This document shows, in pieces, positions 1 through 64,000 of a stretch of 64,000 bases of DNA. Each line of letters begins with the position of its first letter. Position 1 is the first letter of the stretch. Below the pieces are notes generated by a model, which did no database searches, was not told where the DNA came from, and saw only the letters and a program-made list of their open reading frames with translations. The DNA is taken from positions 1-64,000 of the forward strand of contig DASUWA010000016.1 of the NCBI GenBank assembly GCA_036378675.1, read 5' to 3'. The position numbers and the translations under genes are program-made. This stretch comes from Acidimicrobiales bacterium (lineage in GTDB: Bacteria > Actinomycetota > Acidimicrobiia > Acidimicrobiales > Palsa-688).

Positions 1-159
1 CATTCGCATCCTGGAGTGCGAGAATTTCTGGTTTTTCTCGCTGGAAGCTCGTTGTGGCTTCGTTGCGGTCGGATTGATTCTGACGGTTCATCCTCTGCTG
101 TAGGTGAGTTAGATCGTCCCGCCCAAGGGGTGGGGGCAGACGATCTGCACCATCCGGAC

Positions 160-197
160 GGACCCGACCTTGCACCCCTCACCGCCAGGTCGGGTCC
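160..197. terminator. Hairpin, possible terminator
   Basis: GGACCCGACC at 160-169 is matched perfectly by GGTCGGGTCC at 188-197 with an 18-base loop. There is no long T-run after it, so terminator function is an inference. Confidence 0.4.
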
Positions 198-360
198 TTC
201 CAAACATATAGATCCCTAAATCTCCTCTGCAGGCCTCGAGCAGGGACGAGAGGCCAGTCAAGACCGCAGGAGCGGCCACAAGACCCGTCCAACCTCCGGG
301 TCAGGTGCGACTAGAGAGTCTTGACGGGCCGGGAACCGTAAGAAGACCAATAATCGATTC

Positions 361-380
361 GCCCCGCCGCCAGGCGGGGC
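361..380. terminator. Short GC hairpin upstream of the BNR gene
   Basis: GCCCCGCC at 361-368 pairs with GGCGGGGC at 373-380 across a GCCA loop. It lacks a T-tract. It could be a terminator or a leader structure for the gene starting at 540. Confidence 0.35.
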
Positions 381-539
381 ATGGTTGCCGGTCTGGCACG
401 CTCGGCAGATTGCATTCCGGTGTCACGACGGTAAACCGCCGATAGCGAGAACTTCGCGCCCTTCCGCCAGCCGATGCGAGCCATGTGCCCTTCAACTATG
501 TTCGGCCCCAACCTGAACCTAAGCCGATTGGGAGGAGAC

Positions 540-2147
540 ATGCGTTCACTAGCTGCGGCGGTAGCAGGACGCCGTACCCGGGTTTCGGCCGGCGCAGCCC
601 TCTGCGCCTCACTGCTTGCAATGGCCGGCCCGTCTACGGGGTGGGCTGCGAATCCTCACCAGTCATCTATGTCACCGGGTCCAGAAACCCCTTACAGCGG
701 GATCCGCGCACCCGAACGCGGAGGCAATGGGAACCGGCCGGCACCACCGACTTCGTCCGCCTTCCCTGCTGTCACCTCGTCGACAGCGACTCTCACCCCC
801 GGCACCAACGTGGACGCCATCGGCAACAACGACGTCATCACTCAAGCGACCATCAACGACACCAGCGTGTTCACGTGCACACCCGGAAAGCCCACCCCGC
901 AGAACGAGACCACCATCGCGGTCAACCCCACCGATGACAAGAACCTGGTCGGCGGGGCGAACGACTATCGCCTGTACCAACCGACCGAGAACCGTTACGA
1001 CGGCGCCGGCGGGTTCTACCAATCAACCGACGGCGGATCGAAGTGGACCGTCGGGTTTCTCCCGGACCTGGTCACTAACAATTCCTCGGACCCCGGACCG
1101 TACGACACGGCGGGCGACCCTTCTATCTCCGCTGGACCGGACAACACATTCTGGTACTCGAACCTCGCGTTCAATCGCACCGACCCTGCCAGCGGGGTCG
1201 CGGTGAGCCGGTCGACCGACGGCGGGTCGACCTGGACGACGAGCTTCGTCGTGCAGACACCTGCCACGGCTGGAGTGACCCTCTCCAACGACAAGGACTG
1301 GATCGCCGCCGACCCGGCCAACTCCAACACCGCCTACGTAACTTGGACCCAGTTCCACACGACTCGCTCGGGCCGCACGCAAAGCTCGCCAATCGTGATT
1401 TCGAAGACGACTAACGGTGGCTCGTCCTGGTCCGCTCCCGTCCAAATCTCCCCGCTCGACCAGGATCAGGCATCCACGGTCATTGTCGGTAGCGACGGGA
1501 CGGTCTACGTCACATTCGAGGCTTTCCGGTTCCACAACCGCGACTGGGCGGCCGAGGCCACATCTACCGACGGGGGCAGCACCTTCACCACCAGACTGCT
1601 GTGGCCGATCAGCGACATTCCGAGCCCGCTCCCCGGTGACACATTCAGGGACAACAGCTTCCCCACCTTCGCGGTCGACGGCTCCAACCAGTACGTCGCA
1701 TGGTCGAACTGGAACGGTCTCAACGCCGACGTCGTGATCATGAAGTCGACCGACGGCGGTACGACCTGGTCCGCTCCACAGACGCTCGCCGGCGGGGCAG
1801 GGAACCAGTTCTTCCCATGGCTGTCTGCCCGTGGAGGCACGGTCGCCGCCGCCTGGTACGACGACAACACCAGCGTCGCCGACAACTACGTCGATCGGGC
1901 CTCGATGTCCTTCGACGGCGGTTCGAGCTGGGCGCCTCCTGTCACGGTGTCGAGCGCCGCCTCCGACGTTCCCGGCGGGAACCTGTTCGCGTACCCGAGC
2001 TGTACGGACGATTTCATCGGCGACTACAACGCGGTCGCACTCGACTCCACCGGAACCGCTCACGCCCTGTGGACCGACATCCGGGACCGGTCGACACCCT
2101 TGGCGACCAACCAGGATCCGTACACCGCAACGATCAAGCAGAGCTAA
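540..2147 (+). CDS. Secreted BNR/Asp-box repeat protein (sialidase-like beta-propeller)
   Basis: The product is 535 residues. The start at 540 is preceded by GGGAGGAG and followed by a typical Sec signal peptide (hydrophobic stretch at about residues 17-31, probable cut after the GWA near residue 36). The mature protein carries six Asp-boxes of the form S/T-x-D/N-G-G-x-x-W/F, for example STDGGSKW, STDGGSTW, TTNGGSSW and STDGGTTW, which mark the turns of a sialidase-type beta-propeller. I do not see the arginine triad or FRIP motif of true sialidases, so a glycan-binding or other exo-hydrolase role is as likely. It is monocistronic, and a strong hairpin follows at 2160-2194. An in-frame ATG at 474 is possible but has no ribosome site. 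Confidence 0.85.
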   Translation: MRSLAAAVAGRRTRVSAGAALCASLLAMAGPSTGWAANPHQSSMSPGPETPYSGIRAPERGGNGNRPAPPTSSAFPAVTSSTATLTPGTNVDAIGNNDVITQATINDTSVFTCTPGKPTPQNETTIAVNPTDDKNLVGGANDYRLYQPTENRYDGAGGFYQSTDGGSKWTVGFLPDLVTNNSSDPGPYDTAGDPSISAGPDNTFWYSNLAFNRTDPASGVAVSRSTDGGSTWTTSFVVQTPATAGVTLSNDKDWIAADPANSNTAYVTWTQFHTTRSGRTQSSPIVISKTTNGGSSWSAPVQISPLDQDQASTVIVGSDGTVYVTFEAFRFHNRDWAAEATSTDGGSTFTTRLLWPISDIPSPLPGDTFRDNSFPTFAVDGSNQYVAWSNWNGLNADVVIMKSTDGGTTWSAPQTLAGGAGNQFFPWLSARGGTVAAAWYDDNTSVADNYVDRASMSFDGGSSWAPPVTVSSAASDVPGGNLFAYPSCTDDFIGDYNAVALDSTGTAHALWTDIRDRSTPLATNQDPYTATIKQS

Positions 2148-2159
2148 AGGAGCAGCGCC

Positions 2160-2194
2160 ACCCGGCCGCCGGCAGGCGGACCCAGCGGCCGGGT
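2160..2194 (+). terminator. Terminator-like hairpin after the BNR gene
   Basis: ACCCGGCCGC at 2160-2169 pairs perfectly with GCGGCCGGGT at 2185-2194 (10 bp, 15-base loop), 12 bases after the stop codon at 2147. It lies between convergent genes and has no T-run. Confidence 0.55.
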
Positions 2195-2294
2195 AGGGCG
2201 AAGACATCCGAGGTTCAACCTGCCAGAGTTGAGGGCCCGGCCACCGTGGCTCGATCTGGGAACAAGCCGTATTACTGACATCCCTTGATTGGAG

Positions 2295-2711
2295 TCAAAC
2301 GACTATGACGAGGGTGTTGGAGTTGAGTCCCGACTCGGGATCCCAGGTCACGGTGTGTGAGCCGGAACCAGACGAGAACGTGTAGGTAGTGACGGCGTAG
2401 TTGACGTCGACCGCCGGCCCCGCCAGCACCTCGCCGTCGTAGAGCGCAGGAGCGAGCTCCTCGCCCGCGGGGCCGGTCGGCGTGATCTGGCTGCCATCGA
2501 CCGACTCGCCATAGACCGGCTTGGGACCCATCACGTATACGTCCACACCGGCCGTCGTTGCCTCGAACACGTGATAGACGTCGATCGGCGTGCCGCCGAC
2601 AATCGTCTCCCCCGGAAGAGTCAGAACCGTCACGCGTCGCCCGCTGCCATCGGGCACGCCCTTGTCTGGCCACGCGGCGTAAGCGGCTCGCACGTCATCC
2701 AGGCTGGCCAT
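2295..2711 (-). CDS. Hypothetical protein coupled to a Tat-exported protein
   Basis: This 138-residue protein has no domain I recognise and no cysteine. It is predicted to be mostly beta-strand, with many V/T/G residues and a C-terminal IVV tail, and has no signal peptide. Its ATG at 2711 overlaps the TGA of the upstream gene by one base (TGATG), so the pair is translationally coupled. A GTG immediately before is an alternative start. The coupling suggests a joint role with the Tat-exported protein, but nothing in the sequence says what it is. Confidence 0.6.
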   Translation of the reverse strand: MASLDDVRAAYAAWPDKGVPDGSGRRVTVLTLPGETIVGGTPIDVYHVFEATTAGVDVYVMGPKPVYGESVDGSQITPTGPAGEELAPALYDGEVLAGPAVDVNYAVTTYTFSSGSGSHTVTWDPESGLNSNTLVIVV

Positions 2712-3709
2712 CACACGTCCTGCGTCCTCGTGATGCCGCCGGCCGGCGTCGTTGCACCGGCGTTGGAGGTGGTGCCGTTGGCCGTCACGTTGGCACCCTG
2801 CTTCGTGGTGGTGATCTGGAAGCCCCCTCCCGCCTTGGCGATAACCGTACGCGTGACCGTATAACCCGAGTTGGTCATCGGGATGTCAGTGGAGATGGAC
2901 CGCTTGTCTCGGAACTTGCACGTCTGGTTGACCACGCGTGTCCCTGTCGAGGTCAGGATCGCCGTCCCTGTGCTGTGGGTGTCCTTGCTCGGACTGTTCC
3001 CTGGCAGGTACCCCGAGGTGTCGGATGGCCCGACGCCGAAGCAGCCGGTCCCGCTGATCGGCTGGACCTCCTCGGAGATGTCGCATTGATCCAGGTCGGC
3101 GATGTTGCCACTGTCGGAGGACCAGCCATCCTGCACAACGATGCCCCTTCTCGTACCGGTCACAAGGCTGTCGAACGACTCCGTGTAGTTCAGCGGGATG
3201 GCCGACACGGCGAATGGCGGAGTCATGGCGCACCGAGACCCGCCCTGCGAGGCGATCAGGATGAGTTTCGGCCCTCGACCTGCCTCGGTCTGTGTGACCC
3301 CGCGCAGATTGGGCATGAAGGTTCCGTTTGCCGCCAGAATCCTGGTGCCACCCCCGTCAATCGTCGCCGTACCGTCGCCTGCCCCTCCTACGATCGACAG
3401 GATTATCGGTGGATCCTGGGCATTAAGTCCATTGACGACAACGGTAACGGTGGTGTCGACCCGGGGCGGGATTCGATCGGCCATGGCCGCTGGCGACGCC
3501 GTCCCCCGGACGTGGTTGGGCAGCGTGACTGTCGCCGTGCAAGCTCGGACCGGTCCCGAGACGGCGGCGGCCGACAGGGTAAAGGACTCGACGACGGGCG
3601 TGACCCAAGCGGCGGTCGCTCCGACCCCCGCTGCCTTGAGGACGGTGCGCCGAGATAGTCCGCGGGAGGGCCCGACCCCTGTCGGCCCCCTTGCGACCCC
3701 CTTCGCCAC
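2711..3709 (-). CDS. Tat-exported hypothetical protein
   Basis: The 332-residue product starts at GTG 3709 and has a clear twin-arginine leader: SRRTVLKAAGVG at about residues 19-30, a hydrophobic stretch containing AAWVTPVV, then a small-residue cut region near residue 50. The W-V-x-P pattern after the hydrophobic start recurs in the Tat leaders encoded at 31741 and 46857. The exported part is rich in G, T and S, has five cysteines and no known enzyme motif. A perfect 6-3-6 inverted repeat (3708-3722) spans the start codon. The gene at 2295 is its coupled partner. Function is unknown; a surface or envelope role is inferred from the leader only. Confidence 0.75.
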   Translation of the reverse strand: MAKGVARGPTGVGPSRGLSRRTVLKAAGVGATAAWVTPVVESFTLSAAAVSGPVRACTATVTLPNHVRGTASPAAMADRIPPRVDTTVTVVVNGLNAQDPPIILSIVGGAGDGTATIDGGGTRILAANGTFMPNLRGVTQTEAGRGPKLILIASQGGSRCAMTPPFAVSAIPLNYTESFDSLVTGTRRGIVVQDGWSSDSGNIADLDQCDISEEVQPISGTGCFGVGPSDTSGYLPGNSPSKDTHSTGTAILTSTGTRVVNQTCKFRDKRSISTDIPMTNSGYTVTRTVIAKAGGGFQITTTKQGANVTANGTTSNAGATTPAGGITRTQDV

Positions 3710-3722
3710 CGTCGTTGACGGT
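3708..3722. promoter_or_regulatory. Palindrome overlapping the start of the Tat gene
   Basis: ACCGTC-GTT-GACGGT is a perfect 6-bp inverted repeat with a 3-base centre covering the GTG start at 3709. It may be an operator or a start-site hairpin; this is an inference from position only. Confidence 0.3.
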
Positions 3723-3909
3723 AAGACGCCGCGAAGCCCGATTCAAGGGAAGAAGTCCATTCGGCCAAGTGGGGGTGATTGTCTGATCCGGGGAATTTGA
3801 GATGAGTCTTCATCTGAACTCTCGCGAGAGGCGCCGGCGTCCTCGAGGCGCTTCACTGCCCGAGCATGCCGTTCTATGACACCCGTGTCAGGGTAAGTTC
3901 TCAACCAGG

Positions 3910-5178
3910 ATGTCCTTACCTCCGGCCGACCGATGGGCGCGAACCGCCTGGCGCGGATTGACCGACCCGCGGTTGGTCGGCATGGCCCAGGCGGTCCCAC
4001 GGATGGTCGGCGTCCTTCGACGGACCGGCACCCGAACCGAAGACGGCTATCCGGAGCTCGGGCCATCGGCGGGCCTGGCGCTGCAGGTGCTCCTTGACGA
4101 GGTCCTCATATCGCTGATGCGCAACCCGGGTCTTTTCCCGAAAGAGGAGGATTACGAACGGGCGGGGCAGGACATCCTCGGCGCCTACGAGATGTGGAGA
4201 GAGAACGGTTGGCTGGACGATCCAGCCGCTTATCACGTGACGCCGCAAGCACCCCAAGCCGTCTCCGTTACCCAAGAGCGGACGTTCCGTCGCCAGTCGT
4301 ACGAGCACCTGTCTTTCGGAAGCGGATACCGTCCCCACGACGGTGAGCCCGGTGGCGAGCGGTGGCTCTCGCACCTCGAGAATCGAACCGCCCACGCATA
4401 CGTCGTCCGGTCCCCTGAACCGGGACGGCCATGGCTTGTCTGCCTGCACGGGTTCGGCATGGGGGTCCCTTCGATGGATCTCCCCGCGTTCCGGGCCGAT
4501 CGGATGCAGCGTCATCTGAAGCTGAACCTGGCGCTGATCGTCCTTCCGATGCACGGGCCGCGCCAGACCCCCGGCACCGCCCGCGGCGAAGGCTTCATGT
4601 CGATAGACCTGATCGACAGCATCCACGGCATGGCCCAAGCCGCATACGACACCCGATCCGTGATCCGTTGGATCCGTCACCAACACGGCGAGGTGCCGAT
4701 CGGGCTCTACGGACTGTCCCTCGGCGGTTACGTCGTTTCCCTCGTCGCTTCGCTCGAGGAGCGACTGGCCTGCGTGATCGCCGGTGTACCAGCGACGGAT
4801 CTGCCCGACCTCTATCGCCGACACAGCCCTAACAGCGTCCGGCTGCGGGCCTACAGGACCGGGGCACTAGGACCCCAGGCAGACGGGGTCAACCGGGTCG
4901 TTTCCCCGCTTGCCCTGGCTCCCAAGGTTGCCGCCGAACGCCGCTACATTTTCGCCGGCGCAGGCGACCGTATGTCCACTGCCAGCCAGGCTCGACGGTT
5001 GTGGGAGCACTGGGACCGACCCAGCATCGCCTGGTACCCGGGCGGGCATGTTGGCTTCTTCCTGACCGGTTCCGTTCAACGCTTCGTTTCCGAGGCGCTC
5101 GAGGAATCCGGCCTGGTCAGCCAGCAGCGCCTAGACGTCGAGGCCTCCTCCGTGGCGCAGCTACCACCCGGGGCTTGA
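3910..5178 (+). CDS. Alpha/beta hydrolase, serine esterase/peptidase type
   Basis: The 422-residue protein has the hydrolase fold signature in its C-terminal half: a LVCLHGFGMG oxyanion-loop strand near residue 177, the nucleophile elbow GLSLGGY near residue 277, an acid candidate in FAGAGDRM near residue 355 and a histidine in PGGHVGFF near residue 379. The first 150 residues are helical and unlike standard hydrolases, so it is longer than the usual 280-300. No signal peptide is seen, so it is probably cytoplasmic. Substrate cannot be told. It precedes the cupin and F420-type genes on the same strand with a 43-base gap. The ribosome site before ATG 3910 is weak. Confidence 0.8.
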   Translation: MSLPPADRWARTAWRGLTDPRLVGMAQAVPRMVGVLRRTGTRTEDGYPELGPSAGLALQVLLDEVLISLMRNPGLFPKEEDYERAGQDILGAYEMWRENGWLDDPAAYHVTPQAPQAVSVTQERTFRRQSYEHLSFGSGYRPHDGEPGGERWLSHLENRTAHAYVVRSPEPGRPWLVCLHGFGMGVPSMDLPAFRADRMQRHLKLNLALIVLPMHGPRQTPGTARGEGFMSIDLIDSIHGMAQAAYDTRSVIRWIRHQHGEVPIGLYGLSLGGYVVSLVASLEERLACVIAGVPATDLPDLYRRHSPNSVRLRAYRTGALGPQADGVNRVVSPLALAPKVAAERRYIFAGAGDRMSTASQARRLWEHWDRPSIAWYPGGHVGFFLTGSVQRFVSEALEESGLVSQQRLDVEASSVAQLPPGA

Positions 5179-5221
5179 GCCCACTCCCCCTCTACCTCCC
5201 GCCCCGGTTAGTCTCGCCCCC

Positions 5222-5491
5222 GTGACCGAACCAGCAACGGGGTTCGTTGACGAGATGTCTGCCGCCGGCCACCAGGTGACGGAGTGGTCGAACTCCCCTG
5301 GCGACACGTACGCCCCACATAGCCACGGCTACCGGAAAGTCCTCTGTTGTCTCGAGGGTTCGATCGTGTTCCACCTTCCCGATGGCGACGTCCAGCTTTC
5401 TCGTGGTGAGCGGATGGACCTTCGCCCTGGAGTTGTCCACTCGGCCACCGTCGGACCTACCGGCGTCCAGTGCGCGGAGGCGCACCTTTGA
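5222..5491 (+). CDS. Small cupin-domain protein
   Basis: This 89-residue single-domain cupin has motif 1 around residues 19-38 (PGDTYAPHSHGYRK, two histidines as metal ligands) and motif 2 around residues 63-70 (LRPGVVHS). It starts at GTG 5222. Its stop TGA shares one base with the ATG of the next gene (TGATG), so it is translationally coupled to the LLM oxidoreductase. Small cupins of this kind are metal-dependent sugar or oxidant binding proteins or isomerases; the exact role is not visible. Confidence 0.8.
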   Translation: MTEPATGFVDEMSAAGHQVTEWSNSPGDTYAPHSHGYRKVLCCLEGSIVFHLPDGDVQLSRGERMDLRPGVVHSATVGPTGVQCAEAHL

Positions 5492-6357
5492 TGAAGGTCA
5501 GGGGAACCGGAATCTGGAGCGCCGGACTCCGCTACGGGGATGCAGGAGAGTCCTCCGAGGCGGCGGCCGAACTGGAAGAGCTCGGATATACCGCCTTGTG
5601 GGTGCCCGATGTCGGAGGCAACCTGTTCGACGTCGTCGAGCGGCTCCTCAACGCGACAAAGAGCGCCATCGTCGCCACCGGGATCCTCAACCTCTGGATG
5701 CACGACGCGGGGGAGACGGCCGAATTCCACGCGCGCATGCGCAATCAACACGGCGACCGTTTCCTCGTGGGTATAGGAGTCAGCCATCAATTGCTCGTGG
5801 ACTCCACCGAACCCGGCCGGTATCGCAAACCGCTGTCTGCGATGTCCGCCTACCTCGACGGCCTCGATTCCGCGGAAACTCCACTCAACCCGGACGACCG
5901 TGTCCTAGCGGCGCTCGGGCCGCGGATGCTGGGGCTCTCCCGTGATCGAGCGGCCGGCGCCCATCCATACAACGTCACCCCGGAGCACACGGCCATCGCC
6001 CGCGAAGCGGTCGGTCCAGGAAAGCTGGTATTACCGGAGCAGGCGGTCACACTTACCACTGACCCGGAAATCGCCCGACGCCGCGGTCGTCAGCACCTCG
6101 AGGTGTATCTGGGTCTGCCCAACTACACCAACAACATCCGCCGGCTCGGGTTCGGAGACGACGACTTCGCCGGCGGCGGAAGCGATCGTCTCATTGATGC
6201 GCTGGTCGCATGGGGCGACGAAGAACAGATCGCCGCTCGGATTCGCGAGCACCGAGACGCCGGCGCCGACCACGTGTGTGTCCAGGTAGTCAGCGACGAG
6301 GGGTCATTTCCCCGCGCTGAGTGGCGGGCTTTGGCGCCGGCACTGACGGCCCTTTAG
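5491..6357 (+). CDS. LLM-class F420-dependent oxidoreductase
   Basis: The 288-residue protein is a luciferase-like monooxygenase-fold enzyme, close to the family annotated as TIGR03620 F420-dependent oxidoreductase. Visible features are the N-terminal TGIWSAGLRYGD strand, the LEELGYTALWVPD helix-strand, ATGILNLW and the VGIGVSHQ strand that binds the cofactor phosphate, and a late GDEEQIAARIREHRDAGADHV repeat typical of the group. It would use reduced F420 in the cytoplasm; the substrate is unknown. The start at 5491 overlaps the cupin stop. A T-tailed hairpin lies at 6509-6526. Confidence 0.85.
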   Translation: MKVRGTGIWSAGLRYGDAGESSEAAAELEELGYTALWVPDVGGNLFDVVERLLNATKSAIVATGILNLWMHDAGETAEFHARMRNQHGDRFLVGIGVSHQLLVDSTEPGRYRKPLSAMSAYLDGLDSAETPLNPDDRVLAALGPRMLGLSRDRAAGAHPYNVTPEHTAIAREAVGPGKLVLPEQAVTLTTDPEIARRRGRQHLEVYLGLPNYTNNIRRLGFGDDDFAGGGSDRLIDALVAWGDEEQIAARIREHRDAGADHVCVQVVSDEGSFPRAEWRALAPALTAL

Positions 6358-6508
6358 CCCTGGCGGACTCCGACCGCCCCTCTTGCGACCTGACACCAGA
6401 CCGATCCCAACGCCCTCGGCAACGGTGACAGCGACTTGGTACGCGGGCTCGTGGGAGGCAACGCCAGCTACCCTCGACTTTCGATAGTTATGCGAACCGC
6501 AGCTGGTT

Positions 6509-6526
6509 TGTCCGAAAGGACATTTT
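6509..6526 (+). terminator. Rho-independent terminator candidate
   Basis: TGTCC-GAAA-GGACA followed directly by TTTT forms a 5-bp stem with a GNRA-type loop and a U-tail. It sits 150 bases after the oxidoreductase stop and before the gene at 6594. Confidence 0.5.
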
Positions 6527-6593
6527 CCGCCGAGGCCCATCTCCTTCAGCCGCATCATCGGACGGTTCAGCTCAACTAGCAGGGTCCGGGGCG

Positions 6594-8558
6594 ATGGCAG
6601 TCAGTTTCCGGACCTTCGCAATCGGAGTGTGGTCGCCACGACGGTCGGCTGAGAGGAAGGGGACGATCTTGGACGGTGACTGGCTGGACGATTCAGCCCG
6701 ATCGTCGGCACTCCTGTCCCGTCGGGAGATGCTCAAAAAGGGCCTTGTCATCGGGGCTGGTGTCTACGCCCTAGAGTTGATCGGTCTTCGATCCGCAGCA
6801 GCCCGAGAGCATCACCCTCCCTCGACGACAACGACCGCGCCGCCCACCACGACGACAACGACAACAACCGTGCCGCCGACTACCACGACAACGACGGCGC
6901 CGACGACGACGACGACAACCACGCTGCCCCCTCCCCCACCTGGGTGGAATCCGTCGCAAATTTCCAACGCGATCGCTTATTGGAATGCGGACGACCTGAC
7001 TGGTGTAAACGGTGCCCCTGTTCCATCGTGGACCGATCGGAAAGCAGGTATCACGCTGTCGCAACCAACCCGCAGCGCACAACCAACACTTGTCACGAAC
7101 TCAAGCAACACGGGACACCAGGCAGCTCGGTTCAACAACGCCAACAGGCAGTTCCTGTCCTCGACGATGCTGGGCAATCTTCCTGCTAAAGGTCCGGCGT
7201 GGATCTGGGTGGTTATGAACGTCGTCGGTGATAGTGGTCAAACCGCGATCTTTGAAGTCGCCACCCCAGGCAACTCGGCGATTGGCTATGCGTTTGAGTG
7301 GAACACCCCTCTCGGCGTCGCCTGTTGGGGCGTCACCGAAATAACGGCCAACACGCAGGTCCCCGTGGGTTGCGCAATGTTCCAATGGACGTGGGATCCG
7401 GTAACGGCCAAGACAATCGTGACCGACTACAACAACCTGTCCGGCTCGACCTCAGCGGCAATGTCGTCCCAGCCGAACATCGGGGCCACAACAGTCACCA
7501 TCGGCGGGTCACAGGCGTTCAACGGTTTCTTTCTCGACGCGGAGGTGATCCTGGTTATTGTCGGCACCGGGACGCCAGCAACCTCCGATCTGACGGCGAT
7601 GTCGAACTGGTTGTGGGAGGTCTACAACATCATCACCGGGCCGAGCTATAACTCACCCAACCACACGACGATGCCCAGCAAGGATTACAACGGGAAATCG
7701 GTTACAGACGCAATTGAGCTGGGAGCCATCTACAACTCATCAGGAGTTTTCGGTCACAAGTATTGGATGGCGTCATCGCCCTTCGACAGCAACTTCCCAT
7801 CCGAGAACCCCAATATCGCTTTCTCCGACGATGGGAATACGTGGTCAGCGACGGGAATCACCAACCCCGTTGTGCCCTATCCGGGGGGCGGTAACTCTGG
7901 AAACAACGCTGATCCGTGCCTGTTCGATAACACGGCACGCGACGGCACGCTCTATTGCCTTTATGTGCGAGAGAACGCGAACATCACCAATGGCGTCAGG
8001 TACGCCACGTCAACAAACGGCACAGCCTGGACGGACCAGGGCTTCACGCTCACCGGCAACAGCTCGATCGGTCCGTACTACGAGTGCCCGACGATGTTCT
8101 ACGACTCGGCCAGCAATGAATACTGGCTTTACACGATGAGCATCCAAGTCCCCAGTTCCGCGGTTATCTATCGCCAAACCTCCTCCACGGTCTCTGGCTC
8201 ATGGTCATCGCAGACCGCCTGCACTCTGACAATCCCAGGCGGCCGGAAACCTTGGCACATCTCGGCACCGATCAAAATCGGCAGCAAATATGTCATTGCG
8301 TTCTCGGATAGCGATATCCCACGCAACCTATGGCTGGCATCCTCGACTGATGGGCTGAACTGGACGTGCGCCACCAAACCGTTCGTAGTGCCAGCCACGT
8401 CGAACCAGTGGGACGCACCGGGCACAGAAGGATTGTACCGACCATCGATACAAAATGCCGGTGACGGTGTGAACATGCTTCTCTGGTATGTGAGCGACGG
8501 CAGCAACGTCAACTACATCAGCGATATGGTCACGGTGCCACAGTCGGTAATCCCATGA
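6594..8558 (+). CDS. Tat-exported beta-propeller glycosidase-like protein
   Basis: The 654-residue protein has a long N-region, then a twin-arginine motif SRREMLKKG near residues 43-51 and a hydrophobic stretch ending RSAAA. A Thr/Pro linker follows (about residues 76-115), then a concanavalin-like domain (WNADDLTGVNG onward, about 125-345). The C-terminal part (about 370-650) resembles five-bladed GH43/GH32-type propellers: WMASSPFDS, NIAFSDDGNTW, YECPTMFYDSASNEYWLYT and WLASSTDGLNW. It probably acts on or binds glycans outside the cell. A TTG at 6669 with a GAGGAAGGGGAC site upstream is a serious alternative start and would give a more normal leader. The stop codon lies inside a hairpin at 8550-8567. 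Confidence 0.8.
   Translation: MAVSFRTFAIGVWSPRRSAERKGTILDGDWLDDSARSSALLSRREMLKKGLVIGAGVYALELIGLRSAAAREHHPPSTTTTAPPTTTTTTTTVPPTTTTTTAPTTTTTTTLPPPPPGWNPSQISNAIAYWNADDLTGVNGAPVPSWTDRKAGITLSQPTRSAQPTLVTNSSNTGHQAARFNNANRQFLSSTMLGNLPAKGPAWIWVVMNVVGDSGQTAIFEVATPGNSAIGYAFEWNTPLGVACWGVTEITANTQVPVGCAMFQWTWDPVTAKTIVTDYNNLSGSTSAAMSSQPNIGATTVTIGGSQAFNGFFLDAEVILVIVGTGTPATSDLTAMSNWLWEVYNIITGPSYNSPNHTTMPSKDYNGKSVTDAIELGAIYNSSGVFGHKYWMASSPFDSNFPSENPNIAFSDDGNTWSATGITNPVVPYPGGGNSGNNADPCLFDNTARDGTLYCLYVRENANITNGVRYATSTNGTAWTDQGFTLTGNSSIGPYYECPTMFYDSASNEYWLYTMSIQVPSSAVIYRQTSSTVSGSWSSQTACTLTIPGGRKPWHISAPIKIGSKYVIAFSDSDIPRNLWLASSTDGLNWTCATKPFVVPATSNQWDAPGTEGLYRPSIQNAGDGVNMLLWYVSDGSNVNYISDMVTVPQSVIP
6815..6935 (+). 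repeat. Low-complexity ACG/ACC-rich tract coding a Thr/Pro linker
   Basis: The DNA is built almost entirely from ACG, ACC, ACA, ACT and CCG codons and encodes about 40 Thr/Pro residues between the Tat leader and the folded domain. Such tracts are slippage-prone and the linker may be O-glycosylated (inference). Confidence 0.7.
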
Positions 8559-8567
8559 CGATGGGAT
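8550..8567 (+). terminator. Hairpin containing the stop codon
   Basis: ATCCCAT-GACG-ATGGGAT is a perfect 7-bp stem with a 4-base loop; the TGA at 8556-8558 lies in its loop side. No T-run follows, so it is a weak terminator candidate. Confidence 0.4.
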
Positions 8568-8943
8568 GAGCGACTGCGTTCGCCTCGATGGTACCGGCGC
8601 TGCCGACCCATTCGACCTCGGCCTTCGGAAGCCGCAGGTTGTAGTCCGAGAAGAACCGCGCCATAGATTCCCCGAGCAGACGCATCAGCTCCGAATGAGC
8701 CCAGATGGTTGGTACCGCTTGCCGTCGAGATCGTCGCCTGGAGAAGCCTTGTCGCAAGCTAACGCGCCAGCGGATCGCCACCCCGCCAGACAATATGGGC
8801 TAGGTGCGTCGGATACGAATCCATCGACGACACGGTGACAGGGACATTGAGTTCGTAGTTATCGGACCCCTCTGAACGACATCCCAAAACTGCTCACGCT
8901 GCCTGGACCCGTGATCCCGTCTACGGCTGCCCATAGGGGCGGG
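8559..8943. other. Intergenic region between convergent genes, no gene seen
   Basis: The 385 bases between the propeller gene and the minus-strand gene ending at 8944 contain open frames on both strands but none with a recognisable domain or ribosome site. A minus-strand frame (8793-8530) runs through the end of the neighbouring gene and is not supported. Confidence 0.5.
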
Positions 8944-10587
8944 TCAGCTGTGCCAGCGTACCCTGGACTTCAGAAGGTCGATGACCTCATATCGCGCATC
9001 GAAGTTGTAGGTATGAGTTGCGGTAGCACCTACCTGATCCGCTTGCAGCCGTCCTACCGTCGCTTCCTTGTAATCATCCACCGTGAGCAGAGTCACAGCT
9101 TGGAAGTTGATGGCATGCCCGTATCGGCTAGCACTGTCTTGGGCAGGACGGATGAGAGTTCCGTCCATTAAATAGGGGCGACCTGCTGCGCGACCGGCTC
9201 GGACGTCATTGACGATCGGATTCATGGGATGGGCCTGCCATGGGCCCATCAGGTCGGTGGCGAAGTACAGGTGAAGTTCGTCAGACGGGTGCATGCCAGA
9301 ACGGGCGAGCGTGACGAACAACCAGAGAAGACCAGCGTACTCAGCCACGGTGGCGTCAGATGCCCAGACTCTCGACAAGATGGGTCCGAGGGGCTCCCAG
9401 CGGTCAGGAAATGATGTGGATCGGTACAGCTCAATCGTTCCAGTCTGACCCGACTCGGGAATCATAAAGACTTCTCCTTGCCGGCGGAACACGAACGGGT
9501 AGGAGAGGTGATAGGGCTCGTCCAAAACTGGGACGATTTCTTGGCCACCGTTGTCGCTGAGCTCGAAGCAGACAAGGCGCGCTCTGTTGTTTGCGTACAC
9601 ATAGTCCTCAACGAATAGCCAGTGTTGCCCGGAATGTTCGATCAAGAAGGGGTCGGCATAGCTGTGACCGGGTGGCGCTTTGAGCAACCGATAGCCACCT
9701 CCTTGTCCGAAGTTCATGCGGGTGTTTCGAGCTCGGTACGCGATGCCCCATTGGTCTCGTGCGACAGTTCGGACCATGGCGTGAGCCGCTAGTCGGGTCA
9801 CCTGACGGAGTGTGAAGGCGCGATTAGCCCTGCGAGACGGCGTTGATAGACCTACATCGCTGACGGTGAGCGGGAGATTGCACGACTCCGAGCAGGCAGT
9901 CCGATCCTGGACCTGTCGCAAAGCGTTCATGATCAGGTTTGCGGAGGACCACATTGCTTTGTTGCGGGTAAGGCTGGCCGACCAGGGGATGACTGCCGTC
10001 ACGGTTCGACGGATCGCTCCAAGGAGCCGGGGTCTTGTGCTCGACTCTCGAAGTGTTATGACAACAAGGTGTTTCCCGGCTACGAGTTCCGGCACCGGTC
10101 CCGTCACCCACGAACTGTGTGCACGCCCTCCGATGTCCAATGACCACATCGACATGGTGGTCGGGCAAGTTGCCTCCAAGTTGGGCACACCGAGAGCGAG
10201 GACGACGTCAACTTGCTGTTCTTCGAGCCGCGACAGGACCTGCCGACCCAGGACGGTGTGATCGTCGGTCAGAAAGACGTCGCTCTGGTCGATATGCACA
10301 CCGGACGGAAGGTCGGCCCGGGCAAACGCATCGGGTTTGGCCGGAAACAAGCGGTCGTCAAGACGTCTGTAAAAGTTCCCAGAGACCCTTGGTCGAGCTG
10401 ACAACGCTCCACGGGCGATGGTGCCCGCGATCAGAATAGCGATGAGGCGACAAGCAGGAGAGGACAGGCAGTCTTCGATTACTCGTCGTATCCAAGCGTC
10501 GGGATGGTCGGAGCCCAAGACGAGGACGACCCTGACCGCGCCACCATCAGAAGCCGTGCTTTCCGTGCCCGAATCTGTCACATCCAT
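8944..10587 (-). CDS. GINT1-like / formyltransferase-like surface-glycan protein
   Basis: The 547-residue protein has two parts. Residues about 18-230 look like a Rossmann-type formyltransferase fold (VVLVLGSDHPDAWIRR, VVLALGVPNLEA), without a clear N-H-D formyltransferase active site. Residues about 285-530 form a five-bladed propeller with YADPFLIEHSGQHWLFVED, YPFVFRRQGEVFMIPES, DATVAEYAGLLWLFVT and MDGTLIRPAQD, the pattern of the domain found at the N-terminus of plant glucosamine inositolphosphorylceramide transferase 1. Bacterial proteins of this kind occur in polysaccharide clusters. It is the first minus-strand gene of the glycan region. A role in modifying or reading sugar chains is inferred. 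Confidence 0.7.
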   Translation of the reverse strand: MDVTDSGTESTASDGGAVRVVLVLGSDHPDAWIRRVIEDCLSSPACRLIAILIAGTIARGALSARPRVSGNFYRRLDDRLFPAKPDAFARADLPSGVHIDQSDVFLTDDHTVLGRQVLSRLEEQQVDVVLALGVPNLEATCPTTMSMWSLDIGGRAHSSWVTGPVPELVAGKHLVVITLRESSTRPRLLGAIRRTVTAVIPWSASLTRNKAMWSSANLIMNALRQVQDRTACSESCNLPLTVSDVGLSTPSRRANRAFTLRQVTRLAAHAMVRTVARDQWGIAYRARNTRMNFGQGGGYRLLKAPPGHSYADPFLIEHSGQHWLFVEDYVYANNRARLVCFELSDNGGQEIVPVLDEPYHLSYPFVFRRQGEVFMIPESGQTGTIELYRSTSFPDRWEPLGPILSRVWASDATVAEYAGLLWLFVTLARSGMHPSDELHLYFATDLMGPWQAHPMNPIVNDVRAGRAAGRPYLMDGTLIRPAQDSASRYGHAINFQAVTLLTVDDYKEATVGRLQADQVGATATHTYNFDARYEVIDLLKSRVRWHS

Positions 10588-10759
10588 CCTTGGCTATGAC
10601 GTCGATCCCCAACGCGCATCACGTAACCTTCCGCAATAGGTTGAGACAGGTCTGACTAAGCGACGCGGCTACCAAGAACCCAGAAGTGGTGCACGGCTAT
10701 ACCGGTTGTCACCTTGCTTAGGACGCGGTTCGAACATCGGTCAGGGGGTCGGCCCGCCT

Positions 10760-11809
10760 TCATGAGGAGCGGCTACTTTGAGTCGGGTACCACCGCGATA
10801 TTCGTGTGTGGACCGGAGGCACGAGATCCGTCCAGGGGCGGGGCTTCACGCCCAAAGGTACCCCCGGACTTCCCTGATGATCGACCTCGGACCAGCGATG
10901 CTGGTAGACGGCGTCCAAGTTGCGCCATCGCCGGGTGAGATCGGAGGCACCGACTTGCTGGTCGTAGAGAGCGATTCTTGGCGGATCCGCCGCCCCGAGT
11001 GGGACGCCACAGGCCGCTTCCAGGCGACCGCGGGTGACTGATTCCTGACGATACTGGAAATGGTGCAAAAAGATTCCCTGGCGCGGCTCCAGGAGCTGGA
11101 AATCGGCCTTAACGAAGTGAAACCCGACGGTCGGCAGAAGTGATGGAGCTCCGCGGTCCCAGCGAATAAGAGGATGCTTCCAGTGGTGTAGCCAGCAAAT
11201 GTCAAACAGCGAAGGTAGCGGGCGCGCCGCGCAGAGCGGCTGAAAATCAAGGGGGTGGCGCCCCGACTCGTATTCGGGAACCGCATGCGGGAAATGGTCA
11301 AAAGCAGTAGCTCCAACGACTCTAAATGAACGATCTAGGCTGTCTAAGTACTCGCGCACGGTCAATCCATATGGACCATGGTGAAATTCGTCTGAATCCA
11401 AATAGAGCCACCAGATATGGTCGTCGCCGGACTGTTCTGAGATGGCTTGGACCGTCTCGTTCATAAGCCGTGTCTTGAGTACGTCGTCAAAGTATTCTGT
11501 AGCGTAGACACGCTCTATGACCGCGCCAGCAGATCGGGCGATCTGGACGGTGTCGTCGGGGCTGTCGTTGTCGAGGATGTACACCTCCTCGCAACCTTGA
11601 AGGAGGGCGTTCTTGACCGTAGCTTCGATGACGTCGGCATCGAACCAAGTCGTCATGATTCCAAAGAACCGAAAGGAGGAAAGCGGTGACGTTCGCCTTG
11701 GCCGCGGCCTATCTGTAATCCAGTAGCGGCGGACGAAGCTCGGTGGTCTCACCCCCGCCCGAACCAGTGGCTTGAGCGCCCGTTCAACAAGTCTCTTGAG
11801 TGCGCTCAA
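10760..11809 (-). CDS. Glycosyltransferase family 2-like protein
   Basis: The 349-residue product has a GT-A core: FFGIMTTWFDADVIEATVKNA, VYILDNDSPDDT, and the metal-binding stretch LYLDSDEFHHGP, followed by a conserved SLFDICWLHHWKHPLIRWDRG acceptor-side region. It is a paralogue of the protein encoded at 17799, sharing GIM-x-x-W, WW-x-x-x-D-x-DEF, HF-P and WKH-x-LIR. The chosen start is TTG 11809, which overlaps the TGA of the upstream gene (TTGA) and has GAGG four bases before it; an ATG at 11863 would give a 58-base overlap. It probably transfers a sugar in the cytoplasm during surface-glycan assembly; the sugar is unknown. Confidence 0.8.
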   Translation of the reverse strand: MSALKRLVERALKPLVRAGVRPPSFVRRYWITDRPRPRRTSPLSSFRFFGIMTTWFDADVIEATVKNALLQGCEEVYILDNDSPDDTVQIARSAGAVIERVYATEYFDDVLKTRLMNETVQAISEQSGDDHIWWLYLDSDEFHHGPYGLTVREYLDSLDRSFRVVGATAFDHFPHAVPEYESGRHPLDFQPLCAARPLPSLFDICWLHHWKHPLIRWDRGAPSLLPTVGFHFVKADFQLLEPRQGIFLHHFQYRQESVTRGRLEAACGVPLGAADPPRIALYDQQVGASDLTRRWRNLDAVYQHRWSEVDHQGSPGVPLGVKPRPWTDLVPPVHTRISRWYPTQSSRSS

Positions 11810-12750
11810 TTTACCTCGAAGGTCCGAAGCGGCAGACGACGGGCTTCCATAGGCATCGTACAACCCATCCTGCCGGTCAAGCCGTCACGTAAGGCGCTTA
11901 CATTGAGCTTAAGGTTTCTTACAGCATGGCGCGGTGCTATCGGGATATTGACTAACGGCTTGACGAGTCCGGAGATGAGCGCGACCCGAAAGGCTGCCAA
12001 GTAGTGCCCACGCTCAATGAGGATACGGATCAGGTTCCGGAGCGAGTAATAACGCCGCGACTCAGGCTCCTCTACCCGGATCCGTACGTGCTGAAATCCC
12101 GGCGTAGACATCTTCTCTCGGAGTTCGCTCCAAAGCGCCCCGTGCATGTAAAGAGCATGCCCGAGCTCACCAAGACGGAGGCAATATTCGGTGTCTTCCC
12201 ATCCCCAGAAAAATCTGGGGTCGTCACTTCCGTGTCGGCGGATCACCGCCACGCGGAAAGTGGGAAAACGATTGCTGTATAGGGTGTCGACCCTCACTGG
12301 GCCTGTGAGCTCATGCGCAGCCGGCATCCGCACTCGGACGCGCCGCAGGTCGACGCGGGCTCCCGCAAGGCCCACGCCCGCGGTAGCGGGATCGTGGGCC
12401 AGCATTTGATCGGCAAAGTCGCCGAGTTCGCTCAGGGTTGAGGGTCTCGGAAGCGCTCTTCGATCGTCGAAGAACACGACCCAATCATCGTCTGAGGCCT
12501 CAGTCAGCAGATGCTGGGCCCCGAGCGCTCGGCCCCCGGCTGGTCCAATATTGTCCCGAGCGGGGAGGTAATCGACTGCAAGCCCGCGGTCGCTGAAGTC
12601 AGAAACGAGGTCGTGAGTGACCTGAGACCGCTCGTTGTCAACAACCACGAGCTTCTTGAGCTGTCGGGGGCTCTGGGTGTGGATCTGCTGGAGTGAGTAT
12701 TCCAACGCATCGGGCCTCTGATAGGTGATCAGTACGCCGTAGAGATCCAC
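11806..12750 (-). CDS. Glycosyltransferase family 2 (rhamnosyltransferase-like)
   Basis: The product is 314 residues from GTG 12750, where family similarity begins (VDLYGVLITYQRPDAL). It has the GT2 features KKLVVVDNERS, NIGPAGGRALG and WVVFFDD, the last in the place of the D-x-D site, plus FFWGWEDTEYCLRLGELGH, which is the E-D-x-D type acceptor motif seen in rhamnosyl- and galactofuranosyltransferases. A longer reading from ATG 12888 adds 46 residues of unlikely composition, so I prefer the shorter start although no strong ribosome site is visible. It is coupled by TTGA overlap to the next GT2 gene. Confidence 0.75.
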   Translation of the reverse strand: MDLYGVLITYQRPDALEYSLQQIHTQSPRQLKKLVVVDNERSQVTHDLVSDFSDRGLAVDYLPARDNIGPAGGRALGAQHLLTEASDDDWVVFFDDRRALPRPSTLSELGDFADQMLAHDPATAGVGLAGARVDLRRVRVRMPAAHELTGPVRVDTLYSNRFPTFRVAVIRRHGSDDPRFFWGWEDTEYCLRLGELGHALYMHGALWSELREKMSTPGFQHVRIRVEEPESRRYYSLRNLIRILIERGHYLAAFRVALISGLVKPLVNIPIAPRHAVRNLKLNVSALRDGLTGRMGCTMPMEARRLPLRTFEVN

Positions 12751-13344
12751 TGTGACCGGATGATGAGCCTGGGGCCAAGGTATGCACTGTGCTGGAAGGA
12801 GCCGAGGTACTCGTCCCGAGACCGTATTGGAGCACAGGCAGGTGTCCTGTTGGTCAGACGTCCACCTCGAGCTTGATGAGGATGGCATTCCCGAATGGCA
12901 GCGACGAAGCCCGCCGATATACCAGGACCGTGGACACCCACGGTAGGATATTACATGGCGCGGACTGCACTCTCTACCTGGGTACTACGTCTGGCAGGCT
13001 AGGCGGGTATACCACTGGATACATGGTCTGCGGATTGGGAACCCTTGCGGATAATGGTGGGGTGATGGGTAGCAAGAAGCGCCCGTCCTGACTCGTGGAG
13101 GAGGCACAGCCAACGGGCTGAGGCATGGTGCTGCTGCGCCAGAAAGAACCAAAGTCGGTGTTGACTCCCGTTATTGTAATCTTTAGTGTGGAAAAGGGTC
13201 GGGTCGCAAGACAGCTATAACACTTCCGCGAACGTAACATATCCCAATGTCGTGATAATAAACCGAGGGTTCAGCCCAGCAACGGAGCACCAAATGATAT
13301 ATCCAATCGCTGTACCGTTCCTTTATGTGGAATGAACGGATGCC
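12751..13344. other. Divergent intergenic region, AT-richer, promoters expected
   Basis: About 590 bases between divergent glycosyltransferase genes carry no supported coding region. The stretch near 13160-13330 is clearly richer in A and T than its neighbours (for example TAATCTTTAG and GATAATAAACC) and is where promoters for the plus-strand genes would be expected. TTGACT at about 13159 is a possible -35 box but the matching -10 box is poor. The first 140 bases could instead be 5-prime coding sequence of the minus-strand gene. Confidence 0.4.
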
Positions 13345-14211
13345 GTGTCAGACCTCCAAGATTCCCACTACTATGCGAGGACAAGCCATGTGTGGATGTA
13401 TTGGGAAACGCTACCCGGTGAGCGAAAGCCACCGTACTTAGATGTTTGTCTTGAGACGATCAAGGCGAATCTAGATGATGACATGCTTCTTCACGAACTC
13501 GACCAAGAGACCGTGTTCAGTTGGCTTCCAGATTGTTCTCCCATCATTTGGCGGGGGCTTGGGAACCCGGTCCGGCGCAGCGACTATGCACGGGTCCGGC
13601 TAATTGAGCGGTATGGCGGAACATGGATCGACGCAGACACCGTTCTGATGATGCCGCTGCGTATCTTCGTCGAACCTCTCGCCCGGGATAGCGTCGTATC
13701 TGCTGAGCGTTTTAGCCTCGGCATGTTCGCCGCCCGCCCCAATGCCCCGTTGATACGCGCTTGGCGTCGAGCTCAGGACGAGGTACTGGCGTCGTCTGAC
13801 GATTGGACGACTTTGCCTTGGGCGGCTCTTGGCTCAGACAGCCTATGCGAACATCTTGATCATTTCGATTACTACAGGTTTCCACGAAAACGAATGGTGC
13901 CGATTGAGTGGTATGAATGGCGTCGTCTCCTCTCCCGTTTGGAGCCACCCGCAGCGATCATGCAGTCTTCACCGATAAGTGTCTTCCTCTTTAATGGAAC
14001 AATGAGCGGCCCCTTGGCGAACATGACCAGAGCGGACATATTGAGCGACAACATGTTGCTAAGCCGGCTCCTGCGCCTAGCTTTAGGCATATCGACCCTT
14101 TCAGATGAGACGAAGGCGTTAATGTGTTTGGCGCCGGTGTCCCGTCTCCGTGTTACGAAATTGGGACGCCATGTAGAAGAGGGATTGCGATCTATTTTGA
14201 GGAACCGCTGA
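13345..14211 (+). CDS. Capsular polysaccharide synthesis-type glycosyltransferase
   Basis: The 288-residue protein resembles the GT32-like capsular synthesis family. It has WMYWETLPGERKPPYLDVC near the start, RRSDYARVRLIERYGGTWIDADTVLM with the D-A-D metal-binding motif at about residues 93-95, and a middle region SLGMFAARPNAPLIRAW that fits the same family. It is cytoplasmic, with no membrane segment. It starts at GTG 13345; an ATG five bases upstream is in another frame. A perfect 16-bp palindrome follows at 14247. It is the first plus-strand gene of the glycan block. Confidence 0.8.
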   Translation: MSDLQDSHYYARTSHVWMYWETLPGERKPPYLDVCLETIKANLDDDMLLHELDQETVFSWLPDCSPIIWRGLGNPVRRSDYARVRLIERYGGTWIDADTVLMMPLRIFVEPLARDSVVSAERFSLGMFAARPNAPLIRAWRRAQDEVLASSDDWTTLPWAALGSDSLCEHLDHFDYYRFPRKRMVPIEWYEWRRLLSRLEPPAAIMQSSPISVFLFNGTMSGPLANMTRADILSDNMLLSRLLRLALGISTLSDETKALMCLAPVSRLRVTKLGRHVEEGLRSILRNR

Positions 14212-14246
14212 TCGTAACCTGGAACTGGGGAAAGAATCCCGAGTCG

Positions 14247-14262
14247 CGTTGCTCGAGCAACG
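14247..14262. terminator. Perfect 16-bp palindrome after the capsular GT gene
   Basis: CGTTGCTCGAGCAACG is fully self-complementary and would fold into a 6-bp stem with a TCGA loop, 35 bases after the stop at 14211. It may be a terminator or a protein-binding site; no T-run is present. Confidence 0.4.
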
Positions 14263-14460
14263 GATAAGCCTTCAAGGATCAGTGCGCACACTACATAGCG
14301 TCATCGATCGGTTGCCGTTTTAGACACTCTGGCTTGGGCCGCGGCCTGGAAGCCGCTACGCTGTGGTGAGCTGACGAGGGCAAAGAAAGATAACGACTTA
14401 CGGATTTCGGGGGCTAGTTCAGGGTCGCCTGGGGGTAAACGGTCAACGCGGAATTGGACC

Positions 14461-15342
14461 ATGCGGAGTGACGATCTTTGGGGCATCTTGCGTTCGAGGA
14501 CTAGAGAAATGTTGCCGAACTTTCTGCTGATCGGCGCCATGAAGGCAGGCACGGACAGCCTCTGGGAGTACCTGCGCGCCCATCCCCAGGTCTTCATGTC
14601 GGTTCCGAAGGAGATTGACTTCTTCGTCAAGGAGCTCAATTGGCCTAGAGGTATTGAGTGGTACGAAAGTCACTTCGCTCGGACGGGGGCCGCGCAGGTG
14701 ATCGGCGAGGCATCTACGAGCTATTCCAAATGGCCCGTTCACCAAGGTGTGCCTGAGCGTATTGCCTCTGTGGTCCCGGACGTCCGCATCGTGTACCTCG
14801 TGAGACACCCAATTGATCGAATCCACTCACAGTACCTGCATCAGCGACTTCTGGGCCTCGAACGTCGCTCCCTCAGCGGAGCTGTGCTCTCTGATCCTTC
14901 CTATCTGAACTTCAGTCGGTATGGCTTGCAACTGCGGCAATACCTCGACTACTTCGATCGTTCACAAATCCTCGTATTGAAATCTGAAGATCTCCGCCAC
15001 GATCGCCGAGCTACCGCGGAGTGCATGGCCAATTTTCTACATATTGACAATTCGTGGCCACATGAGGTGCTCAATCAGGAATTCCACTCCACGAGCGAGA
15101 AACGGGTCTTACGACACGGCTTCACCATCGCGCAGAAGATCCCGGGCCACGATGCTATCGCCCGTCGAGTCCCAGATCGGATCAAAGACAAGACGCTCCC
15201 GCTGCGAACACGTGGAGTCAATCCATCACACTTCGTAATGACTGATGACATATGCCAGCGACTGGCTGAGAGACTCGCCGAGGACGCGCTTGAGCTGCGT
15301 GAGCTCCTTGGCGCATCCTTCGAATATTGGGATATCACGTGA
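14461..15342 (+). CDS. Sulfotransferase (PAPS-dependent)
   Basis: The 293-residue protein is a carbohydrate or small-molecule sulfotransferase. The 5-prime phosphosulfate loop is LIGAMKAGTDSLWEYL at about residues 20-35 and the 3-prime phosphate site is VYLVRHPIDRIHSQY at about residues 111-125, with the conserved R and S. The loop has D where most family members have T (K-x-G-T-T-S). It probably sulfates a sugar of the surface glycan in the cytoplasm using PAPS. An ATG at 14509 is an alternative start immediately before the conserved PNFLLIG. The stop overlaps the GTG start of the next gene. Confidence 0.85.
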   Translation: MRSDDLWGILRSRTREMLPNFLLIGAMKAGTDSLWEYLRAHPQVFMSVPKEIDFFVKELNWPRGIEWYESHFARTGAAQVIGEASTSYSKWPVHQGVPERIASVVPDVRIVYLVRHPIDRIHSQYLHQRLLGLERRSLSGAVLSDPSYLNFSRYGLQLRQYLDYFDRSQILVLKSEDLRHDRRATAECMANFLHIDNSWPHEVLNQEFHSTSEKRVLRHGFTIAQKIPGHDAIARRVPDRIKDKTLPLRTRGVNPSHFVMTDDICQRLAERLAEDALELRELLGASFEYWDIT

Positions 15343-16637
15343 CCGGCGTTGGACGTGGAACGATAGCGGAGGCGAGTCCGGATGGAGATGAACTTCGCGA
15401 TAGCACGGTTCAGGCTGGCGTTATCTTCGTCTCCCAGGTACCGACTAGCGGGGATTCGGGTCCCGTCGCGCTGTGGATCACCTGCGCGTCGTGGGCGACC
15501 GCCGCCCAGTCTATTTGGGGTCGAGCTTGGATCCTCACTCCCGAGGGAAGCTTTACGCCGGAGGAGGCGCTTCTGCATGCCTCACGGCAAGGCCTGACCT
15601 CCAACCCCACGCGCTGGTGGCGTCCGTGGATCCCCGAGGTCGCGATTACCGCGTACAAGGACGTCCGGGAATTGGCGCGCGCAGTCAAATTTCGTCGCGC
15701 GATCCGTCGGTTACCCCCAGTGACAGGAGACGTTAAGTTTGTCTGGCAGCATCACGGTCTCTTCAGTTCGTCCGGCCTGGAGATCGCCAGCGCGGTTCAA
15801 CGACCGCTCGTCTTGTTCGTCGACGCTCCAATCGTGTGGGAAGACCGCAAGTCGGGCGTACACAGGCCAGGATGGGGCAAAGTCGTGGAGCAATTCGCCG
15901 AGAGGCCACAGTTTCGATCAGCTGATCTTGTTGCATGTGTCTCTGACCACGTGGCTCATGAAGTGTGTCGAAGAGGTGCCGCCGAGAATCGCGTGATTGT
16001 CACGCCGACGGGTGTAGATCCCGACCGGTTTAGTCCGACAATTTCAGGTGACCGGGTCCGCGAAGAGGCCCACCTTGCTGGGTGCTTCGTTGTGGGCTGG
16101 ATGGGAAGTTTCAGACCATTCCACGGTCTTGATTTGACGATAAGAGCGGTGGCGAGGTTGCAGGATGCAATTCCGTGTTTAGCCCTTCTTCTCGTGGGGG
16201 ACGGACAGGAGCGGCACCGGATCCAGAAACTGGCAGAAGATCTGGGTATTCGCCGCGTGTATTTCAGCGGGACGGTTCCTCATGCGAAGGTCCCTCAATA
16301 CATTGCCGCTATGGACGTCGCTGTCGTCGCAAGCGAGTCTCACGACGAGTTCCATTACTCTCCGATCAAGCTGCGTGAGTACATGGCGTGCGCCCGGCCA
16401 ATCGTCGCCCCACGTATTGGCGAGATTGAGCGATTGCTGATTCATGGTCAGGATGCGCTCCTTGTCACTCCCGGCGATTCCGGAGCGCTGGCGAAAGGAA
16501 TCGACCGGCTCTATCGGGACGAAGGCCTTCGGTCTGAACTCGGGCAGAGGGCGCGAGAGAAGGTTCGCACAGTGTCGTGGGAGCACCAAGTGATGCGCGT
16601 TTGGGATCAACTCCAAGCCCGAGGTTCGAAGCGCTGA
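15339..16637 (+). CDS. Glycosyltransferase family 4
   Basis: The product is 432 residues from GTG 15339, whose GTGA overlap with the sulfotransferase stop fixes the start. The C-terminal GT-B half has VGWMGSFRPFHGLDLTIRAV, LLLVGDGQERHRIQKLAEDLG, VYFSGTVPHAKVPQYIAAMD and YSPIKLREYMACARPIVAP, the donor-binding signature of this subgroup. The N-terminal 90 residues are poorly conserved. It acts in the cytoplasm on lipid-linked or nascent glycan. It is in an apparent operon with the sulfotransferase and the next two glycosyltransferases. Confidence 0.82.
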   Translation: MTGVGRGTIAEASPDGDELRDSTVQAGVIFVSQVPTSGDSGPVALWITCASWATAAQSIWGRAWILTPEGSFTPEEALLHASRQGLTSNPTRWWRPWIPEVAITAYKDVRELARAVKFRRAIRRLPPVTGDVKFVWQHHGLFSSSGLEIASAVQRPLVLFVDAPIVWEDRKSGVHRPGWGKVVEQFAERPQFRSADLVACVSDHVAHEVCRRGAAENRVIVTPTGVDPDRFSPTISGDRVREEAHLAGCFVVGWMGSFRPFHGLDLTIRAVARLQDAIPCLALLLVGDGQERHRIQKLAEDLGIRRVYFSGTVPHAKVPQYIAAMDVAVVASESHDEFHYSPIKLREYMACARPIVAPRIGEIERLLIHGQDALLVTPGDSGALAKGIDRLYRDEGLRSELGQRAREKVRTVSWEHQVMRVWDQLQARGSKR

Positions 16638-16642
16638 CCGAT

Positions 16643-17821
16643 ATGAAGATGCGGTTGCTGCACATTGTCGACTCGAATGGACGGCGCGGCGCCGAGGTCT
16701 TCGCATCGGAGCTCATGTCTGTACTGAACAAGCACCTTGTCGAGCAGCACGTCGTCATCTTGGGCTCAACGATCGAAGGCGGGGTTGACTTTCCAGTTCC
16801 AACGTCAGCACTTCCGCGCCGTGGTCCACTCTTACCACTGCTCAAAGTCGACTTACGGATCCTGTTCGGTCTTTGGCGGCTAGTGCGGCGGACAGACCCA
16901 GACATAATTCAAGGTCACGGAGGAGACACGCTGAAGTACACGGCAGCGGCGACAATTGGGTATCCGGCTCCAGTCGTGCAACGAGCGATAGGCTCACCTC
17001 CAAGTTGGATCAGGAGGGGCCCGCGTCGGTGGGCTTATGCCTTCATACTCTCAAGATCGGCACGGATCATCGCAGTTGCGGAGAGTGTTCAGACTGAGAT
17101 TGTCAGCCTTTACGGGATCCCTGCTGACCGAGTTGTCATGATTCCGAGTGCGTGCGAACCAGGACGGGTGGCCCCACGATTGGATCGTGACGTGATCCGT
17201 GCAAGGCTCGGCATACCTGTCAACGCACCGGTGATTATCTCCTTGGGTGCCTTGACCTGGGAGAAAGACCCGCTTGAACACGTGGAGGTCACCGCCTGTC
17301 TCATCCACGACGAGCCCGAATGTCGTCATCTGATTGTCGGAGATGGTCCGCTTCGCGCCGAAGTCGAAGCCCGTATCCGTGATCTTGCAATCGGAGACCG
17401 CGTATTGATGCTTGGCTCACGTGAGGATGTCGGTGATCTTCTTGCGGCAAGTGATGTCATGCTGCTCGCAAGCCGCATAGAAGGGATGCCAGCTTCAGTC
17501 ATCGAGGCCGGATTCGCTGGTGTACCCGTCGTCGCCTTCTCCGTGGCCGGCGTTAGTGAAGTCGTCCTAGATCGTGTGACGGGCTACCTGGTCCCGCCCG
17601 GCGACAGGAAGGGACTCGTATCGGGCATCAGCCGACTAATTGGCGACCGAAGACTCAGGCAGACCATGAGTGAGTCGGCTCGGCGCTGGATCTCGGCTCG
17701 CTACGACATCGGAGCGATCGGGCCGAAATATCTCGAGCAATATGAGTACCTTCTTGAACAGCAACGGAAAGATTCCACTATTCGTAAAGGAGACCGAAGT
17801 GGTGGGCGTGCGGAGTCGTGA
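16643..17821 (+). CDS. Glycosyltransferase family 4
   Basis: The 392-residue protein starts at ATG 16643, five bases after the preceding stop; an upstream in-frame ATG at 16577 would overlap that gene by 61 bases. It opens with the GT4 strand LLHIVDSNGRRGAEVFASELM and has IISLGALTWEKDPLEHVEV, LIVGDGPLRAEVEARI, VLMLGSREDVGDLLAASD and the E-G-M-P-A-S-V-I-E donor-phosphate motif near residue 290. It probably uses a nucleotide sugar in the cytoplasm. The next gene overlaps its end by 23 bases. Confidence 0.85.
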   Translation: MKMRLLHIVDSNGRRGAEVFASELMSVLNKHLVEQHVVILGSTIEGGVDFPVPTSALPRRGPLLPLLKVDLRILFGLWRLVRRTDPDIIQGHGGDTLKYTAAATIGYPAPVVQRAIGSPPSWIRRGPRRWAYAFILSRSARIIAVAESVQTEIVSLYGIPADRVVMIPSACEPGRVAPRLDRDVIRARLGIPVNAPVIISLGALTWEKDPLEHVEVTACLIHDEPECRHLIVGDGPLRAEVEARIRDLAIGDRVLMLGSREDVGDLLAASDVMLLASRIEGMPASVIEAGFAGVPVVAFSVAGVSEVVLDRVTGYLVPPGDRKGLVSGISRLIGDRRLRQTMSESARRWISARYDIGAIGPKYLEQYEYLLEQQRKDSTIRKGDRSGGRAES

Positions 17822-18914
17822 TCAGCGATTGTCGCTCAGCAAAATCCGCCGGGCGCTTTTGCCGACCGACAGCAGTGATGGACAGAGCTCGATACCTGTC
17901 GCCCTAAGCCCGCGCCCGAAGGATATCCCTAGGCATACGATCGAACTGGTGAGCGCCCACCTCCGTCGTCGTAATGCGCCTCATCACCCCGCACGGCGTC
18001 GATGTATCGATGAATGGCAACTGCAGGGTCCAGGCCCAGGCCCGACAACGCCCGGGCGCACGCGCCCGCTGATCTTCGGCATCATGGCCGTCTGGAATGA
18101 AGAGGATGTGATTTATGCAGGAGTCCGTAACCTCCTGGACCAGGGGGTAGATCGCGTCTTTGTAGTCGATGACGGTAGCGACGACGCGACCGTAAGCGAG
18201 GCACTCGAGGCCGGTGCGGAAGTCACGAGGGACCCTCACGAAACGTTTCGTGAAACGGGAATGACTGCAAAGATTGCGACGCAAATATGGCAGCAGACCT
18301 ACGATGAAGGTCGAGATGTATGGTGGGTAATCGCAGACGGCGACGAGTTTCCGCGCGGTCCTAATGGGGCAACGATCAGAGAGCTCGTGGAGGAACTTCC
18401 GGACTGGGTGGACGTGGTGGGAAGTCGAGTTCTCGAGCACTATCCCAGAGGTCCGCGAGACTACGAGGTTCGCGAGCACCCGTTGCTTTCCTTGCCCTTG
18501 GCGACGTGGTACCGAAACCCGTACTGCAGCATGGGCCACTGGAAACATCAGCTCATACGGGTGCGTGAGCCCGGTGATGTCGTGCCGCTTCACGGGCATC
18601 ACACGGTCAAGACGAAAGACGGACGGCGAGCACGAGAGTTCTCGGCGAGCCTCCTTATGCATCATTTCCCATTTCGCAACCGCGACCACACGGAGGCAAG
18701 GCTGCGTCGGCTGGGGTCAAGAGGTGGTCGCTATGCCATGAGTCCCGATGCCTTCCTTATGGCACGACTCGAAGTGAGGCTGCGCATGCTCGATCACATC
18801 TACGAAGGTCGATTCGAACTACTGCCGAACCCATTCCCCGGCGAACGGAAGGTCGGCTTGGATGTCAAAGATTGGCGAGAGTTGATATCGACCGACGAGC
18901 GTCGAATGATGTGA
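17799..18914 (+). CDS. Glycosyltransferase family 2-like protein, paralogue of the 10760 gene
   Basis: The product is 371 residues. The start GTG 17799 has GGAG six bases upstream and lies inside the end of the previous gene; a start at 17670 would add 43 unlikely residues. After a basic 90-residue N-region comes the GT-A core LIFGIMAVWNEEDVIYAGV, VFVVDDGSDDATVSE, WWVIADGDEFPRGP (D-x-D at ADGD) and later MGHWKHQLIRVRE and HHFPFRNRDH. The same blocks occur in the minus-strand gene at 10760, so the two arose by duplication. Its gene converges with the GT4 gene ending at 18960. Confidence 0.8.
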   Translation: MVGVRSRDQRLSLSKIRRALLPTDSSDGQSSIPVALSPRPKDIPRHTIELVSAHLRRRNAPHHPARRRCIDEWQLQGPGPGPTTPGRTRPLIFGIMAVWNEEDVIYAGVRNLLDQGVDRVFVVDDGSDDATVSEALEAGAEVTRDPHETFRETGMTAKIATQIWQQTYDEGRDVWWVIADGDEFPRGPNGATIRELVEELPDWVDVVGSRVLEHYPRGPRDYEVREHPLLSLPLATWYRNPYCSMGHWKHQLIRVREPGDVVPLHGHHTVKTKDGRRAREFSASLLMHHFPFRNRDHTEARLRRLGSRGGRYAMSPDAFLMARLEVRLRMLDHIYEGRFELLPNPFPGERKVGLDVKDWRELISTDERRMM

Positions 18915-18959
18915 TCCACGAAGCATGGTGCGTGTGCGGCGGTGCCAAGATTAGCTGAG

Positions 18960-20078
18960 TCACGGATCGGCCAGACTCCGGTAGAGCGTCTCGATGCGAC
19001 GGACGGCCACGGTCACATCGAATGCATCGCCTCGCGTCTTGGCACCCTCCGTCAAACGCCTCCTCAGATCTCCGTCCCGAACAACCCGCGCTATGGCGTC
19101 GGCCAGAAGGTCCGCCCGTCGGGGTGGCACGACCAGACCATCCACCCCGTCCCGGAGCGCCTCTAGCACCCCGCCGACGTCAGTCGTCACGACTGGTAGA
19201 CCCATGACAAGCGCTTCCATGATTGAGACAGGAAATCCCTCGTGAAGAGACGACAGCACGTACACGTCCGAGGCAGCTAGGACCCGGAAAACATCGCGTC
19301 GAAGTCCGAGCAGTTGTACGCGGTCACCTAGTCCGAGACGGCTATGGAGTGCTCTCACCTCGTCTTCCAACGGCCCGTGGCCGATAAGCGCGAACCGTAC
19401 CGGAAGGCCGCGGCCGATGACCTCTTGGGCCGCCGCGAGCAACAAGGTGTGTCCTTTTTCGGGTCGGAAGTTCGCGACTGAGGTGACTAGCACCTCGTCG
19501 TCTGCCACCCTCAACTCTGCTCTCACAGCCTGGCGGAACTCCTTCGCGGATCGTGCCTCGGCTACTGGGACCCCATGGATGACGACCTCGGCCCTATCAC
19601 GAAGTGTTCGCGGCATGGCGTCACGGGCCGTATTGGACACCGCGATAATCGAATCGTTGAGCCCCAGGGTGATCCGGTTAGCCCAACGGCTAGGCCACCT
19701 AGTCCCATGCCAAATGTTGTGTTGCGTGTAGACGAGTTGTGGTCGTTCGGCTCGCGGGAGCGTCCGTGCCACAAGGCTGCCGATCGGCTGCACGTATGGC
19801 AGATGGGTGTGGAGTATGTCGATGGACTCTGAGCGGAGAAGCGCACGAAGGCGGGCCGCCCATCTCAAATCGAGATGACGGTCGCTGCCGAGGCATTTGG
19901 TGACGACTCCAGCCGACTCCAAGTCCGCCACGGCGCCGGCCCGCGATGGAAGGACGTATGCAGCGGAATATCTGAATCTCTCGTGGTCAGCGACCTTTGC
20001 AACGGAGGTGAGCAAACGCTCCGCGCCACCAAGGTCAAGTCCCTTGATCAACCACAGAACTCGAATCGGCCGAGGCAC
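18960..20078 (-). CDS. Glycosyltransferase family 4
   Basis: The 372-residue protein has the full GT-B layout: VLWLIKGLDLGGAERLL at the start, DILHTHLPYVQPIGSLVA, VTSVANFRPEKGHTLLLAA near residue 205, FALIGHGPLEDEVRAL, VQLLGLRRDVFRVLAASD and HEGFPVSIMEALVMGLPVV, the last being the E-x7-E donor site near residue 285. It starts at GTG 20078. It is the only gene on the minus strand between two plus-strand blocks, and its upstream region faces the ABC exporter genes. Confidence 0.86.
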   Translation of the reverse strand: MPRPIRVLWLIKGLDLGGAERLLTSVAKVADHERFRYSAAYVLPSRAGAVADLESAGVVTKCLGSDRHLDLRWAARLRALLRSESIDILHTHLPYVQPIGSLVARTLPRAERPQLVYTQHNIWHGTRWPSRWANRITLGLNDSIIAVSNTARDAMPRTLRDRAEVVIHGVPVAEARSAKEFRQAVRAELRVADDEVLVTSVANFRPEKGHTLLLAAAQEVIGRGLPVRFALIGHGPLEDEVRALHSRLGLGDRVQLLGLRRDVFRVLAASDVYVLSSLHEGFPVSIMEALVMGLPVVTTDVGGVLEALRDGVDGLVVPPRRADLLADAIARVVRDGDLRRRLTEGAKTRGDAFDVTVAVRRIETLYRSLADP

Positions 20079-20430
20079 TGGATAGCTCAGGAGGACGAAG
20101 GCCGAGCCGGCAGGCCCTCATCCACGAAGAATGGCGCTGAGGCACGTGACGGATGACGTCCGCGCCGACTTGGTCCCCTAACCAGCCTAACCCCTTGCTC
20201 TCCATGCCCGATCGGTCTGTCAGCCAGACAGATTGTCCATGCCGAGAGTAACAGGCTGGCGAAGGGCTTTGTGGCCGCAGCCAACAACCTTGGGCGAAGC
20301 CAGAAGGGATATGGGCCGTAATCGGCACATCGCAGGGCCGACCAAGGTCTTCCCGCCTGATGGGTTCCGATCGTTCTCGTGTGTCTATCGGTCCAGCGGT
20401 TGCGTGCGGTGGCTCCCGTCGTGGGACAAT
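20079..20430. other. Divergent intergenic region before the ABC exporter
   Basis: The 352 bases between the minus-strand GT4 and the plus-strand ABC ATPase hold no supported gene. An in-frame extension of the ATPase to 20233 is open but its sequence has no ABC similarity. The region contains a 6-bp inverted repeat TCTGTC-AGCCA-GACAGA at 20216-20232, which could be an operator. Confidence 0.45.
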
Positions 20431-21453
20431 ATGCATGTGGAGTGGGCGGTGGACGTTCGGAACCTGACAAAGGTCTACCTTCCCTCCCCTGGGTGGATGC
20501 GGATCCTTCTGAGATCGGCTATCTCCTCCCCGGTCACTGCCCTTGGAGGCATCTCACTTGCTGTGGCACCAGGAAAGATCTGTGCCATCGTTGGGCCCAA
20601 CGGTGCCGGCAAGTCGACTCTGTTCAGAGTGCTCACCGGTTTGACGTCGCCTACGTCAGGCCTCGTTCGGGTGTACGGAATCGACGTGTCATCGGCTCCT
20701 CGCTCGGCTCGGGCTCTGATCGGGTTCGTCCCCTCCGGCGACCAGACTCTGTATCTTCGTCTCTCCTCGGTCGACAACCTGCTCTTCCACGGTCAGTTGG
20801 CAGGCCTGAGCGGTCGTCCATTGCGCCAACGAATCGACGAAGTCCTCGAGATCGTCGGTCTAAGCGGCGCCGCGGAGAGGGTCGGATTCGCGCTGTCAGC
20901 GGGTATGCGAGCCCGTCTCCAACTGGCCCGTGCGCTCCTTCACCGCCCCCGCGTCCTGATCCTCGATGAGCCCACCGCGGCCGTTGATCCGGTGGGCTCG
21001 TATGAACTCCTCCAGGTCATCGAGAAGGTCGCCGCCGACGATGGCATCGCCGTTCTGCTTAGTTCACATCGGCTGGATGAGATCGAAGCGCTTCGCGGCC
21101 GCGTCGTCCTTATGCTCGGTGGAAACATCATCTTCGACGGCGACCTCGAGACGCTGATGACTCAGACGCGACGGCGAACGATCAACCTTCGCTTCGCGAC
21201 TGTCGGCCAAAAGGATCAGGCTGAACGGCAGCTATCACTCCTTCCTGAACTGGAGATCGTCTGGAACCCGGACCTCGGGCCAACCGAGTTCTCGGCCTTG
21301 ACCGAAATGACGGTCGGCACCGTTGTATCCCGGCTAGACGGTCTGCTCGAAGGCATGTTGGCGATCGAGGAAGCCCGACTCCCGCTGCGGGATCTCATCC
21401 TGGACCTACTGCAGCGCGTCGGCGGTCGCGAGAGGGATGTCAACGCGCCGTGA
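20431..21453 (+). CDS. ABC transporter ATP-binding protein
   Basis: The 340-residue protein has Walker A GPNGAGKST at residues 55-63, Walker B VLILDEPT near residue 175, an H-loop in LLSSHRLDE and a D-loop AAVDP. The signature motif reads LSAGM instead of LSGGQ, which is unusual. The last 100 residues are an accessory domain as in drug- and polymer-export ATPases. I start it at ATG 20431 (MHVEWAVDVRNLTKVY). It overlaps the permease gene by GTGA and the two form a complete ABC-2 type exporter, probably for the glycan or another envelope polymer given the context. Confidence 0.87.
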   Translation: MHVEWAVDVRNLTKVYLPSPGWMRILLRSAISSPVTALGGISLAVAPGKICAIVGPNGAGKSTLFRVLTGLTSPTSGLVRVYGIDVSSAPRSARALIGFVPSGDQTLYLRLSSVDNLLFHGQLAGLSGRPLRQRIDEVLEIVGLSGAAERVGFALSAGMRARLQLARALLHRPRVLILDEPTAAVDPVGSYELLQVIEKVAADDGIAVLLSSHRLDEIEALRGRVVLMLGGNIIFDGDLETLMTQTRRRTINLRFATVGQKDQAERQLSLLPELEIVWNPDLGPTEFSALTEMTVGTVVSRLDGLLEGMLAIEEARLPLRDLILDLLQRVGGRERDVNAP

Positions 21454-22295
21454 CCGCAACGTTGACGTCGGCATTCGTCCCGTCTCGTGTCCAGAGAGCC
21501 GGGACCGTCACTTGGGCGTTCCTGAGGATGGGTGCCCGCGCCACGTTCAGCTATCCGTTGTCGTTCGTTCTGCTACAGCTCGGCGCCCTGTTCCAGCTCG
21601 TCGGATTCTTGTTTCTTTCCCATTTCACCGTTAGCTCGGCGAGTCTCGGTTCGGGTTATCTTGCCTTCTCAGCCATCGGCCTCGCCGCAAGCCAAATCAC
21701 TAGCGGTGGCATCCTCGGTCTGGGCCAGGAGTTGGAATGGGCGATCGAGCAAGGACGGCTCGAGATGCTGCTCATTGAGCCAATCTCTTGGCGCCTGATT
21801 CCGGTCGCCCTTGCGGCCTGGCCCATGCTGTACCGGCTCGCGAATGGCCTGGTGATCCTGCTGGCGGCCTGGGGATTCGGCGCAGCGATAGGCATACATG
21901 ACCTGGCTGCTCTGACCGGGCTCCTGGTTCTCGCGATGGGAAGCAGCCTCGTGATTGGAGTCGCAGCAGGAGCGCTGCGTGTTCTGGCCAAGCGAGGTGA
22001 CCCTATAGCCACCGTTTACGGGATGTCGGCGCAAATTCTCAGCGGGGTCTTCGTGCCCATCAACGTCTTCCCGCTGCCTCTGCGGGTGATCGCCTGGTTC
22101 TTTCCAAATACTTACCTGAATGCCGGTATGAGGAAGGTGTTGATGGCTCATTCAAGCCACGTCTATGGGCCGACCTCCGGCGAAGCCATCCTGCTGCTGT
22201 TTGGGTTCTGTGTAGTTTTGCTGCCCTTGAGCATGTGGATCTTCGGGCGCAGCCTCGAGACCGGTCGCAAATACGGAGTCCTGGCGGGCTACTGA
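21450..22295 (+). CDS. ABC-2 type transporter permease
   Basis: The 281-residue protein has six hydrophobic segments (about residues 36-57, 68-88, 115-140, 150-175, 190-215 and 250-270) and the ABC-2 region GVFVPINVFPLPLRVIAWFFPNTYL between the fifth and sixth. Its GTG start overlaps the TGA of the ATPase gene (GTGA), so the two proteins are made in equal amounts. It would form a homodimeric channel in the cytoplasmic membrane. The cargo is inferred from neighbours to be a surface polysaccharide or its lipid-linked precursor. Confidence 0.85.
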   Translation: MTATLTSAFVPSRVQRAGTVTWAFLRMGARATFSYPLSFVLLQLGALFQLVGFLFLSHFTVSSASLGSGYLAFSAIGLAASQITSGGILGLGQELEWAIEQGRLEMLLIEPISWRLIPVALAAWPMLYRLANGLVILLAAWGFGAAIGIHDLAALTGLLVLAMGSSLVIGVAAGALRVLAKRGDPIATVYGMSAQILSGVFVPINVFPLPLRVIAWFFPNTYLNAGMRKVLMAHSSHVYGPTSGEAILLLFGFCVVLLPLSMWIFGRSLETGRKYGVLAGY

Positions 22296-22367
22296 TCGGA
22301 CTCGACGCTTGCGAACTACGAGGGTCGGTCTATTCTGTTGGATACGGGGATCTAAGGGGGCTGGGGC

Positions 22368-23624
22368 ATGCCGCTCGTGGTAATCGTTGGACAAGGGTAC
22401 GTGGGGCTACCACTATCTATGCGGGCAGTGGCGGTGGGACACAACGTCGTCGGCTTCGATGTCGATGAGCAGCGGGTAAAACGACTTGCAGCGGGGGACT
22501 CGTACGTGGAGGACGTGCGGTCAGAGGTGCTCAACTTGGCTCTGGCCAGCGGGCGGTACCTCCCGACGACCGATGGCCAAGCTTGCGGGGGCTTCGATGT
22601 CGGCGTGATCACCGTGCCCACGCCACTGAGAGAAGGGGTGCCCGACCTCTCCTTCATAGAAAGCGCGGGCGAGCTGCTTGGTCGCAACCTTCGCCGGGGA
22701 TCTACAGTCGTACTCGAGTCGACCACCTACCCCGGAACGACGGTCGAGCTGCTGGTACCGATTCTCGAGGAGACCTCCGGATTGACGGCGGGAGAGGCAT
22801 TCCACGTCGGCTACAGCCCAGAGCGCATCGACCCTGGCAACCGGGTTTGGTCGCTGATGAACACACCAAAAGTGGTATCGGGGATCGATGATGAGTCCCT
22901 TGCCAGCGTGAGAGCGTTCTACGACAGCCTGGTGGGATCGACTGTCCCCGTGAGCCGCACCCAGGAAGCCGAGCTCGTCAAACTCATCGAGAACACGTTC
23001 CGTCACGTCAACGTCGCGTTGGTCAATGAAATTGCGATGTTTGCAGCCGATCTCGGCATCGACGTGTGGGAGGCACTCGAGGCGGCCAAAACGAAACCCT
23101 TCGGCTTCATGGGGTTCACGCCCGGTCCAGGGGTCGGCGGACACTGCCTCCCCGTGGACCCGAGCTACTTGTCGTGGAGGGTGAAAAGGAGGGCCGGCGA
23201 GACCTTCCGATTTGTTGAGCTTGCCAACGACGTGAACGACCATATGCCTCGTTATGTGGTACGGCGGGTAACACTTTCGTTGAACCGGCGCCGGCTACCT
23301 GTCAACGGCACGCGACTCCTTCTGCTGGGCCTCGCTTACAAATCAAACACAGGCGACTCCAGGGAATCGCCGGCTCTGGTGGTAGCCGACCAACTTGTTG
23401 GACTCGGTGCCGAAGTCCGTGCGGTCGACCCCTATGTCGAGCCAAGTCGAATTGATCCCCGAATGACCCTTGTTGACCTCACCGCGGAGGAGCTTTGCTG
23501 GGCTGATTGCGTGATCGTTCTGACCGATCATGATGTGTTCGACTGGCAGATAGTGAAAGGCCACGCGAAGTTCATTTTTGACACCCGCCATCGTTTGGAC
23601 GGTGCGAACGTCGAGCACCTGTGA
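22368..23624 (+). CDS. Nucleotide-sugar 6-dehydrogenase (UDP-GlcNAc/ManNAc dehydrogenase type)
   Basis: The 418-residue protein oxidises a UDP-hexose at C6 to the uronic acid with two NAD+. It has the NAD site GQGYVGLPLSMRAVAVGHNVVGFD at the start, TVPTPLREG, the GYSPERIDPGN block, K in ELVKLIENTFRHVN and the catalytic cysteine at about residue 260 in GPGVGGHCLPVDP. The GGHC-x-PVDP form is typical of WbpA/WbpO/TviB-type enzymes acting on N-acetylhexosamines, rather than of UDP-glucose dehydrogenase. The ribosome site is a G-rich run directly upstream. Its stop lies one base from the stop of the convergent epimerase gene. It would supply a HexNAc-uronic acid for the glycan. Confidence 0.88.
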   Translation: MPLVVIVGQGYVGLPLSMRAVAVGHNVVGFDVDEQRVKRLAAGDSYVEDVRSEVLNLALASGRYLPTTDGQACGGFDVGVITVPTPLREGVPDLSFIESAGELLGRNLRRGSTVVLESTTYPGTTVELLVPILEETSGLTAGEAFHVGYSPERIDPGNRVWSLMNTPKVVSGIDDESLASVRAFYDSLVGSTVPVSRTQEAELVKLIENTFRHVNVALVNEIAMFAADLGIDVWEALEAAKTKPFGFMGFTPGPGVGGHCLPVDPSYLSWRVKRRAGETFRFVELANDVNDHMPRYVVRRVTLSLNRRRLPVNGTRLLLLGLAYKSNTGDSRESPALVVADQLVGLGAEVRAVDPYVEPSRIDPRMTLVDLTAEELCWADCVIVLTDHDVFDWQIVKGHAKFIFDTRHRLDGANVEHL

Positions 23625-23625
23625 G

Positions 23626-24552
23626 CTATCGCTCGGTGAACCAGGCGACTGTGCGTGCGAGGCCTTCTTCGAATCCAACGGCCGGGGACCATCCGAGATC
23701 CGCTGCTGCAGCCGCCAGGTCGGCCCGGCTGCGGCGAATGTCGCCAGCTCGGGGCTCGACGTGTCTCAGCGACGCCTGCGTCTCCGTCAACCGTTCGAGT
23801 ATGGTGACGATCTCCAACAGGTTGTGTTCGCTGCCTCCCGCGATGTTGTAGACGTGGCCCGCGCATATCTCCGAGGGTGTCTGCGCCGCCGAGACGATGC
23901 CGGCTACTGCGTCATCGACGTACGTGAAGTCACGGCTCTGTAAACCATCACCGTGAACCTCTATTTCCGAGCGAGCGCGGAGCGCCGCAATGAAGATGGG
24001 AATCACCGCAGCGTATGCGCTATCGGGGCGCTGGCGGGGTCCGAACACATTGAAGAACCGAATAGATACGGTCTCAACACCGTGCAGCTCCCAGTAGACA
24101 CGGGCGTAGTGCTCGCCCGCCATCTTGGAGACTGCATACGGCGAGCGGGGCATCAGAGGTGCTGATTCCGGGGTCGGCGTTATCGACGCGCCTCCGTAGA
24201 CAGACGACGACGAAGCGCAGATGACCCGTCGTACCCCGTTCTGCCTTGCAGCCTCCAGTACCGAGAGGGTTCCCCGTGTGTTGGAACGGTCGGTCGAGAG
24301 TGGGTCTTGAACGGATCGCAACACCGCACGCGCGGCAGCTAGGTGGAAGACCACCTCCGCACCCCTCGTGGCTTCGAGTGCGGCGTCGGCATCGGCGACG
24401 TCTACCGTGAGCAGCCTGGCGTCGGCGTTGACGTGCTCGGCATATCCGGTGCTGAGGTTGTCTAGCACCGTCACCTCGTGGCCGGCCGCTAAGAGCACGT
24501 CGACCAGGTTGGATCCGATGAACCCTGCCCCGCCTGACACCGCTGTTCGCAT
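23626..24552 (-). CDS. NAD-dependent epimerase (UDP-hexose 4-epimerase type)
   Basis: The 308-residue extended SDR enzyme has GGAGFIGSNLVDVLLAAGH for NAD binding, the catalytic S-S-S-V-Y-G block, Y-x-x-x-K in SPYAVSKMAGEHYAR near residue 145, and IRFFNVFGPRQRPDSAYAAVI for substrate binding. This matches the GalE/WbpP group that inverts C4 of UDP-glucose or UDP-GlcNAc. Start is ATG 24552; a reading from 24633 adds 27 non-conserved residues. Facing the C6 dehydrogenase gene, it would allow a UDP-GalNAcA-type precursor (WbpO/WbpP pairing is known); specificity is inferred. Confidence 0.85.
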   Translation of the reverse strand: MRTAVSGGAGFIGSNLVDVLLAAGHEVTVLDNLSTGYAEHVNADARLLTVDVADADAALEATRGAEVVFHLAAARAVLRSVQDPLSTDRSNTRGTLSVLEAARQNGVRRVICASSSSVYGGASITPTPESAPLMPRSPYAVSKMAGEHYARVYWELHGVETVSIRFFNVFGPRQRPDSAYAAVIPIFIAALRARSEIEVHGDGLQSRDFTYVDDAVAGIVSAAQTPSEICAGHVYNIAGGSEHNLLEIVTILERLTETQASLRHVEPRAGDIRRSRADLAAAAADLGWSPAVGFEEGLARTVAWFTER

Positions 24553-24736
24553 CCCTACATCTTGGCGCGTGTCCCTTGATCTCGCCCGGATACTTGATTC
24601 GCGACGAACCTCAAATCGCAGCGGAGACGCCACAGTCGACGGCCCCTACATCAGAGGCTTCCCCCGACCGCGTCGATCAGGCGATCGCGAGTTCTGTCGT
24701 AGCGCGAAGGCTTGCAGCGTCACGAGCACGGTCTGA

Positions 24737-26809
24737 CTAGCAGACCGTCTCTCTTTGAGGTGCCGCGTTGGATCCATAGCTGTTGCCGCACTGGGAGATC
24801 CCCGACGACGGAGGCCCGGACCAGACTCCCTGACCGTTGCTGCTGCTGTCTATCTCGAGCACCTGGGCGGCGTCCTCGACGTTGTTGTTCTGCACGGACA
24901 CGTTGGTCGAGCCTTGGATGCTGATGGCAACAGGCTGCTGATAGACATGCGGGGGTGTCGGGTTGCATAAGAGGGTGCCGTTGATGTCCTGGTCGTAACA
25001 GTTTTGCGGCATGGTGTTCCCGGCGATCAGCCCACCGGTCACGAGCTGGAAGTCGACCGAATCGACATAGGAGGATTGGAATGGCGTGTCCCAGGTGTTG
25101 TTCGTAACCCGAATGTTCTGGACGTAAGGGTCGGGGTTCAGTCCGTTGACCGTGACCTCCGGTCCAGCCTGGCTATCGTAGCTGTTGTGGTCAAACGTGA
25201 TGTTCTCGGCGGTGCAGTCGGGTCCGCACTGGACCGCTATTGAGAAGAAAGCCACTCCAGAGTAGGTGTCGCCGTGCTCGGTGACGTTCGCCCACCCGGC
25301 CCCAGAGCAGCCCGTCGTACAACCAACTGGGTCGGTCGGCGAGTTACCGTCATCCTCCATGTCCATCGCGTCGTAAGCGACCTGTGAGAAGGTGTTACCG
25401 GATAAAGCGAAATGTTCGCCACCGTTGGACGACCAGCCGTGCCGTGCCAGATGGTCGCAATGGTTGCCGGTGAATGTCCAACCGTTGAGCCAACCGTGTA
25501 CCCCTGAGTCTGCGGTGAAGCCCCCGACTTGGGCGCAGTCACCCCACACATGGCTGATCGTGCTCCCTTTAATCGTGATGTTTGAGCCACTGGACACAAT
25601 GAATCCGGCTTGGCTTTCAAGAGCCGAGTCGTAGCAGTTGTAGTAGGGCGTGTCGGTGCAGTTTTGCGGCCCGGTGAAGTTCACATCGTTGACGGTGATA
25701 TTCGTCGAATCATCGATGAGCATGAACGCTCTGCTGTTGTTGTTTCCGCTGCCAACGAGGTTAGGCACCATATAGTACGGATAGTGCGGACCATCAGGCT
25801 CGCCGTAATCGATCCCTATATAGGGCGCGCCCGTGCCGTTGGTTAGGGCTTCAAACTTTGCGCCATTCCCTTGAACAGTGACCCAGGACTGCTGCCAGAT
25901 CGGGATCGTCTCTTCCACTTCGTAACACGCGGTTGACGGGAACGACACGACCGTTGGACTGGTGCTCGTTCCGTTCGGAAGGCTGGCAATCCACGCGTCA
26001 AGCGCTGGGGCTACATCGGTCGAGCAATTGGCAGCAATGGACTCTGGCGGGATGTAGACGACGCCGGGTGTCGTGATCTGGATGCCTGCGCTAGGACTGA
26101 AGGTGAAGATGCCACCGTCCGAAGCCACCAACCAATAACCACCACCGCCCGGCACCGCCGCCATACCCACAACCGGCTTGTTAAGCGGAGTCGCGCCAGT
26201 CGAGCCGTAGAAGCCTGCACCGGGCCCAAAAGTAAAGATGCCACCGTCCGAAGCCACCAACCAATAACCACCACCGCCCGGCACCGCCGCCATACCCACA
26301 ACCGGCTTATTTAGGTGGACACCGCCCATCGATCCGTAGAAGGGTGCGTTGAACGCGAAGACCCCTCCGTCTGAGGCGACCATCCAGTACCCGCCGGTAG
26401 CCGTATCGGCGGCGATCCCGACGATCGGCGCGTTCAGATGCGTGGCCCCCAGCGAGCCGAAGAAGTTGGCACCTGGCCCGAACGAAAACAGACCACCGTC
26501 AGATCCGACAATCCAGTATCCGGTTCCGTCTGCAGCTGCTGCCATCCCCACGATGGGACTGTTCAGTCGAATGGCACCGGTCGAACCGTAGAAGTTTGCT
26601 CCCATCGGGGCGCCCGATGGCGCCGAAGAACTGGAGATCTGGGGTGAACCGGGGTTTGACGGACCTGGCTGTGCCTGTACCGGGACGTCACCGTGAGATA
26701 CCCCGATGATCAGGCCGCAGAGAAACAGCGCAACGAGGAGGAGGATTCTCCGCGTCAAAGACGTGCGCAGAGACCCTGTCTCGGGGAGCCTGTTCCCCTT
26801 TAACCGCAT
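24737..26809 (-). CDS. Exported repeat plus right-handed beta-helix protein
   Basis: The 690-residue protein has a signal or anchor segment at about residues 20-36 (RRILLLVALFLCGLIIG). Four 43-residue repeats follow (about 70-243), each with FYGS-x-G, LN-x-P-x-VG-x-A and GGYW-x-VASDGG-x-F-x-F, an array common in secreted proteins of Acidimicrobiia-like bacteria. Residues about 255-690 look like a parallel beta-helix of the pectate-lyase or Asn-ladder type (SGSNITIKGSTISHV, NITVNDVNFTG, NVSVQNNNVED). It could be a polysaccharide lyase or a surface adhesin; no catalytic residues can be named. The ribosome site is buried in a hairpin (26812-26836). Confidence 0.75.
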   Translation of the reverse strand: MRLKGNRLPETGSLRTSLTRRILLLVALFLCGLIIGVSHGDVPVQAQPGPSNPGSPQISSSSAPSGAPMGANFYGSTGAIRLNSPIVGMAAAADGTGYWIVGSDGGLFSFGPGANFFGSLGATHLNAPIVGIAADTATGGYWMVASDGGVFAFNAPFYGSMGGVHLNKPVVGMAAVPGGGGYWLVASDGGIFTFGPGAGFYGSTGATPLNKPVVGMAAVPGGGGYWLVASDGGIFTFSPSAGIQITTPGVVYIPPESIAANCSTDVAPALDAWIASLPNGTSTSPTVVSFPSTACYEVEETIPIWQQSWVTVQGNGAKFEALTNGTGAPYIGIDYGEPDGPHYPYYMVPNLVGSGNNNSRAFMLIDDSTNITVNDVNFTGPQNCTDTPYYNCYDSALESQAGFIVSSGSNITIKGSTISHVWGDCAQVGGFTADSGVHGWLNGWTFTGNHCDHLARHGWSSNGGEHFALSGNTFSQVAYDAMDMEDDGNSPTDPVGCTTGCSGAGWANVTEHGDTYSGVAFFSIAVQCGPDCTAENITFDHNSYDSQAGPEVTVNGLNPDPYVQNIRVTNNTWDTPFQSSYVDSVDFQLVTGGLIAGNTMPQNCYDQDINGTLLCNPTPPHVYQQPVAISIQGSTNVSVQNNNVEDAAQVLEIDSSSNGQGVWSGPPSSGISQCGNSYGSNAAPQRETVC
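26104..26319 (-). repeat. Two nearly identical 129-bp units in the repeat-protein gene
   Basis: The third and fourth protein repeats are almost identical in DNA over about 85 bases (26104-26190 against 26233-26319, offset 129). The other two units are much more diverged, so this is a recent duplication or gene conversion. Confidence 0.8.
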
Positions 26810-26811
26810 TT

Positions 26812-26836
26812 CTCCTGTATCTGTCGAATACAGGAG
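26812..26836 (-). promoter_or_regulatory. Hairpin that hides the ribosome binding site
   Basis: On the minus strand, CTCCTGTAT and ATACAGGAG form a perfect 9-bp stem with a 7-base loop, ending two bases before the ATG at 26809. The AGGAG of the ribosome site is the 3-prime arm and CTCCT is its exact pairing partner. Translation would need the stem to open, as in a thermosensor, a protein operator, or a stem opened by a trans-acting RNA. Confidence 0.55.
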
Positions 26837-26991
26837 GGACTTGAGGCCTCTTCCGCTATTTCCAGCGGTGTATCAAAGCAGCGTGCGCTGACCCGGTGGC
26901 GGGTAATCCGGCTGCGGGAGCTTGGCTCTGAAGGACCAGATTCAGGTGGGCGCTGGCCCCTCGCTCACCTGGCCCATGCTGGTTCCTCGAG

Positions 26992-28254
26992 TCATCGGAG
27001 ATGGGTAGTCAGAGCCGCCTGAGTTCGGCCTGTCGCCACAGCGTGATTTCTGCCTTTTCTCGGCGGCAAAGCGAAAAGCACGAAGAAGAACGGGAGGAGC
27101 TGTATCCGCTCCCGGTCTAACAGCCCGAAATTAGCGAGACTCGAGTAGGCATAGATGAAGGCAGCGGAGTAGAGGACGACTAGTGGGATATACGGTCGTC
27201 GCCTGATCAGCCGGATCGCGCCTCCGATGCTCGGGAGGGAGCTCAAAAAGAGAATGAGGATCGCAAGTCCTTCGGCCGAAGAGGCAAGCTCCTGGTTATT
27301 GTGAGCTTCGTAGGGGAATGGCCTGAACAGCACGGTCACTGCGTCCTTTGGAAAATCGGACGGCGAGGTAGAGAGATTTCCCTGGAAGCTTGAGCCGGTT
27401 GCGTCCTCGCCGCCGCCGGACTGAAGGTTGGCCTGATTGCTGTTCAGTACCTGCTGAACGCTGCTGCTGTCCAGCTTGCTGACGTGTAGGAAGGATGCCG
27501 TCCTGGTTGCCAGAAATAGACCGCCGCCGACGATGATGACGATCCCGAGGATCTTGCTGAAGGGGCTGAGCGGCGTCCGTCGTCCGCTACGGCGAAGAAC
27601 GAATGCGACCCCAACCGCAGACAACAGGATCAGAGCGATCGGCGGCCGGATGGCCATAGCGATCCCCAAGCCGGCAAGCAGCATCCAGGCGGATCCGCGA
27701 CGGAAGCTCAGCAGCTTCGCTGCGCCCAGAGCCGCCAGCCCGAGCGCCAACGTCATGATCGCTTCCTTGCTGAAGGTGGCGGACCAAAAGACGATAGAGG
27801 GAAAGAAGAAGACGAGCCAGCCATATCGGCGGTGCTTGCCCTCCGGGACACAGATCGTGAAGGCTCGATAGAAGCAGCACAAACCAATGAACGCGAGGCC
27901 CGAGAAAGCGAGTGCTGCTCCGAGCTTCGTGGTCCCGATGACCGCCAAGATCACGGCTACCGAGATGATGGTCGCTCCGTCGCCGACGAGGCTGCCGTGA
28001 TAGGTGAAGTGGCCCGACCTGAGCGAATTCGCCAGGTGAACGCCCTGGTTGTAGTAGCCGTTGGCATCGGCGACTCCGCCGTAGAGATGCTTTACCAGGT
28101 AGAACTCCACCGGCACGGCCAGGAGCTTGACGGCGAGCGCCGGCTTCACCAACCTTCTTATGCGCGGATCGTCACGCGGCACGATCCGGTGGGCTAGGCC
28201 ACCGACCAGAAACCACACCACAAGCCCCACCACAACGGCGTGGACCAACTGCAC
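26992..28254 (-). CDS. Polytopic membrane protein, polysaccharide-polymerase-like
   Basis: The 420-residue protein has about ten membrane segments, an early DANGYYNQG loop, and a long outer loop (about residues 265-330) ending in FRPFPYEAHNNQE. This RPF-P-x-E loop is typical of uncharacterised polymerase- or ligase-like membrane proteins in exopolysaccharide clusters. No other Wzy candidate is seen in the window, so it may polymerise the repeat unit; that is inference. It starts at GTG 28254, where a GGAAGG lies very close to the codon. It is divergent from the asparagine synthase gene. Confidence 0.65.
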   Translation of the reverse strand: MQLVHAVVVGLVVWFLVGGLAHRIVPRDDPRIRRLVKPALAVKLLAVPVEFYLVKHLYGGVADANGYYNQGVHLANSLRSGHFTYHGSLVGDGATIISVAVILAVIGTTKLGAALAFSGLAFIGLCCFYRAFTICVPEGKHRRYGWLVFFFPSIVFWSATFSKEAIMTLALGLAALGAAKLLSFRRGSAWMLLAGLGIAMAIRPPIALILLSAVGVAFVLRRSGRRTPLSPFSKILGIVIIVGGGLFLATRTASFLHVSKLDSSSVQQVLNSNQANLQSGGGEDATGSSFQGNLSTSPSDFPKDAVTVLFRPFPYEAHNNQELASSAEGLAILILFLSSLPSIGGAIRLIRRRPYIPLVVLYSAAFIYAYSSLANFGLLDRERIQLLPFFFVLFALPPRKGRNHAVATGRTQAALTTHLR

Positions 28255-28407
28255 CCTTCCCCGCGGCCTCCCTCTATACCCGGCCCGAGTCTGCCCGACT
28301 CGGCGGCTTGTCCCATCTTCCCACAGAATGTCCCGATGTGTACCCCGTCGAGCCGGACGGCCTCCTATCCTGGGATCGTGGATAGGCCGGGGCGGGGCTA
28401 GCGGGCG

Positions 28408-30363
<1,956 letters not shown>

Positions 30364-30373
30364 CCGCAGCGAC

Positions 30374-31645
30374 ATGAGCCGCCCACCGGGACAGGCCCGG
30401 ACAACGAAGCGTCACCGCCTGCTGCACGTGACGACCACTGACATCAGTCTCGCCCTTCTACTCGGCCCGCAGCTGAAAGCATTCCTTCAGTCCGGCTACG
30501 AGGTGATAGGCACCTCTGCCCCCGGTCCGTTCGTTGAACAGCTCGAAGCCGACGGCATACGCCACGTCCCGCTCTCACACTCGACCCGCAGCTTCGCACC
30601 CCTCCACGACGCTCTCGCAGGCCCCGAGTTTTACCGCCTCTTGCGGGACCTAAGGCCCGACATCGTGCACACCCACAACCCCAAGCCCGGAATCTATGGA
30701 CGTATCGCCGCCCGCGCGGCCGGCGTGCCGGTAGTGGTCAACACCGTGCACGGGCTCTATGCGACCTCCGACGACAGTCTCCGGAAGCGAGCCGTCGTCT
30801 ACGGCCTCGAACGGATAGCGGCCTGCTTTTCCGACGCCGAACTGGTCCAGAATCCGGAGGACATCGAGACTCTGGCGGCGCTTCGCATACCTCGCGAGCG
30901 GCTCCGGCTTCTCGGCAACGGGATAGACCTGGACCGGTTCTCTCCCGCCGCCAAGAACGACGCCCGCCGGCGGATCCGAGCCGAGATCGGCGCGCGAGAC
31001 GACAACGTCGTCGTCGGCGCCATCGGCCGCCTGGTGTGGGAGAAGGGTTATGGAGAACTGTTCGCCGCCGCCGCGGAACTACGCGAGCAGTTCCCGAATG
31101 TCATGATCCTGGTAGCCGGACCAGCCGAACCCACCAAGAGTGACGGCATCGACGCGGCCTCAATCGCCCGTGCCGAGGGGGTAGGAGTCCGTTTCCTCGG
31201 CTACCGCTCCGACGTCGAAGACATCTACGCCGCGCTAGACGTCTACGTGCTGGCTTCACACCGCGAGGGCTTTCCACGCTCGGCCATGGAAGCCGCGGCG
31301 ATGTCTCTCCCGATCGTGGCCACCAACATCCGCGGATGTCGGCAAGTCGTCAACGACGGCGTCACCGGTCTGCTGGTCGAGCCACACGATGCTCGGGCTC
31401 TGGCGGGCGCAATTGGTCGACTCGCGTCCGATCTCCAACTGAGGAAATCAATGGCGAGAGCGGCTCGGGCTAAAGCGCTTCTCGATTTCGACCAGCGCCG
31501 GGTGATCGATATCACTCTCAAGCTTTATGCAGAACTTCTGAAAAAGAAGGATCGCTCGTTGGTACGCGACCCCTCTACGAGTATCCGTCCCCACCCAGAG
31601 TGCCTTGGCGGGGGTGTTCCGAGCGGCGAACCTCCGGGTACGTAG
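30374..31645 (+). CDS. Glycosyltransferase family 4, PglA-like
   Basis: The 423-residue protein begins RHRLLHVTTTDISLALLLGPQLKAF and has DIVHTHNPKPGIYGRIAAR, VVNTVHGLY, LLGNGIDLDRFSP, VGAIGRLVWEKGYGELF and HREGFPRSAMEAAAMSLPIV with the E-G-F-P donor site. This subgroup includes PglA and WbpT-like enzymes that add a HexNAc to a lipid-linked diamino sugar. That matches the bacillosamine-type genes at 42.0-46.4 kb, so it may add the second sugar. It is cytoplasmic at the membrane face. Ninety-five bases separate it from the Tat-exported gene. Confidence 0.84.
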   Translation: MSRPPGQARTTKRHRLLHVTTTDISLALLLGPQLKAFLQSGYEVIGTSAPGPFVEQLEADGIRHVPLSHSTRSFAPLHDALAGPEFYRLLRDLRPDIVHTHNPKPGIYGRIAARAAGVPVVVNTVHGLYATSDDSLRKRAVVYGLERIAACFSDAELVQNPEDIETLAALRIPRERLRLLGNGIDLDRFSPAAKNDARRRIRAEIGARDDNVVVGAIGRLVWEKGYGELFAAAAELREQFPNVMILVAGPAEPTKSDGIDAASIARAEGVGVRFLGYRSDVEDIYAALDVYVLASHREGFPRSAMEAAAMSLPIVATNIRGCRQVVNDGVTGLLVEPHDARALAGAIGRLASDLQLRKSMARAARAKALLDFDQRRVIDITLKLYAELLKKKDRSLVRDPSTSIRPHPECLGGGVPSGEPPGT

Positions 31646-31740
31646 AAAAATTACGTCGGTTGGGCGATGTGTCGCTCGGCTCCGGTATGCGACGCTAACT
31701 CCTGACCGAATCGTGCCAAAGGGGAAGAAGGGGTCAAACC

Positions 31741-32451
31741 GTGGACCAAAGCAGACGCGATTTCCTGAAGAAGAGCGCCATCGTCGGTGGGGCGGTATGG
31801 GTGGCACCCTCGATCGTCACAGTCGGCTCCGCCGCCGGCGCCTCGCCGGTCTGCAACTGTCCGAGCTGTCATGCCAATGCCACGGCGGTTGGGCTACTTC
31901 CTGACTCCGCCATCCCCCTCGGCCAGACGACGAGTACTAGCGGCTCAGCGTGCGCCAACAACTGCCTTGTCCCTGCGAGCCCTCTAATCGCGGTGGCGTG
32001 CAGTAAAGCGGACAGCGGTTCGTGCAGCTCAAGCGCATTTGTGGCCGGTGTCGGACCGTTGCCGCTGGGAACTCTAGGAACCCTCTCGGCTGACGTGATC
32101 TCTACCTGCGTGTGCTGCGGGCAGGGCGGGACCACCTTCGTGAATGTCTCGTTCACCCCGGTTACAGGTGGTACTCCCCTGACCTTGACTCCGAACTGCA
32201 ATGGCGCGGTCGGTGTTGTGCCTGGCCTGCTCACGATCCACACCAACGAACAGACGTGCACTAACGGCGTTCTCACGGTCACCGGCCTGAGAGTGAATCT
32301 CGGTGGGTCCGACATTGTTGTTTTGGCGCAATCCACCGCTGGCGCGACAGGCTGCGCCTGCCACGCATGCACGACCGGATCGGTGTCTACCCCGCCGTGC
32401 ACGACCCCGGGGCCCGCACAAACGAGCTGCACTCCCGCAACCTCCTGCTGA
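31741..32451 (+). CDS. Tat-exported cysteine-rich protein
   Basis: The product is 236 residues from GTG 31741, with an AAGAAGGGG ribosome site. The leader is SRRDFLKKSAIVGG (RR at residues 5-6), then AVWVAPSIV and a cut region near residue 33. The exported part has 18 cysteines, often in close pairs (CNCPSC, CVCCG, CACHAC), and is otherwise rich in T, G, S and P. No known fold is recognised; the cysteines could bind metal or form disulfides, as Tat exports folded proteins. It is followed by a 13-bp hairpin and then by an HprK-like kinase gene, the same order as at 46857-48343. I suspect it is a substrate of that kinase or of the PqqD proteins (inference). Confidence 0.75.
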   Translation: MDQSRRDFLKKSAIVGGAVWVAPSIVTVGSAAGASPVCNCPSCHANATAVGLLPDSAIPLGQTTSTSGSACANNCLVPASPLIAVACSKADSGSCSSSAFVAGVGPLPLGTLGTLSADVISTCVCCGQGGTTFVNVSFTPVTGGTPLTLTPNCNGAVGVVPGLLTIHTNEQTCTNGVLTVTGLRVNLGGSDIVVLAQSTAGATGCACHACTTGSVSTPPCTTPGPAQTSCTPATSC

Positions 32452-32487
32452 GAAGCACGGCCAGGTAGAGGCTCAGGGCGAGGTGTG

Positions 32488-32518
32488 AGACGTCTCTGCC
32501 CAAGTGGCAGGGACGTCT
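32488..32518 (+). terminator. Strong hairpin between Tat-protein and kinase genes
   Basis: AGACGTC-T-CTGCC at 32488-32500 pairs with GGCAG-G-GACGTCT at 32506-32518 through a 5-base CAAGT loop, 13 pairs in RNA with one U-G. No T-run follows. It probably acts as a partial terminator or RNA stabiliser so that the first gene is expressed more than the second. Confidence 0.55.
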
Positions 32519-32580
32519 TGCTCGCGACTGGCTTGCCGCGTAGCGTTTTCGTTGCAACGGGGAAGGCCACCGGAGGGGCA

Positions 32581-33483
32581 TTGGAAAGTACGGCAAGTGC
32601 GGAGGCGGCACGGCAGCTGAACGCGCGGGTCTATGTCACGAGCCGCTTCGTCGCACTCGGATACGACTTCGAGATCGAGACCGGTGACCCCGTCCTCGGC
32701 CGGTATCTGGACTCGGTGCTGTCGCCGTTTGCCCGGACGGGTCGTGGAGCGCACCGATATGCGGTCGTCCGTAGGTCAGACCCCGATGAGCACTTCGCGC
32801 TGTACTTCGAAGGTGAGCGGCAACGGCGGTCAAACGACGGGGGTACCGTCCTCGCCTATCTGTTCTGGCACATCAACTCGCAGGTCATCAGTCAATCGAA
32901 CCACTCCCTGCTGCTCCATGCCGCCGGCGCCGAGCTCGGAGGCCGGGCCGTCGTGCTGCCGGGACCCTCCGGGGCGGGTAAGAGCACGCTTGTCGCGGGA
33001 CTGATCCGGGCAGGGTTCCGTTATTTGACCGACGAGGCCGTTGCTCTCGATTCTGCTACTGGCGACGTCGTTCCCTTTCCCAAACCATTGAAACTCGACA
33101 CTGGATCGCAGTCTTTGTTGCCTGAGTTGCGTCCGGAGCTCGACCCGAAGATCGATCGATACGAGACGAACGATTGGATCGTGGACGTCCGGTCGATCGG
33201 ACCGGACCGACTTGCCCCGCCGGCCCCTCCAGCATTCGTTGTCGGCCCGGCCTACCGTCGAGGGAGCGAAACACGGCTCATTCCTCTTCGGCCGGCAGAA
33301 ACCGCGATGCTAATGATCCAGAACGCATTGAACCTGCCCACGCACGGAAGGGCCGGTTTGGACCTCGTCGCGGCGACCGCCCGACGGGTGCCCGGCTTCC
33401 GACTTGAGGTCGGCGACCTCGACGCAGCCTGCTCCCTGATCACCGAACTCATGATCGGCGTTTCCCCCGATTTGATGCCCTGA
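32581..33483 (+). CDS. HprK-like serine kinase
   Basis: The product is 300 residues from TTG 32581, which has GGAGG four bases before it. It resembles the C-terminal catalytic domain of HPr kinase: SLLLHAAGAELGG with the conserved His, Walker A GPSGAGKST at residues 128-136, and the acidic pair in YLTDEAVALD near residues 150-157, followed by PKPLKLD. HPr itself and the N-terminal domain of true HprK are absent, so this is the HprK-related type found with PqqD and nucleotidyltransferase genes. The ATP-dependent step would phosphorylate a peptide or protein, or use ATP for another modification. It follows the cysteine-rich Tat gene. Confidence 0.8.
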   Translation: MESTASAEAARQLNARVYVTSRFVALGYDFEIETGDPVLGRYLDSVLSPFARTGRGAHRYAVVRRSDPDEHFALYFEGERQRRSNDGGTVLAYLFWHINSQVISQSNHSLLLHAAGAELGGRAVVLPGPSGAGKSTLVAGLIRAGFRYLTDEAVALDSATGDVVPFPKPLKLDTGSQSLLPELRPELDPKIDRYETNDWIVDVRSIGPDRLAPPAPPAFVVGPAYRRGSETRLIPLRPAETAMLMIQNALNLPTHGRAGLDLVAATARRVPGFRLEVGDLDAACSLITELMIGVSPDLMP

Positions 33484-33667
33484 CGGAGGTCATCCAACCA
33501 CTGGACTCACCGGTCGTGGGTTCTTGCACGCTAAGCGTAGTCGCCTCAATCGGTGTATCAAGGAGGGATTGCCCCTTTCGGGCCGATGGGTCTAGCATCC
33601 AGGCTTGGACTTCGCTTGAGCTGAGTAGAGGTTCGATGTTGCTTGGGGCTAAGGGCTGATTGGGGGC

Positions 33668-34384
33668 GTGGCCGTGGTGGAGCAAGGGGCGGCGGTGAAC
33701 TGGATCGTGGGTACCGCCCGCGACGGTTCGGTCCGATCGACGTCAGAAGCGAGACGGATCGTGCTCGCGGGTGAACCACGGCTGTATCTGGAGGCGCTGT
33801 CCGAACTCTTGGACAGTATCCCTGGAGTTTCCGCATCGCTCTTCCCGCCTGGAAATGGCCATTCTCTAGGGGAGCATGCCCCAGAACTCATTCTGCTGGG
33901 GTGTCCAGCCAGCACCGACACGCCTGCAGAGCTCTCCGGGTTCCTCCAGGAGTCGTATCCCGGCGTGCCCCTGGTCTTTCTCGACTCCGGACCCACCCGC
34001 GACGGCTCCGAGAGGGCGGCCCCCCCGGACGCAACGGCCCGGATCAGCACGGGCATTCCCCTCGGCGAGTTGGTCAAGCGGCTATGCGACCCGGCGAACC
34101 CGATCGGTTCGGGGAAAAGACGTCCGGCTTCGCGCGCAAGAGCTCGCCGAGAGTGGCCATTGTCGTCCCTGAGTGACCGGGAGCTGTCGGTACTGCGACT
34201 TGTCGTTGGCGGGCGCACGAATGACGAGGCCGCCGAGGCGCTCGGCATCTCTCGCCATACGGTGAGGACTCATCTGCAGAACATCATGGCCAAGATGCAG
34301 GCACGGTCCAGGACCGAGCTTGTAAGCGTCGCGATGCGGTCGGGCATGCGTACGGGAGCCGCCCCCGTCACGCGGGACCGTTGA
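33668..34384 (+). CDS. LuxR-type regulator with a degenerate receiver
   Basis: The product is 238 residues from GTG 33668. Residues about 30-135 keep the receiver-like alternation of strands (RIVLAGEPRLYLEALSELLDS, ELILLGCPA, PLVFLDSG), but no Asp stands where phosphorylation would occur and the conserved Lys is missing. Residues about 170-230 are a LuxR helix-turn-helix (LSDRELSVLRLVVGGRTNDEAAEALGISRHTVRTHLQNI, which is broken up here as a motif only). It is therefore likely to be controlled by something other than a histidine kinase. It sits three bases before a second regulator of similar design. Confidence 0.78.
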   Translation: MAVVEQGAAVNWIVGTARDGSVRSTSEARRIVLAGEPRLYLEALSELLDSIPGVSASLFPPGNGHSLGEHAPELILLGCPASTDTPAELSGFLQESYPGVPLVFLDSGPTRDGSERAAPPDATARISTGIPLGELVKRLCDPANPIGSGKRRPASRARARREWPLSSLSDRELSVLRLVVGGRTNDEAAEALGISRHTVRTHLQNIMAKMQARSRTELVSVAMRSGMRTGAAPVTRDR

Positions 34385-34387
34385 GCT

Positions 34388-35098
34388 GTGGAGGCCGTCG
34401 ATGTCACGGTCTTGCTGGGTGCGGGGATGCCAGCAGAGCTCGAGGTACTCGAATATGCGCTCGGGCGTAGGCGCAGCGTGAGCACCTTGGGTTGGGACCC
34501 GACCGTCAGCGGGACGGTCGACAAGGTTGCAACTCGAAAGCCGGACGTCGCCCTCGTATGTGCCGATTTTCCCGACGGGGACGGCATAACTGCGTGTTCG
34601 GAGATCAAACGTCATTTCCCTCCGACCCGGGTAATAGTCATCGGGCCCTCACGGGATGACAGCGTTCTGATTTCAGCAGTGAAGGCCGGCGCCGACGGAT
34701 TCGTCACCACCAACGACTCGATCGATGATCTGGTCGACGCAGTGCATGAGGTCAGCCGGGGCGCCTCGCACATACCGCCGATGATGCTCGGCGGGCTTTT
34801 GCGAGGTCTGATCGAGTTCAGGCGGGAGGACGACGGGGCCTTTGAGCGGTTCGCCAGCCTCGGCAAACGCGAGCGGGAAGTCCTGGTAGGTATCTGTGCC
34901 GGGCTCGGCGACCAGGCGATAGCTGCGAGGCTCCACCTCTCACCCCACACCACCCGCACTCACGCGCAGAACATCTTGGGCAAGCTAGGCGTACATTCCC
35001 GCGTGGAAGCGACGCGGATGGTGTTCGAGCACGACTTGTTCGCTCGCTTCGGCATTGATGTCGATGGACTGGCGGAAGAAGGAGGGGGTGCGAAGTGA
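34388..35098 (+). CDS. LuxR-type response regulator, atypical receiver
   Basis: The 236-residue product has a receiver-like domain (about 5-125) and a LuxR helix-turn-helix (about 155-220; LGKREREVLVGICAGLGD then AARLHLSPHTTRTHAQNI). In the receiver the place of the phospho-acceptor Asp is taken by Cys in ALVCADFPDGDG and the usual late Lys is a Thr (GFVTTNDS), so phosphorylation is doubtful. The start is GTG 34388. The TGA overlaps the GTG of the PqqD-family gene, so regulator and PqqD protein are coupled. It probably controls this locus. Confidence 0.8.
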   Translation: MEAVDVTVLLGAGMPAELEVLEYALGRRRSVSTLGWDPTVSGTVDKVATRKPDVALVCADFPDGDGITACSEIKRHFPPTRVIVIGPSRDDSVLISAVKAGADGFVTTNDSIDDLVDAVHEVSRGASHIPPMMLGGLLRGLIEFRREDDGAFERFASLGKREREVLVGICAGLGDQAIAARLHLSPHTTRTHAQNILGKLGVHSRVEATRMVFEHDLFARFGIDVDGLAEEGGGAK

Positions 35099-35436
35099 GC
35101 AACCAGAGTTTCAAGCCCGGGCTACGTCCTTTCCAACGACCCGGAATCCGCATCGAACATCGCGGCGCGCAGGCCCTGATCTCCGATGCCGAACGGACCA
35201 AAGTCCTCTCCCTCAACGAGTCGGCGGCAGCAGTGCTGGAGTTGTGCGACGGACGGACGACGATCGACGAGATGGTGATGGCTATTTGCCAGGTGGCTTC
35301 CGTTCGACCCGATCAAGCCCGGGAGGACGTCGAACTGACGATAGCGAAATTGGAGGGGGCAGGTTTCGTGGCTTTTGACCCAGGAGTGGGCCGCAAGCGC
35401 AGCCCGAGACCAAGCGTTAGCGGGAGCGATCTGTGA
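35095..35436 (+). CDS. PqqD-family peptide-binding protein (copy 1)
   Basis: The 113-residue protein has the PqqD winged-helix fold at about residues 16-95: RIEHRGAQALISDAERTK, VLSLNESAAAVLELCDG, a TIDEMV helix and a final LEGAGFVAF strand. PqqD proteins bind leader peptides (the RRE of RiPP systems) and present them to modifying enzymes. No radical-SAM partner is present here; the likely partners are the HprK-like kinases. Its gene overlaps the regulator before it and the Wzz-like gene after it, both by GTGA, so it is translationally coupled to both. Confidence 0.8.
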   Translation: MSNQSFKPGLRPFQRPGIRIEHRGAQALISDAERTKVLSLNESAAAVLELCDGRTTIDEMVMAICQVASVRPDQAREDVELTIAKLEGAGFVAFDPGVGRKRSPRPSVSGSDL

Positions 35437-37352
35437 CAGAGACCAGGATGGACGAGGCAGCGGGCGCTCAGATGGAGGTCCTGGACTACCTGAGGATCAT
35501 CCGTCGGCGGTGGCCGATAGTCATCCTCTGCGCGCTTGTGGGTCTAGCTGTCGGGTATCTGACGGCCAAGTCGAGTACGTCGGGGCCCGTCAGCACTGGT
35601 TCTACGACGACCACGTACCAAGCGACCGCCATCCTCGGTACGGCTTCGAGCACTACGAGTGACCCGAGTGGCCTCTCGTTGGACGCAATGGCCTTCCTCG
35701 CCCAGTCCGGGCCCGTGCCTGCCATGACGGAAAAGGCCTTGGGCGACAAGTCGGGCGCATTGGATATCGCCGGGCGGGTCCAGGTCACTCCTAAGGACCC
35801 TTTGAATCTGATGCAGGTTACGGCTTCTGAACCCTCCCGGGACCAGGCGGCACAGGTGGCTAATGCGTTCGCCAGTCAAGTCATCACCTACATCAACGAT
35901 CAGCTTCAGGTGACCCACGATGCGACCGTTACCAGCGACCGCGCCCAGCTTGATTCGCTGACGGCGGTTACGGCGAAACTGCAAGCACAACCCCCCTCGC
36001 CCACGACTCAAAGTGAGCTTGGTGTCGCACAGGGTCAGTACGCGCAGCTGTACGTCTCCTATCAGGAACTGCTCCTGGCTGGTCCCCAACACACCGGGTT
36101 GCACGTAATCAATCCCGCCGCTCCGAACGTCGCCTCTTCTGTGAGCGGGGGATTCACACATGTGATCGCAACGACAAGCAAGAGAACGCGCACTGCTTTG
36201 GGCGGCCTCATCGGCCTGATCATCGGAATCGGCTTGGCGCTCGTCCGGGATCGGCTCGATACCAAGATCAACAGCCGCGAGCAGGCGGAGCGAATATTCA
36301 GGCTTCCAGTCCTTGGAGAGATCCCGAGAATTCCCCGCGACTCCAAGAGGCGTGGTTTGGTCGTCGCTGAAGCGCCTTCCTCGAGGGCAGCAGAATCAAT
36401 CCGGATGCTTCGAACCGTACTCGCCTTGTCGCGTCCTCCTGGTGGTCGCAAGGGTGGATTAGGTAACGGCCCGTCGCGAGCGATTCTCATCTCCTCTCCA
36501 ACGCGGATGATGGGGAAGGGTGAGCTGATCGCCAACCTGGCTGCCAGCTTCTCAGAAGCGGGCAGCACGGTAGCGCTGGTGGCAGTGGACCCATTCGATC
36601 TCTCGATCGGTCCGCTTGACGGGGCCGCATCGGCCATGCTCCGCAACGGCGACCGAGTCGGTGCTCCCTGGCCAGCTTCCGATCCGACCGGTGATCCTGC
36701 GGGTTCGATCACTGGCTTCGAGGGTGTCTCGTTGGTCATGAACGGCCACGGCCCGGCGAATAATGGCAAGGTCCATGGACGAGGCCACGCAGACCTCGTG
36801 GCCGAGGCTCGTCGCTCAGCGGAATTGGTTTTGGTGGACGTCCCGCCGGCGCTGATCACTCACGAAGCTGGCCGGCTTTCGGCGGTTGTCGACTCGGTCG
36901 TCTTGGTGTGCGAGAAGGGTCGTGTGACCGCCCGGGAAGCCGCCCTAACGGTGGATCTATTGCACCGAGTCGGGGCCCCTCTCCACGGGATCGTCCTCGT
37001 GGCCAAGAGAGACTGGACAAGCAGATTGCCCACTCTGAGCCGCCGTAGGACGCATCGGCACCAACCTCAACATGCCATGTCCACGCCTGCGCCCATACTC
37101 GAAGAAGGGAGCACAGAAGGGTCTCTTTTGGAGACCCAGGATGCCCCACCTCAACGGGTCGTATCCCTCCCTGAGCCAACCTCGGAAGGGACGAGCAACG
37201 AGGCTTCGGCAGCCGAAACCCAGGATGCCCCACCTCAACAGGTCATATCCCTCGCTGAGCCGACCCCTGAGCCGACTCCGGAAGAGACGAGCAGCGAAGC
37301 CTCGCCTGCCGAAACCCAGGATGCCCCGAGCGACGCGAGCCTTGAGCATTAG
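35433..37352 (+). CDS. Wzz/BY-kinase-like polysaccharide co-polymerase with degenerate P-loop
   Basis: The 639-residue protein has a Wzz layout: membrane segment 1 at about residues 28-47 (WPIVILCALVGLAVGYLTA), a periplasmic-type region, segment 2 near 254-272 (ALGGLIGLIIGIGLALVRDRLD), then a cytoplasmic BY-kinase-like domain (about 320-545) beginning ESIRMLRTVLAL. In that domain the P-loop reads SPTRMMGKGELIANLA instead of the usual G-E-G-K-S/T form, and the D-x-D of Walker A-prime is VAVDPFD. Kinase activity is therefore doubtful. There is no Tyr cluster at the C-terminus; instead there is an acidic T/S/P/E tail with 28-32-residue repeats. It probably sets glycan chain length. Confidence 0.82.
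   Translation: MTETRMDEAAGAQMEVLDYLRIIRRRWPIVILCALVGLAVGYLTAKSSTSGPVSTGSTTTTYQATAILGTASSTTSDPSGLSLDAMAFLAQSGPVPAMTEKALGDKSGALDIAGRVQVTPKDPLNLMQVTASEPSRDQAAQVANAFASQVITYINDQLQVTHDATVTSDRAQLDSLTAVTAKLQAQPPSPTTQSELGVAQGQYAQLYVSYQELLLAGPQHTGLHVINPAAPNVASSVSGGFTHVIATTSKRTRTALGGLIGLIIGIGLALVRDRLDTKINSREQAERIFRLPVLGEIPRIPRDSKRRGLVVAEAPSSRAAESIRMLRTVLALSRPPGGRKGGLGNGPSRAILISSPTRMMGKGELIANLAASFSEAGSTVALVAVDPFDLSIGPLDGAASAMLRNGDRVGAPWPASDPTGDPAGSITGFEGVSLVMNGHGPANNGKVHGRGHADLVAEARRSAELVLVDVPPALITHEAGRLSAVVDSVVLVCEKGRVTAREAALTVDLLHRVGAPLHGIVLVAKRDWTSRLPTLSRRRTHRHQPQHAMSTPAPILEEGSTEGSLLETQDAPPQRVVSLPEPTSEGTSNEASAAETQDAPPQQVISLAEPTPEPTPEETSSEASPAETQDAPSDASLEH
37131..37346 (+). repeat. Direct repeats coding the acidic tail of the Wzz-like protein
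   Basis: A unit starting GARACCCAGGATGCCCC occurs at 37131, 37215 and 37311 (spacing 84 and 96 bases), encoding ETQDAPPQ-V-SL-EPT units. The first two copies are nearly identical over about 50 bases. Length variation by slippage is likely. Confidence 0.75.
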
Positions 37353-37386
37353 CCGATTGCCCCAGGGCGTCACGGCAGGTTCTCGG

Positions 37387-37668
37387 GTGTCACATGAACA
37401 CCGCTGGGTCCGATCGCCCGGGACGCTCTGGCGCTCCTCCAGCGGCACCCTGGTCGTACTGCCTCAGGAAGGAGACGATCCAACCCCATTGGTGGTGTCT
37501 GGATCGGCGGCGCTGGTTTGGGGCCTCCTTGCCACACCCGTCACGCTCGTGGAACTGGCAGACCGACTATCCCAACTGTGCGATGCCAGTGCCGACGTGA
37601 TCGCCAGAGACCTGGCTCCAGTGCTCGACCAATTAAACGCGGCTGCGGCTGTGCAACGGGTGCCATGA
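37387..37668 (+). CDS. PqqD-family peptide-binding protein (copy 2)
   Basis: The 93-residue product reads HRWVRSPGTLWRSSSGTLVVL, then VSGSAALVWGLLATPVTL and a final pair of helices with DVIARDLAPVLDQLNAAAAV, matching a PqqD winged helix. I start it at GTG 37387; TTG 37357 would add ten residues. The open frame continues upstream through the repeat tail of the preceding gene but that part is a frame shadow. The stop overlaps the ATG of the nucleotidyltransferase (ATGA), so the two are coupled. It is the most divergent of the five PqqD domains. Confidence 0.7.
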   Translation: MSHEHRWVRSPGTLWRSSSGTLVVLPQEGDDPTPLVVSGSAALVWGLLATPVTLVELADRLSQLCDASADVIARDLAPVLDQLNAAAAVQRVP

Positions 37669-38819
37669 ATCTCGGCGTCCCTTCCTTTCCCACACTCGGG
37701 ACTCACGTTTCATCGTTATTGCGCTCTGTCGCCGCGCACGGCCTCGTCGGCAAGCACGGCGAGAGCCAGGACGCGTTTGCCCTTGTCTCGGAGCCGTTGA
37801 GCCAGCCCGACTGGCGCAGCCTGCTTTCGACGGCGCGCCACGAACGCCTACTCGGGTTGCTTTCCCGCGCGATGGCCGATGGCGCCCTACCTTGCAGTCT
37901 CGAGCAAGCCGAGGAGCTCCATCAGGCGCACTTGGCCGAACTGTGCCGGGACCTAACGTGCGAAAGGCAACTCATCGAGGTCGTACGGGCACTACGGCAG
38001 GCCGATCTGGATCACCGTGTTCTCAAGGGCTCAGCCGTGGCGCATCTTGACTATCCAGAGCCTGCGCTCCGCTCCTTCGCCGATGTCGACCTCCTCGTAC
38101 GCGCCGACCAGTGGGACGATGCGGTCGCGGTCCTGGCCGAAGCCGGGTGGCAGCGTCAGTTCGGTGAACCCCGGCCGGGCTTCGATCGCCGCTTCGTGAA
38201 GGGGGTAGTGCTTACTCGGACCACAGGAGAGACCCCGATGGAATTGGACCTTCATCGGACCCTAGCGCTCGGTCCGTTCGGGCTCACCGTCCGACTCGAG
38301 GACCTTTGGGACGGATATGACGTGCTTCGGATCGGTGGAGAAGAGCTGCACTGTCTCCAAGCTCAGGAGCGTTTCCTACACGCGTGCTTCCACGCGGTGC
38401 TCGGAGATTTTCCTTCCCGGCTTGTCCCGCTACGTGACATCGCCGAGATGATTCTGAATAAGGATCTTGATCTAGACCTCGTCATCGATCTTTCGCGATC
38501 GTGGCACGCCGAAGCCGTGTTGCTTCACGCCGTACAAGTCTCTTGCGCAACCCTCCAATTGGATTCATCCGAGGAACCTTGGAACCGCATCAACTCGTTA
38601 AGGCCGCCACGTCGCGAGCTGACAGCGTTGAGGCCGTATCTGACGCCCAAGCGCTCCTACGTAGGGCTGTGCTTGGCCGCAACCCGAGCGATCCGTAAGC
38701 CGTCGGACAAGGCTCGCTATCTCGCCGCAATGGCGTTCCCTAGGCGGCAGTTTGTTGGGGCCCGCTACCGCAGCCGCGTCGACCGGTGGCGAGCAGCGGC
38801 ACAGGTGCTTCGCTCGTGA
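37665..38819 (+). CDS. Nucleotidyltransferase-fold protein (PF14907 type)
   Basis: The 384-residue protein has the uncharacterised nucleotidyltransferase signature HRVLKGSAVAHLDYPEPALRSFADVDLLVRA near residues 120-150, in which the D-V-D gives the metal-binding acidic pair, followed by a helical domain (ELDLHRTLAL, FLHACFHAVLGDFPSRLVPLRDIAEM). Family members occur with PqqD, HprK-like and asparagine-synthase genes, including lasso-peptide clusters with a phosphorylating kinase. The substrate is not established. Start is ATG 37665, fixed by the ATGA overlap with the PqqD gene; the long in-frame extension to 37518 is spurious. Confidence 0.8.
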   Translation: MNLGVPSFPTLGTHVSSLLRSVAAHGLVGKHGESQDAFALVSEPLSQPDWRSLLSTARHERLLGLLSRAMADGALPCSLEQAEELHQAHLAELCRDLTCERQLIEVVRALRQADLDHRVLKGSAVAHLDYPEPALRSFADVDLLVRADQWDDAVAVLAEAGWQRQFGEPRPGFDRRFVKGVVLTRTTGETPMELDLHRTLALGPFGLTVRLEDLWDGYDVLRIGGEELHCLQAQERFLHACFHAVLGDFPSRLVPLRDIAEMILNKDLDLDLVIDLSRSWHAEAVLLHAVQVSCATLQLDSSEEPWNRINSLRPPRRELTALRPYLTPKRSYVGLCLAATRAIRKPSDKARYLAAMAFPRRQFVGARYRSRVDRWRAAAQVLRS

Positions 38820-38856
38820 CGAACCCACGAAGCCGAGCCGGCCGGTACCGCGCAGG

Positions 38857-39198
38857 GTGACGGACGACGCACAAGTCCCGCAGCACGTCGGACCCGACTT
38901 CGTCGCGACCCGGCGGCAGGACATGATTACGGTCGAGATCGAAGCGGAGGCGATCGTTTACGACGAGCAGCAAGAGGTCGCGCACCTGCTCAGTCCTACA
39001 GCAGCAATCGTATGGGAGCTGCTCGACGGCCGAAGTCGGCTCGACGAGGTGGCCGTCGACCTCGCACAGGCTTTTGACGTAGCCGCCGAGCTGGTTCTAC
39101 AGGACGTCGTGACGCTCGTCCAGGAATTCTCTCGGCAAGGTTTGCTCGCGAGGAGTTCGACAACTTCGGCGGAGACCAAGTGCACATCGCCGCCCTGA
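38857..39198 (+). CDS. PqqD-family peptide-binding protein (copy 3)
   Basis: The 113-residue product has DMITVEIEAEAIVYDEQQ, VAHLLSPTAAIVWELLDG, LDEVAVDLAQAFDV and QEFSRQGLLAR, a standard PqqD winged helix at about residues 20-100. It begins at GTG 38857, 37 bases after the nucleotidyltransferase stop; an open frame back to 38752 overlaps that gene and is not conserved. The end overlaps the next gene by 19 bases. It is closest in sequence to the PqqD domain of the fusion protein at 40225-42027 (shared AAIVWE-x-x-DG). Confidence 0.78.
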   Translation: MTDDAQVPQHVGPDFVATRRQDMITVEIEAEAIVYDEQQEVAHLLSPTAAIVWELLDGRSRLDEVAVDLAQAFDVAAELVLQDVVTLVQEFSRQGLLARSSTTSAETKCTSPP

Positions 39199-40211
39199 TC
39201 ACGGCCTCAATCGATCCGCACCTTTTTCTTCGCCATCGGCCGCCCTGCAACACAAGACTTGCCTGCGACCTTCAGGCATTCACCCTCCCGGAATTCAGGG
39301 ACCCTCTTCTATTTGGGTTCGTCGCCGTCGGTGCAGGCGCGGTTGTGTCTTGGGGACGGCGGGCTGTTCGAGGGGCGCGCGGCATCAAGTCGTCCCTGCC
39401 GGTACCGATAGCGGGCCTGCTGTTCGCGGCGGCGGCCCTCGCTGGATATCAGCGCACCGGCCATCTCGTTCCCGGGTTCGCGTTATCCATCGCTCTCCTC
39501 CTTACGGGCGGTCTGATTGGAGATATTGCGAGTCTTCCAGCGGTTCCTCGCATGCTGCTGTCTGCCCCGGGCGCCGTCGTTCTGGCCACCGAGTCAGCGC
39601 TCCCGGACCCGCTATGGGCGCGAGTTTTCGCTGGGGCGATCACGGTCGTCGGAGCCGGTCTTATCGACAGTCTTGACCGCCGCTGTTGCAGGCTCGGGCT
39701 CGGCCCGCTGCTGCTCGCTGTCACGACGGTTGGTCTCTACGAGACCGTTCCTGACCCGGATTTCGCGCTGCTTCTCGTCGGTGCGGCGTTACCTATGGCC
39801 CTGCTCGGTTGGCCGATCCCGCTTGCTCGGTTGGGCGGCGCTGGTGCCGCAGCGGCAGCTGGCTTTCTCGCTTGGGCAGATGCTGTTGGCGGCCGAGGAA
39901 GGTTGGGAACGGTGGTCGCGGGCGGAGTATGCCTTGGTCTGTTCGCCATAGAGCCGCCCGTTCACTGGTTGCTGCGCGATGGACAGACCGTCGTAGAGCG
40001 ACTGGCCCCCCACCTGCGAACACCGGTTGTGGTCTCGTTCATCCAGCTGGCACTTGCCGCTGCGTGCACCCGGATCGCGTTGGACAACAGAACCCCCGTC
40101 GAGGCTGGCGAGATCGCCGGAATTGCCCTACTGCTCGCGATAATCGCCACGTATGCGCTCAGCCAGCGTCGGATTCATCTCACCGCACGGTTGTGGCGAG
40201 CGGATAGATAG
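39180..40211 (+). CDS. Polytopic membrane protein, possibly a degenerate WecA/MraY relative
   Basis: The 343-residue protein has about nine membrane segments. Two stretches, LLLTGGLIGDIASLPAVPRMLLSA and GAITVVGAGLIDSLDRRCCRLGLG, faintly recall the L-I-G-x-x-D-D and N-x-I-D-G-x-D-G-L regions of polyprenyl-phosphate HexNAc-1-P transferases, but the catalytic acidic pairs are incomplete, so this is a weak guess. It starts at GTG 39180 inside the end of the PqqD gene. Its stop faces the stop of the minus-strand fusion gene 13 bases away. Otherwise function is unknown. Confidence 0.6.
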   Translation: MHIAALITASIDPHLFLRHRPPCNTRLACDLQAFTLPEFRDPLLFGFVAVGAGAVVSWGRRAVRGARGIKSSLPVPIAGLLFAAAALAGYQRTGHLVPGFALSIALLLTGGLIGDIASLPAVPRMLLSAPGAVVLATESALPDPLWARVFAGAITVVGAGLIDSLDRRCCRLGLGPLLLAVTTVGLYETVPDPDFALLLVGAALPMALLGWPIPLARLGGAGAAAAAGFLAWADAVGGRGRLGTVVAGGVCLGLFAIEPPVHWLLRDGQTVVERLAPHLRTPVVVSFIQLALAAACTRIALDNRTPVEAGEIAGIALLLAIIATYALSQRRIHLTARLWRADR

Positions 40212-40224
40212 CCCGAGCGGTGGT

Positions 40225-42027
40225 TTATTCCGACTCGTTCCTTATTGACGGCAACTGTTTCTCGATGCTTTGCATGAGCTCGCGCTCCGACGCTGAATTC
40301 AGGGGAATGACCCTGACCTGCTGCACGATTCGCTCGAGGTGCTCGATCACCTTGCCCAGCTGGTCGGGTGAACCTTCTACGGCGGGCAGAAGGGCCGCAA
40401 TGGCGCCGGCCCGGCTGGACCGCTCGTTCTCGGCGGACTGATCGCATTCGAAGCCCCACGCCCCCAGCCGGTAGCGGCCCGGCTCCATCGGAAGGAGTTC
40501 GCTCCGCGACGACGGAACTTCGCCGAGCTCTTCAAGCACATCGTGTGCCACCTCGATCGCCGGTTCGGGTATCACCAACTCCCCCGTCGCGGGATCGACC
40601 AGGGCCCCGGGCGCGTCGCTGAGGCGCACGCCTAGCCGAGCCAGCCGGGGCTGCAAGTACTCCATCCCGCGGATTGCAGCCGGTGGCAACAGAAACGCAC
40701 GATCGCCGGCCAACGCAGCCACGGCGACAGTGCGGACCAGACCGTCGGTGTCGGGTCTGTCGAGCAGGCCAGACAGCCTTGCCTGAAGCGCTCGCACGAC
40801 CCGGCGAGAGGACCGGCTTCGTAGCACGGTGGCATCCGCGGCGAGGAGCAGGCTCAGGGCTTTGGCGTCTCCTGAGTCGGCGCCGCCGAGAACGACCGAG
40901 AAGTTGGCCGCCGCCGGCGGGCCATCCTGAACCAGGTAGGCGCCGAACACTCTGGCGAGAAGTTCCTCGGTCCGGATCGAATCAGCCCTGACACCGACCC
41001 GGTAGTCGCCGATGTCGAAGCCCAATGTGGACGCCCACTGTCGGGGAGCCTTCCCTCCTGTGTGGGGGGACGGCCCGCACATTCCCCCGGCCGCGGGCAA
41101 TACCGGTCGCTGAGCATGAACGTGCTCCACGCCGCCCTGGTCTGCGTCCGGCTGCGACGTGACCTCGGTCGGCTCGGGCTGGAGCCCGGCGGCCTCGCGG
41201 GCCAGATTCGGCACTTGGTCCGCGCCCAAAGCGGCGGGATGCTCTATTACCCCGTCGACGCCCAGAAGGTAAGCGACAGGAGTCCCGAGAGAACCGAACG
41301 GATTGGCCGAGCCGGGATGATCCCCGTCTTCGGCGTGCTTCCGGTAGAAAGCTGCGTCGCTCAGCCCGGCTGGATCAAGCACCCGCCGGTTGTCCTCGTC
41401 CGACCCGACTGTCAGGAGCACCAGATCGATGCCGCGCTCGACCAACCCGGGTCTGCACTGCTCCAGATCCCCGACGATCTTCGAGCAGTAACCGCACGAC
41501 GGGCTCCAGTTGATCAAGAGGGTGCCCTTGCTTTCGGGCCGCGGAACAGTCACCAAATCCCCGCTGGACGTCGTCACCTGAAGCACTCCGATCGACTCTC
41601 CAACCTCCCGGACGCCTGGCGCCGGCGGGGGCCCCGGAACGAAGAGGGCGACGCCGGCGAGTAGTCCGAGCTCGCCTAGCTGGCGGGTCATCCCCAGGAT
41701 GTCAGCAATGACGACCTCCACCGGAGCTTCGAAGACTTCGGCCAGCTCCTGAGCCAGTTCACCCAAGGTGACCGTGCCGTCGAAGCACTCCCATACGATC
41801 GCCGCGATCGAGTTGAGCACATGGATTCGGCCCGTCCGATCGTCGACGACCAGCACCTCATCGTCGAAGCGGTATGAAACGGAAGACTCTCGGGGATTGG
41901 GAGCGAAACTGGCGTCGATGTCCTCCGGCTTTTTCGCGATGCTTACCGACACCGGTGGCATCGGGCTATGCGACCCGTTAGTACCCGCCATCGACAATGA
42001 CTCCGATTCCACCCCGTGCTCAGCCAC
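40225..42027 (-). CDS. PqqD-thioredoxin-HprK-like fusion protein with a dead kinase site
   Basis: The product is 600 residues from GTG 42027 (AAGGGG upstream). Residues about 48-126 are a PqqD winged helix (VLVVDDRTGRIHVLNSIAAIVWECFDG). Residues about 145-275 are a thioredoxin fold with active site CGYC (Cys178, Cys181) in LLINWSPSCGYCSK and a cis-Pro in GTPVAYLL. Residues about 330-510 align with the HprK-like kinases, but the P-loop is replaced (LLPPAAIRGMEYL, about 446-458), the His before it is lost and DE becomes DA (RLSDAPGALVD). It is last in the bacillosamine operon and overlaps the sugar-transferase gene by 8 bases. It has no signal peptide. It may join leader binding, redox chemistry and kinase scaffolding. 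Confidence 0.8.
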   Translation of the reverse strand: MAEHGVESESLSMAGTNGSHSPMPPVSVSIAKKPEDIDASFAPNPRESSVSYRFDDEVLVVDDRTGRIHVLNSIAAIVWECFDGTVTLGELAQELAEVFEAPVEVVIADILGMTRQLGELGLLAGVALFVPGPPPAPGVREVGESIGVLQVTTSSGDLVTVPRPESKGTLLINWSPSCGYCSKIVGDLEQCRPGLVERGIDLVLLTVGSDEDNRRVLDPAGLSDAAFYRKHAEDGDHPGSANPFGSLGTPVAYLLGVDGVIEHPAALGADQVPNLAREAAGLQPEPTEVTSQPDADQGGVEHVHAQRPVLPAAGGMCGPSPHTGGKAPRQWASTLGFDIGDYRVGVRADSIRTEELLARVFGAYLVQDGPPAAANFSVVLGGADSGDAKALSLLLAADATVLRSRSSRRVVRALQARLSGLLDRPDTDGLVRTVAVAALAGDRAFLLPPAAIRGMEYLQPRLARLGVRLSDAPGALVDPATGELVIPEPAIEVAHDVLEELGEVPSSRSELLPMEPGRYRLGAWGFECDQSAENERSSRAGAIAALLPAVEGSPDQLGKVIEHLERIVQQVRVIPLNSASERELMQSIEKQLPSIRNESE

Positions 42028-42670
42028 CCTGCGCCCCTTCTTCCACGAGCTGCCCGACTCCTGACGTGAGCGTAACATCCGCTTTGTCCGGTTCGCCACG
42101 GGAATCGCCCTTGAAAACGGGCATGGTCGCGTGGCCAGAATGAGAGATACCACGTGCCCGTGTGACGGTCAGCGGCGTTTCCACCAGCAAGCGCAGATCT
42201 AAACGCCACGAGCGGTGTTCGACGTACCAACTGTCGAGCCGGAACTTCTCATCCCATGTGAGAGCGTTGCGGCCACGAACCTGGACCAGACCGGTCAGTC
42301 CCGGCTTGACCTCCAGCCTGCGCGCCTGCTCGGGTGAGTAGCGCGAGTTGTAATCCGTAGGAAGCGGCCGGGGTCCCACCAGCCGCATGTCGCCCCGGAC
42401 GACGTTCCACAAGCTCGGAAGCTCGTCGAGGCTGGCCCGGCGCAGGGCGCGCCCGAGGCCCGTCATCCTCAGCTCATCACCCTCGCCGAATGCTCCACCC
42501 GGACGCATCGTCCTGAACTTGTACAGGACAAAGGGAAGGCCTCCCTTCCCAGCGCGCTGCTGCCGGAAGAGGACCGGGGATCCGTCGAGAACCCGGATCA
42601 GCACAGCCACCGCCGCCATCACTGGGGTCAGCGCCGCGCATAGGACGCCGGCAACGATCCGGTCGATCAT
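42020..42670 (-). CDS. pglC: Undecaprenyl-phosphate sugar-1-phosphate transferase, PglC-like
   Basis: The 216-residue protein is a short monotopic phosphoglycosyltransferase of the PglC type. It has an N-terminal re-entrant hydrophobic helix (IVAGVLCAALTPVMAAVAVLI), SPVLFRQQRAG, YKFRTMRPG, the catalytic DELPSLWNVVRGDMRLVGPRPL, and PGLTGLVQVRGRN. It lacks the four extra membrane helices of WbaP/WcaJ. It would move a diamino-sugar phosphate from UDP onto undecaprenyl phosphate at the inner face of the membrane, starting glycan assembly. Its ATG overlaps the aminotransferase stop by ATGA. Confidence 0.88.
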   Translation of the reverse strand: MIDRIVAGVLCAALTPVMAAVAVLIRVLDGSPVLFRQQRAGKGGLPFVLYKFRTMRPGGAFGEGDELRMTGLGRALRRASLDELPSLWNVVRGDMRLVGPRPLPTDYNSRYSPEQARRLEVKPGLTGLVQVRGRNALTWDEKFRLDSWYVEHRSWRLDLRLLVETPLTVTRARGISHSGHATMPVFKGDSRGEPDKADVTLTSGVGQLVEEGAQGG

Positions 42671-43779
42671 CTAGCTACCTGACACACCGCTCCGACCGAC
42701 TCGGCAAGAGCGCCGGCGATCTCCTCAACCTCACCGAACGTCAACCGCGAGTGAATCGGCAAGGACAGGATGCTCCCGGCCACATCGTCGGTGACGGGAA
42801 GCTTCGCGGCCGAGTCGGCGAAGATCGGTTGGCGGTGCACAGGTGGGAAGTACACGCGGGTCTCGATCCCTTTCCACCTCATCTCCTCCACAACCGCGTC
42901 ACGGGCTGCTGCTTGTGACTCCAACTTCACTGTGTAGAGCATGTGCACGTGGTCCCGGTCCGGTCGCGTCGCCGGCGGCTGTACGCCCGGCAAGTCTTCG
43001 AGCAGCCGGTCCATTTCGGCAGCGAGGGCAAGTTTGCGCGCCAGGATCCCGCTGAGCTTGCCCAGTTGCGCCCTTCCCATCGCCGCCTGCATCTCGGTGA
43101 TGCGCCAGTTGCAACCGATCAACGAGTGCACGTAGGGCTCGGTCTGGCCGTGATTGCGAATCAATCGCAGCCGCTCAGCCAACTCGACATCGTTGGTGAG
43201 GACCATTCCACCCTCGCCGGTGGTGATGTTCTTTGTAGGGGTGAAGCTGAACATACCGGCCAGCCCCCAAGTGCCCACGTACCGGCCGCGGTAGCGCGCA
43301 CCGTGCGCCTCGGCGGCGTCCTCGAGAAGCAACACGCCTGCATCTGCGGCCACCTCGGCGAGTTCGGCTAGATCCGCCGGCTGCCCGCCGTAGTGCACCG
43401 CCAGGATCGCCTTCACCCTTGGCCCCAGACGACGGACCACATCGGCTGGGTCGATGTTGAACGTCTCGGGGTCGATGTCGGCGAAAACGGGCGTGGCGCC
43501 GGAGTAGACGACCGAGGTGGCGGAAGACACGAACGTCAGAGACGGGACGATGACTTCGTCACCTGGACCGATTCCGAGCGCCGCATACATGGCTATGAGC
43601 GCTACCGTCCCGTTGGCGAACGCAACGCCGTGCTGCGCGCCGTGGTAGGCGGCGAACTCACTCTCGAACGCCTCGGTCTCGGGTCCGGCAGTGAGGACCG
43701 GGCCGCGCAGGACACGTGAGACCGCGGCGATCTCCTCGTCGCCGACATCGGGCCGAGCCAGTCCGATGCGCCGGGTCAT
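42667..43779 (-). CDS. pglE: DegT/DnrJ/EryC1 aminotransferase, PglE-like
   Basis: The 370-residue PLP enzyme would aminate the 4-keto sugar made by the dehydratase, using glutamate. Visible blocks are IGLARPDVGDEEIAAV, FANGTVALIAMYAALGIG, DIDPETFNIDP, VHYGGQPAD, EDAAEAHGARYRGR and FSFTPTKNITTGEGGMVLTN with the PLP lysine at about residue 183. RNHGQ and NWRITEMQAAMGRAQL complete the family pattern. ATG 43779 overlaps the stop of the acetyltransferase gene (ATGA); a second ATG nine bases upstream is possible. The long open frame upstream to 44346 is a shadow of the acetyltransferase. Confidence 0.87.
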   Translation of the reverse strand: MTRRIGLARPDVGDEEIAAVSRVLRGPVLTAGPETEAFESEFAAYHGAQHGVAFANGTVALIAMYAALGIGPGDEVIVPSLTFVSSATSVVYSGATPVFADIDPETFNIDPADVVRRLGPRVKAILAVHYGGQPADLAELAEVAADAGVLLLEDAAEAHGARYRGRYVGTWGLAGMFSFTPTKNITTGEGGMVLTNDVELAERLRLIRNHGQTEPYVHSLIGCNWRITEMQAAMGRAQLGKLSGILARKLALAAEMDRLLEDLPGVQPPATRPDRDHVHMLYTVKLESQAAARDAVVEEMRWKGIETRVYFPPVHRQPIFADSAAKLPVTDDVAGSILSLPIHSRLTFGEVEEIAGALAESVGAVCQVAR

Positions 43780-44429
43780 TCCTGCCATCCCGGTTGCCGA
43801 GTCGCGATCGCCCGGGCCGGGCAACCGACGACCGTCGTGTTCGGCTCGACGTCGTCGATGACCACCGCGCCTGCACCGACCACAGACCACTCGCCGACCT
43901 TCCTGCCCTGAACGACCGAGGCGCCGATGCCGATCTCGGCGCCTTCCCCTACATGGACGTTCCCCGCCAGGTGGGCTCCCGGAGCGATGGTGGCGAAGTC
44001 TGAGAGGCGGCAGTTGTGGCTCACCGTGGCAGCGGTGTTGACGATGGCGAACCGTCCGACGGTCACATCGGCGGTGAGCACCGCTTGCGCGGCAACGATC
44101 GCTCCTTCGCCCAGCGAACTTCCCAACCCGACATGGGCGGTGGGATGAACCAGGGAGGGCGCCGAACAGCTTCCTGCGTGGTGGATGGCCTTCGAGGCAC
44201 GCAGACGTGCTGATGGCGCACCAAAAGCGATCGCGACCGCGACTGGGCGATGCGCCAGCCATTCGACGCGCCCCAGAACGGGCAACCCGAGCACGTCGGC
44301 TCCTAAGAGGTCGGCATCGTCGTCGATGAATCCGGCCAGTTTCCATTGGCCACCACCGAGCGACAGGACCAGGTCCGCCACCTCCTGACCCATGCCACCG
44401 GCGCCATAGATCGCGAGATCAGAGGTCAA
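43776..44429 (-). CDS. pglD: Sugar O/N-acetyltransferase, PglD/NeuD-like
   Basis: The 217-residue protein has an N-terminal Rossmann-like part (LAIYGAGGMGQEVADLVLSL, GFIDDDADLLG) and a C-terminal left-handed beta-helix of hexapeptide repeats (VHPTAHVGLGSSLGEGAIVAAQAVLTADVTVG, broken as a motif), including the catalytic His in TVSHNCRLSDF. It would acetylate the 4-amino group of the UDP sugar with acetyl-CoA to give UDP-N,N'-diacetylbacillosamine. It starts at TTG 44429, overlapping the dehydratase stop by 11 bases. The acetyltransferase lies before the aminotransferase in the operon. Confidence 0.86.
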   Translation of the reverse strand: MTSDLAIYGAGGMGQEVADLVLSLGGGQWKLAGFIDDDADLLGADVLGLPVLGRVEWLAHRPVAVAIAFGAPSARLRASKAIHHAGSCSAPSLVHPTAHVGLGSSLGEGAIVAAQAVLTADVTVGRFAIVNTAATVSHNCRLSDFATIAPGAHLAGNVHVGEGAEIGIGASVVQGRKVGEWSVVGAGAVVIDDVEPNTTVVGCPARAIATRQPGWQE

Positions 44430-46362
44430 CTGCGTCCTTCAGCCGTGGCTCGGCCAGCTCCAGGACATCCAACTGCAAGTCGGAGGAGCCCAGGCACGGC
44501 GCGCGGCACAGCTCGTCCAGCCGACACCTGATCAGAACGTCTGAGCCAGACGGCTTGAGGACCGTCAACGCGGCCGGGGAGAGAGGGTCCGCCTGTACGT
44601 GAGATATCAGCGGGTGCACCCTCCGCTCGATCGCCTCTCCATCCCCGAGCAGCTCCTCTTCAAGCTTTTCCCCCTGCCTCAGCCCGGTGTAGACGATGTC
44701 TATCGGTTGGCAGGCCGCAGCAGCCATCGCCGACGCCACCTTGGCGATCTTCACCGGCTCCCCCATGTCCAACACGAGGACCTCCCCACCTTTGCCGAGA
44801 GCTCCCGCCTGTATGACGAGCTCGACCGCTTCCTCCACGGTCATGAAGTACCGGGTGACATCCGGGTGGGTGACGGTCAGCGGGCCTCCGGCGTCGATTT
44901 GAGCCTGGAACGTCGGCAGCACCGAACCCCTGCTGCCTAAAACGTTGCCGAAGCGGACGCTCAGGTAAGTCCCACCTGCGCCGAGGGCGGCGTGGGCGGT
45001 GAGCCGCTCGCCGATGCGTTTGCTGTACCCGAGCACACAGACGGGATTGACTGCCTTGTCGGTCGAGATGTTGACGAAGCGTTCGACACCGTAGGCCTTG
45101 GCGACATCGAGCACGTTCTGGGTGCCCTGCACGTTGGTCTTGACTGCCTCGGCAGGCCAGGTTTCAAGCAACGGAAGGTGTTTGAGAGCCGCAGTATGGA
45201 AGACCACTTGCGGTCTGTGCTCTGCGAAGACCTCGTCGAGTGCATCCGGATCCCTGATGTCGCAGAGCGCCAGGTGCCTTCCGTCGAGGAGAGCTCTACC
45301 TTCGAGAGACAGCTGCACCTGGTGAAGAGCCGACTCGTCGCGGTCGAGCATGATCAGCTCGGCCGGGCCGTGAGCGTAAATTTGCCGGCACAACTCCGAA
45401 CCGATCGAGCCGCCGGCTCCGGTCACCAGTACCCGCCTTCCATTCAGGTAACCGGCGATGGCCGCCACGTCGGTCCGGATAACCCTGCGCCCTAGCAGGT
45501 CGGCGGGGGTAACCGGACGGATGTCCTGAGCTTTCAATGTGGAGGTGAGCATCTCCGACACGGTCGGCAGCACCCTCACCTTTAGTCCCTCCGCGGTTGC
45601 TATCTCCGTTATGTCGCGGACCAACTCGGACGGAGCACTCGGGATCGCGATGATCACCGAGTCGGCGAGAAGGCGAGCCGCGACGGCAGGCAGATCGTCG
45701 CGTGTTCCGCTGACCTTCAGGAGTCGCAGGCGCAGGTTTCGCTTGACCGGATCGTCGTCGAGGAGCGCAACCGGGAGATACCCGCTCGTCGGATCTCGCA
45801 GCAACACTTCGATGAGTTGGACTCCGGCGTCGCCGGCCCCGAAGATGATCGCTCTCTCCGCGCGATCCACAGGTCGGCGGTTGCGCTCCCAGTTGAGACG
45901 CCATCCCACTCGTAAACTCGCAGCTCCAATAAGAGCGAGAGCGGTGCCGCCGACTACTACAGTAGCGGGCACCACGTGATGCGCTGGAGCGAGGCTCACA
46001 GCGCCGATGGCAAAGCCGACGGCGGTGACAGTCGGAGCCAACCAGAGCAGCTCCTCCAGGCTTCCAACCCTCCAGGTTGCCCGGTAGAGAGGGGTCGTCA
46101 ACCCGAGCAAGGCTTGAAGTCCTACCGCCGCCGCTACGACGATCCCCAGCCGAATCGAAAAAGCGTGCACGACGGCGTTGCTCCCGTGAAACTGGAAGCG
46201 GAGTACGTTGAGGGTCGCGATTGAAGCGGCCCATACCGCCCCGTCGGCAGCCACCATGACGGCTCGACGGTGCCTGCTGATCGCGAAGTAACCGGGCGGG
46301 AGTCCGGAAGGCCCGCCCGCCTCAAACATCTCTTGTCTGTGTTCCGCGCCCCTTACCCTCAT
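44419..46362 (-). CDS. pglF: UDP-GlcNAc 4,6-dehydratase, PglF/CapD-like, membrane-bound
   Basis: The product is 647 residues from ATG 46362, with GGAGGGG upstream. It has about four membrane segments at residues 30-165, a CoA-binding-like domain (IIFGAGDAGVQLIEVLL, near 185) and the SDR dehydratase domain starting VLVTGAGGSIGSELCRQI near residue 310. Further marks are FHTAALKHLPLLE, NISTDKAVNPVCVLGYSKRIGE and VRFGNVLGSRGSVLPTF. It would convert UDP-GlcNAc to the 4-keto-6-deoxy sugar, the first step of bacillosamine synthesis. It is the first gene of a tightly overlapping five-gene operon on the minus strand, facing the Tat gene at 46857. Confidence 0.88.
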   Translation of the reverse strand: MRVRGAEHRQEMFEAGGPSGLPPGYFAISRHRRAVMVAADGAVWAASIATLNVLRFQFHGSNAVVHAFSIRLGIVVAAAVGLQALLGLTTPLYRATWRVGSLEELLWLAPTVTAVGFAIGAVSLAPAHHVVPATVVVGGTALALIGAASLRVGWRLNWERNRRPVDRAERAIIFGAGDAGVQLIEVLLRDPTSGYLPVALLDDDPVKRNLRLRLLKVSGTRDDLPAVAARLLADSVIIAIPSAPSELVRDITEIATAEGLKVRVLPTVSEMLTSTLKAQDIRPVTPADLLGRRVIRTDVAAIAGYLNGRRVLVTGAGGSIGSELCRQIYAHGPAELIMLDRDESALHQVQLSLEGRALLDGRHLALCDIRDPDALDEVFAEHRPQVVFHTAALKHLPLLETWPAEAVKTNVQGTQNVLDVAKAYGVERFVNISTDKAVNPVCVLGYSKRIGERLTAHAALGAGGTYLSVRFGNVLGSRGSVLPTFQAQIDAGGPLTVTHPDVTRYFMTVEEAVELVIQAGALGKGGEVLVLDMGEPVKIAKVASAMAAAACQPIDIVYTGLRQGEKLEEELLGDGEAIERRVHPLISHVQADPLSPAALTVLKPSGSDVLIRCRLDELCRAPCLGSSDLQLDVLELAEPRLKDAVDL

Positions 46363-46856
46363 CCAGCCCCTCCGTGTCGCTCCAGCAAGCCCCACGCTGT
46401 TCGGACCCTCGGCGCAACGAAGTCCCACACGTATACGGAGTAAACGCGCCGACGAACAAATACACCGAAAGTCCCGCGAGGACTTCGCTCCGCGCGCTTA
46501 CCAGCGATGGCCACCGGCCATCGGATTAGCGGCCGCCAATACAGTCCCCAGCACGCTGCCGCAGTTAGCCCTTTAGGCAACCACCCCTTTTCCCCTTTTT
46601 CGAACAGACCCCAACCCTGCTGCAGGGCAAGCTATCACCCGGATTAACTAGTTCGCACGGGTCAAATAACCAAAAGTGCAGCTATTTCAATTCGCGCGCG
46701 TGCCCCGCCACATCCCGTGGCGACTCTGTAGTTGAGCAATCTTCCAATACGAGACTTTCAAGTACGACGTAGGAAAAATACGGCAAATGGGTGATACACC
46801 CACCACGTTCGGATGGCTAGAGTCGCCATACCTCTAGAACTGAACAGGGGGCGGAG
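46363..46856. other. Divergent regulatory region, 494 bases
   Basis: No supported gene lies between the dehydratase operon and the Tat-exported gene. The stretch from about 46560 to 46760 is AT-richer than the flanks and should hold the divergent promoters. A perfect palindrome is at 46788-46802. A small stem CCCTG-CTG-CAGGG is at 46615-46627. Confidence 0.45.
46788..46802. promoter_or_regulatory. Palindrome 55 bases before the Tat gene
   Basis: TGGGTG-ATA-CACCCA is a perfect 6-3-6 inverted repeat, well placed as an operator for the 46857 operon. Its geometry matches the palindrome at 3708-3722 but its sequence does not. Confidence 0.4.
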
Positions 46857-47387
46857 GTGGAAGAGACCGAGGCGGTCATCTCCCGGCGTAGCGCGCTCAA
46901 GAAAATCGGTGTGGGGGCAGCGGTCGTCTGGACGGCGCCGATGGTGATGAGCTTCGAAACTCCCGCATTCGCCGCGTCTGAGGTATGCACGAACTGCGAC
47001 ACGACGTGTCCTCGAAGCGGGAACCAATGCGCACCGGGCCACTTCTGCCTGGTGCATGTGAATCGGGCCGGGTCGCGCTGCGTCTGCGTCTTCGCCAACT
47101 ACTGTGCTGAGACGGCAAAGAATGGAAGCGGCAGCGACATCGTCTGTAGCAGCGATGCAAATTGCCCGCCGGGTTACGTTTGTGCGACGACCTGCTGTGG
47201 TAACGGGGGCCAAAGCATCAATCTGTGCGTGCGACCCTCGGGTCCCGCGAGCGCCCACAGGACCGGGTGGGATGTTGCCGGCCTCTACCACTGCATCCAA
47301 GACTCCGATTGCACCGGGGTTCACAATCCGTTCGGCACCGCGTTCACCCATTGCGCCACGGTTAACGGCCTGAGCGTCTGCCAGTAA
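46857..47387 (+). CDS. Tat-exported cysteine-rich protein
   Basis: The product is 176 residues from GTG 46857. The leader is SRRSALKKIGVGAAVV (RR near residues 10-11) followed by WTAPMVMSFETPAFAAS, with a probable cut after AFA. The mature part has 18 cysteines, the same count as the 31741 protein, in a disulfide-like spacing (CTNCDTTC, CVCVFANYC, CSSDANCPPGYVCATTCC). No metal or enzyme signature is recognised. It is followed after 56 bases by an HprK-like kinase gene, repeating the order at 31741-33483. A surface-exposed, modified small protein is the best inference. Confidence 0.75.
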   Translation: MEETEAVISRRSALKKIGVGAAVVWTAPMVMSFETPAFAASEVCTNCDTTCPRSGNQCAPGHFCLVHVNRAGSRCVCVFANYCAETAKNGSGSDIVCSSDANCPPGYVCATTCCGNGGQSINLCVRPSGPASAHRTGWDVAGLYHCIQDSDCTGVHNPFGTAFTHCATVNGLSVCQ

Positions 47388-47443
47388 CTTCCAGCGCGAC
47401 GAACTCCGCCCCCGCCGGGCTGAGTTGTGAAACACTCCAATCG

Positions 47444-48343
47444 ATGTCCCGACGGGCCGGCGCGTCAGCAGACTGGCTGGGGGACGGTTACTTTCGCTGC
47501 CTGGGATACGTGTTCAACTTGCGATGGGATAACCCCGAAGCCGGCCGGACTATTCGCCGCATCCTCGGTCAGTTCGAAATCCCCGCCAATCGAGTCGAGA
47601 GGCGCACTCCCCCAACACCAAACGTGCCGCCGGTGTATTCGCTCAGCCAGACCACCGATGTGTGCGAGGTGCGGTATGGCAACGACCTCCTCTTCGGCCC
47701 GGAAACCTTCGACGAGGCGCTTTCCCATCTCTTGTGGCACATCAACGCCGAGGTGGGCAGGTCCACCGGTAGCTACCTCTTGATTCATGCGGGTGCGATT
47801 GCTGCGCCTTCCGGCGACGGGATGATCCTTCCGGGTGATTCGGGTTCAGGGAAGACCACGCTCGTTGCCGGCCTGGCTGAGAAAGGTTTCCAGTACCTCT
47901 CTGATGAGGCGGCCGCAATCGACCCGGTGAGCCGGCAGCTGTACCCGTACGCGAAGCCGCTGACCTTGAAACTCGGATCCCTTTCGCTCTTCCCAGGCCT
48001 GGAAGCTCACAAGACGGACAGCGTTGTGCGCCTTCAGGACCAGTGGTTCGTGCAGCCGGAAGCCTTTGGCGGCAAGACCGTCTCCGGCCCGTGCAGCGTG
48101 CGCTGGGTCGTCAGTGTTCGCTATCAGCCGGACGCGCCGACCCGGCTCGAGCCGATTTCGTCTGGAGAGGCAGTCATGGAACTCGGGCGCCGGATCATGA
48201 ACCTGCCCCAGTACGGCGGTCGGGCGTTCCAGTTGCTGGCGGACGTCGCACGCGGCGCCGCTAGCTATCGCCTAGTAAGTGGCGACCTGCGTGAGGCTGT
48301 GGCGACGCTTGACGGTTTGGCGCGCAGCCAGGAGCGCAGCTGA
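47444..48343 (+). CDS. HprK-like serine kinase
   Basis: The 299-residue protein is a paralogue of the one at 32581. It has YLLIHAGAIAAPSGDGMILPGDSGSGKTTLVAGL with the P-loop GDSGSGKTT at residues 131-139, and the acidic pair in YLSDEAAAIDP near 153-160, then PYAKPLTLKLGS. The preceding LLWHINAEVGRSTGS block is also shared with the 32581 protein (FWHINSQV). All visible ATP-site residues are intact. Its partner is probably the Tat protein encoded just before it or the PqqD-type protein just after it. Confidence 0.8.
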   Translation: MSRRAGASADWLGDGYFRCLGYVFNLRWDNPEAGRTIRRILGQFEIPANRVERRTPPTPNVPPVYSLSQTTDVCEVRYGNDLLFGPETFDEALSHLLWHINAEVGRSTGSYLLIHAGAIAAPSGDGMILPGDSGSGKTTLVAGLAEKGFQYLSDEAAAIDPVSRQLYPYAKPLTLKLGSLSLFPGLEAHKTDSVVRLQDQWFVQPEAFGGKTVSGPCSVRWVVSVRYQPDAPTRLEPISSGEAVMELGRRIMNLPQYGGRAFQLLADVARGAASYRLVSGDLREAVATLDGLARSQERS

Positions 48344-48455
48344 CATCTCACGCTTCCCAGCCGGGCAACGAGGCTCTTGCCTTGTATCAAAATCGAGGGC
48401 ATACTGAGAACGCTGGACTCGGGGCGGTGCCTCGCTGGGGAAGAACAGGAACGAG

Positions 48456-49076
48456 TTGCCATACAAGCCGCGGCGGCGCGATGACGTGCTTTTCCGTCAG
48501 GTTGATCGAGGCGTGGTCGCGCTCGACCCGAAGACGCAGCAGGCTCATGCCCTCGAGCCGCCCGCCGCGCAGGTCTGGGCGGCATGCGACGGGGCCGATG
48601 ATGTGGATGCACTGGCGGTCCGATTAGAGGTCCCGGTTGACACCGTGAGGCACATCCTCGGCTGCCTGGCCGACGCGGGATTGATGAACGGTGAGAACGA
48701 CCGGAAGTTCTCGCGGCGTGCCGCCCTCGCCGGGTCCGCCGGCGTTGGCGTCGGGTTGGTGGCCACGATCGTGTTGCCGACCCCGGCGATGGCCGCCAGC
48801 AGGCCGAATCAGACGGGCATCTCACCCGAATCGGCTCAGGGCGAGCAAACGGCGTCAGCGGCGGAGACCCCGACCGGGCCCACCACGGCCGGTCCGACCA
48901 CCACCGAGCCGAACACCACCACTTCGACCCCGAGAAATGGGGCTCATCAAACGGAGCCGGCGCAAGAACTCGCTTTCACCGGTGCAGACTTGACAGACGA
49001 CGTCGCGATCGCTGCAGGCGCGATCGGGGCAGGTGCCGCGATTGTCGCCGCCTCCCGGAAAGCATCAGGCCGGTAA
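48456..49076 (+). CDS. PqqD domain fused to an internal Tat signal and a sortase-like tail
   Basis: The product is 206 residues from TTG 48456 (AGGA five bases upstream). Residues 1-78 are a PqqD winged helix (VLFRQVDRGVVALDPKTQQ, ALEPPAAQVWAACDG, CLADAGLMNG). Residues 85-113 read as a Tat-type signal: KFSRRAALAGSAGVG, a hydrophobic stretch and LPTPAMAAS as cut site. A Thr/Pro/Gly-rich linker follows (about 120-168), then ELAFTG, a hydrophobic segment (about 182-199) and a basic RKASGR end, which resembles an L-A-x-T-G sortase signal. A cytoplasmic peptide-binding domain followed by export and anchoring signals is very unusual. It may be cleaved into two products. Confidence 0.75.
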   Translation: MPYKPRRRDDVLFRQVDRGVVALDPKTQQAHALEPPAAQVWAACDGADDVDALAVRLEVPVDTVRHILGCLADAGLMNGENDRKFSRRAALAGSAGVGVGLVATIVLPTPAMAASRPNQTGISPESAQGEQTASAAETPTGPTTAGPTTTEPNTTTSTPRNGAHQTEPAQELAFTGADLTDDVAIAAGAIGAGAAIVAASRKASGR

Positions 49077-49132
49077 GAGAACCAGTTCGCGGTCGCGGAG
49101 CAGGGAGAGAGGCTGACCGAGTTCTGACCCGC

Positions 49133-49936
49133 GTGTGGCGTTGCTTCGGTCGCGCGGTCGGCCTGCGGGCGCCGGCATCTATGCAAATGGAGTTCGACCG
49201 GCTGATTCCATCCTCGCTGTGGCACCGGGCGATGTCGTCGACCCCGGAGCGGCTTTGGGAAGCAACCCGAACTGACCCGAGCCTCTACATAACCAGCGAG
49301 GGGTCCCCCATCGGTACCTGGGCCGAGCCCGCCGAGGCCGCGCGCGCGGTCCGCAGCGACATGGAGATATGGCTGGGAGCCAACGCTCGGGGAAGGGTCC
49401 TCGTGCATGCTTCCGTCGTGGCTGTCGGCAACGCCGCTCTGGTCCTTCCCGGGCCTTCGATGGCGGGAAAGACGACCCTTGCTGTCGCGCTCGTGCGGCA
49501 GGGCGCGGACTATCTGAGCGACGAGTTCGCCGTTCTGGACACCCAAGGTTTCGTGCATCCGTATCCGCGTCCGGTGTCCATCCGTGACGAGCAAGGAGTT
49601 CATCGACCGGCGGACGTGGACCTCCGCGACCGCGCATATGTCGGCGATGACGGCCTACGAGTAGGGATGATCGCAGAACTGGCCTTCGACCGAACTTGCG
49701 ATGTTCTCAGCATGCGTGAGATCTCGCCTCCGGAGGCCGTGCTTGCATTGCTGCGCAACGCGGTTGGCGCGCGGACCCAGGGCAAGCAAGTACTCGAGTC
49801 AACAGTGGCCGCCGCCCAGGGTGCCCGCTCTTTCTCGGGCATCCGAGGGGAGGCCGCCGTCGTAGCCACGAGCCTTCTCGAGTTGATGAGGCGTGAGAAC
49901 CGATCCCGATTGGGGTCCGTTAGTGCCGGCTCTTAG
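49133..49936 (+). CDS. HprK-like serine kinase
   Basis: The product is 267 residues from GTG 49133. It has RVLVHASVVAVGNAALVLPGPSMAGKTTLAVAL with the P-loop GPSMAGKTT at residues 107-115, and the acidic pair in YLSDEFAVLD near 129-136, then PRPVSI. It is shorter at the N-terminus than the other two copies. It closes the Tat-HprK-PqqD-HprK run that starts at 46857. It probably acts with the PqqD-Tat fusion protein encoded 56 bases upstream. Its end overlaps a convergent gene by 17 bases. Confidence 0.78.
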   Translation: MWRCFGRAVGLRAPASMQMEFDRLIPSSLWHRAMSSTPERLWEATRTDPSLYITSEGSPIGTWAEPAEAARAVRSDMEIWLGANARGRVLVHASVVAVGNAALVLPGPSMAGKTTLAVALVRQGADYLSDEFAVLDTQGFVHPYPRPVSIRDEQGVHRPADVDLRDRAYVGDDGLRVGMIAELAFDRTCDVLSMREISPPEAVLALLRNAVGARTQGKQVLESTVAAAQGARSFSGIRGEAAVVATSLLELMRRENRSRLGSVSAGS

Positions 49937-50306
49937 TTCCGTCTAGATCGAGCAGGACTCCTACACCAAGCCAAAACAGAAGCCCCGCCGGCCTGAGCCA
50001 GATCGATCGCCGGGCATGGACCGTCACTGGCTGGGTGGCCGGTACCTCGATCGCGAGCCGCTCGGACTGCACCGGGGACGGAGACGTCTGAGCCGAGGCC
50101 TTTGAAAGGCCCTTGCGCAGAGCGGCCTTTATGGCTGCATAGGGAAGGCAGACTGCCGCAATTACAACCCCAAACATCGCGGTGATGACAACCGCAAGAA
50201 GGGACGCGACCAGCAACGCCAAAACGATCCCCGCTACGACCGACAATACGAGCGTCACTGTGGAGCCTCTTACCCAAAATTGCCCTATCCCCAAAATTGA
50301 TAGCAA
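49920..50306 (-). CDS. Small membrane protein, unknown
   Basis: The 128-residue product has two or three hydrophobic segments at the N-terminus (LSILGIGQF, LVLSVVAGIVLALLVASLLAVVI, FGVVIAAVCLPYAAI) and another near the C-terminus (LLFWLGVGVLLDL). I chose TTG 50306, which has GGAG eight bases upstream; the open frame extends to 50504 but that part is a shadow of the gene at 50344. No family is recognised. It lies between the kinase run and the toxin-antitoxin-like pair. Confidence 0.5.
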   Translation of the reverse strand: MLSILGIGQFWVRGSTVTLVLSVVAGIVLALLVASLLAVVITAMFGVVIAAVCLPYAAIKAALRKGLSKASAQTSPSPVQSERLAIEVPATQPVTVHARRSIWLRPAGLLFWLGVGVLLDLDGTKSRH

Positions 50307-50343
50307 AACAGGAACTCCCTTGCACGGGGTACTCCTCGATGAG

Positions 50344-50898
50344 CTACTGCCTTCGGCCGATCTCCTCTTGGATCTGTAGAAGGCGGTCGATCCGCGGGTC
50401 CTTCGGGGGGAGGAACTTCGAGATCGCAGCCACCACGACCTCGATGTCCAGGGTCCCAGCCAACAGCATCTCCTCCAAGTCAGCCCAATCTCGCCGCCGG
50501 TCAAAGAATGCTTTGAACACTGCCAGATCCGAGCAACTCAGGAAGGGCAGCGTCTTGCCGCCGAAAGGCTCGTATGAAACTCGGCCCGCGGCTTCTTGGT
50601 GAAAGGTCGAGCTGTTGAGGAAGAGGTCCACCGGGGTGTCGTCCCACGACAATCTCACCTGCCCGGTCGCCCTGAGCTCTCGTAGCTGCGACGGAGTTGC
50701 TCGAATCGCGGGGGGGAATGCTTCCACCACTCTCCGGACGGAGTTGGTCCGCGCGAACACGTTGACATCGATGTCGCTTGTCCCGCGAGGTTGGCGGGTG
50801 CACCACGCGAGAGCCAACGCTCCACCGAAGGCGTGTGGCAAACCGGCCGCTTCGAGCGAATCGTGGATGGCGACCACCTTGTCGGCCAGAGTCGTCAA
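50344..50898 (-). CDS. Nucleotidyltransferase toxin-like protein (AbiEii-like)
   Basis: The 184-residue protein has a minimal nucleotidyltransferase core: HAFGGALALAWCTRQPRGTSDIDVNVF at about residues 22-48, where GG and the D-I-D motif form the metal site, and a third acidic residue in VRLSWDDTPVDLFL. It overlaps the XRE regulator gene by ATGA. This arrangement resembles nucleotidyltransferase-type toxin-antitoxin or phage-defence pairs such as AbiE. The toxic activity, if any, would be nucleotide transfer to tRNA or protein (known for relatives, inferred here). Confidence 0.72.
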   Translation of the reverse strand: MTTLADKVVAIHDSLEAAGLPHAFGGALALAWCTRQPRGTSDIDVNVFARTNSVRRVVEAFPPAIRATPSQLRELRATGQVRLSWDDTPVDLFLNSSTFHQEAAGRVSYEPFGGKTLPFLSCSDLAVFKAFFDRRRDWADLEEMLLAGTLDIEVVVAAISKFLPPKDPRIDRLLQIQEEIGRRQ

Positions 50899-51206
50899 CG
50901 GGCAGGGAACCGATACGCGATAGGGGCCAATCGTCTGCTCGGGAACTGATCAGCGAGGTCCAGAACCTCGAGAAGCTGGCGTCCCCGCTGCTGTCTGTCC
51001 TCGAATGGACCACTAGGCCGCAACTCGGCCTCGAGCTCAAATCCGCATGCCCCGACAAGGCGGACCAAGGTCGCGGTCGTCGGCTGCTTGGTTCCGTTCT
51101 CGTAAGCGGCGATGGTCGAATGGGAGGTTCGAGCGCGGCGGGCAAGCTGACGGAGGGTCAGCCCAGAACGGCGACGAGCCTCGGACAGGATCGCTGATGC
51201 GTCCAT
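50895..51206 (-). CDS. XRE-family antitoxin-like regulator
   Basis: The 103-residue protein has a helix-turn-helix at about residues 3-58 (SEARRRSGLTLRQLARRA, TSHSTIAAYENGTKQPT) and a C-terminal tail (about 60-103) likely to bind the partner. It starts at ATG 51206 with AAAGG close upstream. The palindrome at 51213-51230 covers its promoter region, as expected for autorepression. The overlap with the nucleotidyltransferase gene fits an antitoxin-first operon. Confidence 0.75.
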   Translation of the reverse strand: MDASAILSEARRRSGLTLRQLARRARTSHSTIAAYENGTKQPTTATLVRLVGACGFELEAELRPSGPFEDRQQRGRQLLEVLDLADQFPSRRLAPIAYRFPAR

Positions 51207-51212
51207 ACCTTT

Positions 51213-51230
51213 GGTATCTTATCGGATACC
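51213..51230. promoter_or_regulatory. Operator palindrome of the toxin-antitoxin-like pair
   Basis: GGTATC-TTATCG-GATACC is a 6-6-6 inverted repeat ending 7 bases before the XRE start codon. A further half-site-like GGTATG covers the start itself. It is the obvious binding site for the XRE protein. Confidence 0.55.
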
Positions 51231-51240
51231 ACATCGAGCC

Positions 51241-52989
51241 TTAAGCCGGCAGCGGAACCGCTCCCCGGATCACCTCGATGATCCGGTCGCCGACGAGTTC
51301 GTCGTGCTCGAGCAGCCCGTCGCGCAAGGCCTCGACGATGTGACGGTTCGTCTGGAGCAGTTTGGTCACCTCGGCGCGAGCCTCATCGAGCACTGCGGCG
51401 ACCGCAGCGCGTCCCTCGTCCATCGAGAGCACCTTCCCGGGCAGGTTGGCCATGCCGGCCTGTACCGCTTCGTAGGAGACAAGGGTGTCGCCCATGCCCA
51501 TGCTGCCGACCATGGTCGCTGCGAGGGTGGTCGCGTACTTGAGGTCGCCCGCCACCCCAGAGCTTCGCTCGCCGAAGAAGAGCTGCTCCGCGACGAGACC
51601 GCCGAGCGAGATCTGCACCAGTGAATGCAGCTCCGATTCGGTCTGGGTGAAGCGCTCTTCGAGATCCGAGTGAGCGAGCAGTCCGAGCGCGGCGCTCCGC
51701 TTGATGATCGAGAGCACCTCGAGCTTCCTGGACTTTCCGACGAGGTACGCGATCGTCGCGTGACCCGCCTCGTGGGTTGCGATCGTGCGGCGCTCCGCCT
51801 CAGTGTACTCGACCGGCTGGGCGAGCCCTATCTCCTCGGTCATCTTCGCCTTCTGAATGTCGTCCCAGGACATTTCTCCAGCGCCTCTGCGGAGCGCCCA
51901 CACGAGCGCTTCGTCGAGAAGGTGCACCAGCATCGCCGGGCTGTACCCGAACGTCGACGCCGCAATTTGGTCGGTCCGCTCCACGATCTCAGGCTCGTGT
52001 GCCCGCCGAATCAGCTCGTGATCGAGGATCTCCTTGCGGCCCGAGCGGCTCGGCAGGTCGAAGGTAAGCGTGCGGTCGAAGCGACCAGGGCGAAGAAGAG
52101 CGGGATCCAGGTCGGATGCGCGGTTGGTTGCACCGATAACGAGAATATTCGCCGGCGCAAGGACCGGCTTGCGCAGAGCCTTGTCGGGGGGGAGCAGCGC
52201 GTTGATGATCTCTATAACTCCTGAGAACCAGCGGACTCGAAGCGGCGGCTGATCGAAGGACTGCAGCTGGATCAGCAGTTCGTTAACCACGCCGGCAATG
52301 CCCTCGCGGCCCCCGCCGGGTCCCATCCCCTGCCGTGTGGCCCCGATCGCGTCGATCTCCTCGATGAAGCCGATCGCACCGCCCTCGCGGCGGGCGGCTT
52401 CGCGCAGGGTCGTGAAGAACGAGCGGATCTTGCGGTTGGTTTGCCCGTAGAACATCGACTGGAAAGCCGACGAAGAGACGAAATAGAAGGGCACGCCGGC
52501 CTCGCGCGCCAACGCCTTGGCCAGGTGAGTCTTCCCTGTGCCAGGTGGACCCTCGAAGAGGATCCCCCTCCTCGGGGAACCGCCCATCTCCTCCCGGAAT
52601 GTTGCGTGAGCGAGGAAGAGGTTGAGGGTACGGACCGCCTCCTCGACAACGACCGGAATTCCCTTCACGTCGTCCAGGGTGACGTCGAGGTCTTCCGGGC
52701 GGTAACGGATGTGCGGGGAACGACCGGCGGCAATAAATGGGACGACCATGACCGCAGCGACCAGAATCAGAATGGCGAGCAGCGGGAGCAGCTGAGTCTC
52801 GGTTCTGGTGAGGTGCGGCTTTCCGATCAGATGACCGACGACGACCGACCCCCACAGCCATCCACCAACGATGAGCCCAAATAGGACGATCTTTTCGAGA
52901 CGCCGGCGGCGAGTCATCTCGCGGGCGATTCCTACGTCTGCCACGCGGACCGGGAGCACCCTCCCGTCCCGCAGCTGATCAACATTCAT
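51241..52989 (-). CDS. Divergent FtsH-like AAA membrane metalloprotease
   Basis: The product is 582 residues from ATG 52989 (GGAGGAGGG upstream). It has two membrane segments (about 33-53 and 69-87), an AAA domain with Walker A GPPGTGKT at 147-154, a Walker B that reads GFIEEID (E where FtsH has D) near 207-213, and the SRH region ATNRASDLDPALLRPGRFDR. The zinc site HEAGH is at 406-410 and the third ligand is probably Asp482. A roughly 30-residue insertion (about 248-278) breaks the AAA core after the Walker B strand. It is shorter than housekeeping FtsH and is probably a specialised paralogue that extracts and degrades membrane proteins. Confidence 0.85.
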   Translation of the reverse strand: MNVDQLRDGRVLPVRVADVGIAREMTRRRRLEKIVLFGLIVGGWLWGSVVVGHLIGKPHLTRTETQLLPLLAILILVAAVMVVPFIAAGRSPHIRYRPEDLDVTLDDVKGIPVVVEEAVRTLNLFLAHATFREEMGGSPRRGILFEGPPGTGKTHLAKALAREAGVPFYFVSSSAFQSMFYGQTNRKIRSFFTTLREAARREGGAIGFIEEIDAIGATRQGMGPGGGREGIAGVVNELLIQLQSFDQPPLRVRWFSGVIEIINALLPPDKALRKPVLAPANILVIGATNRASDLDPALLRPGRFDRTLTFDLPSRSGRKEILDHELIRRAHEPEIVERTDQIAASTFGYSPAMLVHLLDEALVWALRRGAGEMSWDDIQKAKMTEEIGLAQPVEYTEAERRTIATHEAGHATIAYLVGKSRKLEVLSIIKRSAALGLLAHSDLEERFTQTESELHSLVQISLGGLVAEQLFFGERSSGVAGDLKYATTLAATMVGSMGMGDTLVSYEAVQAGMANLPGKVLSMDEGRAAVAAVLDEARAEVTKLLQTNRHIVEALRDGLLEHDELVGDRIIEVIRGAVPLPA

Positions 52990-53115
52990 GAGATCGCCCT
53001 CCTCCAACCCCAGCATGCCAGGCCAGACGGAGTTATGAGTGGAGAACCCCATTTTTCGGACGTCGGCACATTCCGACCGGCTCTTGATGCGTTTCTATGA
53101 CACAGGTCATCAGCG

Positions 53116-53568
53116 TCACACGTCGCATCCATCGCCGTCGCTAGGCGCTCCGTGGTTGTCCGCATCGTTGTCGGCCACGTTGCCTTGAGGAATTGTGCAA
53201 GGGGTGGTCGGCGGCGCGGTTGTTGGCGGGGCGGTGGTTACCGGTGCAGGTCGAGTTGTGGGCGCCGGCGGGTTGGTGGGTGCCGGCGGGTTGGTCGGCG
53301 CGGGAGGCGGGGTTGTGGCTCTCGAGCCTCCCACCGGCGGACTCGTCGTGTGCAACGTCGGAGGCGTCGTCGCGACTCCTCCGACTGTGGTCGGGGCAAG
53401 CGTGCTCGGACCCGAAGGACCGGTCGACGAGGTGGAGCTGGACGACGACGTGGTGCCGTTTCCAGCTCCAGGAAGAGTGTGGGTTGCCTTTGTTGTCCCG
53501 CCGCAAGCCACAAAGGCCAGAGCGGCCACCGCCAAAAGCGCTCTGAAGGTCAGCTTGCTATTTCTCAT
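53116..53568 (-). CDS. Proline/threonine-rich lipoprotein
   Basis: The 150-residue protein starts at ATG 53568 and has a lipoprotein signal (LTFRALLAVAALAFVAC, lipid-modified Cys near residue 22). The rest is a low-complexity S/T/P chain with PAPTNPPAPTNPPAPT repeats, ending in an acidic, asparagine-rich NVADNDADNHGAPSDGDG tail and a final Cys. The tail could bind calcium (inference). It is likely a wall-spanning surface protein. The repeats are reflected in the DNA at about 53230-53330. Confidence 0.65.
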   Translation of the reverse strand: MRNSKLTFRALLAVAALAFVACGGTTKATHTLPGAGNGTTSSSSSTSSTGPSGPSTLAPTTVGGVATTPPTLHTTSPPVGGSRATTPPPAPTNPPAPTNPPAPTTRPAPVTTAPPTTAPPTTPCTIPQGNVADNDADNHGAPSDGDGCDV

Positions 53569-53660
53569 CACCCGGTTTCCTTTTTCCGACCGGGCGTACA
53601 TACGGCAAAAAGCTCCATGCGGATTGCACTGGTCAATCCAACCGAACCCAGAAAACGGTT

Positions 53661-53696
53661 CGGGCCGGCCTGCTGGTATTGCAGACCGGCCCGTTT
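53661..53696. terminator. Strong GC hairpin with T-tail
   Basis: CGGGCCGG-C-CTGC and GCAG-A-CCGGCCCG form a 12-bp stem with one mismatch and a 7-base loop, followed by TTT on the plus strand. It lies between the lipoprotein gene and the DUF429 gene and could end the pilT-DUF429 transcript. Confidence 0.55.
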
Positions 53697-53706
53697 ACCG
53701 GAGCAA

Positions 53707-53731
53707 ATCCGACCCTCGCCTACGGTCGGAT
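53707..53731. terminator. Second hairpin next to the DUF429 gene
   Basis: ATCCGACC and GGTCGGAT form a perfect 8-bp stem with a 9-base loop, 50 bases after the DUF429 stop on the minus strand. Together with the hairpin at 53661 it makes a double stem. Confidence 0.45.
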
Positions 53732-53782
53732 CTGAGGGCTGCCCCCTCAGGCTTGTTGAGAACTAGGTGAGCCGACTTCTTC

Positions 53783-54514
53783 TCAGAAAACGATGTCCAT
53801 TCGCACGCCTTCCTCGTCCCATACGGGCGGGTCGGCCGAGCGGGTGATTGCGTGTGCGCAGATGCGCCGAGCTGTCCAAAGATCGGCGAGAGCGTCGACG
53901 AGCTTCTCCTCGCGCACCCTGGGCGGGCGCTCGCGGAGGATCCGCTCGGAGCCGGGGAGCTTCCTCTCGAGCAGGGAGATCCGCTCCTTGCGGCCGAGCT
54001 GTGTGCGGCGGCCGTAATTCAGGTTGTCGCCGTCGTTCATCTGGCGGAACGCAAGCTCCGGGTTGACCTCCCACACCATCCGCTGCCTCCACGACTGGCA
54101 CTCACGGATGGATTCGGCGGCCTTGCGAAGAGACCGCCAACGAACGATGTCGAGGCTCCGATCGATGGCCTGGGCCTCTTCAAAAGTGGCGGCGTCGAGC
54201 AGGGCCCGGGAAGGAGCTCGGACGACCGCGCCCCTGCGGCGGCCGAGGATCTCCCGTGCGGAGGCGTCGCAAGTCCTCATCTCCCCCGGCTTCTCCTCGG
54301 TGCCGACGGGCGCGTGCAGAGCCACCACGGAAAACGACGGGCGGTAGTCCAGCACGTCCGCCAAAGTGGTGAGCACGTAGGCGGGCTGGGGAGCGAGGGT
54401 TATGCCCTGCAAGTTGCCCGGAGCGACCAACCAGCCGCCGGGCACCGGCTCGACGCCGGCGAGGATCTGGTAGGGCAGCGCAGAGCGCTGCCCTACCTGC
54501 CCGCTGGACATCAC
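53783..54514 (-). CDS. DUF429-family protein
   Basis: The 243-residue protein fits the DUF429 family, a predicted RNase H-like fold: VVALHAPVGTEEKPGEMRTCDASAREILGRRRGAVV (broken motif), an EVNPELAFRQMN block, and KLVDALADLWTARRI. The D-A-x-A-D-L-W segment is a family mark. Function is not established; nuclease activity is a prediction for the family. Its start overlaps the pilT stop by four bases, so the two are co-translated. Confidence 0.7.
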   Translation of the reverse strand: MMSSGQVGQRSALPYQILAGVEPVPGGWLVAPGNLQGITLAPQPAYVLTTLADVLDYRPSFSVVALHAPVGTEEKPGEMRTCDASAREILGRRRGAVVRAPSRALLDAATFEEAQAIDRSLDIVRWRSLRKAAESIRECQSWRQRMVWEVNPELAFRQMNDGDNLNYGRRTQLGRKERISLLERKLPGSERILRERPPRVREEKLVDALADLWTARRICAHAITRSADPPVWDEEGVRMDIVF

Positions 54515-55602
54515 GCGACGCCGCCGACCGGCACCGGCTGCGGTCTCGGCTTTGGGATGTCTTGCGGGTAAAGACTGGCGTCGACTGCGGTTTGATAGTC
54601 GATGACGCCAGCCTCGATCAGGTCGATGAGCGCCCCTTCCAGCGTCTGCATGCCGTCGGCCCTGTGAGTGGCGACGACGTTGCGCAGCTGGCGGGTCTTG
54701 CCTTCACGGACCAGGTTGCGGACGGCCGGGATGCCGACCATGAGCTCGTAAGCGGCGACGAGGCCGCTGTTGAGCCTCGGGACCAGCCGCTGGTAGAGGA
54801 CGGCGAGAAGGGTGCCGGCGAGCTGGATCTGGATCTGCGGGCGGCGCTCGGCGGGGAACACGTCGATGATGCGGTCGATCGCCTGGGCTGAGTCGTTGGT
54901 GTGGAGGGTGGTGATGACCAGGTGGCCGGTCTCGGCGATGGTCAGGGCTGCGGCGATCGACTCGAGGTCGCGCATCTCACCCACGAGCACAACGTCGGGG
55001 TCCTCGCGAAGGACCGACTTGAGTGCCGAATCGAACGACTCGGTGTCGGTGCCCACCTCGCGCTGGGAAACAGCCGACTGGTGGTTGGAGTGCAAGTACT
55101 CGATCGGGTCTTCGACGGTGACGATGTGGCACGCCCGGTTGCGGTTCAGAACGTCGATCATCGACGCCATCGACGTCGACTTACCGGAGCCGGTCGGGCC
55201 GGTCACGAGGATCAGGCCGCTCGGGTTGCGGAGGATGCCTGACAGGACCGGCGGCAGGCCGAGCTCGACGGGTGTGGGGATCTGCATAGGGATCCGCCGG
55301 AGGGACAACGAGCACGCCCCCCGCTGATAGAAGGCATTCGCCCTGATTCGAGCCTTGTTGCGCCAGGAGAAGGAGAAGTCGACCTCACGGCCCATGTGGA
55401 TCCGGTCTCCGTACTGGTCCTTGATCTGGGTCCGGGCCATCACCTCGATCTCCTCACCGGACAGCGGCTCGGCACCGTCCAGAGGGGTAAGGCGCCCGTC
55501 GACACGCAGAAGGGGCGCCGATCCATCCGTAAGCAGGATGTCGGTCCCGTCGCGTTCGTCAAGCACCGCGAGCCAGGCGTCCAAGCGGGGTTCCACGGCC
55601 AT
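54511..55602 (-). CDS. pilT: Type IV pilus retraction ATPase PilT
   Basis: The 363-residue protein has a PAS-like N-terminal part (SAPLLRVDGRLTPL) and the secretion ATPase core: Walker A GPTGSGKST at residues 135-143, an Asp box (VTVEDPIEYLH), Walker B in DPDVVLVGEMRDLESI near 205, and a His box in TTLHTNDSAQAIDRIID. The AIRNLIREGK motif of PilT is seen as AVRNLVREGK, which separates it from PilB. It would drive pilus retraction at the inner membrane. No pilin gene is in the window. Confidence 0.9.
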   Translation of the reverse strand: MAVEPRLDAWLAVLDERDGTDILLTDGSAPLLRVDGRLTPLDGAEPLSGEEIEVMARTQIKDQYGDRIHMGREVDFSFSWRNKARIRANAFYQRGACSLSLRRIPMQIPTPVELGLPPVLSGILRNPSGLILVTGPTGSGKSTSMASMIDVLNRNRACHIVTVEDPIEYLHSNHQSAVSQREVGTDTESFDSALKSVLREDPDVVLVGEMRDLESIAAALTIAETGHLVITTLHTNDSAQAIDRIIDVFPAERRPQIQIQLAGTLLAVLYQRLVPRLNSGLVAAYELMVGIPAVRNLVREGKTRQLRNVVATHRADGMQTLEGALIDLIEAGVIDYQTAVDASLYPQDIPKPRPQPVPVGGVA

Positions 55603-55744
55603 GCCGCATATCTTTCAGCGGCCCCGTCACACCCCCCGCAACGTCAACACAACCGACTCACAACAACCCAAACCGGATCACCTGCCGAAGTCTCAGGGCC
55701 CTCTCATACAATGCTCAGACAGGCCCCGTTTACTGGTGGCGGAC

Positions 55745-55765
55745 AGACCTGAAGCCTGCAGGTCT
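55745..55765 (+). promoter_or_regulatory. Leader hairpin before the HtrA gene
   Basis: AGACCTG and CAGGTCT form a 7-bp stem with a 7-base loop, ending ten bases before the ATG at 55776 and just ahead of GAGG. It may be an operator or modulate translation. Confidence 0.4.
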
Positions 55766-55775
55766 ACGAGGACTA

Positions 55776-57398
55776 ATGGACGAGACGAACCAAAACCCCC
55801 CGGCCCCCAACTCGAACGGCACGTCTGAGCCGGATAACGCCGACGAGGCCCATCAGACCGACGAGAACCCGTACGACGCCTGGGTGCCGACGGCTGCGAA
55901 CCAGCCGTTGCCGCACGACACGGCCCAGTATCCGCCCGGCACGGGCCAGTGGAGCCCTCCTCCCCCGGCGGATTGGGGCGGCCCAAACCAATGGCCGGGC
56001 CAACAGCCCGCCGGGCCGCCCCAGGGTTGGGCGCAGGGAGACCCCTACCGAGGGAGCGGCGGCTGGAACCCCCCTCCCCCGCCACCGCAACACGGTTGGG
56101 GTTCCGGACAACCAGGACAGCCAGGTCACCCAGGTCAACCGGGTCAACCGGGTCAGCCGCAATACCCCGGATACCCGGGCCAAGGCGGAGGATGGGGCGG
56201 CTGGGGCGGAGGTCCCGGCGGGCCGGGTTCGCAACCGGGAGGCTGGGCGACGCCATGGAGCCCCGAGTACCGGCCACCTCGCCCTCCTCGAACTCTGCCC
56301 AGCACGGTCATCGCCCTTCTTCTGGTCGCTGCGGTCCTGGTCGGCCTGGGCATCGGCCACGGCGTCTGGAAGTCGTCCCTCAATCCGAACAACGGAAATG
56401 CCTCCGGGCCTTCGTTCAACCCTTTCGGCGGCAACTCGGGCAACTCCGGTTCTGGGGGCTCGAGCGCCGACACGTCCGCCATCGTTTCCAAAGTCGCCCC
56501 GGCGTTGGTCGACATCAACACTTCGCTCAGCTACCAACACGGGCAGGCCGCGGGCACCGGGATCGTGCTGACGCCTGACGGCATCGTCCTCACCAACAAC
56601 CACGTCATCTCCGGCGCGACCTCGATCCAGGCAACCGACATTGGCAACGGCAAGACCTACGTCGGCGACGTCCTGGGTTACGACCGGACCCACGACGTCG
56701 CGGTCGTCAAGCTTCGCGACGCGTCGGGACTCCAGACTGCGGTGATAGCCAGCTCGGACAAAGTCTCGGTCGGTGACTTCGTAGTCGGCATCGGCAACGC
56801 CGGCGGTGTGGGCGGAACCCCGAGCAGCGCCCCTGGGACGGTCACAGCGCTCAACCAATCGATCACCGCCAATGACGACAGCAACGGAACCACCGAGCAA
56901 CTGACCGGGCTGATCCAGACCAACGCCAACATCCAGCCCGGGGACTCCGGCGGTGCTCTCGCAAACAACAAGGGGCAGGTAATCGGGATCGACACGGCTG
57001 CGTCAGCTGGCTTCTCGTTCCAGACCCAGGGCAACCAGGGCTTCGCCATCCCGATCAACCAGGCTCAGACCATCGCATCCCAGATCCGCAACGGGCAGGC
57101 GAGTAGCTCGGTGCATATCGGTCCGACCGCGTTTCTCGGCGTTCTTGTCGACACCACCGGAAGCGCTTCGGGCGCAACCCTGAGCGGAGTGGTCACCGGA
57201 GGCCCAGCCTCACAGGCCGGCCTTCAAAGCGGTGACACGATCGTGACCCTCGGCGGCAAGTCGATCGAGAACCCCAACGCCCTCACCACCCTCATCGGCC
57301 AGTACCACCCGGGAGACAAAGTTCCGGTCGGCTGGGTCGATCCCTCCGGCCAGTCGCACCAAGCCACCGTGGAGCTCGGTACCGGCCCTGCGGCATAG
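55776..57398 (+). CDS. HtrA/DegP-like membrane serine protease with PDZ domain
   Basis: The 540-residue protein has a proline/glycine-rich cytoplasmic N-region (about 1-170), one membrane segment (about 173-197), a trypsin-like domain with His276 in NNHVIS, Asp307 in THDVAVVKL and Ser391 in PGDSGGAL, and a PDZ domain (about 440-535; GPASQAGLQSGDTIVTLGG). It would sit in the membrane with the protease outside, degrading or processing envelope proteins under stress. The N-region has 9-base DNA repeats (CCGGGTCAA type) near 56118-56158. Start has GAGG upstream. Confidence 0.88.
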   Translation: MDETNQNPPAPNSNGTSEPDNADEAHQTDENPYDAWVPTAANQPLPHDTAQYPPGTGQWSPPPPADWGGPNQWPGQQPAGPPQGWAQGDPYRGSGGWNPPPPPPQHGWGSGQPGQPGHPGQPGQPGQPQYPGYPGQGGGWGGWGGGPGGPGSQPGGWATPWSPEYRPPRPPRTLPSTVIALLLVAAVLVGLGIGHGVWKSSLNPNNGNASGPSFNPFGGNSGNSGSGGSSADTSAIVSKVAPALVDINTSLSYQHGQAAGTGIVLTPDGIVLTNNHVISGATSIQATDIGNGKTYVGDVLGYDRTHDVAVVKLRDASGLQTAVIASSDKVSVGDFVVGIGNAGGVGGTPSSAPGTVTALNQSITANDDSNGTTEQLTGLIQTNANIQPGDSGGALANNKGQVIGIDTAASAGFSFQTQGNQGFAIPINQAQTIASQIRNGQASSSVHIGPTAFLGVLVDTTGSASGATLSGVVTGGPASQAGLQSGDTIVTLGGKSIENPNALTTLIGQYHPGDKVPVGWVDPSGQSHQATVELGTGPAA

Positions 57399-57410
57399 CC
57401 GTCAATTCTG

Positions 57411-58565
57411 ATGCCGAGTGCCGATGGCATTCGAGACGTCTGCGAAGCAGGCCGACCCGGGCGCGGGTTGCGGCCGACGCTCGAGCAAGCCGTTTCTGCG
57501 ACGCTTCGGCATACGCTTCGGTCTGGGATGACAGGCACGATCGAAGGAAAGCAACTGGCGTGCTTGTCGCTGCTGGAGGGCGCGTCCCAGCCGGAACTCG
57601 ACGCGGTCGCGGCCAGGATGTGGTGCAGAAACGCCCTTCCTGGCGACGTGCTGGCGCGGGAGGGCGAGCCCGGCGAGACGTTCGGTCTTGTGCTCGAGGG
57701 CACGGTGTCGGTGAGCCGGGGGTCGCCCGCCAGCGAGAGAATCCTGGACGTAGTCGGACCCGGGTCGATCCTTGGCGAGCTGGCCGTCCTGCGCGGCCTG
57801 CCGCGCACCGCGACGTTGACCGCGGTGGACCCCGTCGTGCTGGCTGTCGGCGACCGGGAGGCTCTTGAACTCCTGCTGCACATACCGCCGGTCTACGAAC
57901 GTGTCCGGCGGCTGGCGAGCGCCAGGCTGGCCCGTGACCTGCGACCTGTTGCGGCTTTTTTGAAAGACGGAACGGCGGTGCTTCTCCGCCCTCTGCTGCC
58001 GATCGACCGACACGCGTTCGGTGAGGAGGTTCACCGTTTGTCCGAGGGTTCGCTTCGCCGGCGCTTCTTCAGCCCTCAGCCACCGAGCGAGAAGATGATC
58101 GACTATCTCATCGACATCGACTATGTCGACCATTTCGCTTGGCTCGCCGTCGACGCAGTCGATCACCACAAGGGTCTCGCCACCGCGCGTTTCGTGCGGC
58201 TCGCCGATCGCTCCTCGGCGGAGGTGGCGTTCGGCACTTCGGAGGGCTATCACCGGCGTGGTCTCGGCACTCTCCTGCTCGGCGCGCTTGGGGTCGCCGC
58301 CGCCGAGGGCGGGATCGAAACTCTCGTCGGTCATGTTCTCGAGGAGAACGCACCGATGCGTGCGGTGTTCGCCAAAGCAAACCCGAAGTCGTTTTTCGAC
58401 GAGCCCGGAGTTCTTCGCGTGACCGTCCCGAGCCGGTCCGCCGCCGAGATCCTCAGTCCCGACTTGAGGTCTGAGCTGGCCGCCGCGGTTCACGACATAG
58501 TCACGGCCGCGTCGCTTGCGCTGTCCGACCCGACCGACGCCGGGAGTGCCAGATCAAGCGGCTGA
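57411..58565 (+). CDS. Cyclic-nucleotide-regulated GNAT acetyltransferase, PatA-like
   Basis: The 384-residue protein joins a cyclic-nucleotide-binding domain (about 50-175; phosphate cassette GELAVLRGLPRTATLTA) to a GNAT acetyltransferase (about 200-345; acetyl-CoA loop TSEGYHRRGLGTLLLGAL). The same order occurs in the mycobacterial cAMP-dependent protein lysine acetyltransferase Rv0998/MSMEG_5458, which controls acetyl-CoA synthetase. ATG 57528 is an alternative start that drops 39 unconserved residues. It begins 12 bases after the HtrA stop, so it may be cotranscribed. Confidence 0.8.
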   Translation: MPSADGIRDVCEAGRPGRGLRPTLEQAVSATLRHTLRSGMTGTIEGKQLACLSLLEGASQPELDAVAARMWCRNALPGDVLAREGEPGETFGLVLEGTVSVSRGSPASERILDVVGPGSILGELAVLRGLPRTATLTAVDPVVLAVGDREALELLLHIPPVYERVRRLASARLARDLRPVAAFLKDGTAVLLRPLLPIDRHAFGEEVHRLSEGSLRRRFFSPQPPSEKMIDYLIDIDYVDHFAWLAVDAVDHHKGLATARFVRLADRSSAEVAFGTSEGYHRRGLGTLLLGALGVAAAEGGIETLVGHVLEENAPMRAVFAKANPKSFFDEPGVLRVTVPSRSAAEILSPDLRSELAAAVHDIVTAASLALSDPTDAGSARSSG

Positions 58566-58596
58566 CGCGTCGGTATTGAAGTGAGGGGCGACGCCC

Positions 58597-61137
58597 TTAG
58601 GCGCCGGCGACCGGGCGCAGGTGGCGTACCGGTGCGAGCCGGGCGGGCTGGCGGTTGCGCACCCACAGCCGGCATTGCTCGGCGGGGATGGGCGCCGAAA
58701 GGTAGTAGCCCTGGACCTCGTCGCAGCCGAGCTCGGTGAGCCTCTCCCAGGTAGTCAAGTCCTCGACGCCTTCGGCGATCACCCGCTGGCCGAGGGTGTG
58801 CGCGAGGTAGATCGTCGCTCGCACGATCTTCTCGTCTCGATCGTTGGAGCACATGTGCATCACGAACGAGCGGTCGATCTTCACGGTGGTCACCGGCAGC
58901 CGCTGCAAGCGGGAAAGCGACGAGTACTCCGTGCCGTAGTCGTCGATCGCCAGCTCGACGCCCAGGTCGGCGAGCTCCTGGAGGACCTTCTCCGAGCGGT
59001 CGGGGTCAACCATGATCGAGCTCTCGGTGATCTCGAGCTGCACGCTGCCTGGACGAACGCCGATGTCCTCGATCTGGAGACGCAGGCGGCCAACGAGGTC
59101 CTTGTCCATCAAGCTGCGCGCGGAGAGGTTCACTGCCATGCTGAACTCGTAGCCGTCGTCCTGCCAACGGCGAAGCTCCCGAAGCGCCCTCCCGAGAACC
59201 CACCAGGTCAGCTCATTGATCAGACCGGTCTTCTCCGCGACGGGAATGAACTCGGAGGGCGAGACGCTGCCGTAATGCTCATGGCGCCAGCGAAGCAGGG
59301 CTTCGAAGCCTCTGATTTCACCTGTGCGCAGGTCGGCGACCGGCTGGTAGTAGACCTCGAGCTCGTCGGCAGACATAGCGCGTCGAAGCTCGGTCGCCAG
59401 GAGGAGTTTGCGCGTCGTGTTGTGGTCGATCGCCTGGTCGTAGGTGACGATCCCGCCGTGCGACCTCTTCGCCTCGTACATGGCGACCTCCGCGCACTTC
59501 AGCGGGTCGTCGCGGTGAAGGGGAACGATTGCCACTCCGACGCTCGCCCGGAGGTCGAGAACCAGGCCCTTCTCCCGGATCGGGCGGGAAACAGCGTCTC
59601 TGGCCATCTCGGCGGCGCGCAGAACGCCGTCGATGCTTTCGGCTTGCGGGATCAGAAGAGCGAATTCGTCGCCACCGAGCCGGGCGACGACGTCCTTGTC
59701 ACCGGCAACCTCCCGCAGCCGGATCGCCGTCTGCTGCAACACCACGTCGCCGATGTCGTGGCCGACGGTGTCGTTGATCTCCTTGAAGCCGTCCAGGTCC
59801 ATGAGAACGACGGCCATCATTTCGGACTGCTGCCTCTTGGCCAGCGCTCCAGACAGCTGGCTGGAGAACTCGGACCGGTTCGGCAGCCCGGTCAGGTCGT
59901 CGTGGCGGAGGTCGAACTCCCGCCGGATGCGCGATTCCTGCAGAGCGTCGTGGCGCCGCACGCTCGTGAGCGCCGTGCCCATGTTGGCCGCGAGCGCTTC
60001 TGCGAAGAGCCGGTCGTCGTTGTCAAAGGTGGCCCGGCTGCCTTCTCGCTCCCCGATCACGAGGACACCGAGGCGTTCGATGCCGACATCTATAGGAGCA
60101 GCGATGAGGTCGGACAGGCCGACATCGGCGAGCATCGCAGGGTGCTTACCCCTGGCAATGACGATGGATCCTTCGTTCTTGGCGACCTTCCTGAGCGACT
60201 GGGGCAGCTCCTGGTGCGAGGCTTTGACCTCACCTTCGGCGTCGAGTTGGTAGAGGACCATCCCGGTCTTGCCGGGCAGATAGACGCCGACTGACATCGC
60301 GTGAAGCAGGTTGCGGGCCTCCGTCAAGGCCGTCGTGATCAGGTCCGCGCCCTCCGACTGCTCCGCGAGTTTGACCGTGAAGCCGTAGAGCTTTTGCAGG
60401 TCCGAGTAACGGCTGCGGATCTTGTCGGCACGGCGGTACCAGGCGGTCAGCAAAACCGCTGTACCGGTCAACGGGAGCAGAGCCCAGGGCTGAGTCGAGG
60501 CAACTGTCGCTGCGACGATGGCGAGGGCGGCGTTGAGGGGCAGAACGAGTCCGTACCCTGTGAACCAACTCCTCAAATACGCCCACCCCGGAAACCCCCC
60601 GCTGATGGTAATTACGCCGAATACCACCAGACTGGTAATGAACCCATAGATGACCGGCATCATCACCAGCGCCGGCCAAGTGCTGGGGCCGATGGCCGCA
60701 GAGCCCTCCATAAGGGAGTAGAAGACGGCCAGGCTCACAGCCACCGAAAGTGACGACGCCGCGGTATTGAGCACCAACCGGTCGGGGCGCCACTTGTATT
60801 GAGGCAACGAAGCCACCTGGAAGCAAAGAAGGGCGAGAAGCACCCCGCCAGGGCTCGCGCTGACAGCGGCGGCCACGAACGCTAGCTCGAAGAGGTCGAA
60901 CTGTACGGTCTGCCGCCGAACGTGAAACTTCATCGGGAAGGCTGAGGTCGCCACGAAGCTCACGGCCAGCAGAGGCCATGGAATGTGATGAGCAAACCGC
61001 GGAGGACTCGAGCTCACCACCACGATGACCCCGACGGTGAGTGCAGCGACCGAGGCCGCGCCGATGTAGCTCCAAACACGAAGAGTGTTCGATCGCTTGA
61101 CGGCGGTAGTTGATTTATCGCGTCGTTCGATTGCCAC
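58597..61137 (-). CDS. Membrane GGDEF-EAL protein (c-di-GMP synthesis/degradation)
   Basis: The 846-residue protein has about six membrane segments (about 22-235), a GAF domain (about 255-400), a GGDEF domain with an intact GGDEF motif at 488-492 in ARLGGDEFALL, and an EAL domain with FEALLRW near residue 611, NLSARSL and IDDYGTEYSSL. Both c-di-GMP synthesis and breakdown residues seem present. Start is GTG 61137 with GGGAGGGG upstream. It could link c-di-GMP to the pili and surface glycan encoded nearby (inference). Confidence 0.88.
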   Translation of the reverse strand: MAIERRDKSTTAVKRSNTLRVWSYIGAASVAALTVGVIVVVSSSPPRFAHHIPWPLLAVSFVATSAFPMKFHVRRQTVQFDLFELAFVAAAVSASPGGVLLALLCFQVASLPQYKWRPDRLVLNTAASSLSVAVSLAVFYSLMEGSAAIGPSTWPALVMMPVIYGFITSLVVFGVITISGGFPGWAYLRSWFTGYGLVLPLNAALAIVAATVASTQPWALLPLTGTAVLLTAWYRRADKIRSRYSDLQKLYGFTVKLAEQSEGADLITTALTEARNLLHAMSVGVYLPGKTGMVLYQLDAEGEVKASHQELPQSLRKVAKNEGSIVIARGKHPAMLADVGLSDLIAAPIDVGIERLGVLVIGEREGSRATFDNDDRLFAEALAANMGTALTSVRRHDALQESRIRREFDLRHDDLTGLPNRSEFSSQLSGALAKRQQSEMMAVVLMDLDGFKEINDTVGHDIGDVVLQQTAIRLREVAGDKDVVARLGGDEFALLIPQAESIDGVLRAAEMARDAVSRPIREKGLVLDLRASVGVAIVPLHRDDPLKCAEVAMYEAKRSHGGIVTYDQAIDHNTTRKLLLATELRRAMSADELEVYYQPVADLRTGEIRGFEALLRWRHEHYGSVSPSEFIPVAEKTGLINELTWWVLGRALRELRRWQDDGYEFSMAVNLSARSLMDKDLVGRLRLQIEDIGVRPGSVQLEITESSIMVDPDRSEKVLQELADLGVELAIDDYGTEYSSLSRLQRLPVTTVKIDRSFVMHMCSNDRDEKIVRATIYLAHTLGQRVIAEGVEDLTTWERLTELGCDEVQGYYLSAPIPAEQCRLWVRNRQPARLAPVRHLRPVAGA

Positions 61138-61545
61138 GTGCAGCCCCTCCCGCGTACAGCGGAGTCAGGGTTCTAAATCGGCCAAATCCAACAGGGCCTT
61201 GACCAAAATCCTAACAACGGCGGGACAACAATCCCTTTCACGCAATTTTTTTGCCTTTGCCCACTGGAAAAACCGGAAATTACCCCTTACTCTCCGTGGT
61301 GATGGCAGGCAACAAGCGAGAGGAGGTGGCTCGATACCATGACCCGCGTTACGCGCGGTGCTGCTTGGAATTGAGGCCCGCCTTAAACGGCAGACCCCAA
61401 TTCCTGCATTGATCACCGGTCCGACGCTGGCAGGCAACTGACCGAGTGCTCTTCGCAGTAAGCATCGGCCCGATCGGTGCAGACCTTGAGAGAAAAAACA
61501 ACAGGTCGACGTACCGGTCGGGCCGGCACCCTTTAGATGTGTTTG
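61138..61545. other. Intergenic region between treZ and the GGDEF-EAL gene
   Basis: The 408 bases hold no supported gene. They contain a 10-bp stem with one mismatch (61367-61376 with 61395-61404), a small CCGCG-TTACG-CGCGG stem at 61344-61358, and a T-rich run near 61243. I looked for a c-di-GMP riboswitch core here and did not see one. The stem at 61367 may be the treZ terminator. Confidence 0.45.
61367..61404. terminator. Hairpin downstream of treZ
   Basis: GGAATTGAGG and CCCCAATTCC form a 10-bp stem with one mismatch and an 18-base loop, about 140 bases after the treZ stop. It lacks a strong T-tail. Confidence 0.35.
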
Positions 61546-63294
61546 TTAGCTTTTGAGTGTGTCCGGTGGATCCTTGAGGATCACAACGGAGTCCGGCGGG
61601 AGAACCAGCTGACCCTGTTCGGTCCGGATCGATGGTGCTGAAGACGCGAGCGTCTCGCAGTCCGGGGGCAGGTCGAAGGCGCGGTCGCCGGCGGACAAGT
61701 TGACAGCCACTCGGATTGATCCTCTTCGCACGGTGACCGTTCCGAGCTCATCGCTCGCTTCAACTACCGTGGATCCCGGGAGCGGATCACTGAGCTCGGC
61801 GTGGCAGCGGCGCAGCTCGATGAGCGTCCGGTACCAGTCCAGGATGTTGTCGTGTGGCTCCTTGTCAAGCTCCTGCCAATCGAGCTTCGAGCGTCGGAAG
61901 GTGTCGTGGGACTGAGGATCCGGCACTTCGGAGGGGTCCCAGCCGAAACTGGTGAACTCGTTGCGACGCCCCTCGCTAACCGCCCGGGCCAGCTTCGGGT
62001 CGTCGTGGTCGGTGAAGTACTGAAACGGCGAGCTCGCAGCCCACTCCTCGCCCTGGAAGATCATCGGGGTGAACGGCGCGGTCAAGAGCAGAGCCGCAGC
62101 TATCTTCTGGCGCCCCTCGCCCACTAGCGCGGCCAACCTGTCGCCGGCGGCTCGGTTACCCACCTGGTCGTGGTTCTGGGTGAACACGACGAACCGGTGG
62201 CCCGCAAGTCCCACCGGCGAGCGCCCGTGCCGGCGGCCGCGGTGCTCCGACCAAATCCCGTCGTACACCCAGGCCTGGCGAAGCGCCTTCGCGAGGGGGC
62301 CGAGCGAACCGAAGTCGGAGTAGTAGCCGACGCGGTCGCCGGTGAGGACGGCGTGGAGTGCGTGGTGCCAATCGTCGGCCCAAACGCCGTCGAGGCCGTA
62401 CCCGCCGGCGCCCCGGCTCCGAGCGAGACGCGGATCGTTCCGGTCGCTTTCCGCGATGACGAACAGCGGCCGCCCGAGATGTGTCGCCAACGCGTCGACC
62501 TCCACCGCGAGCTCTTCCAGTATGTGACAGGCGGACTCGTCGACGATCGCGTGGACCGCGTCGAGCCGCAGGCCGTCGAAGTGGTATTCCTCGAGCCAGT
62601 ACTTCGCGTTGTCGATGACGAACCGCCTGACCTCGTCGCTCCCAGGTCCGTCGAAGTTGACCGCTGCACCCCAGTTGGTCTGGTACCGGCCGGAGAAGTA
62701 CGGGCCGAACTCGCGCAAGTAGTTCCCCGACGGCCCGAGATGGTTGTAGACGACGTCGAGCACCGCGCCCATGCCTTTGCAGTGACAAGCATCCACGAAC
62801 CGCTTGAGACCGTCCGGCCCGCCATAACCGTGATGCGGGGCGAACAGGTCTACTCCGTCGTACCCCCATCCACGCGTTCCGGGGAACTCCGCGACAGGCA
62901 TCAGCTCGACGGCGCTCACGCCGAGAGCGACAAGGTGATCGAGCCGCTGGATCGCCGCATCGAACGTTCCCTCGGGTGTGAAGGTTCCAATATGCAGCTC
63001 GTAGAGAAGCAGCCCGCGCGCCGAGATGCCTTTCCACATTTGGTCCGTCCAGGGGAAGCCGTCGGCGTCAACCAGCGCCGACGGCGCGTGAACCCCATCA
63101 GGTTGGGACCGCGATCTGGGATCGGGCCGCACCGGGCCACCATCAAGGCTGAACCCGTATCGTGTCCCTGGCCCTGCGTAGTCAACTTTCGTCCGCCACC
63201 AATCGCCGGGTGCGCGGCGCATCCCATGACAAGACCCGTCGATGACCAGGTTTACCTGTTGAGCGAACGGCGCCCACACCGAGAACTCGTGCAA
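61546..63294 (-). CDS. treZ: Malto-oligosyltrehalose trehalohydrolase
   Basis: The 582-residue GH13 enzyme releases trehalose from maltooligosyl-trehalose. Marks are LDVVYNHLGPSGNYL, the nucleophile Asp in GLRLDAVHAI, the acid/base Glu in FVIAESDRNDP and the transition-state Asp in FTQNHDQVGN. Length is normal for TreZ. The start is TTG 63294, directly after the treY TGA, with GGGAGG eight bases upstream, so it is cotranscribed with treY. Confidence 0.92.
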   Translation of the reverse strand: MHEFSVWAPFAQQVNLVIDGSCHGMRRAPGDWWRTKVDYAGPGTRYGFSLDGGPVRPDPRSRSQPDGVHAPSALVDADGFPWTDQMWKGISARGLLLYELHIGTFTPEGTFDAAIQRLDHLVALGVSAVELMPVAEFPGTRGWGYDGVDLFAPHHGYGGPDGLKRFVDACHCKGMGAVLDVVYNHLGPSGNYLREFGPYFSGRYQTNWGAAVNFDGPGSDEVRRFVIDNAKYWLEEYHFDGLRLDAVHAIVDESACHILEELAVEVDALATHLGRPLFVIAESDRNDPRLARSRGAGGYGLDGVWADDWHHALHAVLTGDRVGYYSDFGSLGPLAKALRQAWVYDGIWSEHRGRRHGRSPVGLAGHRFVVFTQNHDQVGNRAAGDRLAALVGEGRQKIAAALLLTAPFTPMIFQGEEWAASSPFQYFTDHDDPKLARAVSEGRRNEFTSFGWDPSEVPDPQSHDTFRRSKLDWQELDKEPHDNILDWYRTLIELRRCHAELSDPLPGSTVVEASDELGTVTVRRGSIRVAVNLSAGDRAFDLPPDCETLASSAPSIRTEQGQLVLPPDSVVILKDPPDTLKS

Positions 63295-64000
63295 TCAGCT
63301 GTCCTCCCGTGCGAGCACCGCGACAGGAAAGCGGGCCCACAGAGATCCAACGTCGTTCGTCCCACCGCTCCAACGGTCTCCGGTCAGCAGGTGTCGCCAC
63401 TCGCCGATTGGTATGTCAACGGTCGTGCGTGCGACGTCGGACGTCGCGCGTACGGGCGCAATCACCGCAACGCCTCCACGGTCGTACGCCACTACCGCTT
63501 CTGACGACGGCCCCTCGCATCGGAGCGGCTCGTACATCGTGGACTGGAAGCGGTCGGGGTTGTCGCGCCGGTACTGGAGCAGCCGGTGGATCATCCCGAG
63601 CTTCGAAGCGCCGGCTCCTTCATTAAGGGCTAGCTCCCCGATCGCGCCCGACTTGATCTCGCTCAGTAGCCGGATTCGCGAGTCGAAGTCCACCACACGC
63701 CGGTTGTCCGGGTCGACGAGGCTGAGGTCCCACAGTTCGGTTCCCTGGTAGATGTCGGGGACACCCGGGCACGTGAGGAGAAAGGCGGTTTGCGCAAGGG
63801 AGTTTCGGCGCCCTCTTTCTATGAGGGCGTGGGTGTCCAGAAAGCGTGCGACGTCCGATCGAAAGCGCCCATCTCCTAGCAAGCCCCTGACTACGGTTTC
63901 GAGACCTGTCTCGTACTCCGAATCCGGGTCGCTCCAAGACGTGCGCACCTTCGCCTCGCGTTCCGCCTTCAGCATGAACGACACCGCCCGGTCAACGTCC
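63295..64000 (-). CDS. treY: Malto-oligosyltrehalose synthase, cut by window edge
   Basis: Only the last 234 codons are in the window; the frame is still open at 64000. The visible part has RAVSFMLKAEREAKVRTSW, FLTCPGVPDIYQGTELWDLSLVDPDNRR and LLQYRRDNPD, typical of the C-terminal end of TreY, which turns the reducing end of a maltodextrin into a trehalose unit. It lies just upstream of treZ in the standard TreY-TreZ order. The N-terminal catalytic motifs are outside the window. Confidence 0.9.
   Translation of the reverse strand, partial: DVDRAVSFMLKAEREAKVRTSWSDPDSEYETGLETVVRGLLGDGRFRSDVARFLDTHALIERGRRNSLAQTAFLLTCPGVPDIYQGTELWDLSLVDPDNRRVVDFDSRIRLLSEIKSGAIGELALNEGAGASKLGMIHRLLQYRRDNPDRFQSTMYEPLRCEGPSSEAVVAYDRGGVAVIAPVRATSDVARTTVDIPIGEWRHLLTGDRWSGGTNDVGSLWARFPVAVLAREDS

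What the first reader, a model, noticed from the sequence alone, without database searches (positions are those of the whole stretch)
40225..42027. PqqD-thioredoxin-HprK fusion with a pseudokinase
One frame joins a PqqD winged helix, a CGYC thioredoxin and an HprK-like domain whose P-loop (LPPAAIRGMEYL), upstream His and DE pair are all lost, while the surrounding pattern (GVRLSDAPGALVDPATGEL against FRYLTDEAVALDSATGDVV) still aligns with the active copies. The fusion is direct evidence that these three activities work together. It is the last gene of the bacillosamine operon, tying the system to glycan synthesis.
Basis: partly seen in the sequence, partly recalled or inferred. Interest (0 to 1): 0.82.

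Follow-up and report, generated by a model that had tools for sequence, protein, structure and literature searches.

The report
Dead kinase fused to peptide-binding and thioredoxin domains
A bacterium (apparently an actinobacterium) makes one protein that joins a peptide-grasping domain, a redox domain and a kinase-shaped domain whose active site is gone; it belongs to an undescribed family of dead kinases that travel with the peptide-grasping domain, probably to hold cysteine-rich proteins before they are exported.

Summary
Window 40225-42027 (-) is one intact 600-aa gene: PqqD domain (57-123), CGYC thioredoxin-like domain (about 136-284), and a third domain (about 330-600) homologous end to end to the active HprK-related kinases beside it (profile-profile E 6e-20). 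Walker A, upstream His and DE are absent. It is not a sequencing join: the same order occurs in two other genera, and the three form one clade. The third domain belongs to a P-loop-less family without Pfam or NCBIfam model (27 members in 24 genomes here), monophyletic at 100/100, apparently under purifying selection, fused to or next to PqqD in 26 of 27 cases: an old dead paralogue, not local decay. The bacillosamine-type operon is real here but not shared by relatives. More telling, these systems repeatedly sit beside Tat-exported cysteine-rich proteins with a shared leader (three in this genome, two directly upstream of active kinases). I propose a non-catalytic substrate-holding subunit: PqqD binds the precursor leader, the dead kinase docks precursor or partner, the thioredoxin domain handles cysteines before Tat export. 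Substrate and mechanism are inferred. New variant of the PqqD/HprK-related kind.

The parts
40225..42027 (-). Three-domain gene, 600 aa: PqqD - thioredoxin-like - P-loop-less HprK-related domain
41659..41859 (-). PqqD (RRE-type winged helix) domain, residues 57-123
   Evidence: Pfam PF05402 E 3.2e-12
41176..41622 (-). Thioredoxin-like domain, MauD/AhpC-TSA type; WSPSCGYC, cis-Pro in GTP
   Evidence: NCBIfam MauD E 7e-5; invariant CxxC and TP in 8 relatives, AhpC-TSA in 7 of 8
41485..41496 (-). CGYC redox motif
41077..41088 (-). GGMC in the linker between thioredoxin and pseudokinase; GGxC invariant in all three known triple fusions
40228..41043 (-). Pseudokinase domain (HprK-related, PEPCK-like fold)
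   Evidence: hhalign E 5.9e-20; AF2 and PEPCK match
40654..40689 (-). LPPAAIRGMEYL, the remnant at the Walker-A position
   Evidence: ungapped alignment to LPGPSGAGKSTL
42020..42670 (-). Sugar transferase (PglC-like), overlaps the fusion gene by 8 b
   Evidence: PF02397 E 9e-54
42667..43803 (-). DegT/PglE-like aminotransferase
   Evidence: PF01041 E 3e-121
43776..44429 (-). PglD-like acetyltransferase
   Evidence: PF17836 and Hexapep
44419..46428 (-). PglF-like 4,6-dehydratase
   Evidence: PF02719 E 7e-101
31741..32451 (+). Tat-signal Cys-rich secreted protein (18 Cys), candidate substrate
32485..33483 (+). Active-type HprK-related kinase (GPSGAGKS)
   Evidence: TIGR04352 E 1e-35, below the curated cut-off
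35095..35436 (+). PqqD protein
   Evidence: PF05402 E 3e-14
37518..38819 (+). NTP_transf_5 nucleotidyltransferase-like protein
   Evidence: PF14907 E 4e-37
38752..39198 (+). PqqD protein
   Evidence: PF05402 E 4e-12
46857..47387 (+). Tat-signal Cys-rich secreted protein (18 Cys), candidate substrate
47444..48343 (+). Active-type HprK-related kinase (GDSGSGKT)
   Evidence: TIGR04352 E 4e-34
48456..49076 (+). PqqD-like domain + Tat signal + LAFTG-type C-terminus in one ORF
   Evidence: PqqD PF05402 E 1e-4, just below cut-off; Tat motif
49133..49936 (+). Active-type HprK-related kinase (GPSMAGKT)
   Evidence: TIGR04352 E 2e-16

Best explanation
The gene encodes a cytoplasmic, non-catalytic substrate-holding subunit of a PqqD/HprK-related protein-modification system. 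Shown: the third domain descends from HprK-related kinases, has lost all of their conserved active-site residues, and is evolutionarily coupled to PqqD. Inferred from family knowledge: the PqqD domain binds the leader of a precursor. Inferred from gene neighbourhood: the precursors are the small Tat-exported, cysteine-rich proteins encoded beside the active kinases. Inferred: the dead kinase domain no longer transfers phosphate but keeps the family's docking surface, holding the precursor or the partner enzymes (active kinase, NTP_transf_5 protein), while the CGYC domain keeps or sorts the precursor's cysteines before the folded product leaves by Tat. The active copies would phosphorylate the precursor, and the nucleotidyltransferase-like protein may then add a sugar, as PsmK and PsmN do in pseudomycoidin.
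For: Homology and loss: hhalign E 5.9e-20 end to end; 27 of 27 active copies have Walker A and 0 of 27 pseudokinases do; the active family has six polar columns conserved at 85% or more (H95, K116, T118, Y130, D133, E134), the pseudokinase family has two, neither of them among those six. Old and selected: one clade 100/100, also with the active-site columns removed; dN/dS about 0.35 in one pair. Coupling to PqqD: 26 of 27 fused or within 192 bp on the same strand; PqqD proteins directly upstream of a pseudokinase end in a PPxP-like tail in 12 of 19 cases against 2 of 30 others (motif noticed first, counted after). Thioredoxin: three triple fusions in one clade, and an unfused contiguous set in L077. 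Substrate: a Tat leader with invariant RR, W and P; only 3 in the whole genome, two of them 34 and 57 bp upstream of active HprK copies; in 24 other genomes 17 of 30 inspected leader loci have a system gene within 1.5 kb; in L088 and L089 a protein with 16 Cys lies directly behind the pseudokinase. Precedents: PsmK/PsmN (PMC9266682); [quoted passage not shown]).
Against: No experiment links the pseudokinase or PqqD to the Tat proteins; the evidence is gene neighbourhood, and the leader model was trained mostly on cluster-adjacent leaders. One of the two other triple-fusion genomes has no such leader at all (G217) and the other only weak ones (G370); the leader protein read in full there has only 3 Cys, so the cysteine role of the thioredoxin domain rests mainly on this genome and G173. 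The fold model used active homologues in its alignment; the independent single-sequence run failed.
Confidence: 0.55

Rival explanations
1. The pseudokinase is mainly an allosteric or hetero-oligomeric activator of the active HprK-related kinases (known HprK enzymes are hexamers, from memory), bringing precursor to them through its PqqD domain.
For: In the order sampled, 17 of 18 genomes with a strong pseudokinase hit also have a TIGR04352 hit, against 112 of 397 overall, hypergeometric p 2e-9. Active and dead copies are close neighbours in L022, L024, L025, L027, L077 and L086. Ocin-ThiF-like proteins are a design precedent.
Against: Four genomes of family f107 carry the pseudokinase with PqqD, three of them with a Cys-rich Tat protein on the same contig, and show no active HprK copy with the A4 profile; they are only 61-89% complete, but absence by chance in all four is unlikely.
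Confidence: 0.25
2. The third domain is still an enzyme, with a new chemistry in the PEPCK-like fold and without a P-loop.
For: Intact, conserved, selected domain; pseudoenzyme-looking folds have turned out active in other families (established knowledge).
Against: Only two polar columns, D150 and R190, are conserved at 85% or more across 19 members, which is few for an active site.
Confidence: 0.1
3. The protein belongs to glycan synthesis: it regulates or scaffolds the bacillosamine-type pathway whose operon it closes.
For: Translationally coupled to a complete PglF-PglD-PglE-PglC-like set; polysaccharide genes also lie near the system in L023 and an aminotransferase near the fusion in L078.
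Against: No other family member seen is the tail of such an operon; 26 of 27 are tied to PqqD instead.
Confidence: 0.09
4. Artefact or decaying gene: a frameshift joined neighbouring genes, or the kinase is a pseudogene.
For: None found beyond the loss of catalytic residues.
Against: Same architecture in two other genera, continuous codon signal, monophyletic P-loop-less family, dN/dS below 1.
Confidence: 0.01

Closest known systems
HprK-related kinase A system (TIGR04352 kinase, TIGR04353 PqqD-family chaperone, PF14907 nucleotidyltransferase-like protein)
   Same: The three window kinases match TIGR04352, the PqqD proteins match PF05402, and an NTP_transf_5 gene is present; the same trio recurs in proteobacterial, planctomycete and Paenibacillus/Cohnella loci.
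   Different: All window and order matches are below the curated cut-off of TIGR04352; no P-loop-less copy was seen in the 67 loci mainly from other phyla; the Tat Cys-rich proteins and the thioredoxin fusion were not reported for that system in any source I could read.
Lasso peptide tailoring by HprK-like kinase and nucleotidyltransferase (paeninodin PadeK, pseudomycoidin PsmK/PsmN) with a PqqD-like B1 protein
   Same: The same three kinds of protein; the kinase phosphorylates, PsmN adds hexose (PMC9266682).
   Different: No lasso peptide precursor, B2 protease or cyclase was noticed near the fusion; the candidate substrates are 176-236 aa Tat proteins.
[quoted passage not shown]
   Same: Works alike, by analogy: a PqqD-like RRE fused to an interaction domain that presents substrate to the modifying enzymes (PMC10634744).
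   Different: A different fold (ThiF-like, not HprK/PEPCK), different enzymes, and no thioredoxin domain.
MauD (methylamine dehydrogenase accessory protein)
   Same: Best thioredoxin-type NCBIfam match of the middle domain; MauD is thought to serve a disulfide-rich exported subunit (from memory).
   Different: 22 bits against a cut-off of 188.6; here the domain has no export signal and is fused to PqqD and a pseudokinase.
HPr kinase/phosphorylase and PEP carboxykinase
   Same: Fold of the third domain; the active relatives match HprK/P chains by sequence.
   Different: P-loop, His and acidic pair absent.

Membership tests
HprK-related kinase (TIGR04352 / HprK-P, active enzyme) | Homology over the whole kinase domain | tested here: met
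   hhalign prob 99.2, E 5.9e-20, 251 columns
HprK-related kinase (TIGR04352 / HprK-P, active enzyme) | Walker-A P-loop | tested here: not met
   LPPAAIRGMEYL; 0 of 27 family members have it
HprK-related kinase (TIGR04352 / HprK-P, active enzyme) | Conserved His and Asp-Glu pair | tested here: not met
   Columns invariant or nearly so in the active family, not conserved in the pseudokinase family
HprK-related kinase (TIGR04352 / HprK-P, active enzyme) | Match to the curated model | tested here: not met
   0 of 19 members match TIGR04352
HprK/PEPCK-like fold | Structure | tested here: inconclusive
   AF2 with active-homologue MSA: PEPCK Z 11.0, rmsd 5.4, 249 residues; Foldseek best E 4e-3; single-sequence control failed
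PqqD / RRE | PF05402 match | tested here: met
   47 bits, cut-off 23.4
PqqD / RRE | Binds a leader peptide | not testable with these tools
   needs binding assay
Thioredoxin-like (MauD/AhpC-TSA type) | CxxC and cis-Pro in a thioredoxin-like profile | tested here: met
   invariant in 8 relatives; AhpC-TSA in 7 of 8; MauD E 7e-5
MauD equivalog | Curated cut-off 188.6 bits | tested here: not met
   22.4 bits
Lasso peptide system | Precursor, B2 protease, C cyclase | not tested
   no dedicated search was run; none noticed near the fusion
RiPP-type modification system | Modified precursor | not testable with these tools
   candidate precursors by neighbourhood only

The most novel reading that the evidence does not exclude
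A so far undescribed class of RRE-dependent modification in Actinobacteria whose substrates are whole Tat-exported cysteine-rich proteins rather than small peptides: PqqD reads a Tat-type leader (in one window ORF, and in L079, a PqqD-like domain is itself the N-terminus of a Tat protein), active HprK-related kinases and an NTP_transf_5 protein phosphorylate and glycosylate the cargo with sugar from the adjoining operon, and a PqqD-thioredoxin-dead-kinase protein holds it reduced and presents it.
Probability: 0.35. Interest if true: 0.85.

Novelty: new variant of a known kind. Interest (0 to 1): 0.62.

Why it matters
HprK-related kinases with PqqD proteins are spread over many phyla, yet outside lasso peptides I found no reported substrate. 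This locus gives three handles: a conserved dead-kinase subunit, a fused thioredoxin domain that points to cysteines, and small Tat proteins encoded directly in front of the kinases. Together they turn 'what does this kinase modify?' into a mass-spectrometry experiment on two named proteins. The P-loop-less family is also a clean natural case of a pseudoenzyme from the HprK/PEPCK fold, and has no model in Pfam or NCBIfam.

Tried and rejected
Single-sequence AlphaFold: pLDDT 42.5, unusable. PDB sequence search with the pseudokinase profile: nothing significant. Pfam and NCBIfam with 19 pseudokinases: nothing significant. The idea that thioredoxin-bearing systems always have especially Cys-rich Tat proteins was not borne out in G217 and G370. 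Papers on HprK-related kinase with PqqD, or exosortase with HprK/PqqD: none in the library. No tRNA or Rfam feature in the window.

Full report
OBSERVATION. The frame at 40225-42027 (-) encodes 600 aa. GTG at 42027 overlaps the stop of the sugar transferase gene by 8 bases and is preceded by a purine-rich stretch. Residues 57-123 are PqqD (PF05402, E 3e-12). Residues from about 136 to 284 are thioredoxin-like: MauD E 7e-5 in NCBIfam, WSPSCGYC, and in eight relatives invariant CxxC and cis-Pro; seven of the eight match AhpC-TSA in Pfam, the window copy itself being below threshold. The rest has no Pfam or NCBIfam match of its own.

THIRD DOMAIN. A family was collected from whole genomes. In 29 regions plus the window, 27 ORFs score better with the P-loop-less profile and 27 better with the active profile; all 27 of the latter have a Walker-A motif and none of the former does. 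Profile-profile comparison of 19 and 20 representatives gives probability 99.2, E 5.9e-20, over 251 columns. The P-loop-less profile, built before this, also picked up the window's own active copy at 32485-33483 (E 3e-4). The active family keeps H95, K116, T118, Y130, D133, E134; the other family keeps only D150 and R190 at 85% or more. An AlphaFold2 model based on an alignment with active homologues has pLDDT 78.4, pTM 0.67 and aligns to PEP carboxykinase with Z 11.0, rmsd 5.4, 249 residues; HprK/P chains appear lower in Foldseek. HprK and PEPCK are known to share this fold (established knowledge). The alignment partly presupposes the fold, and the single-sequence control was useless; the sequence profile result is the independent evidence of homology.

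NOT AN ARTEFACT. Codon-position GC is continuous through both junctions. G370 (L078 2212-3912) and G217 (L079 9881-11542) have the same three domains in the same order, with CGYC and a linker GGxC invariant. In a maximum-likelihood tree all 24 P-loop-less rows form one side of a branch with 100/100 support, the three triple fusions form a clade at 99/93, and the first result survives removal of the His, P-loop and DE columns. dN/dS for one pair of pseudokinases is about 0.35. So this is most simply one ancient loss, kept by selection, and one origin of the triple fusion.

DISTRIBUTION. In 397 genomes of the order, 25 have a profile hit, 18 of them at E below 1e-9; 10 of 396 in the phylum sample, including other classes. 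17 of the 18 also have a TIGR04352 hit against 112 of 397 overall, p 2e-9. Four genomes of a distant family (61-89% complete) have the pseudokinase but no active copy by the A4 profile. In 67 loci fetched by active kinases, mainly from other phyla, PqqD, HprK-related kinase and NTP_transf_5 recur together but no P-loop-less copy was seen. That the window is actinobacterial is inferred from the nearest named relative (Egibacteraceae, 41% for the active kinase).

NEIGHBOURHOOD. 26 of 27 pseudokinases are fused to PqqD or lie within 192 bp of one on the same strand. The unfused PqqD proteins directly upstream end in a PPxP-like tail in 12 of 19 cases against 2 of 30 other unfused PqqD proteins (found by eye first, so the p of 3e-5 is not corrected). 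PqqD is also fused to active HprK in L026, L035, L036, L080 and L028. In L077 the set is unfused and contiguous: NTP_transf_5, active HprK, pseudokinase, PqqD-Trx (start codon overlapping the pseudokinase stop as GTGA), Tat Cys-rich protein. In the window the fusion closes an operon of PglF-, PglD-, DegT/PglE- and PglC-like genes.

CANDIDATE SUBSTRATES. Small proteins with a Tat leader of consensus SRRDxLKKxAVxGAxVWxAP (RR, W, P invariant) sit next to the system. In 29 regions plus the window 21 such ORFs were found, 11 of them beside or overlapping the start of an active HprK ORF on the same strand; most mature parts carry 5 to 19 Cys. In the whole window genome only three such leaders exist, all in this window, two of them 34 and 57 bp upstream of active kinases. 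In 24 other genomes, 17 of 30 inspected leader loci have a system gene within 1.5 kb. The leader model was built mostly from cluster-adjacent leaders, so it is biased towards them, but the search was genome-wide.

MECHANISM. Shown: homology, loss of the active site, coupling to PqqD, recurrent coupling of PqqD, thioredoxin and pseudokinase. Inferred: the PqqD domain binds a leader (all characterised RREs resemble PqqD, PMC7470986); the Tat Cys-rich proteins are the substrate; the pseudokinase domain docks substrate or partner; the thioredoxin domain acts on substrate cysteines before export of the folded protein; active kinases phosphorylate, NTP_transf_5 may glycosylate, as PsmK and PsmN do in pseudomycoidin (PMC9266682). 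Ocin-ThiF-like proteins are the working analogy for an RRE joined to an interaction domain (PMC10634744). The f107 genomes without an active kinase argue against a pure activator role.

VERDICT. The third module is not an activity, the glycan link is local, and the more informative link is to Tat-exported Cys-rich proteins. It is a new variant of a known kind: a dead HprK paralogue wired to PqqD and, in one lineage, to a thioredoxin domain.

Noticed in passing
48456-49076 (+): One ORF joins a PqqD-like domain, a Tat signal (SRRAALAGSAGVGVG...AMA) and a Thr/Pro-rich stretch ending in LAFTG plus a hydrophobic tail, between two active HprK-related genes; a PqqD domain as the front end of an exported protein.
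   Followed up: partly
L079 11651-12787 (-): Apparently the same idea in another genus: PqqD-like N-terminus (by eye), Tat signal, then a glycine-rich secreted part, directly upstream of the triple fusion gene.
   Followed up: partly
31741-32451 and 46857-47387 (+): Two Tat-signal proteins with 18 Cys each directly upstream of active HprK-related genes; their leader type occurs only three times in the whole genome.
   Followed up: yes
L022, L024, L025, L026, L028, L029, L030, L083 (PqqD genes upstream of pseudokinases): C-terminal tail of the type YLxxPPxP on PqqD proteins that precede a pseudokinase; possible docking tail.
   Followed up: partly
41077-41088 (-) and the same place in L078, L079: GGxC motif in the linker between thioredoxin and pseudokinase, invariant in the three triple fusions; a possible redox partner cysteine for CGYC.
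   Followed up: no
L032 9306-11141 (+): Tandem thioredoxin domains of the same subfamily followed by a Tat protein with 22 Cys, without any HprK or PqqD hit in the 20 kb; L033 has two such domains behind what looks like a MauE-like membrane part.
   Followed up: partly
2711-3709 (-): Third Tat protein of the same leader type in the window (5 Cys in the mature part), 28 kb from the kinases.
   Followed up: no
L087, L088, L089, L090: A distant family of the same phylum has PqqD (one or two), pseudokinase and, in three of the four, a Cys-rich Tat protein (16-19 Cys) on the same contig, with no active HprK copy found in the genomes.
   Followed up: partly

Follow-up and report, generated by a model that had tools for sequence, protein, structure and literature searches.

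The open reading frame at 48456-49076 of the window (the whole 64,000-nucleotide stretch analysed) encodes a protein in which a PqqD domain is followed by an internal Tat signal and a candidate sorting signal. An AGGA sequence lies five bases 5' of its TTG start codon. The sequence-only reading had listed, in this order, a PqqD domain, an internal Tat signal, an AMA-AS cut site, a Thr/Pro linker, LAFTG, a hydrophobic stretch and a basic tail, and all are located where it placed them (Table 1). The Tat signal comprises residues 81-113, with SRR at 86-88 and a predicted cut after residue 113 (FSRRAAL...TPAMA^AS). It displays the S/T-R-R motif, weakly hydrophobic h-region and AxA site of Tat substrates, and TatC is encoded in the same genome (214 bits). 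Curated Tat models pass their cut-off in relatives, but not in the window protein. Behind LAFTG (residues 172-176) come a hydrophobic stretch of Ala, Gly, Ile and Val and the terminal SRKASGR; the LAXTG motif, hydrophobic stretch and basic tail of class E sortase substrates are all present.

Table 1. Features of the fused protein and of its neighbours in the window
Feature	Position	Strand	Evidence or remarks
Whole ORF, 206 aa	48456-49076	+	TTG start, AGGA upstream; GC3 0.77
PqqD / RRE-fold domain, about residues 5-78	48468-48689	+	Pfam PF05402; AlphaFold; Foldseek
Internal Tat signal NDRKFSRRAALAGSAGVGVGLVATIVLPTPAMA, cut predicted before AS	48696-48794	+	Sequence; alignment with other PqqD-Tat proteins; scan of window genes
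VATI, the [LVI]x[ST][IF] motif of the signal; extra beta strand predicted	48759-48770	+	12 of 12 PqqD-Tat proteins; AlphaFold models
Thr/Pro-rich linker	48804-48965	+	Sequence
LAFTG, hydrophobic stretch, basic tail (candidate class E sorting signal)	48969-49073	+	Sequence; similar tails elsewhere in genome and family; class E sortases
HprK-related kinase (HprK_rel_A-like), upstream neighbour	47444-48343	+	TIGR04352 E 3.9e-34, 118 of 200 bits
Second HprK-related kinase, downstream neighbour	49133-49936	+	TIGR04352 E 2.1e-16, 59.9 of 200 bits
Cys-rich protein, ordinary N-terminal Tat signal (V-M-S-F motif)	46857-47387	+	TIGR01409 16.2 of 16.7 bits
Second Cys-rich protein with N-terminal Tat signal	31741-32451	+	TIGR01409 21.8 of 16.7 bits
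Third HprK-related kinase, adjoining the 31741 gene	32485-33483	+	TIGR04352 E 1.4e-35, 122.8 of 200 bits
Unfused PqqD protein	35095-35436	+	PF05402 53.4 of 23.4 bits
Further PqqD domain	from 37072		
Nucleotidyltransferase NTP_transf_5	37518-38819	+	PF14907 E 3.7e-37
Unfused PqqD protein	38752-39198	+	PF05402 46.9 of 23.4 bits
PqqD fused to thioredoxin-like domain	40225-42153	-	PF05402 47.2 bits; MauD-like E 7.9e-5

RiPP recognition elements (RREs) are known to guide the enzymes that tailor small ribosomal peptides. PF05402 matches the window protein with an E-value of 1e-4 and 22.8 bits, against a curated cut-off of 23.4; one relative (L090) exceeds the cut-off at 26.2 bits. In the AlphaFold model, built on a 38-row alignment, the PqqD part consists of three strands followed by three helices (bbb-aaa) with pLDDT of about 94-97; the alignments behind the models of PqqD-Tat proteins include few PqqD-Tat rows. 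The top Foldseek matches of this part are solved RREs, namely, TbiB1 with leader (5v1u, 5v1v), lasso B1 with leader (6jx3) and PbtF (8t19), all at probability 1.00 and TM (target) of 0.57-0.77, with E-values of only 1.6e-3 to 2.2e-2. A homologue with 31% identity (G255) gave the same outcome, a canonical RRE with lasso-peptide RREs as best matches. As modelled, then, the PqqD part of the window protein has a canonical RRE fold. In three fusions (from G001, G193 and G306) the aligned PqqD part is about 20 residues shorter than unfused PqqD.

Recurrence of the PqqD-Tat order

The PqqD-Tat order was found in 12 proteins from 9 genomes by searches of the family, class and phylum and by one search of named genomes. 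A first scan of the genome contigs with the window protein as sole query gave no matches. The search was centred on the window's class, into which every G-numbered member falls, and no PqqD-Tat protein was found elsewhere in the phylum sample searched. The cargo behind the Tat signal differs among members: Thr/Pro with LAFTG in the window protein, Gly-rich in two tandem proteins of G001, Gly_rich_2 in G193 and G306, and Thr-rich, interrupted by the contig end, in G255. An Ig-like region with a Thr/Pro stalk is found in G338 (two proteins), G718, G270 (two proteins) and a freshwater MAG (L137). Big_9 is over its cut-off in both Ig-like-cargo members tested (L088 and L090), and Tat models reach their curated cut-off directly behind PqqD in L088 and L093 (TIGR01409) and in L096 (PF10518). 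Matches to the Tat signal only or to the C-terminal tail only (L010, L011, L015 and others) turned out to be ordinary Sec + LAxTG proteins, and a PqqD-like match in G078 (L099) runs into a stop codon before any Tat signal.

A chance juxtaposition can be dismissed, since the order is shared by 12 proteins with different cargos, and so can a sequencing frameshift joining two genes, since the fusion is in frame in all 9 genomes. LAxTG is not the key feature either: it is not kept in the relatives, and the LAFTG tail is found in only the window member of the 12. Thus, to judge from the sequences, the conserved unit is PqqD-Tat and the anchor is not part of it; recurrence of the same order with differing cargos in 12 proteins of 9 genomes points to selection on the pair as a unit. 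The earlier observation is confirmed with one amendment: the recurring part is the PqqD-Tat core, and LAFTG with its hydrophobic tail was found in the window protein alone. No paper describing the PqqD-Tat-LAxTG order was found, in agreement with the earlier statement that no well-described protein has it. Likewise, a literature search with sparse coverage of subscription journals found no paper combining RRE and Tat in this sense.

Analysis of the Tat signals revealed a motif, [LVI]-x-[ST]-[IF], in 12/12 PqqD-Tat proteins, 16-22 residues past the start of [SG]RR. Shuffled signal segments contain it in 7-30% of trials per signal, a rate that is not a formal probability because the members are related. 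AlphaFold predicts a five-residue strand at this site, VATIV in the window protein and VETIG in G255. The confidence of the strand block (81 and 71, respectively) is moderate, yet higher than that of adjoining blocks. A strand assignment in DSSP requires a partner strand. In RREs, the bound leader forms a fourth strand on beta3 (PMC7470986), and we hypothesize from the models that the PqqD domain might bind its own Tat signal in cis.

Neighbours of fused and unfused PqqD genes

In the window, the fused gene sits between two HprK-like kinase genes, preceded by the gene for a Cys-rich Tat protein. A second pair of a Cys-rich Tat protein and an HprK-like kinase (31741-33483), additional PqqD domains and NTP_transf_5 are all located in the same polysaccharide-rich region. 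By eye, each of the three kinases has a histidine (LLIHA, VLVHA, LLLHA), a P-loop GK[ST]T and then SDE/TDE and a further aspartate. A lasso-peptide cluster was considered and rejected, as neither a transglutaminase-like B2 nor a lasso cyclase adjoins the fused gene; an Asn-synthetase-like gene at 28408 belongs to the polysaccharide region, at a distance of 20 kb.

Other members have different neighbours. In G193 and G306 a PqqD-thioredoxin fusion is next to the fused gene; such PqqD-thioredoxin-like fusions were seen beside or near PqqD-Tat genes in three genomes (window 40225-42153, L095 6863-8575, L089 3881-5542). A 2OG-Fe(II) oxygenase gene is located directly 3' of the fused gene in G718, G338 and L137, and oxygenase genes beside or near PqqD-Tat genes were seen at L089 (G306), L090, L091 and L137, the last having its ATG 12 bases past the PqqD-Tat stop. 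Upstream of the second copy in G338 is a family 2 glycosyltransferase, and a sulfotransferase overlaps the end of this copy; G255 has sulfotransferase and GlcNAc-type glycosyltransferase genes within 6 kb. The common theme of fused-gene neighbours is protein- or sugar-modifying enzymes, drawn from more than one enzyme family. In the genomes with Ig-like cargo no HprK was seen beside the fused gene, which would mean that different lineages use different enzymes.

We also compared the surroundings of unfused PqqD genes (40 regions, each no longer than 12 kb) with 40 control regions at arbitrary positions in contigs of PqqD-carrying genomes. Genes with Tat-like signals are present at 22/40 unfused PqqD loci versus 3/40 controls (Fisher p 3e-6), although all three control genes, and a few of the 22, look spurious. 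Since the controls were not matched for surface-protein loci, part of this enrichment may reflect secretion clusters generally. When the signal must also contain P-x-[IVLA]-x-[STG], a motif framed after some loci had been seen, Tat-like genes are left at 16 PqqD loci and at none of the controls. Many Tat signals at these loci share the layout SRRDLLKR..A..G..AW.AP.I.S. HprK-like kinases (tblastn) were found at PqqD loci only (25/40 versus 0/40, p 1e-10), as was NTP_transf_5 (16/40 versus 0/40). Several individual loci may be mentioned. Locus L187 (G740) has three consecutive Tat-signal genes with a nearly identical signal, SRRxFLKKAG..AW.VPT, near a PqqD gene. In L047 and L078 a single reading frame covers both PqqD and an HprK-like P-loop region, so that two components of the proposed system are directly fused. 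Locus L097 (7860-9912), from a genome of the window's family (G007), carries a lasso-type row of B2-like, PqqD and HprK-like proteins.

These data partly support the earlier idea of a chaperone fused to its own exported cargo. PqqD is indeed joined to the cargo via the Tat signal, but 'own cargo' is too narrow, as relatives combine the PqqD-Tat unit with freely varying cargos, and unfused PqqD genes often lie near separate genes whose Tat signals have a related motif, and near genes for HprK-like kinases. From sequence comparison, the window protein is more aptly viewed as the cis version, made by fusion, of a broader system comprising PqqD, kinase and Tat substrate.

A possible mechanism and its alternatives

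We tentatively propose, giving it a little less than an even chance, that the window protein is a surface protein and that, prior to Tat export, its N-terminal RRE (PqqD) works in the cytoplasm on the polypeptide to which it belongs. The RRE would capture the [LVI]x[ST][IF] stretch of the Tat signal that follows it, provide a docking site for the neighbouring HprK-like kinase, or both. The kinase, possibly together with the NTP_transf_5 enzyme, would then modify the Ser/Thr-rich cargo while export is held back, so that the cargo would be modified or checked before export through RRE-signal binding and/or kinase recruitment. Once freed, the signal would engage Tat and be cut by signal peptidase at AMA^AS. 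The RRE part would thereby remain on the cytoplasmic side, and the cargo would be anchored through LAFTG by a class E sortase. Loci with unfused PqqD, Tat-substrate and HprK genes would represent the same system in trans. There are precedents for individual steps. PadeK/PsmK-type kinases phosphorylate a lasso precursor and the nucleotidyltransferase PsmN adds hexose to phospho-Ser (PMC9266682), whereas Tat chaperones bind the h/c region of signals and lower membrane binding (PMC3316669).

Alternatively, the protein might be a membrane-tethered scaffold, in which an uncut Tat signal serves as signal anchor, PqqD at the inner membrane face guides other substrates in trans (e.g. the products of the 46857 and 31741 genes) and the C-terminal part is a mere stalk. 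The window cargo, which consists of a Thr/Pro linker and anchor with no folded domain, would fit this arrangement, as would the unfused Tat substrates with a related signal motif in the same window. However, genuine surface domains (Big_9, Gly_rich_2) follow the PqqD-Tat unit in relatives and most PqqD-Tat signals end in AxA-like sites, and we regard the scaffold as unlikely. That PqqD is a decaying fusion remnant with no present function, the Tat signal alone driving export, seems distinctly improbable: the same order is found in divergent members (about 20-45% identical to the window protein) with intact reading frames and a recognisable PqqD, and AlphaFold predicts a complete RRE fold for two members, despite the sub-threshold Pfam score and the shortened PqqD part of some members. 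Equally hard to favour, and perhaps harder, is the additional use of an in-frame ATG at codon 77 (MNGENDRKFSRR), nine codons before SRR, which would add to the full-length form a protein with an ordinary N-terminal Tat signal. An ATG also directly precedes [SG]RR in three other members, but most have no ATG near the RR, just scattered GTG or TTG codons, and PqqD is kept in all. Moreover, the internal ATG lacks a well-spaced ribosome-binding site, whereas the AGGA of the TTG start is at good spacing.

As to the C-terminal end, class E sortases use LAXTG in actinobacteria (PMC5148588). The sequence-only reading had called for a search for such enzymes and would have abandoned the anchor in a genome with no sortase; this objection fails, since class E sortases are present. 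Two are over the NCBI cut-off of 160 bits (L001, 166.2; L002, 162.8) and a third is below it (L003, 131.4). The hydrophobic end could instead be a membrane anchor only. We consider this rather unlikely, though it has points in its favour: the stretch is short and Ala/Gly-rich, no sortase gene was seen in the window and the PqqD-Tat relatives lack such a tail. Against it, LAFTG is correctly placed and the genome encodes, besides the two sortases, another LAFTG protein of similar layout; similar tails are numerous in the family. Two LPITG proteins with hydrophobic and basic ends are also encoded in this genome. Judging from these sequence features, a class E sortase may anchor the cargo of the window protein at LAFTG.

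Members with Ig-like cargo end differently, with P-x-F-T-G or P-x-Y-T-G at the stop codon. C-terminal P-x-F-T-G just before the stop was counted 34, 31, 19, 20 and 9 times in G270, G338, G718, G140 and G094, respectively (loci L105-L134), against 0-1 per genome for the reversed pattern; it is absent from G000 and G255. Most of these proteins have a signal peptide where the N-terminus is readable, many have a Thr/Pro-rich stalk and none has a hydrophobic tail after the motif. P-x-F-T-G has the appearance of a tail signal that lacks a membrane segment and is limited to a single family, and the literature search found no paper on it. One contig (L135, CAMCTY010000002.1) is identical to G718 and titled Bifidobacterium breve; its close relatives are freshwater Actinomycetota bins, and the title is probably a mislabel.

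Relation to known systems

The PqqD part resembles known RREs (PqqD, lasso B1 TbiB1, FusB1) in its bbb-aaa fold, best structural matches and link to modifying enzymes. However, the RREs described so far either stand alone or are joined to enzymes (PMC7470986, PMC12710340), whereas that of the window protein is fused to the putatively exported protein itself, ahead of its Tat signal. The HPr-rel-A system (HprK_rel_A, PqqD_rel_X and a nucleotidyltransferase; TIGR04352, TIGR04353) is similar in composition, as HprK_rel_A-like kinases, PqqD and NTP_transf_5 occur together in the window and in many relatives. The window kinases score below the TIGR04352 cut-off (Table 1) and are related to, but not filed as, members; TIGR04353 does not match the window protein and gives the other window PqqDs 15.8-20.1 of 35 bits, below its cut-off. 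A Tat-signal partner is absent from the descriptions of HPr-rel-A that were found. In lasso-peptide tailoring, PadeK/PsmK and PsmN likewise combine a kinase, a nucleotidyltransferase and a PqqD-type protein on a ribosomal precursor (PMC9266682), but no lasso-type transglutaminase or cyclase was recognised beside the fused gene, where a surface protein with a Tat signal is the candidate substrate. With the Tat proofreading chaperones NapD, TorD and DmsD the window protein shares the idea of a domain that binds a Tat signal before export, and their site can be the h/c region (PMC3316669, PMC3712460). These chaperones are separate proteins, and NapD binds the signal as a helix near the RR; by contrast, the window protein has an RRE fold in cis and the candidate segment is a predicted strand. 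Finally, LAFTG, the hydrophobic stretch, the basic tail and the presence of class E sortases are all as in class E LAXTG proteins (PMC5148588), whereas the export signal is internal, of Tat type and behind a PqqD domain.

Overall, the data suggest a previously undescribed partnership between PqqD domains and Tat signals. More broadly, RREs might constitute a new class of recognition factors for Tat signal peptides: in cis or in trans, they would bind a conserved stretch of dedicated Tat signals in beta-strand form and thereby link the export of surface proteins to their kinase-type modification; we advance this wider proposal with considerable reserve, as possible rather than probable. Tat chaperones have been described mostly for redox enzymes. 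An RRE-Tat unit that is conserved while its cargos are exchanged, and that has a trans counterpart in the linkage of unfused RRE genes to Tat-signal genes and HprK-like kinases, would join the RRE and Tat-chaperone fields. It would also supply a testable recognition motif in the signal peptide and a substrate for the little-studied HPr-related kinase / PqqD / nucleotidyltransferase gene sets.
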